This document shows positions 1-64,000 of a stretch of DNA of 64,000 nucleotides, in pieces. Location: positions 1 through 64,000 of the forward strand of contig NZ_LWSK01000014.1 in assembly GCF_001642955.1 (NCBI RefSeq), given 5' to 3'. Made by a program: the position numbers and the translations under genes. Position 1 is the stretch's first letter, and every line of letters starts with the position of its first letter. Source of the stretch: Rubripirellula obstinata. Lineage in GTDB: Bacteria; Planctomycetota; Planctomycetia; Pirellulales; Pirellulaceae. The notes under the pieces are model-generated. The model was given only the letters and a program-made list of their open reading frames with translations. It ran no database searches and was not told the origin of the DNA.

Positions 1-165
1 ATTTTCATCAGCCCAGGCGATGCCCACGCGGTTAAACAATTTAGAAACCCTTCACGGCGTTGGGCATCGCCCCGCGCGCGGTGGAACCAGCGCGACGCGC
101 GGGGCGATGCCCACGCGGTTAAACGAACTAGTACGTGTTTTCCGGGACCAAGGCTCCACACGGCC
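1..165. repeat. Palindromic GC-rich intergenic repeat (GGGCATCGCCCCGCGCG family), partial
   Basis: The arms GGGCATCGCCCCGCGCG (62-78) and CGCGCGGGGCGATGCCCACG (96-115) form a long hairpin. It is followed by GGTTAAACGAACTAG and a GTTTTCCGGGACCAA tail, both of which recur at 37650-37790 and 42495-42639. Other copies lie near 5251, 38208 and 40493. The left end is cut by the window edge or rearranged. The 84-codon reading frame across it is made of repeat sequence and is not a gene. Confidence 0.85.
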
Positions 166-289
166 TACAAAGTGGCCTTCGGCGGTAAGTTTCGAGCGAC
201 GCCGGATAAGTAATCGCACCCTGTTTTCTAGCGACAGCAGCTACCAGAAAACGCTGCGACACATTATGATCTGAATCGAACTTGTTTGA

Positions 290-385
290 GGGTGGCGGCC
301 CTTGCGACTGTAAGTCGTGAACCTGGTCAGGCCTTAACTGGAGCAGCCATAAGCGGTGTAGCTTTGTGTGAGGGTCGCCTCCCCC
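290..385 (+). ncRNA. ffs: Signal recognition particle RNA, small bacterial type (4.5S)
   Basis: The apical region shows the conserved SRP core: TGGTCAGG (324-331) followed after a short loop by GAGCAGCC (341-348), the two asymmetric internal-loop strands that bind Ffh. The outer stem closes between GGGTGGCGGCCCT (290-302) and AGGGTCGCCTCCC (371-383), with one U-U mismatch and one G-U pair. A T-run (392-397) follows. There is no Alu domain, so it is the short bacterial form. It sits 75 nt upstream of dnaX, a position seen in many bacteria. The exact ends are estimated from the stem. Confidence 0.85.
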
Positions 386-460
386 GAGCAAGTTTTTTCA
401 TTCAGCCAGTGCCGAATTCGCGGCTAAATTCGCTCATAAAAACCTATCGCAAGCATTCAC

Positions 461-2296
461 ATGCCTTCACCATCGAATTCCGAAAGTGATTCTGGGCAGG
501 CTAGCTATGATCGCGATGCGTCCAGTGACGGTTATGTCGTTGTCGCTCGGCGATACCGCCCCAAGGGTTTTGACGAACTGGTCGGCCAAGAACATGTCGG
601 CCAAGCACTCAAAAACGCGATCGAAACTTCTCGCGTCGGTCATGCCTATCTGTTCACGGGGGCACGCGGAGTCGGCAAAACGAGTACGGCCCGCATCTTT
701 GCAAAAGCGCTGAACGATCCGGGCGGCCCGACGGCCAACCCAGATCCAAAGTCCGACGTCGCGGAAGCGATCGATTCAGGCGAAGACGTTGATGTGATTG
801 AAATCGATGGTGCCAGCAACCGCGGCATCGACGAAATCCGTTCGTTGCGAGCCAACGTGGGTGTGCGTCCGAGTCGTTCGCGATTCAAGATTTATATCAT
901 CGACGAAGTTCACATGCTGACCGGTGCCGCGTTCAACGCGCTGCTAAAAACGCTGGAAGAACCGCCGGAGCATGTCAAGTTTATTTTCTGCACCACGGAC
1001 CCGGAAAAAATTCCGATCACGGTCCTCAGCCGTTGCCAGCGATTCGATTTTGCCCCGGTCGAAGTGGCAAAAATTGTTCAGCGGCTGACTGAGATTGTCG
1101 CTTGCGAAGGTGCGCAAGCGGACGAACAAGCGTTGGAACTGATCGCACGCCGGGCCGCCGGGTCCATGCGTGACAGCCAGTCGCTGTTGGAACAAGTGCT
1201 AAGTTTTAGCGACGGAAAGCTGAGCGCGGATTCCGTTCATTCGATGCTCGGAACGGCGGACGATGCGAGGCTGCACGAATTGGCCACGGCGATGGCTGAT
1301 CGCGATTCCGCCTTGTCGATGAAGCTGATTGATTCGGCGATCGATGCCGGTGTCGATGCGGGACGCCTTGCCGAACAATTGCTTGGCTATTTCCGCGACC
1401 TGATGGCGGTCACGGTCGGCTGCGAACCGTCGCTGCTTCGCCACACTTCGGCGTCGATGCAAAGCGATCTCGCCGAACTTGGTCGTCGCTGGGGATTGCA
1501 AACCGTTTTGGCTGTGGTGGGATTGGTTGACCAAACCTTGGTCCGTATTCGCCACAGCGTTTATTCGCGAGTGTTGTTGGAAGCGACACTGATTCAGATT
1601 TGCAATCTGCCTGATCTGCAAAACATCGCCGACTTGGCTGCTGCGTCCGGCCAAGTGCGTGGAAAGAAACCCGCAGCGGAAAAAAAAAAGCAGCCACTAA
1701 GTCTTGATCCGCCAATCGCACCGGCGGCGGCCGAAACGATGGCGGCTGCTCCGATGGTGGCCAAAACGATGGTCGTTGCCGAGTCGTCTTCTGAATCAGA
1801 TCCGCCGCTTGCGAAGAACAATGGATCGGCAAAGCCCGCGGCAACCGAACCGCCTGAGGCCGTGGCTGCATCCGCAACACTTGGCGACAAGACAAATCTT
1901 TCCCAGGACCAAGCCAACGCTTTGTGGAAAGAAAGCTTGGAGCAATTCGAGGGCATGACGGCGACGTTGGCCCGCAGCGTGATTGCGGTTGAGCCATTGC
2001 GACCGGGCCATTTGCGTTTGGTTTACCCGGCGGAAGCAGGCTTGGCGATGCGTCGCAGCGAAGCGCCCGAAAACATTGGTGAGCTGACCGAAAAGCTTTC
2101 GTCGGCCGCCGGAATGCCGATGTCTGTTGAGTTTCATGCTGCTCCTCCGAAACCAAAACCCAAGGTCGCGGAAGTCGTTGCCAAAGGGCCTTCTAAGATG
2201 CAGCGGATGAAAGACATCGAAACCAATCCGCTGATTCAAGCCTGCGTCAAAATGCTGGATGCCGAGATCATGAGGATCGATCGTCCACGCGGATGA
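461..2296 (+). CDS. dnaX: DNA polymerase III subunit gamma/tau
   Basis: This is the AAA+ clamp-loader subunit that loads the beta sliding clamp. The 611-residue protein has Walker A GARGVGKT (about 67-74), Walker B IIDEVH (about 146-151), the LLKTLEEPP segment and the sensor LSRCQRF, then an Ala/Pro/Lys-rich linker (about 395-480) and a C-terminal tau-like region. The zinc module usually inserted after Walker A, with four cysteines, is present in length (about residues 85-104) but contains no cysteine, which is unusual. The start is the first Met before YVVVARRYRP; the 20-odd residues before that are poorly conserved and a later start is possible. ybaB and recR, often downstream, are not present. 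Confidence 0.97.
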   Translation: MPSPSNSESDSGQASYDRDASSDGYVVVARRYRPKGFDELVGQEHVGQALKNAIETSRVGHAYLFTGARGVGKTSTARIFAKALNDPGGPTANPDPKSDVAEAIDSGEDVDVIEIDGASNRGIDEIRSLRANVGVRPSRSRFKIYIIDEVHMLTGAAFNALLKTLEEPPEHVKFIFCTTDPEKIPITVLSRCQRFDFAPVEVAKIVQRLTEIVACEGAQADEQALELIARRAAGSMRDSQSLLEQVLSFSDGKLSADSVHSMLGTADDARLHELATAMADRDSALSMKLIDSAIDAGVDAGRLAEQLLGYFRDLMAVTVGCEPSLLRHTSASMQSDLAELGRRWGLQTVLAVVGLVDQTLVRIRHSVYSRVLLEATLIQICNLPDLQNIADLAAASGQVRGKKPAAEKKKQPLSLDPPIAPAAAETMAAAPMVAKTMVVAESSSESDPPLAKNNGSAKPAATEPPEAVAASATLGDKTNLSQDQANALWKESLEQFEGMTATLARSVIAVEPLRPGHLRLVYPAEAGLAMRRSEAPENIGELTEKLSSAAGMPMSVEFHAAPPKPKPKVAEVVAKGPSKMQRMKDIETNPLIQACVKMLDAEIMRIDRPRG

Positions 2297-2700
2297 GTCG
2301 GGTTTGAGGGATGCGGGCACGGCACTATCGAACCTTGCCGTATTTCGCTCCGCCCAAAACGGCCTACCGATCGCGATCCGATTAGGGTGCCTGCACCGGT
2401 ATTTGAGACTGCATTCTCAGGGTGAGATTTTTGGCGATCGCTGTTGAGAGCTTGAGCCTGGTTGGAAGCCGGAAAACTCTCGCCGGAGTTCTGGCTAATC
2501 ACTAGCGAAACTGCCAGAACTGCGCCGCGAAACGCGTCTTGTTGCCGGCCTACGTTAGGTTTGTCAACAAGCATGGTTTTGTTGGCATGATAGATGCGTT
2601 ACTGGAGTCTTTAGTTATTGGGGGTCTCCCAACTTTATTCCTCCTGTTCCAGGTGACCCTACGTCCGGCAGCTCTCATTCAACGTCGGTCTACTCTCCGG
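2297..2700. other. Non-coding gap after dnaX, possible small RNA or leader
   Basis: About 400 bases without a convincing gene. A degenerate half of the GTAGGCCGGAAC hairpin family lies at about 2511-2554 (CCAGAACTGCGCC, CTTGTTGCCGGCCTACG). The remainder, 2580-2700, has no recognisable coding bias and ends in a strong terminator hairpin, so a small RNA or a transcribed leader for the next gene is possible. I could not assign an RNA family. Confidence 0.4.
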
Positions 2701-2738
2701 TGCACAGTTCGCTCTTATGGCGGGCTGTGCATTTTTTT
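2701..2738 (+). terminator. Rho-independent terminator or attenuator
   Basis: A 13-bp stem pairs TGCACAGTTCGCT with GGCGGGCTGTGCA (two G-U pairs) around a short CTTAT loop, followed directly by seven T residues. It lies 405 nt after the dnaX stop and 47 nt before the GTG of the next gene. It can therefore end dnaX or upstream RNA transcription, or act as an attenuator. Confidence 0.75.
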
Positions 2739-2784
2739 GGTTTATTGGGGAACAGCTTTTTACTCCGGCTAACAATTTGACGGA

Positions 2785-3714
2785 GTGTTTTCGTTTCTTT
2801 GGCGAACCAATCTTCCGGTGGCGAAACTCGCACGCATCATCAACGCCGTTTCGCTCGACGCGGTCGCAGTGGCTATTTTGTGGCAATTTGTGTTTTGCAT
2901 CAACTTCACCCAGCGGGCTCCGACCATTGCTCAAAGCGTTTCGCTCGGCCTGACGGTTTGGCTGGTCTATTGTGCTGATCGACTGTTGGATGCCGCGCGA
3001 ATGGATGTCCAAGGCCCGGCAACTTATCGGCATCAATTCCATCTTCGGCACCGCCGCGGCTTGACGATCACCTGGATGATCTTGCTGATGGTTGATGCAA
3101 TGGTGGTCTGCTTTGGCATTGACGGTTCGATTCAGGTGCTAGGGATCGGCTTGGCGGCGGGAGTCCTGGTTTATGGAGCCGGAGTTCACTTCGCCGAAAC
3201 ACCGCTTCACCGAATCCCCAAAGAAGTGCAGGTCGGTTTTCTTTTTGCCGGCGGAGTCAGCGTGGTAACGTGGCCGGGCGTGTTCGCAGAGCCGTCAAAA
3301 CAAATTCCCATGCTAGTGACGGTCGGACTTGCTTGGGTGTTGTTCGCGTGCAACTGCATTTTTGTAGCTGCATGCGAACTGGAATCAGATCGCGCCCAAG
3401 GCTTTGATTCGCTGCCCGGTCGCTGGATCAATCAAGATGGATCATTCGCGGGCGGAATTCTAATCGCACTGACGGCCAGCTTTGCCGCCGCATCATGGGT
3501 TGCCGTTTGGTTGGGGTGTGCACCTTGGGTTGCGGGCTGCCTGCTTTCGATCAGCTTTGCGTTTTTATCGATCGTCTCGTTTGCTCGATTCACTTCCAAA
3601 CTGAATCGTCGAATTTCGATTCAGCGTTATTTGGATCGTAGGCTAACCGCTGGCTTCGTCGCAGATTCGGCATTGTTCCTGCCACCGCTTTTGTGCATGC
3701 CGTGGCTAATTTAG
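2785..3714 (+). CDS. UbiA-like prenyltransferase-fold membrane protein
   Basis: 309 residues with about eight hydrophobic segments. Two polar motifs fit the two Asp-rich loops of the UbiA superfamily: YCADRLLDAARMD (about residues 62-74), and ELESDRAQGFDSLPGRW (about 198-214), which resembles the DxxxD...G..LP second motif. UbiA enzymes transfer prenyl chains onto aromatic or lipid acceptors in the membrane. The substrate here is unknown. The GTG start at 2785 is the first in frame; a later ATG or GTG cannot be excluded. The gene overlaps the following methyltransferase by 22 nt, so the two are probably co-expressed and may act on one prenylated product. The family call is from motifs only. 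Confidence 0.6.
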   Translation: MFSFLWRTNLPVAKLARIINAVSLDAVAVAILWQFVFCINFTQRAPTIAQSVSLGLTVWLVYCADRLLDAARMDVQGPATYRHQFHLRHRRGLTITWMILLMVDAMVVCFGIDGSIQVLGIGLAAGVLVYGAGVHFAETPLHRIPKEVQVGFLFAGGVSVVTWPGVFAEPSKQIPMLVTVGLAWVLFACNCIFVAACELESDRAQGFDSLPGRWINQDGSFAGGILIALTASFAAASWVAVWLGCAPWVAGCLLSISFAFLSIVSFARFTSKLNRRISIQRYLDRRLTAGFVADSALFLPPLLCMPWLI

Positions 3715-4412
3715 ACGACGCCCAGCGTGTAACACGTGCGAGCATTGCCGGCTACGATCGGCTGTCATCGGTCTATCGATTGATCGAACGCGTTGCGTTT
3801 GGCGGCGTTCTGATGCGAGCCCGGAAATCGCTTGCGGGCGAACTTGCAGACGCTCAGCATATTCTGGTGCTAGGTGATGGCGACGGCAGATTGTTGACCG
3901 AACTCACTCGGCTGCAAATCCAAGCCAAGTTCACGTCGATTGAACAGTCACCCAAAATGTTGCAGTTACAACGAACCGGCATCCGCGACGTGGGAGCCGA
4001 AAAACGAGTCGAATTCATCCAAGGCGATGCGACGCTGCCCGACCATTTCAACCAAAAATACGACGCAGTCGTGGCTGCGTTTTTTCTTGATTGCTTTGAC
4101 AGCGACTCGCTCGATCGCTTGCTGCCGATGATCCTGGGCTCGATCGCTGACGATGGTGAATTTTACTTCGTCGATTTCTGCGAACCGTCCAAGTCAATCC
4201 CGCGACTTTACTCAAAATGGATGCTGTGGATGATGCACCAGTTTTTCGCATGGCAAACCGGACTGCGAAACCGCAAGCTTGTTGACGTTCCAAAAAAACT
4301 TCGCGACCTGGGCTGGGATATCCAGCAGCAACAGGATCATCACTTTAAGATGATGACTGCTAGAATCTACAAGCGGCGGGTATCTAAAACGGCGTCTGCA
4401 AAACTCGAATAG
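3693..4412 (+). CDS. Class I SAM-dependent methyltransferase
   Basis: 239 residues. Motif I LVLGDGDGR (about 58-66) is the SAM-binding glycine loop, followed by an acidic beta-2 end (FTSIEQS) and motif II/III-like FIQGDATLPD and YDAVVAAFFLDCF. The fold is that of methyltransferase domains 11/25. Start is GTG at 3693, inside the 3' end of the UbiA-like gene, which implies translational coupling. An ATG at 3697 is out of frame. The small-molecule acceptor cannot be read from the sequence; prenyl-quinone-like substrates are a guess from the neighbour. Confidence 0.75.
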   Translation: MHAVANLDDAQRVTRASIAGYDRLSSVYRLIERVAFGGVLMRARKSLAGELADAQHILVLGDGDGRLLTELTRLQIQAKFTSIEQSPKMLQLQRTGIRDVGAEKRVEFIQGDATLPDHFNQKYDAVVAAFFLDCFDSDSLDRLLPMILGSIADDGEFYFVDFCEPSKSIPRLYSKWMLWMMHQFFAWQTGLRNRKLVDVPKKLRDLGWDIQQQQDHHFKMMTARIYKRRVSKTASAKLE

Positions 4413-4428
4413 CGGTGCAAGGAAAACG

Positions 4429-5232
4429 ATGAGCAATTCAGCAAGCGAACTTTACTATCAACATTCGGGGCGAATCGGTTTTGCGCCGTTGCTAGTCTTG
4501 TTTTTGGGGATGCCGATCATCGCGGCATTGGCTGCCGCGTATTCGTACTTGGTCGTTTGGTGCCCTGTGATCGGGTACGTCAACATTTTGTTTTTGGGCG
4601 GGTTCATTCTAGCCAGCAGCTTTGTGTTGACGACGCTTGCCCGAATTGGAAAATCGCGAAGCCCGATCGCAATGGCGCTGCTTGGCTTGGCGTGTGGTCT
4701 GGTTGCCGTTTACTCCGCTTGGCTGTTTTTCATCAAGGCACTTTTCGAGGACCAGGTTTCATTGGTCGATTTGGTCACGAATCCAGTAGCGTTGGGGAAC
4801 GCTGTTTACTTCATCAATCAACAGGGATGGTGGCAACCCAGCGGTCTGGCGCAGTGGGCGATTTCTGCGGTTGAATCCGGTGCGATCTTGATTGGCTTGA
4901 CGATGGCCGGTTGGTCATCGACGGATCGCGAAGTGTTTTGTGAAGACTGTGGCGATTGGTGCGAACCGTTTGAAACAATGCGATTGACGCCCACCGAGGC
5001 GTTGTTGGCAACCAATTCCAATCAATTGAAACCAGAAGAATTGCTGACGCTTGAAGAATGCACCGAATCCGATTTCCCGCGATTCGATGCCGAGGTGTTG
5101 CAGTGCAATGCCTGTAAACAGTTGCAAGCGATTCGCTTTGACCGCGTTTCTCAAGTCATGGACGACGGGCAACTGAAAGAGAAACGCGAAGACATCCCCG
5201 GCGTGCTGATCCAACGCGGCGACTTCGGTTAA
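4429..5232 (+). CDS. Four-helix membrane protein with cytosolic CxxC motifs
   Basis: 267 residues, no recognised family. Four hydrophobic segments lie in the first half (about 18-45, 47-70, 80-105, 140-165). The soluble C-terminal half has CEDCGDWC (about 170-177) and CNAC (about 225-228), which could together bind one zinc. The gene starts 16 nt after the methyltransferase stop, in the same direction, after an AAGGAAAACG stretch that can serve as ribosome-binding site. A third member of the UbiA-like/methyltransferase operon is plausible. Function unknown. Confidence 0.7.
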   Translation: MSNSASELYYQHSGRIGFAPLLVLFLGMPIIAALAAAYSYLVVWCPVIGYVNILFLGGFILASSFVLTTLARIGKSRSPIAMALLGLACGLVAVYSAWLFFIKALFEDQVSLVDLVTNPVALGNAVYFINQQGWWQPSGLAQWAISAVESGAILIGLTMAGWSSTDREVFCEDCGDWCEPFETMRLTPTEALLATNSNQLKPEELLTLEECTESDFPRFDAEVLQCNACKQLQAIRFDRVSQVMDDGQLKEKREDIPGVLIQRGDFG

Positions 5233-5250
5233 AAGCAACCGATCCTAGCC

Positions 5251-5370
5251 TGTTTAACCGCGCCGGGCATCGCCCCGCGCGTTTCATTCCGCGGGGACGC
5301 GCGGGGCGATGCCCACGCGGTTAAACAATTTAGAAACCCTTCACGGCGCCGGGCATCGCCCCGCGCGTTT
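5251..5370. repeat. Palindromic GC-rich repeat (GGGCATCGCCCCGCGCG family)
   Basis: CGGGCATCGCCCCGCGCGTTTC (5266-5287) pairs with CGCGCGGGGCGATGCCCACG (5299-5318), followed by GGTTAAACAATTTAG and CTTCACGGCG and a second left arm at 5349-5370. The order of modules matches the copy at the window start. Confidence 0.85.
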
Positions 5371-5374
5371 CGTA

Positions 5375-5761
5375 GATCTTGTAGGCCGGAACAAGCTTGG
5401 CGCAGTTCCGGCAATTGCATTGAACTACGTTGGATTGCCGGAACTGCGCAAAGCTTGTTCCGGCCTACATCAGGGCTTCACCGTGCCGACCGGGCTTCTT
5501 GCAGATCTTGTAGGCCGGAACAAGCTTGGCGCAGTTCCGGCAATTGCATTGGACTACGTTGGATTGCCGGAACTGCGCAAGGCTTGTTCCGGCCTACATC
5601 AATGCTTCACTGAGCCGACCGGGCTTCTTGCAGATCTTGTAGGCCGGAACAAGCTTGGCGCAGTTCCGGCAATTGCATTGAACTACGTTGGATTGCCGGA
5701 ACTGCGCAAAGCTTGTTCCGGCCTACATCAGGGCTTCACCGTGCCGAACGGGCTTCTTGCA
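5375..5761. repeat. Three tandem 129-bp units: hairpin plus copied 3' end of the adjacent gene
   Basis: Units begin at 5375, 5504 and 5633 with GATCTTGTAGGCCGGAACA. Each contains an approximately 36-bp inverted repeat (GTAGGCCGGAACAAGC...GCTTGTTCCGGCCTAC) and about 34 bp ending CGGGCTTCTTGCAG. That last part in unit 3 is the true 3' end of the minus-strand gene ending at 5736 (last codons LQEARSAR and the TGA). The upstream copies in units 1 and 2 are therefore duplicated gene tails. Because 129 is divisible by three, a 154-codon plus-strand frame runs through, but it is repeat sequence. Confidence 0.9.
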
Positions 5762-6767
5762 GCATGCTGCTAAGTTCGGTCATCACCAACGATGATGGTA
5801 ACGCGTAACTGACGACGCGGCCGGCGCGAGCGATATTGATTCCAATGACGCGGCCGGATAAATCGAGGACTGGCCCACCGCACTGGTCAGGGTCCAAGAC
5901 GGTGTCGTGCTGGATCACTTTGTCAAATCCGCTAAGGCGAACGCTTCGTGGGCCGTTAACTTTGGTATCGTTCTCGGTCTCACGCAGTTGACTGAAGTCT
6001 CGAATGCTGGCCTGCATTTCCATCACTTTTAGGTTGACCAGGTTGCCCGACAGCGGCGTGGGACGCAGAACCTTCAACCGCACTCGTTCGCCAGGAAACA
6101 TGCCGCCCAGCATTTCAACGACACTGTCACGGCCTCGTTTTTGCAAACCATTGATCGCCACAATCAAATCGCCAGGTTCGATACCGGCATCCGCTGCACC
6201 GCTGTTCTCAACGACCTGTCGCACAACCGCACGCCCACTGCCGTCGTCGTACAACCGAACGCCCAACCTTCCTTGATGATCGATCCGCCTAGCGGCGACG
6301 CCCAGCACACCAAAACCGATGGGACGCCCCGTGCGGCCGGCGCTGACCAGGAAGCTGCCCGCCGGTGGACTGGAATCGGTCAATTCGATCGGCGTTAGCG
6401 GAATATCGGCATCGATTTTTAGCAGAGCGAGATCGTGCGAACGGCGAACCGCGGACACGAGCGCCGAATACATTCGACCATCGGACAGCCGGACCTTGAT
6501 CGGGTCTCCGCTAAGCTCGCTTCGTTTGGTTAGCAGATAACCGTCTGACGACACGGCTGTTGCCAGCGATACCGGACGACCACCGGTCACGACTTGCGCC
6601 ACTGACTTCTTTACCGATTGACTGATCGGAGCGATCAAACGCGTCATCGCCGCACTGTCGCGACGTTCATCTGCCGAAGCTGGCAGCGACGGCGACAACA
6701 CGAAAATGCCGACGAGAAACAACGCAGTCATCCATCGCTTTTGCATCGATACTTCCAACTCATTCAT
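5736..6767 (-). CDS. Degenerate S1C (DegP/HtrA-like) protease with PDZ, predicted catalytically inactive
   Basis: Exported trypsin-fold protein. A signal peptide follows MQKRWMTALFLVG. In the protease domain the His-bearing strand reads GYLLTKRSEL (His position is Ser), the Asp strand SHDLALLKID is retained, and the nucleophile loop reads DPDQCGGPVLD (Ser replaced by Cys). A PDZ domain with GIEPGDLIVAINGL lies, unusually, between the Asp strand and the nucleophile loop, so the domain is split. Two starts are possible, ATG at 6767 or 6746; I give 6767, which lies just 5 nt upstream of the end of the preceding gene (overlapping), so the pair is probably translationally coupled. The stop codon lies at the edge of the 129-bp repeat array. 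Likely a regulatory or binding partner of the intact upstream protease. Confidence 0.75.
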   Translation of the reverse strand: MNELEVSMQKRWMTALFLVGIFVLSPSLPASADERRDSAAMTRLIAPISQSVKKSVAQVVTGGRPVSLATAVSSDGYLLTKRSELSGDPIKVRLSDGRMYSALVSAVRRSHDLALLKIDADIPLTPIELTDSSPPAGSFLVSAGRTGRPIGFGVLGVAARRIDHQGRLGVRLYDDGSGRAVVRQVVENSGAADAGIEPGDLIVAINGLQKRGRDSVVEMLGGMFPGERVRLKVLRPTPLSGNLVNLKVMEMQASIRDFSQLRETENDTKVNGPRSVRLSGFDKVIQHDTVLDPDQCGGPVLDLSGRVIGINIARAGRVVSYALPSSLVMTELSSMLQEARSAR

Positions 6768-7998
6768 CGCGGCCAACCTCAATGATTCTCTTAAAGCTAC
6801 TTCCATCCCGGCTGATCCAAACAGCAACACGTTCGCCCGGCATGGTATCGGCCACGGCTTTTTTTAAGTCTTCAAAGCTATGGATCACGACATCACCGAA
6901 TTGGTCGATCGAGTCTCCGTCTTGGATTCCAGCATCGTCTGCTGGCGAGTCCGGGTAAACCGTGACCGAAGACGAATCAGGGCCGCGGACTCCGATGACA
7001 GGACGAAACCCGGGCAGGAACCCCCAAGCTTCGCCCGCCTGCATCCTGTCCCAAGATGTTCCGTAGAAATCGATGGGCACATGTAAGTTTTCGGTGACGT
7101 CATTTCCAATCCGGCTGTGAACCGCAATCAAACGACCTGCGATGTCAAACAATGGTCCGCCGCTGTCGCCACCAATCAGTGCGCAATCGGTTTCGATGGC
7201 ACCCAAACGAGTTCGCAGAATTCGTCCCACTCGGGGCACCGGTCCGCGGGAAGCGTCGTAACCGCCTGGGTGTCCGGTCGCCAAACACCACATGCCCGGC
7301 ATCAGCGATTCACTTTTTCCGAGCGATGCATGAGGCCAAGGTGTATTCCCGTTTTGGCCAGCATCGATTTTCATCAGGCCAGCGTCCACTCGTCGATTCA
7401 TGCCCAAAGTTTTCGCCAAGATGACTCGACCGTTAGACATCGTCACCTTTGCCGTTTTCCCCGGCCGCATCGCAACATGGGCTGCGGTTAAGATGTATCC
7501 ACTTTCGGTGATGATCACACCGCAACCTTGCGCCGGACCGATCTGGACGCTGACGGTGCAGGAGGCCGCTTTGTCGGCGATCAACCGATTCTGTTTTTCC
7601 AGCAACCGCAACTGTTCGATCGTGTTGGGCTCGCCTCCGCGGTCGAGCAGAACCTGCAGTTCGCTGGGCACTGCGATTTCAGTCCCCTCGGATTGCGAAC
7701 GACCGGTGTCCGACGACGCGGCCTCCATTCCAACGGATGATGACATCGGGACTGATTCAGCGACCTGCGTTGGTGACCCCGGAACCGGTGAACCCAAAGC
7801 CGGTGAACCCAGAACTGGCCCACTCGATCGCACATCCGGCATGGATTGCCCGAGTGGTTGTTGGGTCAGCACATCGGTTCGTTCGAGGTGCAGTTCTTGC
7901 CCCCAAGTCACGAGCTGATCGCCCAAGAACATCGCGATCATCATCGACCCGATGATCGCAAGGCGATTGACCAAATCAATGAGTCGCGATTGGTGCAA
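6760..7998 (-). CDS. S1C serine protease with C-terminal PDZ domain (DegP/HtrA-like)
   Basis: 412 residues. An N-terminal hydrophobic segment (about 12-32, AIIGSMMIAMFLGDQL) acts as signal or anchor, followed by a Pro/Ser-rich linker with repeated GSPxLGSP-type units. The protease domain has a complete triad: GYILTAAHV (His), RVDAGLMKI (Asp) and GGDSGGPL (Ser). A PDZ domain with SPADDAGIQDGDSIDQFG is at the C-terminus. It would act in the periplasm-like compartment on misfolded or specific envelope proteins. Its 3' end overlaps the start of the degenerate paralogue. Start ATG at 7998. Confidence 0.88.
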   Translation of the reverse strand: MHQSRLIDLVNRLAIIGSMMIAMFLGDQLVTWGQELHLERTDVLTQQPLGQSMPDVRSSGPVLGSPALGSPVPGSPTQVAESVPMSSSVGMEAASSDTGRSQSEGTEIAVPSELQVLLDRGGEPNTIEQLRLLEKQNRLIADKAASCTVSVQIGPAQGCGVIITESGYILTAAHVAMRPGKTAKVTMSNGRVILAKTLGMNRRVDAGLMKIDAGQNGNTPWPHASLGKSESLMPGMWCLATGHPGGYDASRGPVPRVGRILRTRLGAIETDCALIGGDSGGPLFDIAGRLIAVHSRIGNDVTENLHVPIDFYGTSWDRMQAGEAWGFLPGFRPVIGVRGPDSSSVTVYPDSPADDAGIQDGDSIDQFGDVVIHSFEDLKKAVADTMPGERVAVWISRDGSSFKRIIEVGRDE

Positions 7999-8172
7999 GG
8001 GGCTGGCTCTTGGGATGAGAGAAATGAATCGACGACAACGATAACGGCGGCTTGGAAAAGTGCAAACGCTGGTCGCCTGCGATGTCTCATTGTAACCTCC
8101 GCAGGGCCTGCTTTATTGTAGCCGGTTGTGACAGAAACCCTGAAATTACATTCTAACGAAGAGAACAGCCAA

Positions 8173-9072
8173 ATGAATCGCTCCCTTGTCGTTGGATATG
8201 GGTATTTGGGGCGACGAGTCGCCAGTCTGGCAAAAAAAAACGGTGACATCGTTTATGCGACGACTCGCAATTCGCAAAAAATGAAGTCTATTTACGAAGA
8301 CGGGATTCATCCGATCCAGTGCGACTGGACGGATCGCTCTTCGTTGATTCGATCGATAGGAGAACTCGATAAGATCGACCGCGTTCTGGTCGCCGTTGCC
8401 TATGATCGAAGCAGCCAGATCGATCGAGATACGGCGATGGTCGGCGGGCTTGGCAACTTGATCGATGCGCTGCGGATTGATCCAAGCAGTGCCGCCAAGA
8501 CCAAGTTCTGTTACATCAGCACCACCGGTGTTTACCACCAAACCGGCGGCGTTTGGGTGGACGAAACGTCGCCAACTCGGCCAACACGCGACGGCGGTAA
8601 AGCACACTTGCGAGCCGAGGCATTGCTACGCAAAAAACTTGGACCGACGGGCTTTCGTACGCTGCGGTTGTCCGGAATCTACGGCCCCGGCCGCGTGCCA
8701 CGAGCCGCCGATGTGATCGCCGGTCGGCCAATCGCCTCGCCAGCCGACGGCTACCTAAACCTGATTCACGTCGATGATGCAGCCAGCGCCGTGATGGCTG
8801 CTTGGCAGTTACAACCAGGCGATGGTCATCACACTTACGTCATTAGCGACGACGCACCGGTCGTCCGGCGAATGTTCTATCAACACATCGCAGACCTATG
8901 CCACGCCGCATCCCCAACTTTTATCGATCCTGATAAAGATGCATCCGTTCGATTTCGCAGCGAGACCAATAAACGAATCTGGAATCGCAGGATGAAGAAA
9001 GACCTGGATTTCAAGCTTCAATTCCCAACCCATCGCGAAGGCCTGGCGGATGTACTGAAACCCGAAGCGTGA
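8173..9072 (+). CDS. NAD(P)-dependent epimerase/dehydratase family protein (extended SDR-like)
   Basis: Rossmann N-terminus MNRSLVVGYGYLGRRVASLA (GxGxxG-type), then YISTTGVYHQTGG with the Tyr expected in the active-site strand, and TLRLSGIYGPGR typical of NAD-dependent epimerases. About 299 residues from the ATG at 8173; an upstream GTG at 8128 would add 15 poorly conserved residues. The substrate is unknown. It is divergent from the protease pair and stands alone. Confidence 0.75.
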   Translation: MNRSLVVGYGYLGRRVASLAKKNGDIVYATTRNSQKMKSIYEDGIHPIQCDWTDRSSLIRSIGELDKIDRVLVAVAYDRSSQIDRDTAMVGGLGNLIDALRIDPSSAAKTKFCYISTTGVYHQTGGVWVDETSPTRPTRDGGKAHLRAEALLRKKLGPTGFRTLRLSGIYGPGRVPRAADVIAGRPIASPADGYLNLIHVDDAASAVMAAWQLQPGDGHHTYVISDDAPVVRRMFYQHIADLCHAASPTFIDPDKDASVRFRSETNKRIWNRRMKKDLDFKLQFPTHREGLADVLKPEA

Positions 9073-9315
9073 TGAAGCAAGTGTTAATCAGTTTTTAAAA
9101 ATTGGAACGCGAGCCGCGGACTCGCGTAAGCGGCCGGGCTGATGGAAATGCTCGAGGCGTTACCGCCGGTGGCTCACAAGAGCTTGCCCAGATTCGAAAA
9201 GAGAGTTGCCCTTGGCAGTGGAGTCAATCGAATCGACAGCCCCGGCATCCTGGCCTACAATTCGCCGTCGATCACCACTCTCGTTTGCTGTTCCTAGTTC
9301 ATTTTTTTATAAAAT

Positions 9316-10116
9316 ATGCTGACAAGAAAACCTATCTTCCCCGGAATCATCGAACTGAATTTTCAAGCCGGTGAAGTTTTGGGCTGCAACGTGTACTTGA
9401 TTTACGACTGTGATGAATGGTTGCTGATCGACATCGGATACGAAGATACCGTGGAGGATTTCGTTGAGATCATCCGTCAGCTTGATTTCCCTCTTTCGCA
9501 GTGCAAGACCCTGGTTGCCACGCATGCCGATGTGGACCACATCCAAGGACTGGCAAAGCTAAAGCAGATTCTAAAGACCACCGTGACCGCCCATCCCAAC
9601 GCGGTCAAACCGCTGGAATCCGGCGACACGCTGGTCACGTTGGCTGAGATCGAGGCACAGAATCTGAAACTAGAAATGCCGCCGGTCACGATCGAGCATC
9701 AGGTCAACGATGGTGATGTCATCAAAGTGGGCGGCATCGAATTAGAAGTTTGGCACACGCCAGGGCATACCGACAGCCAGTTGGCGTTCCGAGTCGGTGA
9801 CGTTTTACTGAGCGGTGACAACATCTATCGCGACGGATGCATCGGTGCGATTGACGCTCACCATGGCAGCGACATCAAGGCATTTGTTGGATCGCTAGAA
9901 CGGATCCGCGATAGCGATGTCCACTGGCTTGCACCAAGTCATGGCCCAATGTTCCGTAACGATAAAGCGTTCATGAACAAGACGATTGATCGAGTGCGTG
10001 GCTATCTGGAAATGGCCGACTTTGGAACGCTAGCCGAACGTTGGCCGTTGATGGACCAATGGGATGACGAAGTCGCCAGCGGTACGCTGCCCGAAGGACT
10101 TCAACTGCCTTCTTGA
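9316..10116 (+). CDS. Metallo-beta-lactamase fold hydrolase with HxDxDH metal motif
   Basis: 266 residues. The metal motif is THADVDH (H70, D72, D74, H75), a variant of HxHxDH with Asp in place of the second His. The downstream ligands WHTPGHTDSQ, LSGDNIY and APSHGPMF are in the usual order of glyoxalase-II-like MBL proteins. Function could be a thioester or lactone hydrolase. An AT-rich stretch (TTTTTTTATAAAAT, 9302-9315) directly precedes the ATG and may include a promoter element. No operon partner. Confidence 0.8.
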   Translation: MLTRKPIFPGIIELNFQAGEVLGCNVYLIYDCDEWLLIDIGYEDTVEDFVEIIRQLDFPLSQCKTLVATHADVDHIQGLAKLKQILKTTVTAHPNAVKPLESGDTLVTLAEIEAQNLKLEMPPVTIEHQVNDGDVIKVGGIELEVWHTPGHTDSQLAFRVGDVLLSGDNIYRDGCIGAIDAHHGSDIKAFVGSLERIRDSDVHWLAPSHGPMFRNDKAFMNKTIDRVRGYLEMADFGTLAERWPLMDQWDDEVASGTLPEGLQLPS

Positions 10117-10130
10117 AACCTGGTTTAAAA

Positions 10131-10202
10131 CGTAGCTGATCCCGCCAGGGTTCAGTTTGGCATCGGGTCGAGTTCGACTGAACCCTGGCGGGATCAGCTA
10201 CG
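10131..10202. repeat. CGTAGCTGATCCCGCCAGGG hairpin repeat
   Basis: 28-nt arms, CGTAGCTGATCCCGCCAGGG... and its near-perfect complement ...CCCTGGCGGGATCAGCTACG, separated by about 16 nt. It lies 14 nt after the MBL stop codon and could act as transcription terminator or RNA stabiliser. Other copies are at 13535-13654, 17321-17518 and, degenerate, 27104-27145. Confidence 0.9.
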
Positions 10203-10301
10203 GGCAGGTCCGAGCTGGACATCACCACTTTCGGCAGCCGCCTCGCGATAGAGAACGTTCGGCTTAGATCTGCAGCATGCCCGACGGCCAGGATCCACTA
10301 G

Positions 10302-10423
10302 TATTCCGCGTCACCTCAATTTTCGGGTAGCGGAACTCGCCAAGAGTTTCGGCTACGAGGGGGACGCCGAAAGTCTACGCGACTTCCGCTACCTCCTAAC
10401 CGAAGATTGAGCTGACATGGACT
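10302..10423. mobile_element. 122-bp MITE-like palindromic element, copy 1, flanked by ACTAG direct repeats
   Basis: Starts TATTCCGCGTCACCTC and ends GAGCTGACATGGACT. The ends are imperfect inverted repeats (about 19 of 24 positions). An inner stem pairs GTAGCGGAA with TTCCGCTAC, and TTTCGGC with GCCGAAA. Five bases on each side are ACTAG (10297-10301 and 10424-10428). Copy 2 at 17357-17478 is essentially identical but flanked by GCTAG on both sides, so the flanks look like target-site duplications. No transposase is encoded. Confidence 0.8.
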
Positions 10424-10517
10424 ACTAGGACCACCAGCCGATTAGCCTGCCTGCGGCGTTTTCAACGCATCTGATTATCTAAACGCGACGAAATAAGTCG
10501 ATGCGATCTGTCAGCCC

Positions 10518-10556
10518 ACAAAAAAAGCCGCTCGCACTTCGTGAGAAATGCGGCGA
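10518..10556 (-). terminator. Rho-independent terminator of the tRNA-Pro transcript
   Basis: Reading the minus strand, a GC-rich stem GCCGC...GCGGC with a GAAG loop is followed by seven T residues (complement of 10520-10526). It lies 9 nt downstream of the tRNA 3' end. Confidence 0.7.
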
Positions 10557-10564
10557 CTAATAAG

Positions 10565-10638
10565 TCGGGGCGACATGATTCGAACATGCGACCTTCTGGT
10601 CCCAAACCAGACGCTCTACCAGGCTGAGCTACGCCCCG
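10565..10638 (-). tRNA. tRNA-Pro (anticodon UGG)
   Basis: 74 nt on the minus strand. The acceptor CGGGGCG/CGCCCCG pairs perfectly with discriminator A. The D arm GCTCAGCCTGGTAGAGC, anticodon stem CTGGT/ACCAG with loop TTTGGGA (anticodon TGG), and T arm with GTTCGAATC are all present. CCA is not encoded. It decodes CCA and, by wobble, other proline codons. Confidence 0.95.
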
Positions 10639-10766
10639 ATTGTGAAAATCGGTTTTTTGCCGACGTGCGGCAGAATAGCTGACGGATCGGTTTTGCGAAA
10701 GGTTCGTTTGGGAAGGTTTTTTTGAGGTCCTTTCATCGGGGCCTCACAACCGTCATTCTGGTCATC

Positions 10767-11756
10767 ATGCGTGTTTTAGTGACCGGTTGCGGCGGATTCC
10801 TGGGTAGCGAGATCGTGCGGCAATTGATCGGCCGCGGCGACCAGGTGGTCGGTGTGTCGCGTGGCGATTACCCGAAATTGGCCGCGTTGGGGATGATTCC
10901 TGTTCGTGGGGATCTGGCGGAACGAGATTTCGTGCGGTCGGCGATCCGCGACATTGACGCGGTCGTCCATACTGCGGCGGTGGCCGGGGTTTGGGGGCCG
11001 GCGAGCTATTACGAGCGAAACAATAAGGTCGCGACGGATCATGTGATTGAGGCTTGCCAGGGCTCGGGGATCGGTTCGTTGGTGTTTACCAGCAGTCCCA
11101 GCGTGACCTTTTCGGGCGATCACCAGCGGAATGTGGACGAACGCGAGCCGTACCCAGACCACTGGTTGTGTCATTATCCCCGGACCAAGGCACTGGCGGA
11201 GCAGGCGGTTTTGGCGGCGGATAAACCGGGCGGGCTGCGGACCGTTTCGCTGCGACCTCACCTGATTTGGGGAAACGGCGACCCACATTTGCTGCCCCGA
11301 ATCGTCGCCAGAGCAAAAAGCGGGCGGCTGAGGATCGTTGGCGACGGGACCAATCGGGTGGATACTGTTCATGTGGTCAACGCTGCGGCGGCTCATTTGG
11401 ATGCGCTGGATACGTTAACGCAATCGACGAATCAGGCGGCTGGGCGGGCCTATTTTATTGCTCAGGATGAACCGGTGAATTGCTGGGATTGGATTGCGCA
11501 GATTTGTCAGATCGCTGGCGTGGCCCCGCCGAACAAAAAGATCTCGTTTTCGGCCGCCTTTCGGTTGGGAAGCGTTTTGGAAGCGGCTTATCGCATCACG
11601 GGGCGAAAATCTGAGCCGCCGATGACGCGTTTTGTGGCTGCTCAGTTGGCAAAGGATCACTACTTTGACATTTCCGCGGCTAAAGAACGGTTGGGGTATC
11701 GGGTCCGGGTCAGCATGGCGGAGGGTTTGGATCAGTTGCGGGGTGAATTCTTCTAG
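10767..11756 (+). CDS. OleD/3-beta-HSD-like NAD-dependent reductase (extended SDR)
   Basis: About 329 residues from the ATG at 10767. Rossmann motif VLVTGCGGFLGSEIV, then VVHTAAVAGVWGP, the Ser strand FTSSPSVTF and the catalytic pair YPRTKA (YxxxK). This pattern and the LRPHLIWGNGDPHLLPRI segment fit the OleD / 3-beta-hydroxysteroid dehydrogenase-like group, where OleD reduces a 2-alkyl-3-ketoacid in long-chain olefin synthesis. The ketosynthase and acyl carrier protein that follow in the same direction suggest a beta-keto-acyl substrate, but oleABC partners are not adjacent. The pathway assignment is therefore tentative. Confidence 0.75.
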   Translation: MRVLVTGCGGFLGSEIVRQLIGRGDQVVGVSRGDYPKLAALGMIPVRGDLAERDFVRSAIRDIDAVVHTAAVAGVWGPASYYERNNKVATDHVIEACQGSGIGSLVFTSSPSVTFSGDHQRNVDEREPYPDHWLCHYPRTKALAEQAVLAADKPGGLRTVSLRPHLIWGNGDPHLLPRIVARAKSGRLRIVGDGTNRVDTVHVVNAAAAHLDALDTLTQSTNQAAGRAYFIAQDEPVNCWDWIAQICQIAGVAPPNKKISFSAAFRLGSVLEAAYRITGRKSEPPMTRFVAAQLAKDHYFDISAAKERLGYRVRVSMAEGLDQLRGEFF

Positions 11757-11942
11757 TGCTGGCTTTGCGGGCTCTAGGAATTTGTCGGTGAAATCGATCG
11801 CTCGGAATCGCTGCCGAGACATTGCGGGTTTTGGTGTGGATTGTTAGCCTTTTGAATTGCCAGCGGATATGCAATCCGGCAGGCCGATAACCGTTTTGCA
11901 CTTAAAAACTTTGCCTTTTCGCACGTAGGCTTTTTCTCGACT

Positions 11943-13205
11943 GTGATCGCTCCCAACCTGGCTTCTGATTTACCCGACAACCAACGCATCGTGATTACCG
12001 GTGTCGGATTGACCGCGCCCAACGGCAACGATTGGGCTTCGTATCGCGAGGCTCTGTTGGAGGGTCGCAGCGGCGTTCGTCCTTATGAGATTCGCTACTT
12101 TGGCGAGACTCTGGCCGGCGTCTGCGACTTTGACAACAAGCGTTATCAAACCAAAAAAGACCTGCGTCGTGGAACGCGTGCGGGCAGCGTCGGGTGTTAC
12201 GCGGCCAACGAAGCCGTCAAACATTCCGGGCTGGATTGGGACAATTTCGATAAGTCACGCGTCGGCATTTACGTCGGTGTGACTGAGCACGGGAACGTCG
12301 AAACCGAAAACGAAATTTTCGTGATTAAGGGATTTGATTACGACACCAGTTGCTGGTCGCATCACCACAATCCTCGCACAGTCGCCAACAATCCGGCGGG
12401 CGAGATTGCGTTGAACATGAACATCACCGGGCCGCATTACACGATCGGTGCCGCCTGTGCCGCCGGCAACGCTGGGTTGATCCAGGGTGCCCAGATGTTG
12501 CGTTTGAACGAATGTGATTTGGCGATCGCGGGCGGAACTAGCGAGAGTATTCACACGTTTGGAATCTTTGCCAGTTTCAATTCACAGAACGCTTTGGCCA
12601 CCAACGAAGATCCCTCGAAAGCGTCGCGGCCGTTTGACATGGACCGAAACGGAATCGTCGTTGCCGAAGGCGGATGCCTGTACACGTTGGAACGGCTTAG
12701 CGATGCAAAAGCACGCGATGCAAAGATCTACGGCGAGTTGGTTGGGTACGCGATGAACACGGACGCGACCGACTTTGTGTTGCCCAATCCGGAAAGGCAG
12801 GCACAGTGCGTTGAAATGGCTCTGAAACGAGCGGGTTTGAACGCCGACCAGATCGACATTGTCAGCACTCATGCGACCGGCACGTCCAGCGGTGATTCGC
12901 AGGAATGCAAGGCGCTTCGCAGCGTTTTTGGCGAGTGCAGCAGTACTCGGATCAACAACACCAAGTCATACATTGGCCACGCGATGGGTGCGGCTGGGGC
13001 GTTGGAATTGGCCGGCAATTTGGCGTCATTTGATGATCATGTCGTTCACCCTACAATCAATGTGGACAGCCTTGATCCCGAATGTGCTCTGCCCGGTTTG
13101 GTGCTGAACGAGTCGCAGCAGGCAAAACGAGTGGACTATATTTTGAACAATTCGTTCGGGATGTTGGGAATCAATTCAGTCGTTATCATTGGGCGAATGA
13201 ATTAA
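11943..13205 (+). CDS. Beta-ketoacyl-ACP synthase, FabF-like (KAS II type)
   Basis: 420 residues, close to the usual FabF length. The catalytic set is intact: Cys172 in IGAACAAGNAG, His310 in STHATGTSSGD and His346 in KSYIGHAMGAAG. It performs decarboxylative Claisen condensation of malonyl-ACP with an acyl group. GTG start at 11943, giving IAPNLASDLP before IVITGVGLTAPNG. A dedicated acyl carrier protein gene follows after 47 nt. This and the upstream OleD-like gene suggest a specialised lipid or polyketide pathway rather than the housekeeping fatty-acid gene, which is usually near fabD/fabG. Confidence 0.88.
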   Translation: MIAPNLASDLPDNQRIVITGVGLTAPNGNDWASYREALLEGRSGVRPYEIRYFGETLAGVCDFDNKRYQTKKDLRRGTRAGSVGCYAANEAVKHSGLDWDNFDKSRVGIYVGVTEHGNVETENEIFVIKGFDYDTSCWSHHHNPRTVANNPAGEIALNMNITGPHYTIGAACAAGNAGLIQGAQMLRLNECDLAIAGGTSESIHTFGIFASFNSQNALATNEDPSKASRPFDMDRNGIVVAEGGCLYTLERLSDAKARDAKIYGELVGYAMNTDATDFVLPNPERQAQCVEMALKRAGLNADQIDIVSTHATGTSSGDSQECKALRSVFGECSSTRINNTKSYIGHAMGAAGALELAGNLASFDDHVVHPTINVDSLDPECALPGLVLNESQQAKRVDYILNNSFGMLGINSVVIIGRMN

Positions 13206-13252
13206 CTTTTGGGTCACCCTTCAAATACACCTTTCGACAAGCAAGAAAAAGA

Positions 13253-13513
13253 ATGACGCCTGCTGAAATTCGCGATGAAATCATTGACATCCTGGAAGAC
13301 ATTTCGCCTGATGACGAGATGGACAACCTGGATGATGACCAAGCCTTCCGCGACCAATTAGAATTGGACAGCATGGATTTCTTGGACATTGTGATGGAAT
13401 TGCGAAAACGCCACCGCGTGCAAATTCCAGAAGAGGATTACGGCAACCTGGCCAGCATGACTTCGACGGTGACTTACCTTGAACCGAAGATGAAGGACAT
13501 CGTCAAGGCGTAG
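13253..13513 (+). CDS. Acyl carrier protein
   Basis: 86 residues, acidic and helical, with the 4'-phosphopantetheine attachment serine in LELDSMDFLD (Ser40). It carries acyl intermediates as thioesters for the ketosynthase upstream. ATG at 13253 is preceded by GCAAGAAAAAGA as a purine-rich ribosome-binding region. It is more divergent than housekeeping AcpP (EDISPDDEMDNLDDD before the DSM motif), supporting a specialised role. Confidence 0.9.
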   Translation: MTPAEIRDEIIDILEDISPDDEMDNLDDDQAFRDQLELDSMDFLDIVMELRKRHRVQIPEEDYGNLASMTSTVTYLEPKMKDIVKA

Positions 13514-13534
13514 CCGGGCACGGATCGGTTTGAA

Positions 13535-13654
13535 CGTAGCTGATCCCGCCAGGGTTCAGTGCAAGATTAGTTCAGGCCACGATTAGTTCAGGCCACCATT
13601 GGTTCAGTTCACGATTGGTTCAAGCTCGACTGAACCCTGGCGGGATCAGCTACG
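13535..13654. repeat. CGTAGCTGATCCCGCCAGGG hairpin repeat with extended loop
   Basis: Same arms as at 10131-10202, but the loop is expanded by short direct repeats resembling GATTAGTTCAGGCCAC (three to four degenerate copies, 13564-13620). It lies 22 nt after the acyl carrier protein and between convergent genes, so it may terminate both. Confidence 0.88.
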
Positions 13655-13674
13655 GGCATGTCGCATGCTACGTC

Positions 13675-14649
13675 TTATCGCTTCGCGGGGCCGTTTGGAC
13701 CTTCGGCTTGCTGTGCCGCTGGTTCCTCTGGAACGGCAAATTCTTCGCGAAGGATTTTCCAGTCGGATGGTGGTTTTTCGGGAATGAAATTCCGGGTCAC
13801 GAAACGTTGGAAGTTATCCGCCAGGCTGTTGCGCTTCACTTCTTGGAATTCGTAGTGATCCCAAACCGGTGCAAGTTTTGCGTCGAAGTTGGGTGCGTAC
13901 ATGACCAAGGCTTTGGGTTGGAACGTTTTGGCCTCCAGAGCGACCTGCACCATCTTGTATTGGGCTCGATCTTCGCCGCGTTTCGGCCAAACTTCCAACA
14001 GGATGACGTCGGGTGCGGGAGCTTGCGTTTGGCGAACCCAATAGCGTTGTTTCAGTTGAGCCGCGTCCAGATTGAACACGAACGGCAACGGGCTGCTGAT
14101 AATGTTTTTGCCTTGCATTCCCGGTGGCAAATCTTGGATCCGGCATTCTTTTGCGTTGCGGTCAAATTCGATCAACTGCTTGCCGTTGCAGACCCAGTGT
14201 TCGCCGAAGCGATCCGCAGCCGGCTTGAAGTCAGGTTTTGCGGCAACCATGCCAGCGTAGAAAACAATTTGTTCGACACGAATCAGGCCGCGATCAGGCG
14301 CGGCATACTTGATGATGCCTTGCGATTTATTGGCGGGCACGCCCAAGGGAGCTGACGCGGCGTCGTAATGAAAACGCAGGAACTTGACGTCCAACGTTTT
14401 GGTGCCGTTGCTCTGGTTTTGCCAGTTTTGCAGGACTTGATCGAGCTGTTGTTGGGCGGCCGGAGAGATCGCGCCAAAGGGCGCTTGCCCAGCGGCGTTT
14501 GCATTTCCGTTTTGAGCTGCAGCTTGTTGTGTTCCAGCTTGTTGTGTTCCAGCTTGTTGTGTTCCGGCTTGCTGTGTTCCAGCTTGCTGGGCAACAACTG
14601 AACTGGAAACCAGAAAGACCAACATACTAGTCAAGATCGATCGCATCAT
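13675..14649 (-). CDS. Secreted TIGR03009-family planctomycete protein
   Basis: A signal peptide follows MMRSILTSMLVFLVSSSVVAQ. Next come four to five QAGTQ pentapeptide repeats (15-bp DNA repeats near 14528-14590), then a conserved domain with FDYDAAS-like strand FHYDAASAPLG, YWVRQTQAPAPDVILLEVWPKR and the C-terminal FQRFVTRNFIPEKPP. These match my recollection of TIGR03009, a planctomycete-restricted family resembling LolA/RseB-type lipoprotein-handling folds; function unknown. The ATG pair at 14649/14646 is preferred over the TTG at 14691 because it gives a normal signal peptide. Confidence 0.75.
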   Translation of the reverse strand: MMRSILTSMLVFLVSSSVVAQQAGTQQAGTQQAGTQQAGTQQAAAQNGNANAAGQAPFGAISPAAQQQLDQVLQNWQNQSNGTKTLDVKFLRFHYDAASAPLGVPANKSQGIIKYAAPDRGLIRVEQIVFYAGMVAAKPDFKPAADRFGEHWVCNGKQLIEFDRNAKECRIQDLPPGMQGKNIISSPLPFVFNLDAAQLKQRYWVRQTQAPAPDVILLEVWPKRGEDRAQYKMVQVALEAKTFQPKALVMYAPNFDAKLAPVWDHYEFQEVKRNSLADNFQRFVTRNFIPEKPPSDWKILREEFAVPEEPAAQQAEGPNGPAKR

Positions 14650-14849
14650 CCGTGAGCGCCTGTGTGGGTACGCGTGAAACTCGCCGGGCAAAGGTTCCTT
14701 CCCTCGCCCGCGTCCTGCCCTTGTAACAAGGCTAACCCAATCAGCGAAAGGTCAGAAAGCCAATTAGATCCCGTCGTTCCATCAAAGTAGGCCGTAGCGA
14801 GTGAAACGAGTTACGGCAGGGCGCGTAGAACGTCTGCCGATTGGGGTGT

Positions 14850-16907
14850 CTACCTAGGTTCCATCAAATCGACGTCTTGCAGATCCATTGAATTTTCGTC
14901 GAAGAAATCCAGGGTGCCTTCGTCAGCAACAGGTTGCGTTAGCGTACCGGTGTCGCTTGGCGATTCGATCGTGTGCATGAACGGCGCATCCAACATGTCG
15001 CTGTCAATCATGTCGGTGGCGGCAATCGAATAGTCGGGTTCTTTGCTGAGAACATTTCGCGGCAAACCGCATTCGCAAATTCGGCTGATATCAACACGCT
15101 CGCTCTGCAACAACAATCCGGTCACTCGTTTTAGATTGACCAGCGACAGGTTGTAGGTCAGTTGAGCCGTCAGGTATTCAAACTCGGCACCGGCGAGCTG
15201 GTTTTGTGCGATCAACAAGTTTTCCAACGACAGCGCTTTGTCGGTTTGGTCGCCAGGCAGGCTGTCCCAGCGAGCCGTCATCGCGTCAAGCTGAGCCGCC
15301 CGAGCTCGCATGGCGGCTTGCTTGGTTGATAATTCTGTCATCGATGTCTGCAATTCGCGAACACCCACGGCGACTTCGTGGCGAATCGTTTCCAGCGTCG
15401 TGTTGTACTGGTTACTGATCTGCCGAACTTCCAACTTGCGACGACGCAAACGAGCTCTGGCGGCCCGGTTGCCGACGGGGCGTTCGTACTGCAAACCGAT
15501 TCCGTAACTGGGGGCTCCGATCGAAAATTGGTTTTCAAACGCTTGGACCGCATTGCCCTGAGCCGCCAAGCCGGCAACGTAAGTTTGTGTGACCAAGTTC
15601 AGCACGGGCATCAATTCGTTTTTGGACATGTCCAAGCGGATGCTAGCCGATTTGATCTGCTTGATCGCCTGCAACACTTCCGGCCGATTCTGCATCGCCA
15701 TCGCGACGGATTCTTGCAGGTCAGCGGAACTGGAAACGAACGATGGTGCATCGGTGGGCAGCAATTCAACGTCGGCGTAGGCCGGATTGTTGACCAGCGA
15801 ACGAAGGCGAGATTGTGCGTTGCGAACCGCAGCTTGGGCACGCACCAAATCACTGTGACGTGATGCGATCGCGGCTTCGGCACTGACCAATTGCGATGCG
15901 TTGGCGTCGAATTCACTGCGGGCAGCCAAGCGGTCATAGATTGCTTTGCCTCGCAAGTAGGAATTGGTTTTCTGGAACAACGCGGCACGTTCCAAGTACA
16001 ACGCCCAATAGGATCGAGCGACTTCCAACAGGTGCGATTCAAGTTGCCGACGAAATTCATCGCTGGCGACTTCTTGGTCAATCTTGGCCAGGCAAATCAA
16101 GCTCTCGTTGTAACGTCGGCCACGGCCACGCATCAGCGGCTGAGTGAATCCCATCACCAATCTCGCGGTGCCTTGCGGATCGGGAACAAAGAATTGTGAA
16201 TTGTTGTCCTGAAATCCGAATTGTTGCGAGACGTCGAAGGTGCCGCCGGTGCGAGTTCGTTTTCGCATTCCGCCACGCGCGGTCAGGTTATGATCGTTGA
16301 AACGGTCAATGCCGGCACCCGCGGTCAGCGTGTTGCCGATCGGATCGCTGACGTCGTCCCAGCGGGAATCGAGGTATTGGTGCCAATCGAACGACGCGGA
16401 CGCTTCCACGACTGCGGTTTCGCGAATCAACGGCAGGTCGCTGAAGACTTGAACCTGGGCGCTGTATTGCAGCGTCGCCATCAACGCGTCTTCCAAGCGA
16501 AGTGGCATCGAGGTGAGTTCCGCGTTGAGCGGTTCGGCCACAAACGGCGTCCACCATCCCGCGTCGTACTGAACGTTGACGGATGGGGTAAAGGACTGTT
16601 CCAGGTTGGCGTGCGTTTGTTGCATCGCGGCCAAGTCGGGCGACAGTGACGACGAGGCCGATTGAGCTGACGCATTCTGCGTTGCTGCGGGAGCGGCCAC
16701 ACCAACGATCAGTACAGCTAAGCCGCATCGAAGGAATCGGCGAAGTCGTGATGGTTTGCGAGTCAAAGGTGCGGCTGATTTGTGAGAATTCGTTTCAGCA
16801 GGTGCGCACGAAGTTTGAGGCCGTTGAGGGAGCAAGGCACCATTCCGTTGGTGAGTGGGGGGGAGGAGGCCGGTAGCGCAGAACGCTACCGAATGCTTTG
16901 CTAGCAT
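14850..16907 (-). CDS. TolC-family outer-membrane efflux protein
   Basis: 685 residues. After a long N-terminal extension a signal sequence (CGLAVLIVGVAAPAA, about 62-76) is followed by two outer-membrane-efflux repeats with long coiled-coil helices (about 170-330 and 390-590). Examples are the segments RSYWALYLERAAL and LENLLIAQNQLAGAEFEYL. The C-terminus is an acidic tail. It would provide the outer-membrane channel for the adaptor genes upstream (17559-22256). The 651-bp gap to them is filled with repeats, so it may have its own promoter. The ATG at 16907 gives an unusually long pre-signal segment; a TTG near residue 49 is an alternative. Confidence 0.85.
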   Translation of the reverse strand: MLAKHSVAFCATGLLPPTHQRNGALLPQRPQTSCAPAETNSHKSAAPLTRKPSRLRRFLRCGLAVLIVGVAAPAATQNASAQSASSSLSPDLAAMQQTHANLEQSFTPSVNVQYDAGWWTPFVAEPLNAELTSMPLRLEDALMATLQYSAQVQVFSDLPLIRETAVVEASASFDWHQYLDSRWDDVSDPIGNTLTAGAGIDRFNDHNLTARGGMRKRTRTGGTFDVSQQFGFQDNNSQFFVPDPQGTARLVMGFTQPLMRGRGRRYNESLICLAKIDQEVASDEFRRQLESHLLEVARSYWALYLERAALFQKTNSYLRGKAIYDRLAARSEFDANASQLVSAEAAIASRHSDLVRAQAAVRNAQSRLRSLVNNPAYADVELLPTDAPSFVSSSADLQESVAMAMQNRPEVLQAIKQIKSASIRLDMSKNELMPVLNLVTQTYVAGLAAQGNAVQAFENQFSIGAPSYGIGLQYERPVGNRAARARLRRRKLEVRQISNQYNTTLETIRHEVAVGVRELQTSMTELSTKQAAMRARAAQLDAMTARWDSLPGDQTDKALSLENLLIAQNQLAGAEFEYLTAQLTYNLSLVNLKRVTGLLLQSERVDISRICECGLPRNVLSKEPDYSIAATDMIDSDMLDAPFMHTIESPSDTGTLTQPVADEGTLDFFDENSMDLQDVDLMEPR

Positions 16908-17110
16908 CGGAACGATCTCTCGCTCGGGCGCAGTGAACTTATTTGCGCCATCCCAATCGCTTCATTCGGAAAGATTCCGAAAGTTGGTTCATTAAGAAGC
17001 TTGGCAGATTAGTTCGGCCACTACGGTAAGACCGTGCCTGCTGCTCGCCTTAGCGTTCCGGAAAACGATGCCGCGTGTCGAATCGCTCCACACAGCCTTC
17101 ATGCTCCCAA

Positions 17111-17219
17111 TTTTTTTGTCTTTAATTTTTTTGTCTAATCTTCACCAGAAGGCGTGGTGTGCTGTCTGGTTGAAACGCGACATTGGGAGGATTTAGACAA
17201 AAAAAATAGCGACAAAAGA
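17111..17219. repeat. T-rich inverted repeat (TTTTTTTGTCTTTAA family)
   Basis: Left arm TTTTTTTGTCTTTAATTTTT with TTGTCTAATC, right arm GATTTAGACAAAAAAAATAG with GACAAAAG. The central part CAGAAGGCGTGGTGTGCTG is shared with the three copies in 24318-25001. Confidence 0.85.
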
Positions 17220-17320
17220 TCGCGGTGGTCGCTGTGTCTTTGAGGCAATCGGCAGATAATTTCGTGCAAGTGTTAGTGGACGCACTAAGGAACTGTCCCT
17301 AACTAACTTCCCGGTTTTCC

Positions 17321-17518
17321 CGTAGCTGGTCCCGCCAGGGTTCAGTTCACTGCTAGTATTCCGCGTCACCTCAATTTTCGGGTAGCGGAACTCGCCAAGA
17401 GTTTCGGCTACGAGGGGGACGCCGAAAGTCTACGCGACTTCCGCTACCTCCTAACCGAAGATTGAGCTGACATGGACTGCTAGCTGTACCCGACTGAACC
17501 CTGGCGGGCCCAGCTACG
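17321..17518. repeat. CGTAGCTGGTCCCGCC hairpin split by an inserted element
   Basis: Left arm 17321-17347 and right arm 17491-17518 are complementary. The loop is occupied by the 122-bp element at 17357-17478 with GCTAG on both sides. The arms show compensatory-type changes relative to the other copies (GGTCCCGCC / GGCGGGCCC). Confidence 0.85.
17357..17478. mobile_element. 122-bp MITE-like palindromic element, copy 2, flanked by GCTAG direct repeats
   Basis: Sequence essentially identical to 10302-10423, same length. The flanking five bases are GCTAG at 17352-17356 and 17479-17483, unlike the ACTAG of copy 1. It is located inside the loop of another repeat family, direct evidence that it inserted there. 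Confidence 0.82.
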
Positions 17519-17558
17519 ATAGATTTCGCCAAAGACGGAACTTGTTTCAGGACAGTTC

Positions 17559-19784
17559 CTAACGCGATGCCATCGCGGCGATCGGCGATGCGTTGCGATA
17601 CCACTGCATCACGTCGTCGACCAGGATCTGGCCCACCATCCGCCGGCCAAGCGAAAAACGTACGGTGCCGGTTTGGCCACTACGCAGTTCGATGCCGCCA
17701 AGCAACTGATCAGCGGCTTGATCGGAACCGAACCTTGCTTCCGCGACGACACGCGGCTGAACCAACTTCCATTGTTCGTTGACATTCTTGGCCTGTGGAT
17801 TCGAGTACACCGACAACGGACCACCCAACGCACTTGCCATCGCCGGATGCGCCAGATCTCGGGTCGCACGAGGCTTCAAATGATCAAAACAGATCTCGTC
17901 GATCACACGGCCTTGTCCGCCGATCCATACGTCCGCCGAAAACTGATCTCGCGTCCGCAGCGTCACCGCATCGTCTTGACCAATCATCGCGACCAACTTG
18001 ATGCGATCCGGATCAGCGATAACGAACAATCGTTTGCCAGCCGTTACTAACGTTCCCAACTGATCCACCAAGTCAGACTGCATCACTGTTCCGCTAACTT
18101 GGCTTTGCACCAACAAGCCATCAATGCGGTTTTGTAATTCGCCGCGGCGTGTTTGCATGGCAAGTTCATTGGCTCGTTCGATTTCCAATTCCACCAACGC
18201 ACGCTCTCGACGAAGCACTCGTTGTCGATGGCGCGATTGGCTGATCTCTGTCCCCAAACGTTGCAAGTCGATTTCCAATTCTTTGTTTTCCAATCGACAA
18301 AGCACGTCGCCCACATCGACCGCCTGACCCGGCACCACCGATATCTCACGCACGAATCCGCGGACACTCGCACGAATTTCCGTCGGTTGGTCCAACGTCA
18401 CGACCATCGGTGCCATCACACGGCGCTGATAGGGAATGACCAGGACGCCAATCAACACAACCGACAATCCAAGGCAGATTCGTTTGAAGTACCAACGATT
18501 GATTCGCATGGGATCGTTCCAGTTTGAAAGAAAGCGAGCGAGCGGTTTTCCTGTCCAGAATCCGATCGCCACGATTGCCAACAGAATGCCCGCACCCCAG
18601 AACAAACCGGTCGCAGCCATGGCCAGCGAAACACAAATTAAAATCCGCCAAACGAATGCGGCGACCGCGTAAGCCGCAACTAACCCGACACGTCCTTCGG
18701 GCCAAGTCGGACGAGTCACGTTGGCACCAAACAAATACTTTTGCCGCACATACGACAACCAGCGAGTCGCATTGGTGGAAAGATTCGGCATCTCCAGATA
18801 GTCCGACAACATGTAATAGCCATCGAATCGCATCAGCGGATTTAGGTTAAACAAAACCGTCGTGAATGTTGCGGTGACAATCAAGTTACGAGCATGCATT
18901 TGGACCAGCGGGTCGGTCGAGTGCATCCAAACCCAAATGCCAACACTGGCAAGAACCGCTTCGACGATCATTCCAGCGGCGGCAACTAGAATTCGATGCC
19001 ACTTGTTTGGGAATGCCCAGGAACTGCTGACTTCGACGTACGGCAGCGGCATGAACAAGACCATCATCACGCCGGCTTCCCCCACGCGACCGCCCAACCA
19101 TCGACAAGCAACCGCGTGCCCAAGTTCGTGGACGCTTTTGACAATCAACCAAGTCGCGACCAACCACATCCAATTACCGCTGGCCAGCACATTTCGACTA
19201 GCCGCCCAAAACGAATTGAAATTCTCAACAACGGCCAAGCAAGTAATCGCAAACCACACCACACCGACAACCACGCCAATCAACATCAACCACTGATTCG
19301 CCAAACCGCGTTTCAGTAAACCTGCGATCGGGTTGACGAACCGCGAAGGATTCCCGAGCGGTATTTTTTGGAACATCGGATTAGCGGCACTGGCAATCTG
19401 CTGCTCGCGATCTTTTTGCTGCGACTGCGCGACCCGTGATCCCGACTGCGACGTCACCGTGTGGGCCAACCCCGATTCGACCAACCATCCGACCAGCGAT
19501 ATGGCATCGGATTCGTCCAGTGCATCGAGTCCATGCTTCGACGCCGTCGCGGACAAACATTCAGCGACCGTGGTTCGCCCATCAAGCAGCGACACAAACG
19601 TGTATTCAGCAACGCCCAACCGAGAGAATCGGCCCGAGGTGGGATCTTCAATCAGAAAACTAATCTGCCCCGAATCAATGTGCCTGGTAATTCGCAGATC
19701 GTCACGAATTTGCGGACACATCCCCATCACTTCGACCGTGATCGGGTCGGCTGCAAGCGAATCGTTTGGTGAAGGATGATTCAT
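17559..19784 (-). CDS. PqqD-like / site-2 protease (M50) / HlyD fusion protein
   Basis: 741 residues from the ATG at 19784 (a longer frame exists but starts inside the upstream gene). Residues about 20-108 look like a PqqD-type winged helix with ISFLIEDPTSGRFSRLG. Membrane helices follow, with HELGH (219-223) and NPLMRFDGYYMLSD (315-328), the zinc ligands of M50 intramembrane proteases. The C-terminal half (about 490-741) is an HlyD-type adaptor: a barrel half, an Arg/Glu-rich coiled coil (LQRLGTEISQSRHRQRVL) and a lipoyl-like half. It starts 16 nt after the stop of the adaptor upstream. PqqD domains bind precursor peptides in RiPP pathways, so peptide maturation linked to export is a reasonable inference. 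Confidence 0.85.
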   Translation of the reverse strand: MNHPSPNDSLAADPITVEVMGMCPQIRDDLRITRHIDSGQISFLIEDPTSGRFSRLGVAEYTFVSLLDGRTTVAECLSATASKHGLDALDESDAISLVGWLVESGLAHTVTSQSGSRVAQSQQKDREQQIASAANPMFQKIPLGNPSRFVNPIAGLLKRGLANQWLMLIGVVVGVVWFAITCLAVVENFNSFWAASRNVLASGNWMWLVATWLIVKSVHELGHAVACRWLGGRVGEAGVMMVLFMPLPYVEVSSSWAFPNKWHRILVAAAGMIVEAVLASVGIWVWMHSTDPLVQMHARNLIVTATFTTVLFNLNPLMRFDGYYMLSDYLEMPNLSTNATRWLSYVRQKYLFGANVTRPTWPEGRVGLVAAYAVAAFVWRILICVSLAMAATGLFWGAGILLAIVAIGFWTGKPLARFLSNWNDPMRINRWYFKRICLGLSVVLIGVLVIPYQRRVMAPMVVTLDQPTEIRASVRGFVREISVVPGQAVDVGDVLCRLENKELEIDLQRLGTEISQSRHRQRVLRRERALVELEIERANELAMQTRRGELQNRIDGLLVQSQVSGTVMQSDLVDQLGTLVTAGKRLFVIADPDRIKLVAMIGQDDAVTLRTRDQFSADVWIGGQGRVIDEICFDHLKPRATRDLAHPAMASALGGPLSVYSNPQAKNVNEQWKLVQPRVVAEARFGSDQAADQLLGGIELRSGQTGTVRFSLGRRMVGQILVDDVMQWYRNASPIAAMASR

Positions 19785-19800
19785 AATTGTCGGCCGTAAA

Positions 19801-21354
19801 CTACCACGGCATCCGCATGCAAACTTGTTCCCAAGCACGATGCAAGAACACCCAACCGATTGAATGTTTGGCACCACGAATCTTGGCACTGCCCTTCATC
19901 CCGGGCCGAAGTCTTCCGTCGGCATTGGCAAGAACACATTCGGCGACGAAAACGTTTTGATCGTCGCGAACTTCGCTTTGCGGCCAAATTTTTTCGATAA
20001 TGGCAACAAATGTTTCGTTACCAAAACCCGCAAACATCATTTCAACGTCGGTGCCTTCGCTGATATGAGAAACATCGTCACCGCGGACACTCAGTTCAAT
20101 CCGAAGTTCATCCAACGGCGAGATTTCATACAGCACTTGTCCTTGATCGACCGGAAAATTCTGTCTTCGATCCATGCTGCCTGACAAAACGATTCCCGAG
20201 ATCGGTGCCGTCAACGTCAGGTTCTCTTCTCGGTGACTTAGCAAATCGATTTGCGATTGCAGCCGTTGCATTTCCAATTCAGCTTGCATCGCATCGGTCG
20301 TTTTGTGCGCAGCCAAATGAGCGTCATGTTGCTTGGCGGCGCGTCGATGCTGGGCAACCAACCCGGCCAATTCCCAGCGGACTTCACGCCCGTCCATCGA
20401 TGCGACCGTTTGATCCGCCGTGACCACATCACCGGGTTCCACCAATGTTGTTTGCAGCAAACCGTCGTGCGGTGCGACACAGAATTGACGCTCCACCGGT
20501 TCAATGACCGATGGCGCAGCGACTTGATAGTCGATGGGAATCCAGGCCGCCGCAAACGCCGCGACGCACGCGCCCAACACGACCGTTCGCTTCGCCGCCG
20601 AACATGATTGATACCAACGAACCAACTTCGTTAACCGCGTGCCTTCGGATCGTTCGCAACTCATTAAAACGTCGGCGATGGGCGAAGCCGATGCAGCGAC
20701 AAAGTCCAACGACCTTGGTTGTAACGCCAACTGACCACGAGATCCAATCACCAGCAAGCTACCAACCGTGATTCCATGCTTGGTCACCAAAGGAACCGAC
20801 ACGACCTCGCGATCCCGACCCGCAAGTTGCTTGTGTGAAAGCATCGATGACGTGTCTTCTTTACTCGCGGCCGGATCACGATTGGAAAGCGGATAGACGC
20901 CCAACGATTCGCGCGTGATCGCTTCATCCAAACACGACTGATACAGCAGCACTTCTTCGGACTGGTTGTCCTGATTTGCGACACCGGAGATTGAAACAAC
21001 GCTTTGCCGCGAACGATTGCCCTGCCATCCCAGAACCACTCGAACGGAATTCAAATGAGCATGCATTTGTGAGGTCAATTCATGACAGGCCGATGCAAAC
21101 CGATCGCAGGCCGCCAAAGTCTGCAACAGTTCAACCAACCAGCCAGCGTTCTGAACCTGTCCCGTTGCATCAGCCAAACGCAGCCGCATCTGAATCAATG
21201 AATCGTTTGCCGCTTTGGTGTCATCGTGTGATTGAGCGGTTTGATGAGACGCGTGAACGCGCCGTCCGGCAACCGGATTTCCCGACACCGTCGTGAAGGT
21301 TGATGGTGTGCCCAGCACCGGTGGATTTACGGGATTTGCGTTTCTGGATGTCAT
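19801..21354 (-). CDS. HlyD-type adaptor with large N-terminal (possibly GAF-like) domain
   Basis: 517 residues. The N-terminal 220 or so residues are soluble and contain VSVPLVTKHGITVGSLLVIG, a strand pattern typical of GAF domains. One membrane helix follows (about 258-276, TVVLGACVAAFAAAWIPI), then an HlyD barrel (VAPHDGLLQTTLVEPGDVV), a short coiled coil and the second half ending PGMKGSAKIRGAK. The N-terminus would be cytosolic and might sense a ligand. The start overlaps the stop of the upstream adaptor in an ATGA, showing tight coupling. Confidence 0.82.
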   Translation of the reverse strand: MTSRNANPVNPPVLGTPSTFTTVSGNPVAGRRVHASHQTAQSHDDTKAANDSLIQMRLRLADATGQVQNAGWLVELLQTLAACDRFASACHELTSQMHAHLNSVRVVLGWQGNRSRQSVVSISGVANQDNQSEEVLLYQSCLDEAITRESLGVYPLSNRDPAASKEDTSSMLSHKQLAGRDREVVSVPLVTKHGITVGSLLVIGSRGQLALQPRSLDFVAASASPIADVLMSCERSEGTRLTKLVRWYQSCSAAKRTVVLGACVAAFAAAWIPIDYQVAAPSVIEPVERQFCVAPHDGLLQTTLVEPGDVVTADQTVASMDGREVRWELAGLVAQHRRAAKQHDAHLAAHKTTDAMQAELEMQRLQSQIDLLSHREENLTLTAPISGIVLSGSMDRRQNFPVDQGQVLYEISPLDELRIELSVRGDDVSHISEGTDVEMMFAGFGNETFVAIIEKIWPQSEVRDDQNVFVAECVLANADGRLRPGMKGSAKIRGAKHSIGWVFLHRAWEQVCMRMPW

Positions 21355-22256
21355 CGTTTCAACCTTCCGTTTTCAAAGGCGGGGGCATTTGAAATTTGAG
21401 TGTGCGGGGAATCGAAACGGCACCGCAAGCCACTGCGTAGTTGTCGATCTTTGTTCTCGATCAAAACATCCATTCGGACTCGTCCGCTATCGGCCTGAGT
21501 CACGGCAGCGATGTATTCCACTTGTCCAGCGACCCTGCGTTCACCCGATGCACCCGTGCGTTCCATCATGACGTCGACCGATTCGCCCGCTCGGTACAAA
21601 TCAGCGACTGCCGTAGAAACAAAAAATGTGCATCGCAATTGGTCCAGCACCACTACCGTTGCAACGTGTGGATCTGCGGTGGAAACATACTCGCCCGGTT
21701 CACGCAGCACATCGATGACTAAGCCGGATACCTGACCGCGAACACATCGTTGTTCGATGCGTCCATCAATTTCAACCAAACGCAGAGCAGCAAGTTTTTG
21801 TTTTTCGATCGCCGCATCTCGGTTCAGTTCGGCGATCTTTGCATCCGCTTCGCTACGTCTGGCTTCTTCCCGGCTGACTGCGCCTTTGCCGAGCAACTTC
21901 AAGACTTGTTCGTGACGATTGCGTTTGATTTCATATTCGATGTTCAGCGAATCGATTTGCGTGGTGCTTTCTGCTTCCAGTCTTGCGATTTCACGTGACG
22001 CTTCCAAAACTTTGGAATCCAACCGCATCACGATCGTATCGTTTCGAACGTGATCTCCACGTTTGACGCCAACTTCATCGATTCGCCCTGGTTCTGACGC
22101 AGACAAATGAATCGTTTGAACAGGTTCAGCAAACGCATCAAACGAATCGGCGTTTGCGTTGCCGCCGCTGATGATGGTGCCAGCAAAAATAGTGACGGCG
22201 AAAAACGTAACAGCAAGAGCCGTGGTCCTTGCCAAGTTGATGAAACGAACGTGCAT
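21351..22256 (-). CDS. HlyD/RND-type periplasmic adaptor protein
   Basis: About 301 residues from the ATG at 22256, which gives the signal peptide MHVRFINLARTTALAVTFFA. The lipoyl-like half IDEVGVKRGDHVRNDTIVMRL, a coiled coil (REIARLEAESTTQIDSL and following), and the second half with VRGQVSGLVIDVLREPGEYV are in membrane-fusion-protein order. It lies 4 nt after the SecA-like gene and overlaps the next adaptor by 4 nt, so it is the second gene of the operon. Confidence 0.85.
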   Translation of the reverse strand: MHVRFINLARTTALAVTFFAVTIFAGTIISGGNANADSFDAFAEPVQTIHLSASEPGRIDEVGVKRGDHVRNDTIVMRLDSKVLEASREIARLEAESTTQIDSLNIEYEIKRNRHEQVLKLLGKGAVSREEARRSEADAKIAELNRDAAIEKQKLAALRLVEIDGRIEQRCVRGQVSGLVIDVLREPGEYVSTADPHVATVVVLDQLRCTFFVSTAVADLYRAGESVDVMMERTGASGERRVAGQVEYIAAVTQADSGRVRMDVLIENKDRQLRSGLRCRFDSPHTQISNAPAFENGRLKR

Positions 22257-22260
22257 GGTT

Positions 22261-24243
22261 CTACCCGGTTTTGGCGAGTGTGTTTTGAATGTTTTCGAGC
22301 CACGCGTCACGTGACACCATTTGGCGGCGTTGCTGAAAGCGTTGGTTGCCGAGGCTGTGTTGCAACCGACTGATCGCCCTGTCCAAGGCTTGGTCGTGAA
22401 CGCCAGCCCGCGATTGAATTGACGAGAGACGCTCGGCCAATTTGGGATCGTGATCCTGGATCAGCTTGTCGTCGGGGCAGGCTAGAAATTGAACCGAACC
22501 TGGATCGCCTTGTCGGGCGGCGCGGCCGGCCAGTTGGCGGTCCACTCGAGACGAATCTTGGTGTTCGGTGGCGATCACGTGCAGTCCGCCAGCATGTGTT
22601 GCTTGTTCGCCGACGGCAATGTCTGTCCCGCGACCCGCCATGTTGGTCGCGATCGTAATGCAACCGGGGTCGCCAGCTCGCGCGATGATATCAGCCTCGG
22701 CTTCGTCCTGAACTCCGTTCAAGACACGAATGTCCGAATCGGAAAAATGGTTCGCGACCGCGACACTTTCCAAGATCGATCGTGTTCCGATCAATACTGG
22801 CTGTCCGTTCGATTGACGCGTTCGGGCATCGGTGGTGATGTATCGCAGTTTGTCTTCGTGGTTGGCGAAGTACTTTGACGGCACCGTCGTTCGCTGGCAT
22901 GGGCGGTGAGTTGGAATCACGCTGACGTCCAAACTGTAGAACTCGCGAAAGTCTTCCGAGCTATCGCCCACCGTTCCGGTCAATCCGCAAAGCCGGTCGT
23001 AATACTGGCAATAACGCTGACGCGTGATCCGGGCTTCGGTCAGGGTGTCGGCCGACGGTGTTAAACCACAGGCAATCTCGACCGCCTGGTGCAGTCCGCC
23101 TTGCCACCGGCGTTCTTCGTGAATCCGTCCCGTATTGGCATCGACGATCATCACTTCGCCGGCTTGAACGACGTAGTCAACATCACGAACCAATCCGATG
23201 CGAGCTTTCAATGCGTTTTGAACAAGAACCGTCCAACTGCGTGACAGTTTTCGTTTGGGCAGTGATTCAAACGCTTTTCGTGCGAGCGTTTTGCCATGCT
23301 CGGTCACCACGATCACTCCGCCTGATTCGATTTTGTAGCCCTCGCCTTCAATCAACGAATCTGCAAACCGATCCGCGATCGCGTAGAGCTCTGGATCGGT
23401 TTGCGGACCTGGTTCGCGGCCACCCAACACCAACGGAGTGTTGGCTTCATCGATTAGAACGCTGTCGGCTTCGTCGATGATGCCGAAGGCGCAGGGCCGT
23501 TGAACCGTTTGCGTTGTGGTGAACCGTTGGCCGCGAAGTTGTTCAGTAAAACGTTCGCCCAGATGCCGTGCATCACTTTTGCGACGCTGGATTTGGTCTC
23601 GCAAATAGTCGAAACCAAACTCATAACCAGGTCCGTAAGTAACGTCGCAACGATAGGCGTCTCGTTTGGCATCATTCTCATGGTCGGTGTCCAGATGAGC
23701 GGTGGTTAGTCCGAGTAGGCGGAATGCGGGGCGAGTGGTTTCGTAATCACGCCGCGAAAGGTAGTCGTTGGTGGTTGCAACATGCACGCCGCGACCATGA
23801 AGAGCAAACAAGAACGCCGGGATCGCAGTGATCAGCGTTTTGCCTTCCCCGGTCTGCACTTCGGCGATCGTCCCCTGGGCCAGTTTGTAACCGGCCAACA
23901 ATTGGACATCGTAGTACGTCATGCCCGTCACCCGTCGGACCGCCTCGCTGATCAATGCAATTGCATCGATGATGGCGGCGTGTTTCACGACTGAGGAATC
24001 AAAACTGAATCCATCCGATTGCAGTGCATTCGTTTCGCCGACCAGAGCGTTGGTGGTCAGCTTCGACAGCGACACCATACGTTCACGCACGTCCTGCACG
24101 AGAGTTTTCTCCCGTGAGGCGAGCGAAGATGACGAAAAGAAATGGTTGAACAAAAGACGGAATGCACCGGCGGAAACGAATGACACAGTTCTTCCGATGT
24201 CATCGACACTGCGGGTAGCCAGCGGTGATCGCGCCCCCACCAA
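22261..24243 (-). CDS. SecA-like ATPase lacking the C-terminal third (SecA paralogue)
   Basis: 660 residues against roughly 900 for housekeeping SecA. NBD1 has FDVQLL-like YYDVQLLAGYKL, Walker A VQTGEGKTL (129-137) and Walker B IIDEAD (255-260). A short preprotein-binding region follows, then GEVMIVDANTGR, GLTGTVG, and NBD2 with IATNMAGRGTDI and QLAGRAARQGDPGS. It ends shortly after NBD2, within what would be the start of the scaffold helix (ISRLQHSLGNQRFQQRRQM). The wing domain and the C-terminal zinc tail are missing. The TTG start at 24243 is the first in frame; the protein's N-terminus is uncertain. First gene of an operon of adaptors, implying a specialised export motor. Confidence 0.88.
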   Translation of the reverse strand: MVGARSPLATRSVDDIGRTVSFVSAGAFRLLFNHFFSSSSLASREKTLVQDVRERMVSLSKLTTNALVGETNALQSDGFSFDSSVVKHAAIIDAIALISEAVRRVTGMTYYDVQLLAGYKLAQGTIAEVQTGEGKTLITAIPAFLFALHGRGVHVATTNDYLSRRDYETTRPAFRLLGLTTAHLDTDHENDAKRDAYRCDVTYGPGYEFGFDYLRDQIQRRKSDARHLGERFTEQLRGQRFTTTQTVQRPCAFGIIDEADSVLIDEANTPLVLGGREPGPQTDPELYAIADRFADSLIEGEGYKIESGGVIVVTEHGKTLARKAFESLPKRKLSRSWTVLVQNALKARIGLVRDVDYVVQAGEVMIVDANTGRIHEERRWQGGLHQAVEIACGLTPSADTLTEARITRQRYCQYYDRLCGLTGTVGDSSEDFREFYSLDVSVIPTHRPCQRTTVPSKYFANHEDKLRYITTDARTRQSNGQPVLIGTRSILESVAVANHFSDSDIRVLNGVQDEAEADIIARAGDPGCITIATNMAGRGTDIAVGEQATHAGGLHVIATEHQDSSRVDRQLAGRAARQGDPGSVQFLACPDDKLIQDHDPKLAERLSSIQSRAGVHDQALDRAISRLQHSLGNQRFQQRRQMVSRDAWLENIQNTLAKTG

Positions 24244-24317
24244 TCGTTAAACTCCCCGCAGCCCGAACCGATGCAAAGTGCATCCGGTTCCCCAAATCCC
24301 GTCACTCCCAGATTGTG

Positions 24318-25001
24318 TGTCTAATCTTCACTAGAAGGCATGGTTTGCTGGCCGATGCAGGCACGAGGTGGCGAAGATTTAGACAAAAAAATTAAAGACA
24401 AAAAAGGTGCGTTCGTGATCGCCGTAGCTTTTTGCGGTTCTTAAAGTAGGCCGTAGCGAGCCTCAAGCGAGTTACGGCAGTGCGCAAAGTGCCGTAACTC
24501 GCTAGAAGCTCGCTACGGCCTACAAGCAACCAATTTTTTTGTCTTTAATTTTTTTGTCTAACTTTCACCATAAGGCGTCATGTGCTGGCCGGTGCAGGTA
24601 GGAGGTGGGAAGGATTTAGACAAAAAAATTAAAGACAAAAAAAGGTGCGTTCGTGATCGCCGTAGCTGTTTGCGGTTCTTAACCGTAGGCCGTAGCGAGC
24701 CTCAAGCGAGTTACGGCAGTGCGCAAATTGCCGTAACTCGCTAGAAGCTCGCTACGGCCTACAAGCAACCAATTTTTTTGTCTTTAATTTTTTTGTCTAA
24801 CTTTCACCAGAAGGCGTCGTGTGCTGGCCGGTGCAGGTAGGAGGTGGGAAGGATTTAGACAAAAAAATTAGAGACAAAAAAATGGTGTGTTCGTGATTGG
24901 CGTAGTTGTTTGTGGTTTTTAAAGTAGGCCGTAGCGAGCTTCTAGCGAGTTACGGCGGTGCGCAAAATGCCGTAACTCGCTTGAGGCTCGCTACGGCCTA
25001 C
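24318..25001. repeat. Three tandem composite repeats, period about 237-239 bp
   Basis: Each unit holds a T-rich inverted repeat (TGTCTAAYTTTCAC...GATTTAGACAAAAAAATTA; units start 24318, 24555, 24794), a spacer GTGCGTTCGTGATCGCCGTAG, and a hairpin GTAGGCCGTAGCGAGC...GCTCGCTACGGCCTAC (hairpins start 24446, 24685, 24924). The array fills the gap upstream of the SecA-like operon and between it and the sulfatase. No gene lies in 24244-25034. Confidence 0.9.
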
Positions 25002-25034
25002 GATGTCCAACCTCCACTCGAAGGCGGCGTTTAA

Positions 25035-27065
25035 TTACGGCCACGACATGAGGGTCTTGTTGGACTCATTGGTTAGGTGTAGTCCTCGAATACTGGCTTG
25101 TCCTTTGCCGTCGCTGACGTCGAGCCTTAGTTTGTTTAATTGCTGCGTCGTCGGAATCTTGATGACGTGTTCTTGCCAATTTCCATCGCGAGTGACGGGG
25201 ATTGGGATTTGTGTGCCTTTATTTAGCGGAATTTTTGCATCGGTCGTGAAGTAGACTTCGCCGTCGCCGATCGCTGAACTGTTGAGTCCGAATCGCAGGA
25301 CATAGGGTCCGGCGGGCAAGTGAGCCGGTAAACGATCCATTGCGATTCCGGGATCATCGCCGTTGAAAGTGAGTTGAAGCTGATTGTTTTGCACTTCGAT
25401 CTTTGTGTTCTTGCGAGCACGCAACGAGGGAACTGGTTTTGATTTTGATGGATCGCGTTTGGGCGGTCGCGCGTCTCGAGCGGCGGTGGTCGCACTGCCT
25501 CGAATCCCGGCGACGGGATCGAGTGCAAAATTGGTCCATTCTGGGTGACGATGCGGGGCTGCGTTGGTGGCAACCGGGCTGATCGTTTTTCCCTTGGCAT
25601 GCAAGACGTCGGCTGCCATCTTGGTCCACGTGTCGATCATCGATTGCAAACGCTCGGGTTCGCTGGCGGCCAAGTTGTTCAATTCACTGCGATCGTTTTT
25701 TAGGTCATAGAGTTCCCAAGGACCGCTGCGGAAGCTGACCAATTTCCAATCATCGATTCGCAATCCACGGTCGGTCGAAAACAGAAAATGCAATGGTTGC
25801 TGACGATCGAATGATTCGCCATCAAAGATCGGCCGCAGCGATTGACCGCTGACCGGACGCAATTCACGATTGGCAAAGTCGGATGGAATTGGCGAATCGG
25901 TAATGTCGGCCAGCGTTGGCATCACGTCGATCAGGTGGACTGGTTGCCGGTTAACTTCGCCGGGCTTAATTTTCAAACCGGCCGGCCAGTGCAAAATTGC
26001 CGGAGTGGAAATGCCGCCTTCGAATTGGTTTTGTTTGTAATAGCGAAACGGACTGTTGCGAGCCCACGCCCAACCGGTCGAATCGCCCCAAATGATTGAT
26101 CCGTTGGTAGGCTTCTTGTCGATTTGATGACTCCATCGATCATACGGACACGCTCCGTTGTCGGAAACGAACAGAATCATCGTGTTGTCCAACTGATCGG
26201 TGTCCTTCAAGTGCTGAACCAGTCGGCCGATTTCTTGATCGAGTCGGTCGATCATCGCCGCCAACGTGGTCATGCGTTTGGATTCAAATCGTTGACGTTT
26301 CTTGCTAAGGGTGTCCCACGCCGGAATGTGTTCGGGTCGCGGCGAAGGTTTCAAATCGCTGGCCAAAAGCCCGAGTTTTTTCTGTTTGTTCAGGCGAGCA
26401 TGGCGGACTGTATCCCAACCCGCGTCGTATCGGCCTTCGTACTTTTCATAATCACTGGGCAACGCTTGCAGCGGTTCATGCGGCGCATTGAAAGCGACAT
26501 AGAGGTACCAGGGTTTCTGTGACTCGCCAGCATCTTTCAAAAACTGCAGCCCGAAATCAACCTTCGCCACGGTGGTGTAGAAACCTTGTTTGGGAACCGG
26601 CCAGGGTTCGCCATCGAGTCGAAAGGTGTCGTTGCCGTGGAAGTAGTTTGATGCGCCGCTGAGGTGTCCAAAGTATCGGTTAAATCCAAAGTCCGTCGGT
26701 TGTTTGTCCAGGTGCCACTTACCGGACATCGCTGTGTAGTAACCGCTATCGCGAAGGACTTCGGCACTGGTCACGGCATGCGCCAGGCTGACGTCGCCCG
26801 CCGCTAGGCAATACTGTCCCGTCAAAAGACTGACGCGAGAAGAGTGACATTTGGCGGTGTTGTAAAACTGAGAGAAACGTAATCCGCCGCCTGCCAATGC
26901 GTCCAAGTTCGGCGTTTCGATTTCGCCGCCGTAGCAACCGACATCAGAAAACCCCAAGTCGTCCGCCATGATGACCAGCACGTTGGGACGATCGGCAGCG
27001 AAAAGTATCGCTGGCGTCGTTATCGTTGCTAGTGCTAACAACAGGCGAAGAAAAGATTGCGGCAT
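25035..27065 (-). CDS. Secreted sulfatase with C-terminal beta-rich domain
   Basis: 676 residues. Signal peptide MPQSFLRLLLALATITTPAI, then the sulfatase core: metal-binding RPNVLVIMADDLG, the formylglycine site AKCHSSRVSLLTG (C-x-S-x-R, with Ser in place of the usual Pro/Ala), SGKWH, and LFVSDNGACPYD. A C-terminal region (about 560-676) looks like an added beta-sandwich (ITKIEVQNNQLQLTFNGDDPG type). It would remove sulfate from a polysaccharide or other ester in the periplasm. Planctomycetes carry many such genes for marine glycan use. No adjacent carbohydrate gene shows the substrate. Confidence 0.9.
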   Translation of the reverse strand: MPQSFLRLLLALATITTPAILFAADRPNVLVIMADDLGFSDVGCYGGEIETPNLDALAGGGLRFSQFYNTAKCHSSRVSLLTGQYCLAAGDVSLAHAVTSAEVLRDSGYYTAMSGKWHLDKQPTDFGFNRYFGHLSGASNYFHGNDTFRLDGEPWPVPKQGFYTTVAKVDFGLQFLKDAGESQKPWYLYVAFNAPHEPLQALPSDYEKYEGRYDAGWDTVRHARLNKQKKLGLLASDLKPSPRPEHIPAWDTLSKKRQRFESKRMTTLAAMIDRLDQEIGRLVQHLKDTDQLDNTMILFVSDNGACPYDRWSHQIDKKPTNGSIIWGDSTGWAWARNSPFRYYKQNQFEGGISTPAILHWPAGLKIKPGEVNRQPVHLIDVMPTLADITDSPIPSDFANRELRPVSGQSLRPIFDGESFDRQQPLHFLFSTDRGLRIDDWKLVSFRSGPWELYDLKNDRSELNNLAASEPERLQSMIDTWTKMAADVLHAKGKTISPVATNAAPHRHPEWTNFALDPVAGIRGSATTAARDARPPKRDPSKSKPVPSLRARKNTKIEVQNNQLQLTFNGDDPGIAMDRLPAHLPAGPYVLRFGLNSSAIGDGEVYFTTDAKIPLNKGTQIPIPVTRDGNWQEHVIKIPTTQQLNKLRLDVSDGKGQASIRGLHLTNESNKTLMSWP

Positions 27066-27103
27066 GATGGGTCTCGAGCGATTGGAAACTGTTTTGCATC
27101 ACC

Positions 27104-27145
27104 GTAGCTGATCCCGCCAGGATTCAGTCGAACAGGATTCAGCTA
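27104..27145. repeat. Degenerate CGTAGCTGATCCCGCC hairpin half
   Basis: ACCGTAGCTGATCCCGCCAG followed by GATTCAGTCGAACAGGATTCAGCTATG. Only the left arm is well kept. It lies between the divergent sulfatase and the next gene. Confidence 0.7.
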
Positions 27146-27214
27146 TGATTGCATCAGTATAGCGGCAACGATTCGTTGTCGCTGGTGAGCAAGATGGAAT
27201 AGACTAACTCGACT

Positions 27215-27802
27215 ATGAACAACGACAGCGAAAACGACAGCGTTTACAACCCTTACCAACCTACGGAATTCGTTGGGACCACTGAACCGATCACCATCGG
27301 CGGAATCACGTTCCCTGGCAACATGCGACGCGGTATGGTTGGGCACGTTCAGATTCTGGGTGTGTTGATGATTGTGCATGGGATCATCGATCTGTTGGCG
27401 GCGGTTTTCATGATGGCATACGCTTGGATGATGCCGGGCTTGATGCGTCAAATCGGTGCGGGCAACGGAGCAAAACCAATGCCGCCGCAAGCGGAGTGGG
27501 GCATGCTGTTGGTGATGGGCGGGATCGGTGTCGTGTTCTTGATCGCCGGCGTCAGTAATCTGTTGGGCGGCATTTGGGCGATCCAGTTTCGGCGTCGCCC
27601 GGGCGTCGTGGTCGGTTTGGTAGCGGGTTTTGCGATGCTGCTGAGTTGCTACTGCTTTCCGACGTCGTTGGCGTTGATGATTTACGGTATGTTCGTGATG
27701 TTTAGCCAGCCGGTGATCTACGCATTTTCGCTTCGCCAGCAGGGACACGATGTTAAAGAAATACAGCAAAGCTTTTTGGAGTTAAGGCAATATGTCGGAT
27801 GA
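27215..27802 (+). CDS. Conserved hypothetical membrane protein
   Basis: 195 residues with a polar N-terminus (SVYNPYQPTEFVG) and four hydrophobic segments (about 45-68, 92-115, 128-142, 148-165). The YNPYQ-type N-terminus is a common feature of planctomycete membrane proteins of unknown function. It overlaps the next gene by 11 nt and both have the same topology, suggesting an ancient duplication or a paired complex. No enzyme motif seen. Confidence 0.75.
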   Translation: MNNDSENDSVYNPYQPTEFVGTTEPITIGGITFPGNMRRGMVGHVQILGVLMIVHGIIDLLAAVFMMAYAWMMPGLMRQIGAGNGAKPMPPQAEWGMLLVMGGIGVVFLIAGVSNLLGGIWAIQFRRRPGVVVGLVAGFAMLLSCYCFPTSLALMIYGMFVMFSQPVIYAFSLRQQGHDVKEIQQSFLELRQYVG

Positions 27803-28475
27803 AAGACCTGAACCGTTAGGCGACGTTCCCGCGAGCGAGATACAGATGCCGCCTGCGAATTATGCCAGCACCGCTGGTACGCAATCGTCCGCGGTGCTTC
27901 GGCCATTGGGCGTTACCGTGATCATGGTGCTGTGCTTGATCTCTGGCATTGGCGGTTTGTTCAGCGGTTGTTTTGCGGCGGGTGGAATCGTGTTCGGTGA
28001 GACCATTTCATCGATGGCCGCGACTGTCCAGGATGAAACTCAAAGAAAGATGCAAGCTCGGCTGCAAGAAACAGCTCGCGAGATGATGATTCCCAACATC
28101 ATTATGACCATCGCCGGTGCGGCGGTGTCAGCTTGTTTCCTGGCGTGCGGACTTGGATTGTTGAAGGGCAAACCGTGGACGCTGAAATTGCTAAGTCGAA
28201 CTCTGTTGGCCGCGATTGTTTTCGAGCTTCTTCGCGGCGTTACGGTTGGTTGGATGCAGATGAAGAACGGCCCGATCATGCAAGAGGCCTACCGAGACAT
28301 GGCAAAGAACAGCAAAGGCCCCGACATGTCTGGAATGATGGAGGCCTTCATGTGGATCGGCATCGCCGCATGGACGATGTGGGCGGTGGTCAAAATCGGC
28401 CTGATGATTTGGGGCCGAGTTTACGTGGCTGGCGACACCGCGAAGAACTACATCGCCGAAGTAAACAAAACGTAG
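27792..28475 (+). CDS. Conserved hypothetical membrane protein, partner of the preceding gene
   Basis: 227 residues. Four predicted membrane segments (about 40-65, 98-122, 128-150, 183-205) and an amphipathic charged loop (ETISSMAATVQDETQRKMQARL). The start ATG lies inside the 3' end of the upstream gene. No recognised family; a role in the envelope is all that can be inferred. Confidence 0.75.
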   Translation: MSDERPEPLGDVPASEIQMPPANYASTAGTQSSAVLRPLGVTVIMVLCLISGIGGLFSGCFAAGGIVFGETISSMAATVQDETQRKMQARLQETAREMMIPNIIMTIAGAAVSACFLACGLGLLKGKPWTLKLLSRTLLAAIVFELLRGVTVGWMQMKNGPIMQEAYRDMAKNSKGPDMSGMMEAFMWIGIAAWTMWAVVKIGLMIWGRVYVAGDTAKNYIAEVNKT

Positions 28476-28488
28476 GCGGCAGCCAAAC

Positions 28489-28580
28489 GTAGGCCGGAAC
28501 AAGCGAAGCGAAGTTCCGGCAGATTCTGCGTGACTGTAATGCCGGAACTGCGCCGCTGTCGCGTCTTGTTGCCGGCCTAC
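28489..28580. repeat. GTAGGCCGGAACAAGC hairpin repeat
   Basis: GTAGGCCGGAACAAGCGAAG at the left and GTCGCGTCTTGTTGCCGGCC at the right form the arms around AAGTTCCGGCAGATTCTGC / GTAATGCCGGAACTGCGCC. It sits between convergent genes and may terminate both. Same family as 5375-5761 and 40585-40712. Confidence 0.88.
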
Positions 28581-28593
28581 GGGATCTACAAAA

Positions 28594-29049
28594 TCACTTC
28601 TTGGCTAGGCGATCAACGTTGTCCACGAATGGGTTCAGTTGAACTTCGCCCTTGGTGACAACTTGGTTATCGCTGGGACGTTCGGCGCGAGTGTGGATGC
28701 ACGGATTGCTCATCATCGGTGACGACGTCGGTGGTGCCATGAACCCGCTGCTTAAACGGCTGCGGTATCCGGGACCGGCACCGACAACTGGCGGAGCAGC
28801 GAAGGGGCTGATCCCGTAAGGTCGTGAATGGCGAGCTCCGTAATAAACCGGTGGGTTGGTCGCAAAGTAAGGCGGCGTTCGGATCGCTGAACCGAATTGG
28901 GCACCGAAAGGCTGGTAGAATCCGAACGGTTGGAAACCGAAGTTGCCGAAACCCTGGGCCTGGGCTTTGCCCGAATCGGACGACAAGCAAGCCGCGAAAA
29001 CCAACGTCAACGAGGCCAAAAACATCGGGAAACGCTTAAAACGGGACAT
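28594..29049 (-). CDS. Small secreted Pro/Gly/Phe/Tyr-rich protein
   Basis: 151 residues. Signal peptide MSRFKRFPMFLASLTLVFAA with a Cys at about 21 that could be lipidated (VFAAC). The mature part is low-complexity, with FGNFGFQPFGFYQPFGAQFG and PPYFATNPPVYYGARHSRPY, features I associate with small planctomycete cell-surface proteins. No catalytic motif. ATG start at 29049. Confidence 0.65.
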   Translation of the reverse strand: MSRFKRFPMFLASLTLVFAACLSSDSGKAQAQGFGNFGFQPFGFYQPFGAQFGSAIRTPPYFATNPPVYYGARHSRPYGISPFAAPPVVGAGPGYRSRLSSGFMAPPTSSPMMSNPCIHTRAERPSDNQVVTKGEVQLNPFVDNVDRLAKK

Positions 29050-29234
29050 GAGTAGCTCTGGGGTTCAAGACGAATATCAGGTTGTGTGGAAAGTCAAATG
29101 CCCGCCGCGTGCTTTCGACCCTTTTCACGCTAGTTGCTCTCTGCGACCCTTTCAACTGCTGGTTTCGTAAGAATCCCACCAAACCTAACGCCACCAAACA
29201 TCAGCCCCCCAAACATCAGCCCCCAGTTCGCCGC

Positions 29235-30335
29235 GTGAAAATAGCCTGCCTGATCCACTCGCTAGACGGAGGCGGGGCCGAACGAGTCATGGCGGGCCTG
29301 GCGTCTCGCTTTGCCAATCGCGGTCACGACGTCACGTTGATCACGCTGGGAAACGGGCACGGTGATCGACACGAACTAAGCCCCAATGTGTCGCGAATCG
29401 ATCTAGATCTAATGCGGGGAAGCACCGGTTGGATGTCCGCGTTAAAGAACGTATCGAAACGAGTCCAGGCGATCCGCCAGGCCACGCAATCGGTATCGCC
29501 ACACGTGCTGCTGTCGTTCTGCGACCGTACCAACGTCTTGGCAGGGTTATCCGCCGACTCAAAAATTCCGGTCGTGTTGAGCGAACGCAGTGACCCGAAT
29601 TTCCAGACGCTTCCCTTTGCATGGCGATTGCTTCGACGATACTCCTACCGACGTTCGGGCGCGATCGTTGTGCAAACCGATTCAGCCGCAAGCTTCTTTG
29701 ACGGTTACCAAGTCCCCTGTCACGTCATTCCATCAGCCGTCGATCCACCGCCAATCACGATTACTGCGGAAACGATTTCAGAAAGCAGGCAAGTGATTGC
29801 AATCGGTCGTTTCGCACCTGAAAAAGGTTTTGAGCGTTTGCTGGATGCCTTTGCGATCATCAACCGCAACCATCCACAGTGGAAACTTTGCATCCTGGGT
29901 GACGGTCCCCAGCGTGGATCGATGCAGGAACAAATCAAGCGATTGAAAATCAGCGGAGCCGTTTCGATGCCCGGCTGGGTCAATCCCGTGTGGTCGCAGC
30001 TCGCCGAGTCGGCGGTGTTTGTTTTGCCCAGTCACTACGAAGGCTTCCCGTCGGCGTTGTTGGAAGCGATGGCAGTCGGCGTGCCGTCGATTGCCTTACA
30101 AAATCAAGCTGGCTCGCGAGCGATCATTGATTCGGGCGTCAATGGAATTTTGGCGGACGATAACGCAGCGTCAATCGCCAAGGCTATCGATCATTTGATC
30201 CAGGATCCGGGACTTCGCAGCCAATTCAGTCAGGCTGGCCAGCAGGTCGTCAACACATTTAGTTGGGAATCGATGGTCGGCCAATACGAAACCGTGTTGC
30301 GGTCGGTTGTGAATTCGCCAGATGCGTTAGAATAA
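29235..30335 (+). CDS. Glycosyltransferase family 4 (GT-B fold)
   Basis: About 366 residues from the GTG at 29235, which puts VKIACLIHSLDGGGAERVMA at the N-terminus as in most GT4 enzymes. An upstream TTG at 29082 would add 51 residues including a duplicated KHQPP. The donor-binding C-terminal domain has IAIGRFAPEKGFERLLDAF, LGDGPQR, and the E(x7)E motif in PSHYEGFPSALLEAMAVG. It transfers a sugar from a nucleotide donor, probably in surface glycan or lipid glycosylation. It stands alone, with no glycan cluster around it. Confidence 0.85.
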   Translation: MKIACLIHSLDGGGAERVMAGLASRFANRGHDVTLITLGNGHGDRHELSPNVSRIDLDLMRGSTGWMSALKNVSKRVQAIRQATQSVSPHVLLSFCDRTNVLAGLSADSKIPVVLSERSDPNFQTLPFAWRLLRRYSYRRSGAIVVQTDSAASFFDGYQVPCHVIPSAVDPPPITITAETISESRQVIAIGRFAPEKGFERLLDAFAIINRNHPQWKLCILGDGPQRGSMQEQIKRLKISGAVSMPGWVNPVWSQLAESAVFVLPSHYEGFPSALLEAMAVGVPSIALQNQAGSRAIIDSGVNGILADDNAASIAKAIDHLIQDPGLRSQFSQAGQQVVNTFSWESMVGQYETVLRSVVNSPDALE

Positions 30336-30341
30336 AACAAC

Positions 30342-30401
30342 AGTCGCCTTTCGCTCCGCTAAAGTACGTCAGAGCACGCTTTCGCGCAGCGAAAGGCGAC
30401 T
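30342..30401. repeat. Hairpin AGTCGCCTTTCGCTCCGCT, possible terminator
   Basis: AGTCGCCTTTCGCTCCGC and GCGCAGCGAAAGGCGACT pair across about 24 nt containing AAAGTACG and a CGCTTT. It follows the GT4 stop by 6 nt and precedes the next gene by 28 nt. Confidence 0.75.
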
Positions 30402-30429
30402 ATCACCAAGCTGTTCCGTCATCAACCTT

Positions 30430-31668
30430 ATGGATCTTTCTAACATCGTGTATCGCTGCCAACGTATCGTCGTCGTCTTTCTACTGAGTTCTGTTTTTCT
30501 AACCAGTTCTTCGTCAGCACAAGGGCTGTCCGTCGATCTAACCACCAACACTGGTGCAACTCAGACCGGTACGCTCGCCGCGGTGACCGAAACCGGAATC
30601 GAAATCGATCAATCTGGGGAAGCGGTTTCGATCGACAACACCGAATTGATGTCGATGGAATTCAAGTCAGTCGAGAAACGTTCGTCTCCTTCGACAAGAG
30701 TGCTGTTGGTCAACGGTTCACAATTGGTCGTCGATGAAGTGCAAATCGATCGCAACCAGATCACCATCGAGCCTCGCCGGCAAGCCAGTTTGCAATTGCC
30801 GCTCAGTCAGGTCAAAGCGATCCGCTTCCGACGACCTTCCGCCGTTACCGACCCGGTGTGGTTGGGCATGTTGGAAACGCCTTCGCGCGGCGACCGAATG
30901 GTGATTCGTCGCAGCAATGATCGTTTGGATCCGACCGATGGAATCATCAACGGGATTGCGGATTCTAAGGTTGATTTTGACTTGGACGGCGACGCGATCT
31001 CCGCGCCCATCGATCGTTTGGAAGGCCTGATCTTTGGTGGGACTGACCCGACTCAAGGCTCATCCGGCGTCGTCATTTCCGATGCTTACGGATCCACTTG
31101 GGCGGCCGACGCATTGTTGCCAGTCCGTTTGGATCAACCGGCGGCCGATCAAGGGATGCGTTTCCAATTGCCTGGCAATGTGTTTCATACCATTCCGATT
31201 GACCTCGTTCGCAGCGTTCGCTGGTCCAGCGGTCTGGTAATGCTGGCCGAAGCCAAACCGGCCGAATTGAATGTTCAAACCGAGTTTGCAATCGACTGGA
31301 AGGATGACGCGTCAAAGAAATGGTTTGGCCCGCTGGCGGTAAAGGCGAACAAAGCATCTGCCGCGCAGCCCAACCAGGACCTGATGCTCTGCGGCGGCAG
31401 CGAAGTTGAATACCGAGTCGAAGAAGGGTTCCGTTTGTTGAGCGGTTCCGTGCGGCGAGCTAGCGAAATCAAAAACGCCAGCAGCGTGACGGTGCGAATC
31501 AAATTGGATGACAAATTGGTCTGGGAAAATGATTTACCCAACGCCGACTCGCTAGGTTTTGAATTAGAACTCGGTGAAGCTCGTCGAATCAAAATCGAAA
31601 TCGACTCGGGTGACGATGGCGACCTAGGCGCGATGGTACGAATGGTCCGGCCAAGGTTTGTGAAGTAG
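30430..31668 (+). CDS. Secreted protein with C-terminal NPCBM-like domain
   Basis: 412 residues. Signal peptide CQRIVVVFLLSSVFLTSSSSAQG (about 10-32). A beta-rich middle contains repeated strand patterns (IDNTELMSMEFKSVEKR, PLSQVKAIRFRRP). The C-terminus (about 270-412) reads like an NPCBM/NEW2-type carbohydrate-binding module: FAIDWKDDASKKWFGPLAVKA and FELELGEARRIKIEIDSG. It lies 11 nt upstream of the S1C gene, forming an operon with three protease-like proteins, so it may be a surface substrate or scaffold for them. Confidence 0.7.
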   Translation: MDLSNIVYRCQRIVVVFLLSSVFLTSSSSAQGLSVDLTTNTGATQTGTLAAVTETGIEIDQSGEAVSIDNTELMSMEFKSVEKRSSPSTRVLLVNGSQLVVDEVQIDRNQITIEPRRQASLQLPLSQVKAIRFRRPSAVTDPVWLGMLETPSRGDRMVIRRSNDRLDPTDGIINGIADSKVDFDLDGDAISAPIDRLEGLIFGGTDPTQGSSGVVISDAYGSTWAADALLPVRLDQPAADQGMRFQLPGNVFHTIPIDLVRSVRWSSGLVMLAEAKPAELNVQTEFAIDWKDDASKKWFGPLAVKANKASAAQPNQDLMLCGGSEVEYRVEEGFRLLSGSVRRASEIKNASSVTVRIKLDDKLVWENDLPNADSLGFELELGEARRIKIEIDSGDDGDLGAMVRMVRPRFVK

Positions 31669-31679
31669 TTTTTCAAATC

Positions 31680-33512
31680 ATGAAAGCAAGTTTCTTGAGA
31701 ACCAGTTTTATGCGACGCGGAAAATTGTTGACGCTATCCTTGTCGCTTGCGATGTTGATGTCGTCGCCGACGTTACGGGGTGCCGAACCGCTGACTCTTT
31801 CCAGCACCATTGAAAAAGCCGAGCAGCGACGTGTCGAAGCGATCGCGCGAGCGACCAAGTCGGCGGTCAGCGTGTTTGTTCCGGGCGGTGGCGGCGGAGG
31901 CAGTGGTGTTTTGATTTCGCCCGATGGCTACGCACTGACCAATTTTCACGTCACCAGTCCCGCGGGTTCGGCGATGCGATGCGGGCTTAGCGACGGCAAC
32001 ATTTACGACGCGGTCATCGTCGGCATCGATCCGGTCGGCGACTTGGCCATGATTCGTTTGCTGGGGCTGGACGGAAAACCGCGGTCGGACTTTCCGTATG
32101 CAGAACTCGGCAACAGTTTGACTGCCGAGGCTGGTGATTGGTGCATGGTGATCGGTAACCCGTTCTTGTTGGCGACCAACCTGCAGCCCACCGTGACTTG
32201 GGGCATCCTTAGCGGGGTCCGACGGTATCAGTATCCGTCGGGAACGTTGCTGGAATACGGTGACTGTTTACAAACAGACGCGTCGGTGAATCCTGGCAAT
32301 TCAGGCGGTCCGATCTACGACGCCGACGGCAAGTTGCTTGGGATCGTCGGCCGTTGTTCGTTTGAAAAACGTGGCCGAGTCAACGTGGGTGTGGGCTACG
32401 CGATTTCGATCAATCAAGCCGTCAATTTCCTGGGGTATCTGCATAGCGGTCGGATCGTCGACCACGCAACGCTGGGTGCGACGGTGGCGACCGATCAAGA
32501 CGATGGTTCGGTTCGCGTGACCAACATCCTGGAATCCAGCGATGCGTATCGGCGAGGTCTACGCTATGCATCGGAGGTTTTGTCGGTTGATGGTCGGATC
32601 GTTCAGTCGGCGAACGACCTGCAGAAAGTCTTGGCAACCATTCCGGCGGGTTGGCGAGTAAAGATGAGCTATCGCGAGGACGGCAAGACGGTCGACACGC
32701 TGGTGCGACTTCGCAGCGTTCATTTGCAAGACGAGTTGCTGGAAAAAATGTCCGGCGCGTTGCCTCCGCCGCCACCGATTGAAAAGGAAAAGGAAAAGGA
32801 AAAGGAAGACGACAGCGATGATGAAGAAGATTCAGATGAAGTTGAACCCGACGCAGCGGCCGACGACAAGATTCCGCCTGCGGTGCGAAAGCAGTTGATC
32901 GAGCGGAAGGGTTATGCCAACTATTTCTTCAACCAAAAACAACAAACACGTTTTATCGATTCGCTACGGTCGCAGTTTCCTGGTCAAGCTGATCAGTCAA
33001 ATCCGGCTTGGGAGATCGAGGGCAACACCGTGGAAGCGAAGCCTCGTCCCGTTAAAATTCGCGTTGGCCCAGACGCGATCGCGATGATGGTGGGCGAGAC
33101 GCCGATGACGGCTGAGGATCGTGGCGAATTGTACGACGCGATCAGCCAGCGCAGCATTGGCGGCATCGTGTCGGCGCTGGAGGGATGGCGTCGAATGCTG
33201 GCCGATGGACCTAAGAAGTTTGGCGAGAGTTTTTATCTGGGCACGATGCCGCTGGGTGGTCAGCGACCGCTGCGAGATTGTATGGTCGGTATCGACGGAG
33301 AAATTGAGGTTCGTTTCCTGAGCCACCCGGATACCGGAGTGGTCGAGGTGGTCGAAGCCTTCGCCGATCGTGACGAAGATCCGGCTGAGTTGTGGATCCT
33401 GCGAGATGAGGTTTCGTCAGACCAACCGCCACAGATGTTGGACCTGCGATACGGAACTGATTCGGTGCTGAAGATTAAAATCGACAGTTGGAAAAAAGTG
33501 GAGGCGAAGTGA
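31680..33512 (+). CDS. S1C serine protease with PDZ and acidic linker (active member)
   Basis: 610 residues. Signal segment RGKLLTLSLSLAMLMSSP (about 13-30). The full triad is readable: His90 in GYALTNFHV, Asp121 in GDLAMIRL, Ser208 in VNPGNSGGPIYD. A PDZ domain follows (about 280-345, ILESSDAYRRGLRYASEV), then a Lys/Glu-Asp-rich linker (about 367-395) and a C-terminal domain with no family I recognise. It is the intact member of a three-gene series. It overlaps the next gene in a TGATG. Confidence 0.85.
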   Translation: MKASFLRTSFMRRGKLLTLSLSLAMLMSSPTLRGAEPLTLSSTIEKAEQRRVEAIARATKSAVSVFVPGGGGGGSGVLISPDGYALTNFHVTSPAGSAMRCGLSDGNIYDAVIVGIDPVGDLAMIRLLGLDGKPRSDFPYAELGNSLTAEAGDWCMVIGNPFLLATNLQPTVTWGILSGVRRYQYPSGTLLEYGDCLQTDASVNPGNSGGPIYDADGKLLGIVGRCSFEKRGRVNVGVGYAISINQAVNFLGYLHSGRIVDHATLGATVATDQDDGSVRVTNILESSDAYRRGLRYASEVLSVDGRIVQSANDLQKVLATIPAGWRVKMSYREDGKTVDTLVRLRSVHLQDELLEKMSGALPPPPPIEKEKEKEKEDDSDDEEDSDEVEPDAAADDKIPPAVRKQLIERKGYANYFFNQKQQTRFIDSLRSQFPGQADQSNPAWEIEGNTVEAKPRPVKIRVGPDAIAMMVGETPMTAEDRGELYDAISQRSIGGIVSALEGWRRMLADGPKKFGESFYLGTMPLGGQRPLRDCMVGIDGEIEVRFLSHPDTGVVEVVEAFADRDEDPAELWILRDEVSSDQPPQMLDLRYGTDSVLKIKIDSWKKVEAK

Positions 33513-34579
33513 TGGTACACGAGCAACCTCGAAGTCAGTGCATCCCCAGTCAGTGCGTACCCAGACACAGCACCCCCAGTCGCAGCCTGCGATTGACTAC
33601 TTTCTTGCTGTTTGTCTTCCTGGCCAACACCGCATCCGCACAAACGTCGGCCCACGACTGGGCTAGGACCGCTCAATCCAAAGTCGTCAAAGTCTACGGC
33701 GCGGGTGGCATGAAAGGGCTGGAAGCTTACCAAAGCGGGTTCTTGGTTTCGCCCGAAGGCCACATTGCGACGGCTTGGAGTTACGTGCTGGACGTGGAGC
33801 CGATCGTTTTGCTGGACGACGGCCGGCGGTTTGAGGCGGAGATCATTCACTTTGAACCTTCGCTTGAAATCGCAGTGCTTAAGATCGATGCATCGGCGCT
33901 GCCCTACTTTGAATTGCCAAAAATTCGCGAAGTTCAGTGGGGTGATCCCGTGTTGGCGATCAGTAACCTGTTCAACATCGCAACGGGTGACGAAGCGGCC
34001 AGCATCATGCAGGGTCGAGTCGCATCGATCGCTTCGTTGGACGCCCGAAGCGGCACGCTGAAAACGCCTTACCGTGGCGAAGTCCTGGTGCTGGATCTGG
34101 TTGCCAACAATCCCGGTGCCGCTGGCGGAGCGGTGGTGTCGGCCGATGGGAAATTGGCGGGCATGCTGGGCAAAGAACTGCGAGATTCGGCAACCGGCGT
34201 GTGGCTGAACTACGCTTTGCCAGCCGACGTGTTTCGTAAAACGATCGGCGACATCATCGCGGGACGAGCGACGTCATCGGCGGCAGCCAAAGAACCGCAA
34301 CTGCCTCGCGATCGGTCGCACAATCTGCAAACGCTGGGGCTAGTCCTGGTTCCCGATGTGTTAGAAACGACGCCCGCGTTTGTTGACCGTGTCGTCACCG
34401 GCTCGCCTGCCGAAGAACAAAATCTGCGACCCGATGATTTGATTCTGTTGGTGTCCGGACAGCGAACCGAGAATCAACGTCTACTTAAAAAACGGCTCAG
34501 ATCGATCGATCGTCGCGACGACGTGACCGTCACGATTCAGCGAGACAACGACATCCTGACAGTGGTGCTAAAACCATGA
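33512..34579 (+). CDS. S1C-like protein with PDZ, all three triad residues substituted
   Basis: 355 residues from the ATG at 33512, giving signal segment LRLTTFLLFVFLANTASAQ. Aligned by eye with the upstream protease: His position Ser90 (IATAWSYV), Asp position Glu119 (SLEIAVLKID), Ser position Ala204 (NNPGAAGGAV). It should not hydrolyse peptides by the usual mechanism. The PDZ domain (TGSPAEEQNLRPDDLIL) at the C-terminus is intact, so peptide binding may be its role. Overlaps the next gene by 4 nt (ATGA). Confidence 0.8.
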   Translation: MVHEQPRSQCIPSQCVPRHSTPSRSLRLTTFLLFVFLANTASAQTSAHDWARTAQSKVVKVYGAGGMKGLEAYQSGFLVSPEGHIATAWSYVLDVEPIVLLDDGRRFEAEIIHFEPSLEIAVLKIDASALPYFELPKIREVQWGDPVLAISNLFNIATGDEAASIMQGRVASIASLDARSGTLKTPYRGEVLVLDLVANNPGAAGGAVVSADGKLAGMLGKELRDSATGVWLNYALPADVFRKTIGDIIAGRATSSAAAKEPQLPRDRSHNLQTLGLVLVPDVLETTPAFVDRVVTGSPAEEQNLRPDDLILLVSGQRTENQRLLKKRLRSIDRRDDVTVTIQRDNDILTVVLKP

Positions 34580-36567
34580 ACGGTATTTTTACTTCCCGAA
34601 TTGCACATTCCTCGTTGATAGGTTTAGTGCTGTTCGCATTGCCGGCTAGTACTAGTGCGGACGACATCCAGTATCGTCAAGAAATGGCGGCCGCGGTTCG
34701 TTTGGCAACCCAACGCGTGCTGCCTTCGGTCGTCACGGTCGAGGTGATCGGAACCTCGGGAACCGTCAAGGGCGAGGTCGCACAGGACGCGCCGACTTGT
34801 GGTGTGATCGTGGGCCAAGACGGGAACGCGGTCGAGATTCTGGCGTCCAACATTGTGCTTCGTGGAACCGCAGCAACAATCCTAGTGGTGCTGCCCAACG
34901 GTTCGCGACATGCCGCATCGGTCGTTGCCAAGGACAACCATCGCGACTTAGTGTTGCTAAAGATTGAAACCGACGAACAGGTTTCCGCGGTCGATCTACC
35001 GGACCAAAGTCAACTTCCGATCGGTTCAACCACGATTGCGATCGGTCGCTACGGTGAAAATCAGTCGCCGATGATCAGCACGGGAATTTTGAGTGCGACC
35101 GGACGATTGGATGGCATCGCGATCCAAACCGACGCGCGTGTTTCGGCGGCAATGTACGGTGGTCCGCTGATTGATTTGTACGGGAACGTTTTGGGAATCC
35201 TGATTCCCGCAGTCGCGGCGGGCGGCGCGGAAGATTCGACAAGCTGGTACGACTCGGGGATTGCGTTCGCCATTCCGGCTGACGTGATCGCGAAAAAGTT
35301 GCAACGCCTTCGCGACGGGCAAGACATCAACAAAGGTCTGATCGGAATTGTCGCTGGAAGTGCGGACGCCAATGAAGCGGATACGACCATTGCCGCCGTG
35401 CGAACTCGTTCGCCAGCCGAAGCCGCTGGCATCAAAGCAGGCGACACGGTGAAGTCCGTGGGCGGCCAACTGGTTCGCCGACATCAAGAAATCAAACAAG
35501 CGCTCGGGAGTCTGGACGCTGGCGAGTCGGTTGCGATCGTTGTCACTCGAGACGACCAGGAAATGACGTTCGACGTCACGCTGGCCGATTCGATTCCTCC
35601 GCTAGATCCACAACGGCTCGGGATCGTTGCATCGCAATCCGACGCAAACGTCGTTGTCGATGCCACGGTTGCCGGTTCGCCGTCGGATGACGTTCTTCTT
35701 GCGGGCGACGTGATCAAGAAATTTGGCGGCAATGATGTTGGCAATGTCGATCGCTTGCGACGTCAATTGATTACGGCTGAATCGGATCAGTCGATCGAAT
35801 TGAAAGTCATGCGAGATGGAAAGCTGATCACGAAAACGCTGACGCCCCAGTCGATCGGCGGGCCGGTTCAAGAAGGTTATCCGGATGCGTGGTCATCAGA
35901 TGAATTGACCGATGATTCGATGAAGGAATTGACGAAGAACTGGGCAATTGCCGAGATCAAACTGCCCGATGCCGCCAACGTCGCCGCGATTCTGGCTCCC
36001 AAAGCGAGTAAGCCTTCCAAGGATGATCAACCGTCGGCTCAGGATCTTGGGTTGCTTGTCTTGCTGTTGGAACCTGGTGAAAAGGATCCTCAAAAGGTTT
36101 TAGAATCGTGGAAGTTTGATGCCGCCAGCAGTGGTGTTGTGATGGTTGCGATTGCTTCGGAAGATGCGTCGCGATGGCAGGCAAAGGAAGTTCAGGTTAT
36201 CGCCAATTTCGCCGCTGCAGCGATGAAGAAGGCACCGATTCACTCGACCGCGGTGGCAGTAGCGTCATCCGGTTCGCTGGCCAAAGGAAAAGTGTCCGCA
36301 GCGGATTCGATGGCGATCGCGGTCGCGATTTCGCAAAGCGAAACGTTCTTTGGTGTCGCATTTGGCACCGACACTCGGCCGCCAGCGGTGCGGCTGCGCG
36401 AAAACGAGCCGGCAACTTCATTGCAAATCCTGATGCCGGTCAAAGACCCCATCGATCTGCCCGAATGGATTCCGGCGCTGAAGCGAGCCGGCTACCCGGT
36501 CGTTCTTGGCGGCGACGTTGACCAGCAGGTATTGTTGCGATGGTGCCGTTTGTTGCAGGCGATTTAG
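34576..36567 (+). CDS. S1C-like protein with two PDZ domains and degenerate triad
   Basis: 663 residues. Signal segment IAHSSLIGLVLFALPAS. In the protease fold the His position is Ile93 (EILASNIVL), Asp124 is kept (RDLVLLKI) and the Ser position is Tyr194 (AAMYGGPL). Two PDZ domains follow (about 260-335, TRSPAEAAGIKAGDTV; about 345-425, VAGSPSDDVLLAGDVI). The C-terminal 200 residues (about 460-663) are an unassigned alpha/beta domain. The upstream neighbours suggest a complex of one protease plus two inactive relatives. Confidence 0.8.
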   Translation: MNGIFTSRIAHSSLIGLVLFALPASTSADDIQYRQEMAAAVRLATQRVLPSVVTVEVIGTSGTVKGEVAQDAPTCGVIVGQDGNAVEILASNIVLRGTAATILVVLPNGSRHAASVVAKDNHRDLVLLKIETDEQVSAVDLPDQSQLPIGSTTIAIGRYGENQSPMISTGILSATGRLDGIAIQTDARVSAAMYGGPLIDLYGNVLGILIPAVAAGGAEDSTSWYDSGIAFAIPADVIAKKLQRLRDGQDINKGLIGIVAGSADANEADTTIAAVRTRSPAEAAGIKAGDTVKSVGGQLVRRHQEIKQALGSLDAGESVAIVVTRDDQEMTFDVTLADSIPPLDPQRLGIVASQSDANVVVDATVAGSPSDDVLLAGDVIKKFGGNDVGNVDRLRRQLITAESDQSIELKVMRDGKLITKTLTPQSIGGPVQEGYPDAWSSDELTDDSMKELTKNWAIAEIKLPDAANVAAILAPKASKPSKDDQPSAQDLGLLVLLLEPGEKDPQKVLESWKFDAASSGVVMVAIASEDASRWQAKEVQVIANFAAAAMKKAPIHSTAVAVASSGSLAKGKVSAADSMAIAVAISQSETFFGVAFGTDTRPPAVRLRENEPATSLQILMPVKDPIDLPEWIPALKRAGYPVVLGGDVDQQVLLRWCRLLQAI

Positions 36568-36591
36568 AAGATCGCGGGATGCACCATGCTA

Positions 36592-37092
36592 CTATTCTTC
36601 AAACGCTTCGCGATCGGTTTGGTCGCCTTTCCATTGGGGCGACGGATACTCAAAGTTTGCTTCTTTGACGGTCTCTTTGTCCGTTAAGACCTTTAGCTGA
36701 TCGCGAGTGTAGAGTCGGGGTGCGATTTGTTCGCCGCGGCGAAGTCGGTACACCATCCGGCCTTTGCGACGAACGTAGTGAATGCCCCACACCGTTGCAA
36801 CGAATAGTTCTCGCTCCAACCCCAACCCGATCGTTTCGACCTGGTCGCCGATGTCGATGCCTTCGTAATCAACCTTCAACCACATCACAGGTTTCAAGCG
36901 GAAACGAAACTTGCCGTAGGAATAGTGGTAGTAGGTTCCATCGAAAGAATCCCGCCGCAAAACTCGTTCGCTGGGAAAACACTGCGTCGCAATCGGATGA
37001 TCGTCGGGATGAATGAAGTCATCGCCATCACGCGGCCAACGAGCGATGATTCCGTAATCGGGAAGAGGTGGCCATTGCATCGTTTCGCTCAC
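36592..37092 (-). CDS. Conserved hypothetical protein
   Basis: 166 residues, soluble, rich in Arg/Tyr/Trp, with no signal peptide. Features such as DYGIIARWPRDGDDFIHPDD and LYTRDQLKVLTDKET are reminiscent of a conserved family in planctomycetes that I cannot name. It lies 10 nt downstream of the PII gene on the same strand, so the two are probably co-transcribed and it might act in nitrogen-related control. Confidence 0.75.
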   Translation of the reverse strand: MSETMQWPPLPDYGIIARWPRDGDDFIHPDDHPIATQCFPSERVLRRDSFDGTYYHYSYGKFRFRLKPVMWLKVDYEGIDIGDQVETIGLGLERELFVATVWGIHYVRRKGRMVYRLRRGEQIAPRLYTRDQLKVLTDKETVKEANFEYPSPQWKGDQTDREAFEE

Positions 37093-37102
37093 CGGAATGT
37101 GT

Positions 37103-37405
37103 CTAAAGAAACTCGCTGACGGGCATCAGGAAAATCTTCCCGTCACCGATTCGACCGCAGCGAGCGATCGAGATCACTCGTTCCATCACTTCTTCGCAGC
37201 GTGTGTCATCGACCCAGAGCGTGATTTCGATCTTGGGCATAAAGGTCTGATCAAAATCCGTTTCTTGATACTCGTCGAGATAACTTTTTTGTCGGCCGAA
37301 TCCCTTGACCTCCAAAACGCTCATCGCTTCGATCGGAGCACGACGCAGCCCGTCAAGCACTTGCTCGGCGAGGTGCGGTCGGACGATGGCGATGATCTGT
37401 TTCAT
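37103..37405 (-). CDS. glnB: PII-type signalling protein with Phe at the uridylylation position
   Basis: 100 residues from MKQIIAIVRP (ATG 37405). The B-loop/core signature ISIARCGRIGDGKIFLMPV and VLEVKGFGRQK place it firmly in the PII family, trimeric sensors of ATP/ADP and 2-oxoglutarate. The T-loop reads SYLDEYQETDFDQTF; position 51, Tyr in enterobacterial GlnB, is Phe51, so UMP attachment by GlnD at that site is not possible. The T-loop keeps acidic and aromatic residues. It ends about 12 residues earlier than GlnB. No amtB or glnA is adjacent. Confidence 0.88.
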   Translation of the reverse strand: MKQIIAIVRPHLAEQVLDGLRRAPIEAMSVLEVKGFGRQKSYLDEYQETDFDQTFMPKIEITLWVDDTRCEEVMERVISIARCGRIGDGKIFLMPVSEFL

Positions 37406-37648
37406 GGTTATTCTGTTTGCGTGTCCCTTTAGTTTAGCAGGGACTGGCAACCCCCGGGACTGGTCCCATCAAATCAACACCGTGGCGGGTTTCCAAACCG
37501 TTTAACCGCGTTGGGCATCGCCCAATGGCACTTACTTGAGAATTTAAACTGCTCCGGGGGACATCGATTTGATCGCTGCCGGATTGGTGTTGTCGTGGAT
37601 CGCTCCGCAATCAAATCGTTCGTGAATAGTCCTGGAGGGACGGAAGCC

Positions 37649-37789
37649 AACGCCGTGAAGGGTTTCTAATTCGTTTAACCGCGTGGGCATCGCCCCGCGC
37701 GTCCACGTGGAGCGAAACGCGCGGGGCGATGCCCACGCGGTTAAACGGACTAATCCGTGTTTTCCGGGACCAAAACTCTTCACGGCGTT
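37649..37789. mobile_element. 141-bp palindromic element with inverted ends and 11-bp flanking direct repeats
   Basis: Ends are AACGCCGTGAAG (37649-37660) and CTTCACGGCGTT (37778-37789). The core is the GCATCGCCCCGCGCG palindrome. GGACGGAAGCC occurs immediately on both sides (37638-37648 and 37790-37800), consistent with target-site duplication. Counting two ambiguous terminal bases, the duplication is 7-11 bp. No coding capacity. A second near-complete copy is at 42495-42639. Confidence 0.75.
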
Positions 37790-37800
37790 GGACGGAAGCC

Positions 37801-38060
37801 CTCTGTCGGGGATGTAAATCCCCGGATGGCAGCGTCTAATCTCCCTTTTTCTGTGTCTTGGTATCGCGGCGTACCCGCGAAACCGAGACACAGAAATGAT
37901 GTGGGGGCAGCCATCCAGGTGCTCGCCGGCTAGTCGACTAAAGTGAGCCTCGGGCGCGTGAGCAGCCGGCCCTCCAGGCCTAACTTGCAGTCATTAGGTG
38001 CCGTCATTCATGCGACGTCCCGAAGGAGCAATCAAGCTGCAGTGCTGTAAAGCATTGTTG
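37801..38060. other. Unassigned structured stretch, possible repeat or RNA
   Basis: A long stem pairs TTTCTGTGTCTTGGT with ACCGAGACACAGAAA (37846-37896) with an inner ATCGCGG/CCCGCGA pair. Further short complementary stretches follow (GCAGCCATCCAGG; GGCCCTCCAGGCC; GGAGCAATCAAGCTGCAG). It does not match the conserved cores of RNase P, tmRNA, 6S or a riboswitch class I know. It lies upstream of the purine nucleoside phosphorylase but more than 350 nt away. Confidence 0.3.
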
Positions 38061-38089
38061 CAACGGCACATTTCCCTGATCGCCATTAT

Positions 38090-38165
38090 GTAGGCCGTAG
38101 CGAGCCATAGCGAGTTACGGCAATTTGCGCACCGCCGTAACTCGCTTTGGCTCGCTACGGCCTAC
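38090..38165. repeat. GTAGGCCGTAGCGAGC hairpin repeat
   Basis: GTAGGCCGTAGCGAGCCATA and its complement end GGCTCGCTACGGCCTAC, with inner GCGAGTTACGGC/GCCGTAACTCGC. Same family as the hairpins inside 24318-25001; a half-copy is at 14788-14822. Confidence 0.9.
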
Positions 38166-38207
38166 TTTCAAAAGGCGTGATAAGTTGACAACGACACATT
38201 GTCATCA

Positions 38208-38310
38208 GGCCAGGCGATGCCCCGCGCGTTCGGGGTCGGACGACGCGCGGGGCGATGCCCACGCGGCTAAACGATCTGGTCCGTGTTTTTCGGGACCTAA
38301 CTATTCGCGA
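38208..38310. repeat. GC-rich palindrome (GCGATGCCCCGCGCG family)
   Basis: GGCGATGCCCCGCGCGTTCG and CGACGCGCGGGGCGATGCCC form the stem, followed by CACGCGGCTAAACGATCTGG and GTGTTTTTCGGGACC, the same tail as in the copies at 37649 and 42495. Confidence 0.85.
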
Positions 38311-38412
38311 CGTTGACTGGTCCCGTCATACCAATGCGGGGACTGCCGCGAAAACGCCTGATCGCTTATTCTCGGCCAGTCCCGTTTCGACCCTCTACAC
38401 GCCATTTTCATC

Positions 38413-39252
38413 ATGTTAGATCTGTTTGACAAAATAGAAGAAGCCGCTGCGACCATCCGCAAGTCGTTTTCAAAGACGCCCAAAGTTGGCATTATTCTGG
38501 GCACGGGGCTAGGCGGGATCGTCGAACAAATCGACATCGAAGCCACGATCGATTACGGCGACATCCCTCACTTCCCAACCTCAACCGCCACCAGCCATCG
38601 TGGTCGGTTGGTGTGCGGAACTTTGGAAGGCGTGCCAGTGATTGTGATGGAAGGCCGGTTCCACATGTACGAAGGATATCCGCTGAAACAGATCACTTTG
38701 CCGGTTCGTGTCTTCAAGGCGTTGGGATGCGAATTGATGATCGTTAGCAATGCGTGCGGCGGATTGAATCCGTACTACGACGGTGGCGACATCATGGTGA
38801 TCGAAGACCAAATCAACCTGTTGGGCGATAACCCTCTTATTGGAATCAATGACGATCGACTCGGACCGCGGTTCCCTGACATGTGTGAACCCTACGATCA
38901 GACTTGGGTCGACCGAACAATCGCAATTGGACGGGAAGCCGGCATCGGGGTTCACAAAGGTGTCTTCGTGGCCGTCGCGGGGCCGAACTTGGAAACGCGA
39001 GCCGAGTATCGGTTTCTGCGAACGATTGGTGCGGACGTTGTTGGCATGAGCACCGTGCCTGAAACGATCGTTGCCGTTCACTGCGGATTGAAAACCGTTG
39101 GGTTGAGTGTGATCACTGACATGTGTTTGCCCGATTCGCTGAAACCGTCCGACGTAAACGAGATTATCGCTACAGCCGGTAAAGCTGCGCCCAAGTTGAT
39201 CGCAATTGTGCGAGGAATCGTTAGCGAAGCTGGACAAACGCGAATGGCGTGA
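38413..39252 (+). CDS. Purine-nucleoside phosphorylase, trimeric PNP-I type
   Basis: 279 residues. Phosphate loop GIILGTGLGG, GRFHMYEGYP (His84, Tyr86), VSNACGGLN, AGPNLETRAEYR, and GMSTVPETIVAVHCG are in the order of trimeric PNPs, which cleave purine nucleosides with phosphate. The base-recognition position that is Asn (ITN) in human and most 6-oxopurine-specific enzymes is Asp236 here (VITDMCLPD). An Asn-to-Asp change there in the human enzyme is known to allow adenosine, so a broadened specificity is possible. ATG at 38413. Confidence 0.9.
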   Translation: MLDLFDKIEEAAATIRKSFSKTPKVGIILGTGLGGIVEQIDIEATIDYGDIPHFPTSTATSHRGRLVCGTLEGVPVIVMEGRFHMYEGYPLKQITLPVRVFKALGCELMIVSNACGGLNPYYDGGDIMVIEDQINLLGDNPLIGINDDRLGPRFPDMCEPYDQTWVDRTIAIGREAGIGVHKGVFVAVAGPNLETRAEYRFLRTIGADVVGMSTVPETIVAVHCGLKTVGLSVITDMCLPDSLKPSDVNEIIATAGKAAPKLIAIVRGIVSEAGQTRMA

Positions 39253-39404
39253 ATCCAGCACAATCGACACGATGGTCAAGGTCGCACGGCAATGCGTGCG
39301 AATTGGAACAGAGAAGCAGTGCTGGAGATGGAAAGTGGCGGTCGTGACTTAAAGTTGAATGAGTCTTCTGCAGAGCCTCGTCCAACCCCCTGCCCTGGAT
39401 CTTC

Positions 39405-40529
39405 ATGTCAACCGTCGCCGCCAACCTCGTATCCAGCGAATCACCTACGGCACTGAAACCGCACACGCGGATTTTGGAATTGGACGCCTTGCGAGCGATC
39501 GCGGCGCTCAATTTGGTTCTGTTCCATTTCACTTGGGTTTACGCAGAAAAGTTCGGGTACAGTTCGGACCTAGGATTCAAATGGCCGTTTGGTGCTTACG
39601 GTGTCGAGATGTTTTTCATCTTGTCCGGATTCGTCAACAGCATGTCGTTAATGCGACGTGGCAAACCCGTTGATTTTGTTGCCGCTCGGTTGATCCGAAT
39701 CATTCCAATCTTCTTTCTTGCAATCATCGCCAATCTGTGGATTCTGCAATTGGCACCGATGAACCAGCACGTGACTCAGGGCCAATTCTTGGCCAACATG
39801 ACGCTGCTGCCAAAGGTCCTTGGTTACGAATGCGTCGATCCAGTGATGTGGACATTGCAGATTGAAATGATGTTCTACGCAACGCTGGTCATCATGTTCA
39901 AAACCGGATACCTGAAACGCTACTTCGTTGGCTGGGGCAGCTTGTTGGCATGTTCCGTTATCCTTTGCCCGACGCTGGACGCATTGTCCGCTCACTCTGA
40001 AACCACGTTGCACATTGCCGCAACCACATTGCGTCGATTGATGCTGCTGGACTTTGTGCCACTCTTTGCGATCGGGTTCTTGCTGTACATGATCAAAACT
40101 GGCGTTGGAAAGAAGTGGCAAAATTTGCTCGGCATCGCCGTCGCAGCGGGCGTTTTTCACACGATCGATCATGGCAAGCACAATCCGGCAGTCACTTTGC
40201 TGATCATTGGCTTGGTGACCGCATGTGCGTACGGAAAGGTTCCACCACTGCGTTTCAAACCACTGATTTTTGTCAGCACGATTTCTTACGCGTTGTACCT
40301 GTGTCACAACAATTTGGGATCAGCGATGATTTACACGTTTGATCAAGCAGGCGTGCCACCGATTGTTTGTTTCGCAATTGGAATCGTGTTTTCGTTTGCG
40401 TTGGCGATCATCATCACCAATCGCATCGAACAACCGATCACGAACCTGCTAAGAAAAGGTTGGACGCGTTTAAGAAACCGCACCGACCTGTTTAGCCGCG
40501 CGGGCAACGCCCCGCGCGCCATCAGGTAA
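39405..40529 (+). CDS. Acyltransferase family 3 membrane protein with repeat-derived C-terminus
   Basis: 374 residues, about ten membrane segments. The family signature RILELDALRAIAALNLVLFHF at the N-terminus carries the essential His, followed by FFILSGFVNSM and RLIRIIPIFFLA. It O-acylates a surface carbohydrate or lipid. The last codons (after NLLRKGWTRLRNR) enter a palindromic repeat cassette, so the terminal TDLFSRAGNAPRAIR is repeat-encoded. The original end, with the same NLLRKGWTRLRNR followed by REETGTVGVTS and a stop, survives at 40721-40795. The core should be unaffected. Confidence 0.88.
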   Translation: MSTVAANLVSSESPTALKPHTRILELDALRAIAALNLVLFHFTWVYAEKFGYSSDLGFKWPFGAYGVEMFFILSGFVNSMSLMRRGKPVDFVAARLIRIIPIFFLAIIANLWILQLAPMNQHVTQGQFLANMTLLPKVLGYECVDPVMWTLQIEMMFYATLVIMFKTGYLKRYFVGWGSLLACSVILCPTLDALSAHSETTLHIAATTLRRLMLLDFVPLFAIGFLLYMIKTGVGKKWQNLLGIAVAAGVFHTIDHGKHNPAVTLLIIGLVTACAYGKVPPLRFKPLIFVSTISYALYLCHNNLGSAMIYTFDQAGVPPIVCFAIGIVFSFALAIIITNRIEQPITNLLRKGWTRLRNRTDLFSRAGNAPRAIR

Positions 40530-40720
40530 CCACGCGTGGGGCGTTGCACCAATGGCACTTATCTTTAGATCGTTGACTCTAAATGTAGGCCGGAACAAGC
40601 GCAGCGCAGTTCCGGCAATTGCATTGTACTACGTTGGATTGCCGGAACTGCGCTGCGCTTGTTCCGGCCTACGTTGGATTGCCGGAATTGCGCTGCGCTT
40701 GTTCCGGCCTACGTTGGCGC
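40493..40720. repeat. Repeat cassette inserted at the acyltransferase 3' end
   Basis: Two families in series: a GC-rich palindrome (AGCCGCGCGGGCAACGCCCC ... GTGGGGCGTTGC, about 40495-40551) and GTAGGCCGGAACAAGC hairpins (40585-40673, with a further right arm to 40712). The cassette is bounded by a 38-bp direct repeat, 40443-40480 and 40721-40758, with one mismatch. Confidence 0.88.
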
Positions 40721-40795
40721 AATCTGCTAAGAAAAGGTTGGACGCGTTTAAGAAACCGTAGGGAAGAAACCGGAACGGTTGGCGTGACTTCTTAG
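40721..40795 (+). pseudogene. Displaced original 3' end of the acyltransferase gene
   Basis: Reads in frame NLLRKGWTRLRNRREETGT followed by VGVTS and TAG. The first 38 bp duplicate 40443-40480. It has no start and is left over from insertion of the repeat cassette. Confidence 0.75.
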
Positions 40796-40829
40796 TCAGA
40801 GCATGAGGAGGACTCCAGCGGTCCAGCAG

Positions 40830-42101
40830 TTAAAGCTTAATGCACGCGCCTTCTTTGGTGCTGCGAATGTACAGCTTTCCATCGCTATAAGCCGGCGTCG
40901 ACCAACATTTTCCATCCAGGACATCGGCCTTCGCCAGTTCGGTGTACTCGCCGGGGTCAGCGGCAACGATTGCGACTTCGCCCGCATCGGAAAGCACGAT
41001 CAAGTGATCGCCGACCAGGATGCAATTCCCTTGACCGAATCCGGGTTGAGACCATTTGATTTTCCCTGTTGCCAATTCTACGCATTGCAGCGGAGCAGTT
41101 CCGTAGCCTTTGAAACCAAATAATCCGTAAATATGTCCCTTGTGAATCACCGGGGTGCTCCAGTGGTTCATCAGCTTGCGTTCCTTGAACCAGACGTCTT
41201 CGGTGTTGTCACCCGACAGAACTTGCAGCAACAACGCGCCGACGTTGTACCCGGCGGATAAGTAAACCAGGTTCCCGCTGACCACTGGCGAAGCGGCCGT
41301 GGAGACGTTGTATTCAAAATTCGTTCGCCATCGTTCGCTGCCGTCATCGGGATTGATTGAAATAGGCCCGGACCGCATCAGGAAAATCACCTGATCGACA
41401 CCATCAATTTTGGTCAGCGTTGGTGTTGCGTGCGTGAACCGATCGTCACCCGTTTCCCAGAGCGAATCACCCGTTTTCTTATCGAACGCAAGGAACGTTT
41501 GACCAGGACCGCCGCCGGAAACCAGAACCTTGTCACCAACAACGATGGGCGAAGATGCGGATCCCCAGGTGATATTCTTCCCATTGAAATCTTCCTCAAT
41601 GTCTTGTTTCCAAACCCGCTTACCCGTCGCCGCGTCCAAACAATGAAGCGTCATTGCGGCGTCGTAAACATAAACGAAACCATCGTTGACAGTCGGCGTC
41701 GATCGCGGACCATCCCCGCCCTTGTTCCCCTTTGCTCCCGCATTGCCGCCACCCTGGTAGATGTCACTGCGAAGGGGTGTCGCCCATATTTCTTGACCAT
41801 TGTCTGCATCCATCGCCACAACAGTCGATTGGCTATTGCGTTGGTCATCCTCACGAACGATCAACGTAAAGCAACGCCCATCGGCAACCGCAAAAGAACT
41901 AAACCCCTTCGGCGTGGCAACTTTCCAAACCGGTGTCACTCCACCCGCCCAATCAAGATCAGTCAACGATTCATCGCTTTTCCCATCGCCCAACAATCCA
42001 CGATACTGCGGCCAATTGTCGGCTTGCGAATGGGTAAGACAAAGCGACAAGCCGATGACAGAAAGACTGAAACGGATCACTGGATGAAAGCATGGAATCA
42101 T
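40830..42101 (-). CDS. Secreted PQQ-like beta-propeller protein
   Basis: 423 residues. Signal peptide IRFSLSVIGLSLCLTHSQA, then six to eight blades with the Ala-x-Asp-x-x-Thr-Gly-x-x-x-Trp pattern: AMDADNGQEIWA, CLDAATGKRVWKQ, AFDKKTGDSLWE, SINPDDGSERWRT, CVELATGKIKWSQ. This is the PQQ_2 type without a dehydrogenase active site, common in planctomycetes. Likely a structural or binding protein in the envelope. Convergent to the acyltransferase. Confidence 0.85.
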   Translation of the reverse strand: MIPCFHPVIRFSLSVIGLSLCLTHSQADNWPQYRGLLGDGKSDESLTDLDWAGGVTPVWKVATPKGFSSFAVADGRCFTLIVREDDQRNSQSTVVAMDADNGQEIWATPLRSDIYQGGGNAGAKGNKGGDGPRSTPTVNDGFVYVYDAAMTLHCLDAATGKRVWKQDIEEDFNGKNITWGSASSPIVVGDKVLVSGGGPGQTFLAFDKKTGDSLWETGDDRFTHATPTLTKIDGVDQVIFLMRSGPISINPDDGSERWRTNFEYNVSTAASPVVSGNLVYLSAGYNVGALLLQVLSGDNTEDVWFKERKLMNHWSTPVIHKGHIYGLFGFKGYGTAPLQCVELATGKIKWSQPGFGQGNCILVGDHLIVLSDAGEVAIVAADPGEYTELAKADVLDGKCWSTPAYSDGKLYIRSTKEGACIKL

Positions 42102-42829
42102 AAGAAATTTTCTAACGTAATTGTTGGATGCTACCGAGCGGACGCCAACCCAATTCTAGGAACCCTGCATGGTGGCTGTCGAGTGAACTAAAAAATACGA
42201 ACCTGATCGCTCCACGATAGCTCTACCCAACGCAGAAAAAGCCTAGCAATACAACGTGCAAGCTCAGGGCACCTCGACGTAGTTCTTCCCACCCAGGAGG
42301 TAACTTAGCTGGACAGCGTCACTTTCGTTATCCGTTTTGGGGCGCTCGCTACGGTTTGCACGTTCAAAAATCCGGAAACGTCACTAACGCCAAAGCGTCT
42401 CAGAAATCGAATGAAATTGGGGCACTTCTCCTTGAACGCCACCACTTAGGTTTCTGTAAATTGCATCCAGAGATTGTTTTTCAAGGGATCCCACCCAACG
42501 CCGTGAAGGGGTTCTAAATCGTTTAACCGCGTGGGCATCGCCCCGCGCGTTCGGGTCCAGCACAACGCGCGGGGCGATGCCCACGCGGCTAAACGAACTA
42601 ACATTTGTTTTCCTGGACCAAAACTCTTCACGGCGTTGGGCCTTGTTCGTGACAGTGATAGTCTCGTATCTCGATAGGGTGAATGGTGCGGAGGCTGACC
42701 TTGTCCGATCATTCTGTTATTACCTGAGAAGCAACAACGGTACTACAACTTCAAAAAAGAAAGCCGACCTGTTCTACCGCGTGAACATGCATGGCTGACG
42801 ATTTCAACCTGACTTGAGCTGAGATACAG
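42102..42829. other. Non-coding gap with one palindromic element
   Basis: Between divergent genes. It holds the element at 42495-42639. In 42190-42490 I see no gene; a short CACCCAGGAGGTAACTTAGC stretch resembles a ribosome-binding site but has no frame after it. Confidence 0.6.
42495..42639. repeat. Palindromic element, second near-complete copy of the CCAACGCCGTGAAG family
   Basis: Ends CCAACGCCGTGAAG and CTTCACGGCGTTGG, core GGGCATCGCCCCGCGCG/CGCGCGGGGCGATGCCC. Same layout as 37649-37789 but without an evident flanking direct repeat. Confidence 0.88.
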
Positions 42830-43219
42830 ATGAAGCTTGGATACATTATTTTGTACGTGCCCAATGTCGAAGAAGCGGTCGCGTTTTATGAAACCGCCTT
42901 TGGATTAGAATGTCGTTTCTTCCACGAGAGCGGCGATTACGCTGAGATGAAAACCGGCGAAACGGCGTTGGCGTTTGCCTCCGAAGAACTGGCGGATTCG
43001 CACTTTTTCGCATACCGTAAGACAACCGCCGACCAGGATGCCCCTAGTGTCGAGGTCGCGTTCGTTACCGACGACGTGCAAGCCGGATTCGATAAAGCGG
43101 TTGCTGCGGGAGCGTTCTCTGCAAAGCCGCCGACAACGCAGCCGTGGGGCCAGGTTGTCTGCTACGTTCGGGACGTCAATGGATACCTTGTCGAAATTTG
43201 CTCACCAGTGGGTGGATGA
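42830..43219 (+). CDS. VOC/glyoxalase-fold protein
   Basis: 129 residues in two beta-alpha-beta-beta-beta modules: LGYIILYVPNVEEAVAFYET and VEVAFVTDDVQAGFDKAVAAG, with terminal DVNGYLVEICSPVG (Glu in the last metal-ligand position). The first module's ligand position, often His, is Tyr or Ile here. VOC proteins include lyases, dioxygenases and antibiotic-resistance binders; function is open. Stands alone. Confidence 0.8.
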   Translation: MKLGYIILYVPNVEEAVAFYETAFGLECRFFHESGDYAEMKTGETALAFASEELADSHFFAYRKTTADQDAPSVEVAFVTDDVQAGFDKAVAAGAFSAKPPTTQPWGQVVCYVRDVNGYLVEICSPVGG

Positions 43220-43299
43220 TTCTCGCTCATTGACATCCATTGAGAATATCCCGAGTTCGACAATCCCCTATGTACTCCGATCGTTGTTTCCCAGCCTCC

Positions 43300-43578
43300 A
43301 TGTCCGATTCCAAAAACAACGAACTGACTCGAGGCGAGATCGACCGCATCATCATGATGGCGTGGGAGGACCGGACAAGCTTCGACGCGATCCGAACCCA
43401 GTTCGGCCTTTCACCCGGCGACGTCATCAAGCTGATGCGATCGGAAATGACCGCGAACTCATTCAAAATGTGGCGAAAGAGAACGCACGGGCGAACCACC
43501 AAGCACGAAGCGAAGTTTGCCGAGACCGACGCCGGCGACGAGCCGCGTCGTTTCCGAGCGAAATCGCAACGAGGTTGA
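43300..43578 (+). CDS. DUF2805 (TIGR03643) family protein
   Basis: About 92 residues from the ATG at 43300. The helix-turn-helix-like core reads IDRIIMMAWEDRTSFDAIRT then LSPGDVIKLMRSEM and SFKMWRKRTHGRTTKH, the recognisable TIGR03643 pattern. Family function is unknown; the basic C-terminus suggests nucleic-acid contact. The longer frame from 43240 lacks conservation. A hairpin repeat follows the stop directly. Confidence 0.78.
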   Translation: MSDSKNNELTRGEIDRIIMMAWEDRTSFDAIRTQFGLSPGDVIKLMRSEMTANSFKMWRKRTHGRTTKHEAKFAETDAGDEPRRFRAKSQRG

Positions 43579-43647
43579 ACCACAGAGTCACAGAGGGGCA
43601 CAGAGTCCTTGATGAATCTTCTCTGTGTTCCTCCGTGTCTCCGTGGT
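43579..43647. repeat. ACCACAGAGTCACAGAGG hairpin
   Basis: ACCACAGAGTCACAGAGG and CCTCCGTGTCTCCGTGGTT are imperfect complements with inner CACAGAG/CTCTGTG. It lies between convergent genes and can terminate both. The stop codon of the minus-strand gene is at its edge. Confidence 0.75.
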
Positions 43648-44243
43648 TAATTCGATCCCCCGCACTCGCTCATGAACTGGTCCAAAAACGTTCGCATGAA
43701 CGCTTCGCGATCCTCCGCCATCCGTCGTCCCGCGTCCGTGTTCATCAAAGACTTCAGTTTGAAAAGCTTTTCGTAAAAGTGGCCAACGCCGGTTTTCGCG
43801 TCGCCCGCATCGGCAAGATAGAACGGCTGGTCAAATGCTGCACCATACTCGATCGTCCGCACGATCCCGATCGCTCCGAGTGCATCGAGCCGATCCGCGT
43901 CCTGCACGACTTGGCCTTCCAGCGATAGAGGTTTTGCCGATTTCCCTTTGCGAAACGAAATGTTGTCAACGATGTGAGCAACGTGCTCGATCAAGTCAAC
44001 GCCTGCACCAAGACTACCCAAAATCTCGAGAGCGAACTCGGCGCTCCGTTCCACACCGTCATGGAATTTTGCGTCACCCACATCGTGCAACAAAGCCGAC
44101 AGTTCGATCGTTTCCAAATCGCCGCCGACTTCGGATTGAATCGCCCGAGCCGATGCCAACACTCGCAGCACATGATCCATCCCATGCCCGGCGGCCTGGC
44201 CGTCCATGCGTTGCCGCACGATTGCTTCGACTTGCTCAATCAT
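43647..44243 (-). CDS. HD-domain metal-dependent phosphohydrolase
   Basis: 198 residues. The HD superfamily ligands are GHGMDHVLRVL (His), LLHDVGDAKF (His-Asp) and QDADRLDALGAIG (Asp). The family of YedJ/small HD phosphohydrolases fits. Substrate, probably a nucleotide or other phosphate ester, is unknown. ATG at 44243. Confidence 0.85.
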   Translation of the reverse strand: MIEQVEAIVRQRMDGQAAGHGMDHVLRVLASARAIQSEVGGDLETIELSALLHDVGDAKFHDGVERSAEFALEILGSLGAGVDLIEHVAHIVDNISFRKGKSAKPLSLEGQVVQDADRLDALGAIGIVRTIEYGAAFDQPFYLADAGDAKTGVGHFYEKLFKLKSLMNTDAGRRMAEDREAFMRTFLDQFMSECGGSN

Positions 44244-44260
44244 TGAGTTCTCTTTTGTTG

Positions 44261-44316
44261 GTAGTGGATCTTGTTAAAGATCCTGGACTGGAAGGATCTT
44301 TGACAAGATCCACTAC
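44261..44316. repeat. GTAGTGGATCTTGTTAAAGA hairpin
   Basis: Arms of 22 nt: GTAGTGGATCTTGTTAAAGA plus TCC, and GGATCTTTGACAAGATCCAC plus TAC. A nearly identical copy lies at 63178-63233, almost 19 kb away. It precedes the toxin-antitoxin promoter region. Confidence 0.9.
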
Positions 44317-44343
44317 ACCACTTGCCTCCTGAATACTGCGTGC

Positions 44344-44354
44344 GTACAATGTAC
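44344..44354. promoter_or_regulatory. Candidate TacA operator palindrome
   Basis: GTACAATGTAC, a perfect inverted repeat around one A, located 33 nt upstream of the antitoxin ATG. TacA/DUF1778 antitoxins with RHH folds bind such palindromes for autoregulation. Inference from position. Confidence 0.45.
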
Positions 44355-44386
44355 TCACATTCGCATCTTCAGCTCAGAGGCTCAAA

Positions 44387-44668
44387 ATGTCAAGCGTCAG
44401 CGATAGCAAACCCACACGACTGAACATTCGCGTCAGTGAACACCAGAAAGACGTGATTTCCCGCGCCGCGATTGCTACAGGCGCGACCGTGAGCAGTTTT
44501 GTGCTTGAGAAAGCGTACGCGGAGGCTCAAGCGATCCTTGCCGACCAAAGCCAGTTTGGTTTGGACGAGAAGCAATGGAAGAAGCTCTGTAAGGCACTCG
44601 ATGCACCGCCCCGAAAGATTCCTGAGATGAGGAAACTGCTTTTGGAGTCGGGCGTTTTCGATGACTGA
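44387..44668 (+). CDS. DUF1778 (TacA-like) antitoxin
   Basis: 93 residues. N-terminal ribbon-helix-helix: RLNIRVSEHQKDVISRAAIA then TVSSFVLEKAYAEA, and a C-terminal arm (QWKKLCKALDAPPRKIPEMR) that neutralises the cognate toxin. It overlaps the GNAT gene by 8 nt, the usual order of tacAT modules. It should repress its own promoter with the toxin. Confidence 0.9.
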   Translation: MSSVSDSKPTRLNIRVSEHQKDVISRAAIATGATVSSFVLEKAYAEAQAILADQSQFGLDEKQWKKLCKALDAPPRKIPEMRKLLLESGVFDD

Positions 44669-45167
44669 ACCGAAACCCGAAGCTCCGGTCCCGTTACAGA
44701 AATCACACCGGCTCGACGGCTTTGATTGTGGCGATGCTTCACTGAATGAGTACTTGGTGCGATTCGCGAGAACGAACCATCAATCAGGTTCAGCGCGAAC
44801 ATACGTTGCCTGCCGTGGAAAAAGAGTCGTCGGCTTCTACTCGCTCGCCTTCGGCAGTGTCGAAGTCAGAACCGCCACCACGCGAGTCGCCAAGGGACTG
44901 CCGCAGCACCCGATCCCGATCATGCTGCTAGCGCGACTCGCCGTTGACGTATCCGAACAAGGAAACGGAATAGGTAAAGGTTTACTCAAGGACGCAGTCC
45001 TAAGAACCTTGCAAGCGTCGGAGATCGGCGGATTGCGGGCGATGTTGGTTCATGCGAAGGACAAGCAAGCCCAAGCCTTCTACAGGAAGTTCAATTTTGA
45101 ATCGTCGCCCACGAACGATCTTCATCTAATGATGTTGCTCAAGGACATCCGCAAATCCATTTCGTAG
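44661..45167 (+). CDS. GNAT-family toxin (TacT-like)
   Basis: 168 residues. GNAT fold with FDCGDASLNEYLVRFARTNH at the N-terminus, the strand RLAVDVSEQGNGIGKGLLKDA containing the acetyl-CoA loop QGNGIG, and AFYRKFNFESS at the C-terminus. TacT toxins acetylate the amino group of charged tRNAs and block translation. Antitoxin directly upstream. Confidence 0.9.
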   Translation: MTEPKPEAPVPLQKSHRLDGFDCGDASLNEYLVRFARTNHQSGSARTYVACRGKRVVGFYSLAFGSVEVRTATTRVAKGLPQHPIPIMLLARLAVDVSEQGNGIGKGLLKDAVLRTLQASEIGGLRAMLVHAKDKQAQAFYRKFNFESSPTNDLHLMMLLKDIRKSIS

Positions 45168-45189
45168 CGTCGGTCATACAGCGATCCAC

Positions 45190-45286
45190 TACCTCTGTGT
45201 ATTCAGCCACGGATTCTCACGGATCAAACACGGATTGAGTGAACCGCGTCCGTATCCGTAAAGATCCGTGTCCATCCGTGGCTTAC
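45190..45286. repeat. AGCCACGGATTCTCACGGATC hairpin-like repeat
   Basis: AGCCACGGATTCTCACGGAT and GATCCGTGTCCATCCGTGGC are near complements, with inner ACACGGATTG and CGTATCCGT. A related stretch with CACGGATTCGCACGGATTCC is at 47203-47232. Confidence 0.7.
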
Positions 45287-45319
45287 CCATCGGACCACCA
45301 CTACGCCAACTTTCACACC

Positions 45320-46057
45320 TCACACTTCAAACTTCCCCCTCATCCATTTCGTTCGTTCTTCCCGTGACAACTTTTCGATTGAGTAGCGAAGCATCGTTCG
45401 GGGCATCGTCTTGGCGTGCTTCTTCAAGAAGGCTTCCAGTCGAGCCTGATCGCGCTTGCCCATTTCGCGAAGCATCCATCCGATCGCCTTGTTCATCAGA
45501 TCGTGTCCGTCGTCCATCAAACGCTCGGCAAGTTCGATGATCTCTTCAAACTCGTCGTTCTTGATCAGCAAGAAAGTCGCCAACACCGCCACGCGCCGCT
45601 CCCACAACACTTCGCTCGCAGCCAACCGATCGAGAACGCCGCGTTCATCGTAGTTTTCAATCAGCCAAGCCCCCAGAATCTTCGGTGCCGTCGTGTCAAC
45701 GATGTCCCAATTGTTCACCGCGTCGAGGTTCGCCAAGTAGAACTCCACAATGTCACGACACTCAAAATCACGATGAGGATTCTTCGGCTTTGCCGCCCGC
45801 TCGTACTGACCAACCAGGATCAGCATTCCCGTCAGCCGACACTCATGCCAAGGCGAAGCAAACAGTTTTACAAGCTCATCCCGCGACAAATCACGAAACT
45901 GCTGAGCCACCTTCCGCTGGTTCGGCACCACGCATCCCAAGAACCGATCACCCTCGCCGTACCCACCCGGCACTGCCTGAAAGAACCCAGGCAAAAACGC
46001 AGCCTTGTCTTCGCGAGCCACCTCACGAAGCGTCGAAAGAACCTGCTTCGCCGTCAT
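45320..46057 (-). CDS. AlkD-like DNA alkylation repair protein
   Basis: 245 residues, alpha-helical HEAT-like repeats. The conserved stretch LDAVNNWDIVDTTAPKILG with Trp/Asp and LMNKAIGWMLREMGKRDQ are AlkD signatures. AlkD is a DNA glycosylase that removes bulky and cationic 3- and 7-alkylpurines without base flipping. It overlaps by four nt (ATGA) with the UVR-motif gene upstream, so the two are coupled. ATG at 46057. Confidence 0.88.
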   Translation of the reverse strand: MTAKQVLSTLREVAREDKAAFLPGFFQAVPGGYGEGDRFLGCVVPNQRKVAQQFRDLSRDELVKLFASPWHECRLTGMLILVGQYERAAKPKNPHRDFECRDIVEFYLANLDAVNNWDIVDTTAPKILGAWLIENYDERGVLDRLAASEVLWERRVAVLATFLLIKNDEFEEIIELAERLMDDGHDLMNKAIGWMLREMGKRDQARLEAFLKKHAKTMPRTMLRYSIEKLSREERTKWMRGKFEV

Positions 46058-46473
46058 GGTTGTTGATCTTGAATACGCGACTTCAGTATGGCGGCACGTT
46101 CGAAGTCTTCTGCCTCGATCGCCTTACGGATTTCATAGTCAAGCATTTCTTTACTGTCGGTCGCTGTAACCAACGCCATCCGACGCGACTTAAAGGCCGC
46201 TAGATGCATTTGCAAGTTATGGTAGGCCGTCAGGGGAGTCATCGCGAAAGCCTCCAGCCCTTGTGGTATCTCAGGCATCTCAGGGTGCTTCGAAATATAG
46301 GCTTCTAACTTCTGAAGGTTTCTCGTGGCATCTGCTATAAATTCGTCCGCTTCCTCGATCGTATGAATCGTTGAAGCATGCTCGGCCGCAGAGCACGAGG
46401 CACACTTCGCCAGACCAACCAACATGCCAGCCGCAGGTTGACCACATTTTGAACACTTTGCGTTGCTTTCCAT
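46054..46473 (-). CDS. Zinc-finger protein with C-terminal UVR motif
   Basis: 139 residues. Two CxxC pairs at the N-terminus (CSKCGQPA; CASCSAA) could bind zinc. The C-terminus has a UVR motif, EIRKAIEAEDFERAAILKSR, as in UvrB, UvrC and McsA. This McsA-like architecture coupled to an AlkD glycosylase suggests a helper for DNA repair, or a protease adaptor. The first gene of the two-gene operon. Confidence 0.8.
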   Translation of the reverse strand: MESNAKCSKCGQPAAGMLVGLAKCASCSAAEHASTIHTIEEADEFIADATRNLQKLEAYISKHPEMPEIPQGLEAFAMTPLTAYHNLQMHLAAFKSRRMALVTATDSKEMLDYEIRKAIEAEDFERAAILKSRIQDQQP

Positions 46474-46795
46474 CGAACTTCATTGACTGACCGAGAGGGA
46501 TTAATCATAGAATGTTTGAGAACGCCGCTGAACGACACCTCGACAGTCGTTGGTTCTGCCAATTGGGCGTTTTGAGTCCCCGGCAATTGAAGTTTTAGCA
46601 GATGAATCCAGAGACCAGGACAGCGATGCTGAAGTTTGATTGTAATCGGTTCGATGCGTTCGGGTTCATTCCGCGCCGGTCCATGGAATGTTGCCCGAGG
46701 ATACGGTGGTACGTCTCGGCTGCCGTGCTGTTGATTATCAACGGGACCGGATACAATGAGTGCGATGCGTGGCGGACTAACAAGAGGACTTCGAT

Positions 46796-47119
46796 TTGAC
46801 CAGCGGAAACGAAAAATTGACGCGGATTTCTATTGACGACCTCGATGCGTTCGCTGATACGAAGCCCTTCGCTCCACAGCACGACTACGATGCCTATAAC
46901 GCTGTGATCGCGAAGACACTGCAAACGAAGACTGAGCCGTCGTTTGATGAAAAATTTCAGCGGTACGCGGATTACTACGACACATTAATGCAAACACGTC
47001 GGCAACTTGCGACTTGCACAGACGAAGCCCGCATCAAACAAAAGCGAAAAAAGATTCAGTTGCACACCCGACTGGTCCAAATCTATCGCACCTTAGATGA
47101 CGCACGCGATGGAGAGTAG
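46796..47119 (+). CDS. Hypothetical helical protein
   Basis: 107 residues, charged and mostly helical (YADYYDTLMQTRRQLATCT; IKQKRKKIQLHTRLVQIYR). No family recognised. The TTG start at 46796 overlaps an upstream spurious frame; no ribosome-binding site stands out except AAGAGGACTT. Codon pattern is consistent with coding. A 41-codon frame overlaps its end. Confidence 0.45.
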   Translation: MTSGNEKLTRISIDDLDAFADTKPFAPQHDYDAYNAVIAKTLQTKTEPSFDEKFQRYADYYDTLMQTRRQLATCTDEARIKQKRKKIQLHTRLVQIYRTLDDARDGE

Positions 47120-47234
47120 GTTCCAAGCCGTCATTCGCGAAATTGTCGAACAACTCGACTTGAACAAGATTCGGAACTGCCTTTGTGCCCGAGAGCTAAG
47201 CCACGAATCCACACGGATTCGCACGGATTCCTGA
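47109..47234 (+). pseudogene. Truncated small ORF overlapping the previous gene
   Basis: Starts MESRFQAVIREIVEQLDLNK and then enters a CACGGATTC repeat. The ATG lies inside the 3' end of the upstream frame, as in coupled genes. It looks like a fragment of a partner gene cut by repeat sequence. Confidence 0.35.
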
Positions 47235-47504
47235 AGCCGCAACAAGATCCGTAGCTGCTTCTTCCTGGTAGTGGACGAGGCAACGAGTCGCTGAATCGCT
47301 CTAGCGGGCAAGGCAATTCGCAGCAAACACCCATCATCCTGCCAAAATAGCGATAGTTCATTGAACAGTCGCCGCTACGCTCACGCCCAGACTCGCTTCC
47401 CAGTCTCCAATTCTTACTCTGAGATTGCCTTATTGCCTGTGGATTCGCAGACCTCGCTCTTGGTATCCTATTGCCTACCAGATGCCTTTGCGGGGAGATA
47501 ACGC
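47235..47504. other. Non-coding stretch before the HNH operon
   Basis: No gene seen. It probably holds the promoter of the four-gene operon; CGGGGAGATAACGC just before 47505 gives a good ribosome-binding site. Confidence 0.5.
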
Positions 47505-47753
47505 ATGTCAAACAAAACAGAACTTTTGCCAAACGTCAGCGTCGCTGGCTTGAAGGCGCTCGCCAGTGGGAAGCTTGCGCCGGAGGCTCAGTCGCAACTT
47601 ATCGAGCTACTGGCTCGAAACGCGGACGGCAAGTTATCTGAGCAGGAAACCAAACAACTTGATTCACTCATCGAGCAAATCGACGAACTCAATTTGTTGA
47701 AAGCTCGCGCTGAATTCACGCTGCGTCACCTACATGAAGTCGGCGACTCGTGA
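47505..47753 (+). CDS. Small helical protein upstream of HNH nuclease
   Basis: 82 residues, Leu/Glu/Lys-rich, with no cysteine or metal motif (LSEQETKQLDSLIEQIDEL; KARAEFTLRHLHEVG). It overlaps the HNH gene by four nt. Such a short partner could be an antitoxin or inhibitor. A decayed copy with an in-frame stop is at 49355-49598. Family unknown. Confidence 0.75.
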   Translation: MSNKTELLPNVSVAGLKALASGKLAPEAQSQLIELLARNADGKLSEQETKQLDSLIEQIDELNLLKARAEFTLRHLHEVGDS

Positions 47754-48163
47754 GTGAGTATGTCCCCGTCGATCTTCGGCGACGTGTAAGGGACGCCTTC
47801 TTCTCCCGCTGTGCCTACTGTCAAACCGACGAGGCTCTGACGGTTGCGATTTTTGAAATCGAGCACATCACCCCCGTCTCGCTCGATGGGCAGACAGAAT
47901 TCGACAACCTGTGCTTGGCCTGCTCATCTTACAGCCGTTTCAAGTCCAATCGGACGCACGGAACAACTGACGCTGGTTTAGAGTGTCGTCTTTTTTATCC
48001 ACAACAAGATTCGTGGCTAGAACACTTCGACTGGACGATCAACGGAACCGTGATTGTCGGCGTCACAGATGTTGGCATTCAAATCGCAGCCCGACGACGA
48101 AGCTGCTACAATTGGTTCGAGCGTCGAAGAGTTTCGGTTTGGGTTGACCAGGACAACGAATGA
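47750..48163 (+). CDS. HNH-type endonuclease
   Basis: 137 residues. Zinc pair CAYC and CLAC frame the HNH core IEHITPVSLDGQTEFDNLC (His in EHI, Asn in FDN) and the third His position is Ser/Asn (SYSRFKSNR). The C-terminal part resembles families in which HNH proteins follow a small partner gene. It would cut DNA. GTG start overlaps the stop of the 82-residue gene; overlap with the next gene is ATGA. Confidence 0.8.
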   Translation: MSEYVPVDLRRRVRDAFFSRCAYCQTDEALTVAIFEIEHITPVSLDGQTEFDNLCLACSSYSRFKSNRTHGTTDAGLECRLFYPQQDSWLEHFDWTINGTVIVGVTDVGIQIAARRRSCYNWFERRRVSVWVDQDNE

Positions 48164-48777
48164 ATCAGTTCGGAAGAATCGTGATGGGCTACCATGGATG
48201 CCCTGCTGACCGCCCAGAAGCTCTTGATTTCGTCCGGGGTCTCATAGCGGGAACGCATCGAGTCGAGGAATGGCGTCCAAGCAGCAACGAGTACGATTGG
48301 CTTGGCGGTGGCGTTTACTTTTGGGAATACGGTCCCAAGAGAGCAAGGCAGTGGGCTGGTGATGATGGAGAAGTTATCGGAGCGTTAATCCAACTGGGCA
48401 ATTGTTTCGACTTGACTGATCCTGGCTGTGAAAATTTGCTGCGAATCACTTACGAGAAAGTCGCGACGACGTATCAGAACCGCAATGCATCGCTTCCTAC
48501 CAATGAAGCGGCGGGCGGGTTTTCTCGGAAACTGGATCGCCTCATTTTGGATCAAGCGATGGATATCGCTGATGCGGCTGCAATCGACGGCAATCAGCCC
48601 GAGCTCGCTTTCCAGACCGTCAGGAGTGCGTTTGAAGAGGGTGAAGCCGCGTTTCCTGGATCGAAGTTGAGAACGAAAACACATATTCAGATAGCGGTCC
48701 GAGACTTGAGTTGTATACTGGGTGTATTCCGCCCGAACTTCCAAGAGGACCGGTTCGACACAAATGGAGCAAGTTGA
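48160..48777 (+). CDS. Possible ADP-ribosyltransferase-fold protein (DUF3990-like), candidate toxin
   Basis: 205 residues. The start MGYHGCPADRPEALDFVRGL with His in YHG and the WLGGGVYFWEYGPKRARQWA segment recall the H-Y-[EDQ] ADP-ribosyltransferase group and DUF3990. A family I remember from mobile islands has the same GYHG...WLG.G.YFWE pattern, function untested. The remaining glutamate could be in TYEKVATTY or EEGEAAF but I cannot place it. Overlaps genes on both sides, pointing to coordinated expression. Confidence 0.6.
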   Translation: MNQFGRIVMGYHGCPADRPEALDFVRGLIAGTHRVEEWRPSSNEYDWLGGGVYFWEYGPKRARQWAGDDGEVIGALIQLGNCFDLTDPGCENLLRITYEKVATTYQNRNASLPTNEAAGGFSRKLDRLILDQAMDIADAAAIDGNQPELAFQTVRSAFEEGEAAFPGSKLRTKTHIQIAVRDLSCILGVFRPNFQEDRFDTNGAS

Positions 48778-49220
48778 TGACCGAGAAAGATCTATACCAG
48801 CACCTTCATAAAGCGTTTGATGCGTTCGCCGCCAAACCGTCTGGTGAAGTGTTTCTCGACATGCAGCGAAGTGGGCTGATCGACGCAAGTGGTGAATTGC
48901 AGCAGTGGGATGCGTTCCTGGCGATCGTTGCAACCAACGCGACCGAATCGAACAAAGCGACCTACTTCCGATGCCGAAAGCCAACGCTCGGTCTGCCCGG
49001 AAGAGCGGAAATCGACATTTCACGCCAGTCCATGCTGCATTACCTATCCGAAGGCAAACGCATCATCACCGCTGTCGTCGACGATCAAACCGGCGCTCTT
49101 CGCGAAGGTGCAGAGGTTCATTGTATTGATGGCAAATTTCTGCGAACCGATGCGAACGAAATCAAGAGCGACAATCTCGGAAACTTGCCCACGTTTGTCG
49201 GAGTCAGAAATCGGATGTAG
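48777..49220 (+). CDS. Hypothetical protein, last gene of HNH operon
   Basis: 147 residues; ATG overlaps the preceding stop (TGATG). Soluble, with LPGRAEIDISRQSMLHYLSE and a C-terminal FVGVRNRM. It might be the antidote of the candidate ADP-ribosyltransferase (partner genes after toxins are common), but no family is recognised. Confidence 0.7.
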   Translation: MTEKDLYQHLHKAFDAFAAKPSGEVFLDMQRSGLIDASGELQQWDAFLAIVATNATESNKATYFRCRKPTLGLPGRAEIDISRQSMLHYLSEGKRIITAVVDDQTGALREGAEVHCIDGKFLRTDANEIKSDNLGNLPTFVGVRNRM

Positions 49221-49354
49221 CCGCTTGGCACGGTTCGTCGTTCGCGCTCACTGACTCGCAGAGGTCGACAAAGGCGTTTCGGTAGCCGATTTGCCATTTG
49301 AAAGTAGAAACGCAAAACTCGATCGCGCCGGGAAAATTAGTTGACCACGCTTCC

Positions 49355-49684
49355 GTCAGCGCCGCCGGCCTGAAGACGCTCGCCAGCGGAGAGCTTGCGC
49401 CGCAGGCTCAGTTGCAACTTAGCGAGCCACTGGCTCGAAACGCAGACGGCAAGCTATCCGAGTAGGAAAGCAAACAACTCGATTCACTCATCGAGCAAAT
49501 CGACGAATTGAATTTGTTGAAAGCTCGCGCTGAGTTCACGCTGCGTCACCAACACAATGCAAGCGACTCGCGAATGAGTAGGTCCCCGTCGATCTTCGCC
49601 AACTTTCAAACTTCACCCTTCACTCTTCAAACTTCCAATGGTGCCACCTTCCGCTGGTCCGGCACCACGCAACCAAGAAACCGT
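49355..49684 (+). pseudogene. Chimeric relic: copy of the 82-residue gene joined to alkD fragments
   Basis: 49355-49598 aligns with 47531-47774, including the overlap into the HNH start (GTCCCCGTCGATCTTCG), but has an in-frame TAG (GAGTAGGAAAGC against GAGCAGGAAACC). From 49599 it switches to CCAACTTTCAAACTTCAC, similar to 45306-45330, and then to GCCACCTTCCGCTGGTCCGG, similar to the alkD reverse strand at 45905-45950. So three source segments are joined. Confidence 0.7.
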
Positions 49685-49695
49685 TTGGAAACATG

Positions 49696-50322
49696 CTAAT
49701 GACAATGAGCCTTCGCGCGGCTCAACACTTCGCCCGATTCCGTTTTCAAGATCATTCCATACGGCTGCTTAACCCGTAGTCCTGGGTTCAGCGGCCACAT
49801 GGTTTTTTCGTCAACTCGGGCACCGGATTTCACAAGCTCAACACGTTCGACCTTTTTCGCTAGCAGAACGCTGCCTTTGACTCGCTCCACGGTCATCGCA
49901 AATATGTCTGTCATCAAGGTGTCGTTAAATCCAAAACGTGCTTGAAGACGATAGACGGACTTGACGAACCGCTCAAGATTCGCAAGTTTGATATCACCGT
50001 TGAATGCTGCTTTGCATTCGCTTGCAACCTGGGCGAGCAGCGTTTGCACGGTCAGATTGAGATCCGCTTCCTCCACTTTAGGGACGGTAGTGGTAAGAGA
50101 AAGGTATCGCCCTTGCGGGGACCATGATGGTTCCGCCAAGCTCAATATACTTCGCCGCAAGACACGAAGAACCTCGTTGTCCCAATCTTCTCGCTCGACC
50201 ACCAACGCCAATGTCTTTCGCCGGTGATTGCAGATGCGAATTAAACTGAGAATTGCGAGTGCCAAGAGTGAGTTCGTGATGCAGGCGAGTATGAGGAAGT
50301 TGATGACCATCTCTATTCGCAT
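49696..50322 (-). CDS. Membrane-anchored protein, last gene of vWA/GTPase/Hsp70-like operon
   Basis: 208 residues (ATG at 50322, one base of overlap with the upstream stop; a TTG at 50325 is an alternative). One N-terminal helix (about 5-28, VINFLILACITNSLLALAI) and a soluble domain with a long helical stretch (ECKAAFNGDIKLANLERF). No family recognised. Its conserved position next to the ATPase gene and the shared overlap pattern suggest it is a component of the same complex. Confidence 0.75.
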   Translation of the reverse strand: MRIEMVINFLILACITNSLLALAILSLIRICNHRRKTLALVVEREDWDNEVLRVLRRSILSLAEPSWSPQGRYLSLTTTVPKVEEADLNLTVQTLLAQVASECKAAFNGDIKLANLERFVKSVYRLQARFGFNDTLMTDIFAMTVERVKGSVLLAKKVERVELVKSGARVDEKTMWPLNPGLRVKQPYGMILKTESGEVLSRAKAHCH

Positions 50323-50630
50323 CAATTGTTCTGAGGACGAGGCGTCACGCGGTCGGAAAGATCACGAACCGACTTGTCGAGCGATTGTTCGTGAGCGCTG
50401 AGCCGCTGGAAGATCAGGTTAAGTGTCCCAGCGAGTTCTTCAGCCTGCGTGTTTCCCTGTCGCGTTGGTTCACTTGAATTCGCCAACTCGGCTTCGATCG
50501 CTCGAACTTTTTCTTGAATTTGCTTATCGCCACCCTGCTCGTTTAGCACTAGGAACAATGCGGCAGTACTAGACAATGTAGAGACTAATGCGAGCACTAA
50601 AATCAGGGTGAGTAGCCACTTGGTGTTCAT
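50322..50630 (-). CDS. Small membrane protein with periplasmic coiled coil
   Basis: 102 residues from the ATG at 50630, which overlaps the stop of the ATPase gene (ATGA). One helix (about 3-30, KWLLTLILVLALVSTLSSTA) then a charged helical tail with heptad-like spacing (IQEKVRAIEAELANS; HEQSLDKSVRDLSDRV). A short spacer or anchor component. Confidence 0.75.
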   Translation of the reverse strand: MNTKWLLTLILVLALVSTLSSTAALFLVLNEQGGDKQIQEKVRAIEAELANSSEPTRQGNTQAEELAGTLNLIFQRLSAHEQSLDKSVRDLSDRVTPRPQNN

Positions 50631-53062
50631 TCCCCATCTCCCTCGTCGTCTTCCGCATCTTTGTCCTCCTGAATCCAAGCGGACTCATTTCGAGTGAGGA
50701 TTCGGGTCATGAAGTCCTCAGGTTCCCTGTCGATTTCACCAGTGTCGTTGAAGTTGTCGACAATGATGTCGTTTCCTCCCGGAACCCACTCCGCCAGCAG
50801 AATGTCGTCGTGTGCTCTCATCTCGACGGAGAAATCGTCCAGCAACTCAATTTTGACTTCGCGACGGTGGGTGCGGGACTTGTTTGATAAATTGGCGATC
50901 ACTTGCGCTACCCCGTCGGCACGAAACGCATGGCCGATGCGAACTGCCTTTTCGGGGTCGACGGAAACGGTGATCGTCCGTGGTCGCAAATCGCCAGGTT
51001 CAACATGAACACGATTTAGTTTCAAGCCATTGGGCGTCTCTCGAACCGTGCCGATGAAACGATTGAAGATCGGTTCATCTTCCAGGGCTACAAATCGGAT
51101 GTGGTCTCCAAATCGAAAACGCTGCGCCCCTAAGACAACCGCAAGTTTGTCCATATTCTCGTGGTTATGTAGCTTCAAGCTGTCAGGAAGAATCTCGGAA
51201 AGAGTACGAATCCGATGCAGCGGAAGACCGAGGTGCTTGGCTGTTTGATTGCGAATGAATGGCATCCGGGTTGATCGCCCGCTTAAGACGACGACGTGAG
51301 GTGCACGATCTTTCGCTTTCAGACTCTTTTGGAGCTCGTCCAGGTAGAGGAATATGTCCATGAAGCCTGGCTCGCCGTTTGTTTCCAACGACTGCCTGTC
51401 ACCTTGGACCCAATCTTCGAGAGTGTCATGGTCAATCTTTAAGAACGGACCTTGGGTCAGCTTGTCTTCGCCGATGACGCCGACAAGCGGCTCGAAAGGA
51501 CGGAGCAATTCGTGTTCGTCCCTTGGTTCCAGCTTCCATACCCCTTCGTTACTTGACAAAGCAATCTTCGCTTTTTCGACTAGCTCCGCTATGAATGAAA
51601 CCGCTTTGCGCTTGTTGTTTCGAGTGAACGCTGCGTTTCGTGACGGCTGCTTGAATGACAGTGTTTCGTTGATCGAGTATTTTTGCTTTAGGAATTGCTT
51701 AATCGCTGTTGCGACAAGATGTGAAAGCCGATCACCAGCACGATTGAAACGCATCGACTCAATCATTTTGAAAGTCACGTCGACTGAATCGTCTTCCTCG
51801 CGAACGCTCCATTTGATGTCAATGCAAGCGATGTCGGTCGACCCACCGCCCATGTCGACGACGAGCATGCGAAGCTCGTCGTTTCCATCGGTGTTCCCTA
51901 GCGTGCTAGCAGCCATCCTCAAGTTGTGCGTATCAAAGTGGAAGAAGTTCTCCCAAAGCACGAAAGCCGCGACCGCCATCGGCTCGCTACAAATTAGCTC
52001 GACAGTGAACTGCGACTTTGTACGGTCCTCGTGAACGAACAACTGTCGCGATATGCTCTCGACGAGATCCCGAAACAGTTCTTGATCGACCTTGCGCCAC
52101 GTCAGCGGATAAGTCAGCATGACCCGTGCGATTTGAGGGTAGAACTCTGGGACGTGAGAAGTGTTCAGCGGGTTTGTGATAGCCGCCAACGCATACTGGA
52201 ACATCTGTTCCATCGTGATTCGCACAAAATCCAAGACTGGGCGAAGACGATCTCGCTGCCCAAGTAGTCCTTGAAACGGCATCGTCGGCTCTTCAGCCTT
52301 GAGATGCTCTGGCCAATGACGAACATACTTCTTGGGCGCATAAAGGTATGTAGCAAGTGGTGCCTGTTGGATCAGTTCCTCCGCCCGTGTTCCAAGCACG
52401 ATCCAAGGATTCTCAGTTTCGCCGTTTCCAGCTCGCAACACGATCATGTTCGACTTCAGGATATTGCTCTCGCCCTCGGGTCGAGATTGATAATCTGGGT
52501 CAAACGGATTATTTGTCTCGATCAAGCGAGCTTCCCGTGGACCGGCCCCTTCACGCGAGAAGACGAACGCGGTGCCGCTGTTTCCAAAATCAACGATTAG
52601 GCTTCCAATTTCATTGCGTGCCTTCAAGTGTTCTTCGACGAACACATCAGCCAAATGAAAGTTGGTGCCAAAAGCTTTGCCAAGCTTGGGAACGCCTTTT
52701 TGCAGCGAGATTGGAACTTTATTAAGCGCCATCGCTCCAGCGCCACTCATGGTGTCGACGATCAAATCGAGCTGAGTCTCATTGCCGACTTGAGTGAGGC
52801 GAAAGAAGATATAGTCTTCGACGTCAATGGCTACCCAAGGCGTGTGCGTAATCTCTCGATCACACGCAGCATGCTCTTCGACCAAACCGACGATTTCGTG
52901 TTCGGACTGTGCCTTTGCGAGCCTCTCGACTGTCTGGCTAAGCTGAGCGTATTGGCCCTGCATCGCAGGGGGCAACGGGAAGCCACGGCAAACCTGCGTT
53001 CCCGTCTTGGGAAGCACGATAAGCTGGTAAACATTGCTCGCTGAAGTCTGGTTCGTACTCAT
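50627..53062 (-). CDS. Hsp70/actin-fold ATPase, SrfB-like architecture
   Basis: 811 residues from the ATG at 53062 (overlapping the upstream stop). An N-terminal 140-residue domain precedes the actin-fold ATPase: phosphate-1 LIVDFGNSGTAFVF (about 155-168), connect region, phosphate-2 LVVDMGGGSTDIACIDI, and adenosine motif VVVLSGRSTRMPFIR. A C-terminal beta-rich part (RPRTITVSVDPEKAVRIG) and an acidic tail finish it. The size and split resemble the SrfB family (virulence-factor SrfB, PF07520) rather than DnaK, whose C-terminal substrate domain is absent. Function unknown. Confidence 0.8.
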   Translation of the reverse strand: MSTNQTSASNVYQLIVLPKTGTQVCRGFPLPPAMQGQYAQLSQTVERLAKAQSEHEIVGLVEEHAACDREITHTPWVAIDVEDYIFFRLTQVGNETQLDLIVDTMSGAGAMALNKVPISLQKGVPKLGKAFGTNFHLADVFVEEHLKARNEIGSLIVDFGNSGTAFVFSREGAGPREARLIETNNPFDPDYQSRPEGESNILKSNMIVLRAGNGETENPWIVLGTRAEELIQQAPLATYLYAPKKYVRHWPEHLKAEEPTMPFQGLLGQRDRLRPVLDFVRITMEQMFQYALAAITNPLNTSHVPEFYPQIARVMLTYPLTWRKVDQELFRDLVESISRQLFVHEDRTKSQFTVELICSEPMAVAAFVLWENFFHFDTHNLRMAASTLGNTDGNDELRMLVVDMGGGSTDIACIDIKWSVREEDDSVDVTFKMIESMRFNRAGDRLSHLVATAIKQFLKQKYSINETLSFKQPSRNAAFTRNNKRKAVSFIAELVEKAKIALSSNEGVWKLEPRDEHELLRPFEPLVGVIGEDKLTQGPFLKIDHDTLEDWVQGDRQSLETNGEPGFMDIFLYLDELQKSLKAKDRAPHVVVLSGRSTRMPFIRNQTAKHLGLPLHRIRTLSEILPDSLKLHNHENMDKLAVVLGAQRFRFGDHIRFVALEDEPIFNRFIGTVRETPNGLKLNRVHVEPGDLRPRTITVSVDPEKAVRIGHAFRADGVAQVIANLSNKSRTHRREVKIELLDDFSVEMRAHDDILLAEWVPGGNDIIVDNFNDTGEIDREPEDFMTRILTRNESAWIQEDKDAEDDEGDGE

Positions 53063-55167
53063 AGACTCACTCCATGGGAAGCGCACAATGTTTTCGTCAT
53101 GGATCTTGCTTCATTGAGCCACGTGATGATCTGTAGAATACGCTTCTGGTCTTCTGGACTTTGCTCGAACCCTTCTGAATCGCCTGTCGACTCTTGCTCG
53201 GCCATCAATCGCAGCATGATCTCGCGTGCGTGCAACTTGAGGCAGTATCGCATTAAATCGGCAGAGTTCGGAGAGTTGACGCTGGGAGCGGGAATCCGCA
53301 AATCATCGTAACCCCACCTCGATGACCAGTTTGCAATCTGAGTGTCAAAATGCCGCTCGAACTCCGTCGCAATGTCTGGGAGCGGACTGCTCGCTGCAAC
53401 GATCTCTCGTTTTAAGAGTTTGGCAGTTTCCTCGAACGCTTCAGCGCCCCATGTCTCTGGTCGTTGATCTGAACCAGAAAAATCCATGCGATCGACGGCC
53501 GGGTCAATCTTGTCGCCAATGAAGTTTTCGAGTGATTGCGGGTCATCAAGGTCGATGAACTGCAGGCATCTCAACAATGCGTCTAAAACCGCTCGCCGGT
53601 TGAGCGATCCCTGCTCATCGTAGTAGGTGTTGATTGCCTCAAGCAAGTTTTCAACTTCCTCGAACACCTTCGTTCGGACCAGAAACTTCTTAACGAGCAG
53701 ATAAGGGCCACGCCGATCGACAAGGTCAAAGAGTTTCCGCACCAAGTGCCCTTGTCCGCGATCTTTCGGATCAACCAAAGCGGAAATATTCTCCTTAAAA
53801 CCCTCAAGTATCCCGAGTCTGGAAAGCGTGCCATAGCCAACGCCGCTGGGTTCCGTCCAACTCTGCATGGTCGCTTCGCAGGAGCGATAGTAGTCGCCGT
53901 ACGGCTGCCGCTTATCCGCTTCAACGATTGACTTAGAATCGAAGAAGCAGATTTCTGCTGGTTTAATTCGACCCCGAGGGCTCATCTTTTGAAGGATGTT
54001 ATCCTCAATCGTTGTGGCGAAGTGATCACCACCGGATACCGCTTGGTCTGGCGACTCGTACTTGTCGATCAGATTCTTGTCGCTGAAGTACCGGTTCATG
54101 CCGTTGACTGCAAGCACCAACCTCTCGGACAAGTCATCCATCTGTCCTGGTTCGCAGTGTGTTTCCAGTGTCCGCCATAGTTCCGCGAAATCTGAGTTGC
54201 GACCGCATAGAACTAGGTGGACGACGATGTCAAGCTCGTCATTCATCCACATTTGCAAAGCGATGTGATTGCTCTTCTTGCCCAGGAAATGACGAAGCAC
54301 CTCGTCCTTTTCGCTTCCTTGAACGGAGATCCCCGGCGTGTCGACGAACTGAAGCCGAATGGCTTCCTGCGGTGTTCGCTTGCTCCACCTCAAGATGTTT
54401 TTGTACCCATCTTTCAAACGCACTTCTTTGACGACAGCGCGTAATTGCAGGGCGTTGTATGAATTTCCGTCGAAGGCAACAAGTGAACCTCGGTCGATCT
54501 GATCCGATGGTTGCTTGACCGTTAGTGCTCGCACAAAACGCTTGTCCGAAAGCTTGTCCGTTGGCACGCGGTAACTTGTAGGAAACGGCCGCAACTCTGT
54601 TCTCAGTGGGAACTTGAACGATTGCATGTCTCTCAGATTGGCCGAGCCTCCGTCGATCACAACGCGATCTTCAAGGAATTCAACATTGATGCCATCAGTT
54701 TCGTTTTGCCGCTTGACATCGTCGTCCTCCATTAACGACACCATTTGGGTATGGCTCCAAGAATTTACAAAAACTTCGTTCAGCTCCTCGGGCTTGTCAG
54801 CGAAACTGATATGCAATGCTTGAGATGTCGTGTCAGTAACGTCCGTTACCAACAATCCTCGGTTTGACAGGCCAGGGAACATCTCATCCAACATCGTCGT
54901 CTTGCCGTTGCCACTCGATCCAATGATCGCGCAATTGATCCGTCCGTTACACCATTGCTCGACCCGCGAGTTACATCTAGCCGCAACGGTTCGGTCAAAC
55001 GCCTCTTTCACAACCGGCGTCGTTTGACAAAGAGTGCGAAAGCTCGGAATGGTCTCTTGCTTCTGCAAGTAGTCGACAACGGAACGAAACCGCTTCAGAA
55101 CTTCATTGATCTGCTTGACAACATCGTCTTGCTTCGCATTTGATTGCGTCGAACCTTCCTGCGTCAT
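53059..55167 (-). CDS. Large GTPase, SrfC/dynamin-like
   Basis: 702 residues. G1/Walker A GSSGNGKT (83-90), a G3-like FVDTPGI (about 275-281), and a G4-like LAVNGMN (about 366-372, in place of NKxD). The rest is helical (LFDLVDRRGPYLLVKKFLV; ILQIITWLNEARSMTKTL), as in dynamin-type GTPases and in the SrfC-like (Virul_Fac) family. It overlaps both neighbours by four nt. GTPase plus an Hsp70-like partner is the SrfB/SrfC pairing. Confidence 0.75.
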   Translation of the reverse strand: MTQEGSTQSNAKQDDVVKQINEVLKRFRSVVDYLQKQETIPSFRTLCQTTPVVKEAFDRTVAARCNSRVEQWCNGRINCAIIGSSGNGKTTMLDEMFPGLSNRGLLVTDVTDTTSQALHISFADKPEELNEVFVNSWSHTQMVSLMEDDDVKRQNETDGINVEFLEDRVVIDGGSANLRDMQSFKFPLRTELRPFPTSYRVPTDKLSDKRFVRALTVKQPSDQIDRGSLVAFDGNSYNALQLRAVVKEVRLKDGYKNILRWSKRTPQEAIRLQFVDTPGISVQGSEKDEVLRHFLGKKSNHIALQMWMNDELDIVVHLVLCGRNSDFAELWRTLETHCEPGQMDDLSERLVLAVNGMNRYFSDKNLIDKYESPDQAVSGGDHFATTIEDNILQKMSPRGRIKPAEICFFDSKSIVEADKRQPYGDYYRSCEATMQSWTEPSGVGYGTLSRLGILEGFKENISALVDPKDRGQGHLVRKLFDLVDRRGPYLLVKKFLVRTKVFEEVENLLEAINTYYDEQGSLNRRAVLDALLRCLQFIDLDDPQSLENFIGDKIDPAVDRMDFSGSDQRPETWGAEAFEETAKLLKREIVAASSPLPDIATEFERHFDTQIANWSSRWGYDDLRIPAPSVNSPNSADLMRYCLKLHAREIMLRLMAEQESTGDSEGFEQSPEDQKRILQIITWLNEARSMTKTLCASHGVSL

Positions 55168-56336
55168 GGTGTGCCCCCTTCTGAGCCGAAGCTACCGCCA
55201 AATTGAGTTGCAAAATCCTTCAGTCCATTCTCCGCGGGCGTCACTGGGGTCGGATCGCCACCATTGAATAGTCGCGGCGTACAAGTCTTCACAGTCACAT
55301 CAACGCCGTTGAACTTGTCTTTGACCGTTTGTATTTGCTGAAGCATCGAACCAATGCTGTTGTCTTCGCCATCGGTGAGGACAATTGCTGTCACCGGCCG
55401 GTCGTGGCGAGCAATTTCTTCTGACGCGACATCAATTGCGGATTCGAGCTTCGTGCCGCCGCTCATTTGAAGCGTATCCAAGAAGCCGTTAAGCCGGTCA
55501 GCGGTTTTTTGATCCACCACCTGAAGATCTCCAAGTGCGCTGGTGGCGTTGTCGTTGTACGCAATGACATTGATGTAGTGCGAAGTGTAAGTGTTCTCCC
55601 ACCTCGACAGCAATTGCTTCGCCTCGTCGCGTACCTGTTGCATGTATGGGTCCATGCTGCTGCTCTGGTCGATAATGATGACCAAGCTCTTCGTCTCAAC
55701 GGGAATTCCAATGAATTCCCCCCCAGAGTCGCAACCGCGAAGCCACAACAACAGAAACAAAAGAGGGATAAAGTACCACCACCAAGGCGGACGCCACTTC
55801 TTCTTGAGCGACAGCTCTTTCGCCCAAGCAAGCAAACCGTTCATCCCGGTCGCTGGGTCGAACTGCTTAGGATGTTCAACTCGAAACCCTGACTTATGAA
55901 TAACTTTGATAAAATTCGCGTGAGTCGCTTTCGCAGCAGTAGACTCATCAACGAAAGCGTCGTCGCATGTCAGGCCGAACTTGATTCGATCGACCTTGTT
56001 TTTGTCTCGTGAACGAACACAGTCTCGTGACACGACCACGCTTTCCATGCCCGGTGAACTCCGGAGCTGCATCAGCGACGAAACCACGTGCGACATGTCC
56101 CACTGAACTTGCTCCCGGGGGCGAGAGGAATCATCCTCCGACGTGGTGTCCTGGAATCGGACGCCGCTATTCTTAACGACTTTCTTCCGCGCCGATTCGT
56201 TTAGCTGGTAATGGTCGCCAACCCAGGCCGACCGATCAAGCGGGAAGAACAACTCTGCATCGAAGTTTGGTTTCTGCATGGCCGTGGCAAAACGGTCAAC
56301 GTCAATCCCCGTCTTGTCATTTTCGGCTGTTGGCAT
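55164..56336 (-). CDS. Membrane-anchored von Willebrand A protein
   Basis: 390 residues. An unassigned soluble N-terminal region (1-180), one membrane helix (about 185-200, WWWYFIPLLFLLLWLRG), and a C-terminal vWA domain with an intact MIDAS: DQSSSM (223-228), GGTKLESA and LTDGED. vWA domains bind ligands in a metal-dependent manner. First gene of the five-gene operon, with the following GTPase overlapping by ATGA. ATG at 56336. Confidence 0.85.
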   Translation of the reverse strand: MPTAENDKTGIDVDRFATAMQKPNFDAELFFPLDRSAWVGDHYQLNESARKKVVKNSGVRFQDTTSEDDSSRPREQVQWDMSHVVSSLMQLRSSPGMESVVVSRDCVRSRDKNKVDRIKFGLTCDDAFVDESTAAKATHANFIKVIHKSGFRVEHPKQFDPATGMNGLLAWAKELSLKKKWRPPWWWYFIPLLFLLLWLRGCDSGGEFIGIPVETKSLVIIIDQSSSMDPYMQQVRDEAKQLLSRWENTYTSHYINVIAYNDNATSALGDLQVVDQKTADRLNGFLDTLQMSGGTKLESAIDVASEEIARHDRPVTAIVLTDGEDNSIGSMLQQIQTVKDKFNGVDVTVKTCTPRLFNGGDPTPVTPAENGLKDFATQFGGSFGSEGGTP

Positions 56337-56820
56337 TTTAAAGCAAGAATCGAAGCAATTAATCTGGACATGCGTTCAAAGATGATACTTCCCGTGCCCC
56401 CCCAGCAGCAAGTCCCCAGGCGTTAGTTTCCGGACCGTGCCGGGCGCACGAGTCATGGATCAAATTGCCGCGGTTTGATCTCATTTTTCACTTAACCGCT
56501 GCGAATCGCACGCGAGCCCGAATGTGCTTTGTTTCTCGAACGCCAGCGTCAACGACAGTGGCGTTTCTCAGTGCTTCATCAAGTGTAGAGCAGCTCACCG
56601 TGGTCGCGTCGGCAGTTTATAGCGATGGTCGCCGCTACATTGTCAGACGCCTATTTCTGAGGATACCGACAGTATTTGTAACAGTGTGCGACATGAAATT
56701 GTGCGGATAGAATGGGTGGTAGCGATACTCGCCAAGAGTTTCGGCTTTCGCAGATATGAAATCAGAGGCCGAAAGTCTTGGCGACTTTCGCTACACAGCC
56801 AACCATTCCAGGGACGATCA
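56337..56820. other. Non-coding gap upstream of the vWA operon
   Basis: Divergent interval that should hold the promoter of the vWA operon. A repeat hairpin lies at 56719-56794. The 81-codon plus frame at 56465-56710 has no family or coding look. Confidence 0.5.
56719..56794. repeat. Hairpin related to the 122-bp MITE-like element
   Basis: GTAGCGATACTCGCCAAGAG TTTCGGC and GCCGAAAGTCTTGGCGACTT TCGCTAC pair. The inner stem resembles that of the 122-bp elements at 10302 and 17357 (CTCGCCAAGAGTTTCGGC is shared), but the terminal parts are missing. Confidence 0.75.
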
Positions 56821-57303
56821 ATGAATCGCTTGAGGGTGCCTTCGCCGAGTCTGAATACGCGTATCCGACTGTCTGTCGCTTTGTTTGCTGTTGCGATGTT
56901 TTCCGTGGTGTCTTCATCCGGATTGGCTCAGGAGGCAGAGGCCAAACCGCCGGTCTCGGTCGTGCAAACGCTCGGTTCTTTGCCGGAAACTTGTGCTGTT
57001 CCGAAGTCCCCGGTGACTCAACGTGGCAATGCTTCTGCGGTGGGCCAAAACCTGCAAACCGACGCGAAGCTCAAGGCGATTGTTCCTGGTTTGCCTGTTG
57101 TTGGTTTATTGATGTACGACGACGTTTTGCAAACTGAAATCACTGCACCGATGGACGTGGTCAGCAAACAATCCGAATACGGCGGGCGGATGTTCAACTT
57201 GATTGCGATCGCAGCGTTCTAAGAGCTGACCAATAGTGAAGAAGGACTCAAAATGTTCCCGGACTACAGCTTCGAGAATGCTCCCGGGATGGATGCTACC
57301 CTT
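56821..57303 (+). pseudogene. Broken DJ-1/PfpI-family gene with signal peptide
   Basis: ATG 56821 gives signal peptide RIRLSVALFAVAMFSVVSSS and a conserved LPVVGLLMYDDVLQTEITAP start of a DJ-1/PfpI domain. An in-frame TAA stands at 57220-57222; reading on in the same frame gives ELTNSEEGLKMFPDYSFENA, typical of the family (GLKMFPDY.FENAP). After about 57303 (LVLVVLTPN) similarity ends, so the 3' half is missing. Either a sequencing error or true decay; the missing C-terminus favours decay. Confidence 0.65.
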
Positions 57304-57443
57304 GTGCTAGTCGTTCTGACGCCGAACCACTCACGCCGTTTGATACCAACTCGGAATGCCCAATTCACGACGGATTTGCGTTGTCCCAGTCCTCTGCGTC
57401 TCTCCGCCTCTTGCGACTTTGCGTCAAAATTACCTTCGATGAA

Positions 57444-58634
57444 TCAGAATGCGATTGAGCCGACTTCCAAGTTCAGAAAATCTGCCATCGCAATGATCTC
57501 TTTTTCCGCCGCCAATCGAAATGCCTTTGCTCGCGGGCGTTTGTTGACGAAGCCGACTTCGATCTTAAGACGATCATCGACGACGGTCGCGTTGGCCCAG
57601 CCGATGACTTGGTCACGCCACAACACCGGCATGGCGTAGTAACCGCGAACACGCTTTGCCGCGGGCACGTAGGCCTCGAAGCGATACGTCCAACCCCAGA
57701 GTTTCTCAAAACGGTCGCGATCGCGAACCAAGGGGTCAAACGGGGCCAGGATCCGAACCCGATCTTGGATGTCGTCGGACTGCCAACTGGACGATTGCCA
57801 AAGGTAGGTCACACCGTCGACTTCGATCTCCGTGAGTTGACCGGTATCGACCAATGCATCAATCGCGGCCGACCGATCAGCGCGCGACGGAAGAACGTGG
57901 TTGTGGCTGCGAAGTTCTGAAAGCAGAAACCGCTTCGTCGTCGGCCCAAACACATTCGCGGTCGTTAATGCGAGTCGGCGATACAGTTCGCTCGGATCAG
58001 TGGATTCCTCATCGGGTTTGCCGACGAATTGGTAGACACGAATGCCGTTTTCTCGACGACAAACACGCAAGTAGCCGTGGTGATGAAGCTTGTCGAGAAC
58101 CTGTTTGGTCTGCTGCGACTTACCGCCCCAAACATTGGTGACCGACTTCTTGGCGAAACGATCATCCAATCCGCGTGGATGGGCTTCCTCCATGTCCGCA
58201 ACGGCCGCGAGCACGTCACGTTCCAGCTTGCTCAACTTCTTTTTAAGAGGACGCTGGCGGACGTCGTCCCAAACTTGCGGCGTCATGAATCCGTAGGCAA
58301 ACAGATAGCCTTCTTCGACGTCGATATCCGGCGATTGCCTCTCCAAGTCCCCAGCCTGGTACCCTTCGATTCGTTGTCGCAGCATCAAATCCTGCGCCCG
58401 TGCAGGCGACCGAATCGGATCGGCCTGAATGAATTGCAGGCCCGCGACCGCTTCGCTCAAACAATTAAACTGAGGAAACGAACCGGCAACGACGCGTCGG
58501 CGAAACTCGATAGGCTTCAATCTTTCGATGGCTGCTTCCTCTCGCACGTCAACATTCAACTTCCAGTGATACGAGACTGTACCTTTGTTGAAGCGAGTTT
58601 TCCGAATTGGGGCATTGGGTTCTTCTTGTGGCAA
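57444..58634 (-). CDS. YcaQ-like winged-helix protein (HTH_42, DNA glycosylase family)
   Basis: 396 residues. The QxD motif of the YcaQ/AlZ family is FIQADPIR with following RAQDLMLRQRI. Other family traits are DVEEGYLFAYGFM, several winged-helix modules (KSQQTKQVLDKLHHHGYLRV), ILAPFDPLVRDRDRFEKLWG and RGYYAMPVLWRDQVIGWAN. YcaQ removes interstrand crosslinks and alkylated purines; whether this member does so is untested. ATG at 58634. Confidence 0.85.
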   Translation of the reverse strand: MPQEEPNAPIRKTRFNKGTVSYHWKLNVDVREEAAIERLKPIEFRRRVVAGSFPQFNCLSEAVAGLQFIQADPIRSPARAQDLMLRQRIEGYQAGDLERQSPDIDVEEGYLFAYGFMTPQVWDDVRQRPLKKKLSKLERDVLAAVADMEEAHPRGLDDRFAKKSVTNVWGGKSQQTKQVLDKLHHHGYLRVCRRENGIRVYQFVGKPDEESTDPSELYRRLALTTANVFGPTTKRFLLSELRSHNHVLPSRADRSAAIDALVDTGQLTEIEVDGVTYLWQSSSWQSDDIQDRVRILAPFDPLVRDRDRFEKLWGWTYRFEAYVPAAKRVRGYYAMPVLWRDQVIGWANATVVDDRLKIEVGFVNKRPRAKAFRLAAEKEIIAMADFLNLEVGSIAF

Positions 58635-58937
58635 TGCGACGGAACTGGATGTAAGTCATTCTCTAAAAAAACCCTACGCAAAGTGTCGAAAGGCTTGTTA
58701 AAAAAGTGTAAGTGTACCATTGCGGTCAGCAGGTAAGAAAAGGCCGCTTCTGGTTTAGCAGGTTGTCCCGCGAAGCCGGTGAACTACGCAGTGCCTTTTG
58801 AAGCCCGAGACGTTCCCTCACTTTGTACAGGATACCTGAATTGCGAAAAAGCTATTCCTCGCCCGGCAAAACCGCTGAGTTCTCACCGTTACTCTCATCA
58901 AATTCGTTCGATGTGATGAATCGACACCTCGCGTTTA
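58635..58937. other. Non-coding gap, no feature seen
   Basis: 303 bases between a minus-strand start and the end of the AraC gene. No repeat family of this window and no gene of length is seen. Confidence 0.5.
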
Positions 58938-59831
58938 TCAACCGCGATCTCTTACTCGTGTCTTATTTGCTTCGCTACGGAAGTAACTCGGCGGATAGCC
59001 GATCCTGGTTGTGAATGTGCTAGTGAGATGACTGTGGCTGGAAAATCCACTTTCAAGCGCGATGCGGGTGATGTCCCATTTCGAGTAAAGAAGCAACCAC
59101 TGGGCTCGTCGCATTCGCTGGGCGATCACGTACTGGGCGGGTGACGTTTGAAACACCTCTCGAAAACTTGCCAACAATTCATGAGTCGTCAATCCAACCA
59201 AGCTGGCAAGGTCGCCGAGTGATATGGGTTGCGAGAGGCGGTCCCAAACATACTCGCGAATCATGCGTGACTGCAGTGCGTTTAGATGGACCGGTGGAAT
59301 CGGAGCCGTATCGTTGGAATCAGCTTTCTGATATTTCGAGCGGATATGGTTGGCGACCGCATCGGCTACTGTTTCAGCCTCCATGCGACTCAGGTCATCG
59401 TTGGCTTCGACCAATTGCGACATCCGTCGAAGACTCGAAAGCATCACCTCGTCTCTCAATCCGAACAGTGGAGTCATTCCCGTTTCAGCCTTGGACGTTG
59501 GCGGCTTCTTAGGAAGGTAGAGAACCGCAAATTCGATGTCATCGCCGTGCGCATAACTTGCGTATCGCGAACCTGACGGGATCGTCCACAACTCGCCTGG
59601 CGTTGCCGGCCCCAGACTCCCAGACCGCCCATCGAGTTCGGTTTCCAAAACCGACATCTTGCCCGCGAGATGGACAATCATCACATGCCGGTCGTCTCGA
59701 ATCGTCCAATCCGTCGGACGAGAAATCGACTCGCGAGAAAAGCAGCATTCAAGTCCGTTCCAACAGCGAGTGCGACGATATTCCACCAAAGGAGGATCGC
59801 CTGTTCCGATTCGTTTTGGCCTTGAGTCCAT
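58938..59831 (-). CDS. AraC-family transcriptional regulator
   Basis: 297 residues. The C-terminal 100 residues hold two HTH units: ISLGDLASLVGLTTHELLAS and DITRIALESGFSSHSHLTST with FTTRIGYPPSYFR, the AraC signature. The N-terminal domain is a cupin-like ligand-sensing part (WTIRDDRHVMIVHLAGKMSV). It is divergent from the SDR gene at 60030, whose expression it probably controls; 198 nt lie between. Confidence 0.9.
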   Translation of the reverse strand: MDSRPKRIGTGDPPLVEYRRTRCWNGLECCFSRESISRPTDWTIRDDRHVMIVHLAGKMSVLETELDGRSGSLGPATPGELWTIPSGSRYASYAHGDDIEFAVLYLPKKPPTSKAETGMTPLFGLRDEVMLSSLRRMSQLVEANDDLSRMEAETVADAVANHIRSKYQKADSNDTAPIPPVHLNALQSRMIREYVWDRLSQPISLGDLASLVGLTTHELLASFREVFQTSPAQYVIAQRMRRAQWLLLYSKWDITRIALESGFSSHSHLTSTFTTRIGYPPSYFRSEANKTRVRDRG

Positions 59832-60029
59832 GTTTTTCCGTCAAGTTCGCTTGTCTTTGCAGCGTTGATCTCGTGTTTGCGTCGCCCCGGCCTGAGCGTC
59901 TGCCGGAGAATTTGAAAGCGACCGAAATTGAGAAGCGGTAACCTAGCCAAATAGAACGTCAGGAGCGATGTGAACCGGTGAATCAACCCTACCGGCAAAC
60001 GAAATTTATCATCTCAAGAGGAACGAATT

Positions 60030-60788
60030 ATGGGTAAGCATGATCTTGAAGGCAAGGTTGTCGTCATCGCTGGCGGAGCTAAGAATCTGGGCGGTTTGAT
60101 CAGCCGAGACTTCGCCGGTCGCGGAATCGCGGGGCTGGCGATCCATTACCACAGCGACGCCAGCAAGTCCGATGCGGAGAAAACGATGGCGGAGGTGGAG
60201 AAGGCAGGCGTGAAGGTGATCACCGTTCAAGCAGATTTAACAAAGGTGCCCCAGTGTGTTCGACTCTTTGAAGAAACCGCGTCCAATCTCGGTGCTCCCG
60301 ATATCGCGATCAACACCGCCGGCATGGTGCTAAAGAAGTCGTTCGCGGAGACGGATGAAGAGGAGTATGACAGGATGTTCGCGGTGAACTCCAAGGCGGC
60401 ATACTTTTTTCTCCGTGAAGCGGGCAAGTCGCTCAACGACAACGGGAAAATTTGTACGGTGGTGACATCGTTGCTCGCCGCCTACACCGGTCTCTATTCA
60501 ACCTATGCCGGTGCCAAGGCTCCGGTCGAACACTTCACGCGAGCGGCTTCCAAAGAGTTCGGTGCGCGAGGCATTTCGGTGACGGCAGTCGGCCCCGGTC
60601 CGATGGATACACCTTTCTTCTATGGCCAGGAATCAGAGGAAGCGGTTGCCTATCACAAGTCGGCTTCCGCACTGGGCGGCTTAACGAAGATCGAGGACAT
60701 CGTTCCTCTGATTCGACTTCTGGTTACCGATGGCTGGTGGATCACCGGCCAAACCATCTTTGCCAACGGTGGCTACACGACACGGTAG
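60030..60788 (+). CDS. Short-chain dehydrogenase/reductase (SDR)
   Basis: 252 residues. NAD(P) loop VVIAGGAKNLGG (11-22), NTAG (95-98), catalytic Ser147, Tyr159 and Lys163 (LYSTYAGAKAPVEH), and the terminal ITGQTIFANGGYT are all in place. Reduces a carbonyl or oxidises an alcohol; substrate unknown. AraC regulator divergent; SnoaL-like gene follows in the same direction after 190 nt, so the three may serve one detoxification or metabolism response. ATG preceded by AAGAGGAACGAATT. Confidence 0.9.
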   Translation: MGKHDLEGKVVVIAGGAKNLGGLISRDFAGRGIAGLAIHYHSDASKSDAEKTMAEVEKAGVKVITVQADLTKVPQCVRLFEETASNLGAPDIAINTAGMVLKKSFAETDEEEYDRMFAVNSKAAYFFLREAGKSLNDNGKICTVVTSLLAAYTGLYSTYAGAKAPVEHFTRAASKEFGARGISVTAVGPGPMDTPFFYGQESEEAVAYHKSASALGGLTKIEDIVPLIRLLVTDGWWITGQTIFANGGYTTR

Positions 60789-60978
60789 ATCGTTCCAATG
60801 GATTCGGAACGCGGCGAAGCGTGGTGTTGTCGATGTCAACGATCGAAACGCGACCGTGTCGGCGGGCGAATTTTGCATGGGATTCCGTTCCGTCATGGGT
60901 TAGTGATAATTGATCGACAATCGCATCGCGAGTCGTTCGTGATTGCCAACAAACAATCCGCAAAGCAATCGACCAGCG

Positions 60979-61368
60979 ATGAGCGAACACCAGCAACTTC
61001 TTCAGAGTCTCTATGATGCTTTCAATGAGCGTGAGATCGAGACCATCATTTCAACGATGCACCCCGACGTTAAATGGGCCAATGGGCTCGATGGTGGTTT
61101 TGTTCACGGTCAAGACGAAGTGCGTCAGTACTGGACGAGCCAGTTTGAGAACATTCGATGCGATCTGGAGACACTGAATTTCGAGACCGATGAAGAGGGG
61201 CGAGAAGTCGTGACGGTTCATCAAGTCATCAAAGACCTGGAAGGCAACGTGCTGGCGGATGCTACCATTCAGCAAATATTCACAATTCAAGACGGCTCCA
61301 TCAGTCTCTACGAGATCGGTGATGCCGAGACGATCAAGGAAAGAATTGAAAAGGCAAAGACCGAGTAG
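60979..61368 (+). CDS. SnoaL-like / NTF2-fold protein
   Basis: 129 residues: MSEHQQLLQSLYDAFNEREI start with DVKWANGLDGGFVHGQDEVR and GREVVTVHQVIKDLEG, the pattern of SnoaL_2 domains (cone-shaped NTF2 fold). Often an isomerase, hydrolase or just a binder. ATG at 60979 replaces the longer start at 60943. Confidence 0.8.
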   Translation: MSEHQQLLQSLYDAFNEREIETIISTMHPDVKWANGLDGGFVHGQDEVRQYWTSQFENIRCDLETLNFETDEEGREVVTVHQVIKDLEGNVLADATIQQIFTIQDGSISLYEIGDAETIKERIEKAKTE

Positions 61369-61377
61369 CTGTCAAGA

Positions 61378-61605
61378 TCACGCTCCGCCACCGCCACCGT
61401 TCATGCCGTCGCCGGATGCGGACTGAGTCGGCTTGAGCGTCACGTCGGCCGAGACGACTTCTTTCAGGTTTGGGTTGACGTTGAAGTTCATCACTTCGCA
61501 GGTCAACGTCAGTGCTACTCCGGCGTCAGTGATGACAGTGGAGGAATTCAGTGGGCTGCTGGGCCGTGACGGGTTCTTGTGTTCAGCAGTCACGCCCACC
61601 CTCAA
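61378..61605 (-). CDS. Small hypothetical, probably a fragment
   Basis: 75 residues: VITDAGVALTLTCEVMNFNV then NPNLKEVVSADVTLKPTQSA and a Gly-rich end. It has the look of the C-terminus of a larger beta-rich protein; no signal peptide and no good start. Low confidence as a working gene. Confidence 0.3.
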   Translation of the reverse strand: MRVGVTAEHKNPSRPSSPLNSSTVITDAGVALTLTCEVMNFNVNPNLKEVVSADVTLKPTQSASGDGMNGGGGGA

Positions 61606-61681
61606 TCGAGTCCAGTAAGATTAGTGTGCGATTAGCGAAGATTAGTGTTCCAAAACAATTCACCGGCAAGAGAATAAAACG

Positions 61682-62071
61682 ATGTTCAAGCAAGAAGGTT
61701 ACGATTTGATGGGTGCCGCGTTCGAGGTCTACAACGAGCTTGGGTACGGCATGGCAGAAGAAATCTACCAATCAGCACTGGAAGTCGAACTGGGGCTGCG
61801 AAACATTGCATTCACCGCACAGGCCGAGCTGGACGTTTTCTTCAAAGGTCACTTGCTGACGCCAAAGCATCGTCCAGACTTGCTGGTGTTTGGAGAAGTC
61901 GTCGTGGAGTTGAAAGCGTTGAAGGAACTATGTTCGGATCACGAGGCTCAACTATTCAACTACATGCGCATAGCTCAAAAGCAAGTCGGCTACCTGATCA
62001 ATTTTGGAAAGAAGGGTGACTTGGAATGGAAACGGTTTGTCATCGACGACTTGCATACGAGGAACAGGTGA
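61682..62071 (+). CDS. GxxExxY family protein
   Basis: 129 residues. The name motif GMAEEIY (GxxExxY) is followed by a PD-(D/E)xK-like core: RPDLLVFGEVVVELKALKEL. Common in bacteria, often duplicated, function untested; a nuclease or NTP-binding role has been suggested from the core. ATG at 61682. Confidence 0.85.
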   Translation: MFKQEGYDLMGAAFEVYNELGYGMAEEIYQSALEVELGLRNIAFTAQAELDVFFKGHLLTPKHRPDLLVFGEVVVELKALKELCSDHEAQLFNYMRIAQKQVGYLINFGKKGDLEWKRFVIDDLHTRNR

Positions 62072-62108
62072 CGGAATTTTGAGAACACTAATCTACGCTA
62101 ATCGAACA

Positions 62109-62400
62109 CTAATGAAGAGCCGAGTGTGAGGCGTCTTTCGATGCTGGCGGTTCGACTTCGTCATCGACGTTCGCCAAGTTGACGGAGAGGTCATTGACGA
62201 TGCATTGACTTTTGCTTTGGCGAACTTGCCGAAGAAGTAGAGGACGAAGAACGCGATGAGCGACCACGTGACGATGTCTCGCATGGACGGGAACGGCCAG
62301 AGTTCTCGCAAGCGTTTGCCGGGACGACGAAGCCATTGGTTTTCGAGTTCGCCTTGTTCGTGGTTGCGAGGCAGGCTCGGGAACAAACCACCGCCGCCAC
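62109..62400 (-). pseudogene. Frameshifted small membrane protein gene
   Basis: One frame reads LPRNHEQGELENQWLRRPG, LRELWPFPSMRDIVTWS, LIAFFVLYFFGKFAKAK (membrane helix). A shift there leads into IVNDLSVNLANVDDEVEPPA, which continues to a stop at 62109. Each half alone looks truncated, so a one-base shift near 62205-62215 is proposed. Confidence 0.35.
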
Positions 62401-62609
62401 GGTCTTGTCCGTATTGTTGCGGTTGAAAGCACAGTGCTTTCGACGTTTCTTGGCGGCCGCGCCGCCACCCGAACCGCGTTGAGGTGACGGAGATTTGGTA
62501 GAATGATGGCGTCGAATTTCAAAGCAACTAGGGAAAAGCAGCAAGAAGCGCGAGCGTGTGTAACAGCCGTTGTGCGAAAGAGGCTAAGTCACAGGAACGC
62601 AAACTGACC

Positions 62610-62720
62610 ATGGGAAAACGGAAAAAGAAATCGCTGCCGCCTAGAGTCAAACGGATGAAGCGTCCGGCTAGGTTGCAGTCGGCGAAGAAGTGGATCGCTG
62701 GATATGAAGGTGAGAATCTG
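62610..62720 (+). pseudogene. N-terminal remnant of a conserved basic protein
   Basis: MGKRKKKSLPPRVKRMKRPA, RLQSAKKWIAGYEGENLLKG: I recall this lysine-rich start followed by a longer domain in proteins of planctomycetes and relatives. Here similarity stops at about 62720 and the frame runs on with unrelated sequence. Remnant of a gene. Confidence 0.45.
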
Positions 62721-62847
62721 CTGAAGGGTTATTACTCAATGGCGTTGAGCTTCACATCATCGGGAAAAATCACGAAACGTTCTGACTCGGGAAATTGCAA
62801 AGACAACCAAATCCAGATGGACGTTGGTTACCGGAATAGTACCACTC

Positions 62848-63048
62848 CTATTCGTCATCTGTCTCCGATGAGTCTTCTTTCGGTTCATCAAACTCAGGCG
62901 AGAACGGATCGAGCTCGACGACTTTGCCGTCGCGCTAAAGGACAATTGGCGTGTAATGTTTTCGAGCACGGTCGACGACAACCTTCCGAGTCTCTTTCAT
63001 CGCAGCGTTCGTTCGCTTGGAAAATTCGCTTTGATTGTCACGGATCAT
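62848..63048 (-). pseudogene. Small gene with in-frame stop
   Basis: ATG 63048: MIRDNQSEFSKRTNAAMKET then KVVVDRARKHYTPIVL, TAG, and continuing RDGKVVELDPFSPEFDEPK, ending in an acidic tail and TAG at 62848. Continuity on both sides of the TAG argues for a disabled gene. Its ATG overlaps the stop of the next small frame upstream (ATGA), so the pair was once an operon. Confidence 0.5.
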
Positions 63049-63167
63049 GTCAGCAGCTCTGGGGTTCGTTGGAGAATGGTGTCGTAGCCGGCGTCATCAA
63101 AAATCGTTCTGGTTAAATTCTCTTCCTCAACCACGATGACGGCTGGACGACTACTCATCATAAACAT
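63045..63167 (-). CDS. Small acidic ORF, probably truncated
   Basis: About 40 residues: MFMMSSRPAVIVVEEENLTR then TIFDDAGYDTILQRTPELLT. It ends in an ATGA overlap with the decayed gene. The 5' side adjoins a hairpin repeat that may have cut it. Confidence 0.35.
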   Translation of the reverse strand: MFMMSSRPAVIVVEEENLTRTIFDDAGYDTILQRTPELLT

Positions 63168-63177
63168 CGGGATGGCC

Positions 63178-63233
63178 GTAGTGGATCTTGTTAAAGATCC
63201 GTCACTGAATGGATCTTTAACAAGATCCACTAC
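63178..63233. repeat. GTAGTGGATCTTGTTAAAGA hairpin
   Basis: Arms GTAGTGGATCTTGTTAAAGA plus TCC and GGATCTTTAACAAGATCCAC plus TAC. It differs from the copy at 44261-44316 by the loop and one arm base. Confidence 0.9.
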
Positions 63234-63258
63234 CTTGAAATTTAGCTGCGTCCGACTG

Positions 63259-63771
63259 CTAAAAGTTCATGTCGTTTTCTTCTTGATCGTCATGCGCTAT
63301 TTCCGTGAACGACTCGTTGATTTGATCAATGCTGTTGGCGGGGTCGATCTCGTCTGGATCCCAGATTTCCATGCTTTCGTCCTCGTCGAGCAACCAGTCA
63401 AAGTGTTCGTTGTGGCGTATGCGATCCAATAAGTCTGGCTTGTTCTTTTGCAACCATTTCCAGCGACGCTTTTTTCGGGGATGGTGCGTTGCGATCTCCT
63501 GAACCAACCCGAAAAAGGAGCGAAACGCATCGTCTTCGATGTCGCTCATTGCATTCATCGTTTCGATGTTCCCGGCGGAAATGTTCTTTTGCGTTAGGAA
63601 GCCGAAGAGCGTTTTAAATGCGAGATGAGTTCTCCGTCGCCTGATATTCTCGGCCTTCGGGCGGGCTTCGCATTGGCGACAAATCCCCTGGCCTCGGGGC
63701 GGTGTGCTTCTGCAGTATTTGCAATATCGCTTTCGTCCTTGTCGTCGATTTCGTTTGAGGCGATTTCCCAT
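63259..63771 (-). CDS. Hypothetical protein with N-terminal zinc-ribbon-like motif
   Basis: 170 residues. Basic N-terminus with CKYCRSTPPRGQGICRQC (two CxxC pairs), helical middle, acidic tail (DDQEENDMNF). No family recognised. ATG at 63771. Confidence 0.6.
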   Translation of the reverse strand: MGNRLKRNRRQGRKRYCKYCRSTPPRGQGICRQCEARPKAENIRRRRTHLAFKTLFGFLTQKNISAGNIETMNAMSDIEDDAFRSFFGLVQEIATHHPRKKRRWKWLQKNKPDLLDRIRHNEHFDWLLDEDESMEIWDPDEIDPANSIDQINESFTEIAHDDQEENDMNF

Positions 63772-64000
63772 GCTTTGTTCGTGATCGCTACCGTTTCGGG
63801 TCGAGTGACAGAGGCTGGATCAAATGCTCGCCGATGTCGGGGGCTACACCATCGCTTGCGTTTGGCTCTGGCCACAGTGTTACAGGAGCATGCTGGATTG
63901 TCTTCTTATCCAAGCGGATCGCGGAGAAGTCGTCGTGGAGGAAATGGCGGACGCCGCATGAATGGGCGTCGCAACTTTGGCGGATGCCGGGCTTGCATTT
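63772..64000. other. Window edge, no confident gene
   Basis: A 45-codon plus frame (63824-63961; ends MLDCLLIQADRGEVVVEE...) is followed by an ATG at 63962 open at the window edge (MGVATLADAGLAF). Either could be fragments; nothing is recognised. Confidence 0.3.

Follow-up and report, generated by a model that had tools for sequence, protein, structure and literature searches.

The locus studied here raises the question of what two HtrA relatives that lack the catalytic triad do beside an active-type HtrA protease. The window, by which we mean the whole stretch of 64,000 nucleotides of Rubripirellula obstinata DNA that was analysed, carries between 30430 and 36567 open reading frames for an NPCBM-like protein (g1), an active-type HtrA protease (g2) and two HtrA paralogues (g3 and g4). 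Re-reading of the coordinates and computation of the triad places confirmed the reading frames, the two overlaps and the triad residues given in a preliminary description of this DNA. The gene at 29082-30335, read from its own sequence, would give a putative glycosyltransferase. The genes and their overlaps are as follows.

30430-31668, + strand: g1, NPCBM-like protein (ORF, 412 aa)
31680-33512, + strand: g2, active-type HtrA protease with H90/D121/S208 and an extra C-terminal domain (ORF, 610 aa)
33510-33514, + strand: TGATG, the stop of g2 (TGA, 33510-33512) over the start of g3 (ATG from 33512)
33512-34579, + strand: g3, pseudoprotease with S90/E119/A204, trypsin-like and PDZ domains (ORF, 355 aa)
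34576-34579, + strand: ATGA, the stop of g3 (TGA, 34577-34579) over the start of g4 (ATG from 34576)
34576-36567, + strand: g4, pseudoprotease with I93/D124/Y194, trypsin-like domain, two PDZ domains and a C-terminal alpha/beta-hydrolase-like domain (ORF, 663 aa)

The reading that we prefer, with a probability of roughly 0.6, is a cell-envelope HtrA machine in which g2 would cut, the dead chains g3 and g4 would serve as trap and scaffold in a mixed oligomer, g1 would take part in its placing and MoxR/VWA proteins would work along with it. A hetero-oligomer of g2, g3 and g4, as the preliminary description proposed, is likely, judging from the sequence comparisons below. The domains on which the argument rests are these.

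31899-32345, + strand: g2 trypsin-like domain, aa 74-222 (Trypsin_2, 102 bits)
32472-32705, + strand: g2 PDZ, aa 265-342 (PDZ_2, 25.3 bits, cut-off 27; fold matches cover aa 41-353)
32922-33500, + strand: g2 C-terminal alpha/beta domain, aa 415-607, confidently folded in the AF2 model
33734-34165, + strand: g3 trypsin-like domain, aa 75-218 (Trypsin_2, 67 bits), oxyanion Gly retained
34376-34567, + strand: g3 PDZ, aa 289-352 (PDZ_2, 34.1 bits; PDZ, 32.6 bits)
34801-35199, + strand: g4 trypsin-like domain, aa 76-208 (Trypsin_2, 68 bits), Tyr at the Ser place and oxyanion Gly gone
35368-35841, + strand: g4 PDZ1 and PDZ2, about aa 265-422, two PDZ_2 stretches aligned over PDZ1-PDZ2 of DegP
35941-36552, + strand: g4 C-terminal alpha/beta-hydrolase-like domain, aa 456-659, from the secondary structure of the model and weak Pfam matches in relatives

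The AF2 models of g2 (pLDDT 85.5, pTM 0.83) and g4 (pLDDT 91.1, pTM 0.85) agree with the HtrA type: the top match of g2 among the matches listed has the HtrA fold (Z 30.1, rmsd 3.8 over 279), and the best 50 matches in fold searches with whole g2 and with whole g4 were HtrA-type alone. The best NCBIfam match of g2 was the Do-family model TIGR02037 at 175.8 bits, and the same model gave 83.7 bits for g3 and 157.8 bits for g4, all below its cut-off of 416. The claim that PDZ domains remain in all three chains also stood: in Pfam, g3 passes the cut-off for both Trypsin_2 and PDZ, g4 shows PDZ twice, and the PDZ of g2 falls just short of the cut-off. The Pfam search of g2 gave no match in its C-terminal domain at E 1.

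The state of the active sites was compared across homologues in 101 loci. g2 has His-Asp-Ser wherever the row can be read (Ser and Asp in 97/97 rows, His in 96 with one gap), with three all-gap rows left out (the second hits in L052 and L078, and the truncated L073). The catalytic Ser was found in none of the 101 loci for g3 and in 0/98 for g4, where the same place holds Tyr in 97 and Val in one. In the 80 named loci, Ser is absent from 77 g3 rows (two gapped), and Tyr occupies the place in 80 of the 81 g4 rows, one being gapped. A shifted alignment of the motifs does not account for this, since profile alignments of g3 with DegQ (1.7e-37) and of g4 with DegP (1.2e-53, over trypsin-PDZ1-PDZ2) bring S90/E119/A204 and I93/D124/Y194 into register with the triad His, Asp and Ser. 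The tests that the preliminary description set for its own refutation were thus run and did not overturn it. Of the three chains, g2 alone holds a complete active site, and g3 and g4 are, on their sequences, HtrA-fold pseudoproteases and not peptidases.

The two dead sites differ at the oxyanion glycine (place 193). It is kept in 101/101 g3 rows, and a trap role is proposed for g3 because this glycine is kept while the nucleophile is absent. g3 would be a natural Ser-to-Ala trap-like form, which may grip a substrate strand without cutting it. g4 is non-glycine at this place in 98/98 rows; its site is aromatic-filled, and it may serve as a scaffold. In this respect g4 is like MamO and g3 is unlike it, as place 193 of MamO is a non-glycine in the part of PMC4794232 consulted. 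That part also reports that MamO activates MamE-dependent proteolysis, and this precedent, together with the kept glycine of g3, speaks for the view that g3 and g4 regulate g2 as activators or dominant-negative brakes and do not present substrates to it. The MamO family model gives only 45.3 bits for g3 and 38.7 bits for g4, far from its cut-off of 800 and below the general HtrA model. The computed results are compatible with regulator and presenter alike, and regulation would need contact with g2 too; we hold it to be a possible reading at clearly less than even odds. The dead relatives may present substrates, as the preliminary description suggested.

The extra C-terminal domain of g4, which the preliminary description does not mention, looks like a degenerate alpha/beta hydrolase in the model. 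The commonest alpha/beta-hydrolase Pfam model reached E 0.01 or better in 8 of 71 g4 members, the window protein not among them, and the nucleophile Ser of the elbow G-x-S-x-G was found in 0/40 relatives with an ungapped elbow, a count that leaves out 31 of the 71 rows for gaps or insertion, the window's own row included. g4 may dock through its pair of PDZ domains and, in many relatives, through this degenerate domain as well. Distant g4 proteins occur without PDZ2 and the C-terminal domain; therefore neither was essential to the ancestral role.

The order g2-g3-g4 on one strand was found in 97/101 g3-seeded and 73/80 g4-seeded loci, and because it recurs in this way the arrangement is not due to chance. 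Four g3-seeded loci are without a partner, two at contig ends (L071 and L123) and two with the genes elsewhere (L110 and L113); seven g4-seeded loci are without g2, six of which start at a contig end, and L189 is unexplained. g2 and g3 are fused in 7/101 g3-seeded loci and 1/80 g4-seeded loci, with at least four changes in several lineages on the g2 tree, to be read as gains or losses (L236 was included since it is fused; L124, L133 and L138 are long branches). Twelve genomes were without U3 (a gene of the wider unit described below), g2, g3 and g4 alike at the level of orthologues. This test took 14 of the 17 genomes without g3 and g4, leaving out the less complete G065, G074 and G085, and set aside two of the 14 (G162 and G175), in which the contig with the upstream genes ends before g2. 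The fusions and the joint keeping or loss of g2, g3 and g4 therefore favour a joint complex. They fit direct contact, as does the near-constant adjacency, better than they fit a reading in which g3 and g4 share the pathway of g2 but form no stable mixed oligomer with it, each being an independent chaperone or adaptor of the envelope, a dead HtrA with affinity for unfolded or C-terminal peptides. The latter reading draws on the retained trypsin-like and PDZ domains, on the low dN/dS and on genomes G300 and G282, in which the three genes are unlinked and all retained; fusion and gene order are also compatible with a common pathway in which no complex forms. We consider autonomous chaperones unlikely.

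In relatives, MoxR, DUF58 and VWA genes often precede the block. Of 19 extended loci, 7 hold the whole 11-gene unit MoxR-DUF58-BatA-VWA2-U3-U2-U1-g1-g2-g3-g4; in that comparison g3 shows up weakly, matched to g2 or g4, and takes its identity from a separate computation. U1-U3 were found in 52-60 of 101 loci, some of which are truncated. In the window's lineage the block is detached from this unit, and U3-U2-U1 of the same genome lie on another contig (L266). The MoxR linkage is thus not obligatory, and the MoxR, DUF58 and VWA genes were invisible to the preliminary description. g1 is a conserved part of the block, with a relative in 84/97 g3-seeded and 65/73 g4-seeded loci that hold g2-g3-g4. 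Its NPCBM-like label is weak in the window, at 22.8 bits against a Pfam cut-off of 23.9, and is supported by the relative in locus L141 at 65.9 bits. By eye, signal-peptide-like N-termini are present on g1 and in the trypsin-like/PDZ set, from which export of the chains to the envelope would follow. The adjoining MoxR and VWA genes might also indicate a MoxR-vWA biological-conflict system in which the inactive trypsin-like members play the part of decoys. The VMAP ternary systems would be the model; in them, according to the consulted part of PMC7159879, trypsin domains in the effector position are nearly all inactive. The set found here looks housekeeping in view of its HtrA type with PDZ, its N-termini and its presence in 177 of 196 genomes of one order, and a conflict system is very improbable.

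In a tree of 34 rows each, g2, g3 and g4 each form a single clade over distant families of the phylum (SH-aLRT 97/99/99). The triad losses are old, because each paralogue is one clade across such families. The outgroup, two of the seven other HtrA loci of the same genome, is too thin to order the three clades. 'Parallel loss' in g3 and g4, as first described, is plausible from their different replacements and separate clades. dN/dS was 0.19 or lower for g2, g3 and g4 in the 13 pairs with unsaturated dS (of 14 pairs from 16 loci, picked by g2 similarity, one was saturated), which indicates that g3 and g4 are under purifying selection. That they are decaying, functionless duplicates, as the lost catalytic residues could suggest, is rejected on the ancient clades, the low dN/dS and the invariance of YDSGI and Tyr-Gly-Gly across 71 aligned g4 rows, and its probability is negligible. 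The 177 genomes carry a single orthologous set, which also occurs in other classes of the phylum. Its distribution in the phylum is patchy, with g3 absent at 1e-20 from 248 of 294 sampled genomes in a single-sequence query, and plasmid relatives are distant (85/85 under 60% identity; the five listed are at about 29%).

In the envelope machine that we prefer, g2, g3 and g4 would be three orthologous lineages within the Planctomycetota. The simplest ratio would be 1:1:1, replacing the usual HtrA homotrimer, g1 would help to position the oligomer through sugar or wall binding, and the MoxR AAA+/VWA proteins would remodel clients or deliver them to the protease. A still more specific form, a hetero-trimeric 1:1:1 HtrA widespread in planctomycetes, made of an active chain, an open-site trap-type dead chain and a plugged-site scaffold chain and served by MoxR/VWA proteins, is rather doubtful; if true, it would give a ring with a single cutting site and two substrate-handling subunits. 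The occurrence in many planctomycetes of a protease with dead sisters, often by a MoxR cluster, suggests a protease machine in which the inactive parts would grip or guide the targets. With two pseudoproteases retained across most of an order, present in other classes too and tied to MoxR/VWA genes, the set offers a natural case for testing the role of dead subunits gene by gene, and the block is a lead to the function of the planctomycete MoxR gene cluster.

Among the papers listed, judged by titles and the openings of abstracts, we recognised no report of planctomycete HtrA pseudoproteases, of a MoxR/HtrA link or of a MoxR operon with an HtrA/pseudo-HtrA trio. The main text of the P. limnophila essential-gene paper does not mention HtrA, serine protease, MoxR, DUF58, trypsin or PDZ. 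In R. baltica, cold shock is reported to induce one htrA gene (RB12752).

The chains are like DegP, DegQ and DegS, HtrA proteases that we take to be MEROPS S1C, in having a trypsin-like domain followed by PDZ and the HtrA fold (by models for g2 and g4, by sequence for g3), and unlike them in that two of the three planctomycete chains are without a triad. To our knowledge, the known HtrA/Deg members are homo-oligomers with an intact triad. Plant Deg5 and Deg8, listed as structural matches for g2 as well as for g4, are reported to form a hetero-complex; both are active-type, unlike the g2/g3/g4 set. The neighbourhood in relatives is similar to the MoxR AAA+/VWA couples (NorQ/NorD, RavA/ViaA and the Bat operons), with MoxR, DUF58 and BatA-like VWA encoded together; NorQD remodels its target enzyme, according to the consulted part of PMC9976466. 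The closest known system is MamE/MamO, an active HtrA and a catalytically degenerate relative in one gene cluster, and what it has in common with the present set is that an active HtrA gene is accompanied by one whose triad has degenerated; the authors of PMC4794232, in the part consulted, make a case that the coupling of active and inactive proteases is selected for. The pairing of active and inactive HtrA is therefore already known from magnetotactic bacteria, whereas the planctomycete set has two distinct pseudoproteases per active-type gene, MoxR/VWA neighbours and, in many members, extra C-terminal domains.

Four genes fill the interval 30430-36567 on the forward strand:

30430-36567, + strand, four-gene block g1-g4
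g1, + strand, 412 aa, NPCBM-like protein; NPCBM match just sub-threshold (Pfam)
g2, + strand, 610 aa, active-type HtrA protease; Trypsin_2 and PDZ (Pfam), PDZ just under the cut-off
g3, + strand, 355 aa from the ATG at 33512, HtrA pseudoprotease; Trypsin_2 and PDZ (Pfam)
g4, + strand, 663 aa, HtrA pseudoprotease; Trypsin_2 and PDZ (Pfam)

An 11-base gap separates g1 and g2, and the overlaps TGATG (g2/g3) and ATGA (g3/g4) are as claimed in the preliminary description. Its triad residues (H90/D121/S208 in g2, S90/E119/A204 in g3, I93/D124/Y194 in g4) were exact, and the retention of PDZ was borne out by Pfam in all three proteins, just below the cut-off in g2. Just 5' of g1, at 30342-30401, lies an inverted repeat, AGTCGCCTTTCGCTCCGC, with one mismatch in the second arm. 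Its 18-mer has 119 copies in the genome, some of them paired and inverted about 42 bases apart, and the pattern read backwards has none; the repeat belongs to a REP/MITE-like family.

The objection that the motifs were shifted was addressed by profile alignments of g3 with DegQ and of g4 with DegP. In both, the three triad places correspond to the His, Asp and Ser of the active site, and the motifs are therefore in register. Triad columns were read in 101 loci, comprising 100 regions fetched around g3 and the window. In g2, Ser and Asp were found in 97/97 readable rows and His in 96, with one gap. The Ser place of g3 is A 65, Q 13, P 9, Y 5, G 3, T 2, F 2, D 1 and E 1, and its His place is S in 87 rows and His in one. 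In g4 (98 rows), the Ser place is Y 97 and V 1, the His place is F 70, Y 9, W 7, I 6, L 3, A 2 and H 1, and the Asp of the window gene is not conserved (4/98). A second set, the best 80 of 537 loci found by the g4 motif, agrees with these states. Thus none of the g3 and g4 homologues covered by the two sets retains the nucleophile.

The two dead sites are of different kinds. g3 retains the oxyanion glycine (chymotrypsin position 193) in 101/101 rows. With this Gly kept and mostly Ala for Ser, it resembles laboratory-made inactive variants; the top PDB match of its profile is 3pv3, named DegQ S193A. In g4 the glycine is gone from 98/98 rows, and aromatic residues occupy the Ser place in 97/98 and the His place in 86/98. 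From these residues we infer a plugged site in g4, and for g3 that it could still hold a strand resembling substrate. The g4 model (pLDDT 91.1) has an alpha/beta domain at aa 456-659, after trypsin-PDZ-PDZ. Alpha/beta-hydrolase Pfam models match some g4 relatives weakly (best, Peptidase_S9 at 2.1e-5; the commonest model, 8/71 relatives) and do not match the window g4. At the elbow position where the nucleophile would be expected, the 40 ungapped rows have Q 16, E 10, G 4, R 4, A 3, K 2 and D 1, and Ser in 0/40. If this domain is an alpha/beta hydrolase, g4 is degenerate in two domains. In one alignment, six distant members of g4 (loci L117, L122, L125, L129, L133 and L138) lack PDZ2 and the C-terminal domain. 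The C-terminal domain of g2 (aa 415-607) is confidently folded in the model and has no family assigned.

A tree built from 104 protease domains includes 34 rows each of g2, g3 and g4 from many families of the phylum, and each gene is split off as a single group by one branch (SH-aLRT 97, 99 and 99). This places the catalytic losses before the divergence of the sampled families. The outgroup was two HtrAs only, which bears on whether the two losses were independent. Nei-Gojobori dN/dS was at most 0.19 for g2, g3 and g4 in 13 close pairs with unsaturated dS, which have loci in common; one further pair was saturated. The g4 values tend to be somewhat higher than those of g2.

The window has a second HtrA pair, active-type and dead, at 5736-7998 (- strand). 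The gene at 6760-7998 (- strand) has an intact triad and overlaps its dead partner by ATGAATGA. The partner has lost His, kept Asp and has Cys for Ser (CGG), and its PDZ separates the barrel from the CGG loop. Relatives occur in 23/57 genomes of the order. CGG is invariant in all 20 aligned locus rows, including the window's; in 16/20 loci a relative of the intact partner, scored irrespective of its triad, is encoded nearby, and four further loci have one long frame whose best match is the partner, possibly fusions.

At 1e-20, g3 was present in 177/196 genomes of the order (Pirellulales) and in 46/294 of the phylum (Planctomycetota). The order g2-g3-g4 on a single strand was found in 97/101 g3-seeded loci, 84 of those 97 also with g1, and in 73/80 g4-seeded loci (best 80 of 537); six of the other seven start at a contig end, and the seventh is L189. 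g2 and g3 form a single reading frame in 7/101 loci (L083, L084, L085, L128, L129, L135 and L138) and in 1/80 g4-seeded loci (L236). Mapped on a g2 tree with 101 rows, deliberately including L236, this fusion required at least four gains or losses, counting well-supported branches alone. In L060 (genome G001) the two genes share one frame parted by a single TAG, a near-fusion or a recent split. Genomes G300 and G282 have the genes dispersed, and g2, g3 and g4 are nonetheless all present. In 19 genomes of the order g3 was not found at 1e-20. Two of these, G067 and G191, hold g4 at a contig start; the other 17 gave no g4 match above 208 bits, compared with 514-691 in four g4-bearing genomes. In three of these 17 (G065, G162 and G175), the upstream genes are on a contig ending before g2. 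g2 was absent at 1e-90 from all 12 searched of the remaining 14, and the same 12 gave no match above 193 bits to the upstream family U3 (491-805 in six clear-U3 genomes). Order, fusion, and joint presence and absence argue for g2, g3 and g4 being one functional unit, which is not proof of contact.

Three same-strand families upstream of g1, defined by single-linkage BLAST clusters, were found among the 101 loci (U1 57, U2 60, U3 52). The extended order is MoxR AAA+ - DUF58 - BatA/VWA - VWA2 - U3 - U2 - U1 - g1 - g2 - g3 - g4, where VWA2 is our own label for a protein with no Pfam or NCBIfam match. The full series is present in 7/19 scanned regions (L139, L140, L141, L143, L150, L153 and L154), and several others are cut by the region end. 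L146 has MoxR-DUF58 between g1 and g2. The upstream genes are missing next to the block in L155, L156 and L157, and are mostly absent or apart in L144 and L151. In the window's own genome, U3-U2-U1 lies on a separate contig (L266). The nearest named relatives in the best 80 of 537 loci are of the Rhodopirellula/Rubripirellula lineage; 79 of the 80 titles name planctomycete taxa and one only 'bacterium' (L199). As these are the best 80 of the matches, the set may also occur in other phyla. The g1-g4 block probably belongs ancestrally to the MoxR/VWA cluster and appears to have become detached in the Rhodopirellula/Rubripirellula lineage. Elsewhere, window 50627-56336 (- strand) holds a run of three genes, the first for a VWA protein, another whose product matches dynamin below threshold and another whose product matches SrfB weakly; 14850-24243 (- strand) holds a run of two HlyD-like, M50 plus HlyD-matching, SecA-like and outer-membrane efflux proteins.

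A MoxR-vWA conflict system has a low probability here, and such systems likewise contain inactive trypsin domains (PMC7159879). Most likely, g2, g3 and g4 form a mixed HtrA assembly. Each assembly would have one cutting subunit, a second of a trap type and a third for scaffold or docking, and it would act together with MoxR/VWA on envelope proteins. NorQD, a MoxR/VWA pair, is described as remodelling its own target (PMC9976466). None of the papers listed by the literature searches was recognisable as describing the g2-g3-g4 set, judged by title and the start of the abstract and, for the papers cited here and PMC10632474 and PMC2754498, by more of their content. The nearest precedent for the proposed assembly is MamE/MamO, in which the dead partner MamO is reported to promote MamE-dependent proteolysis, and selection is argued to favour the pairing of active and inactive proteases (PMC4794232).
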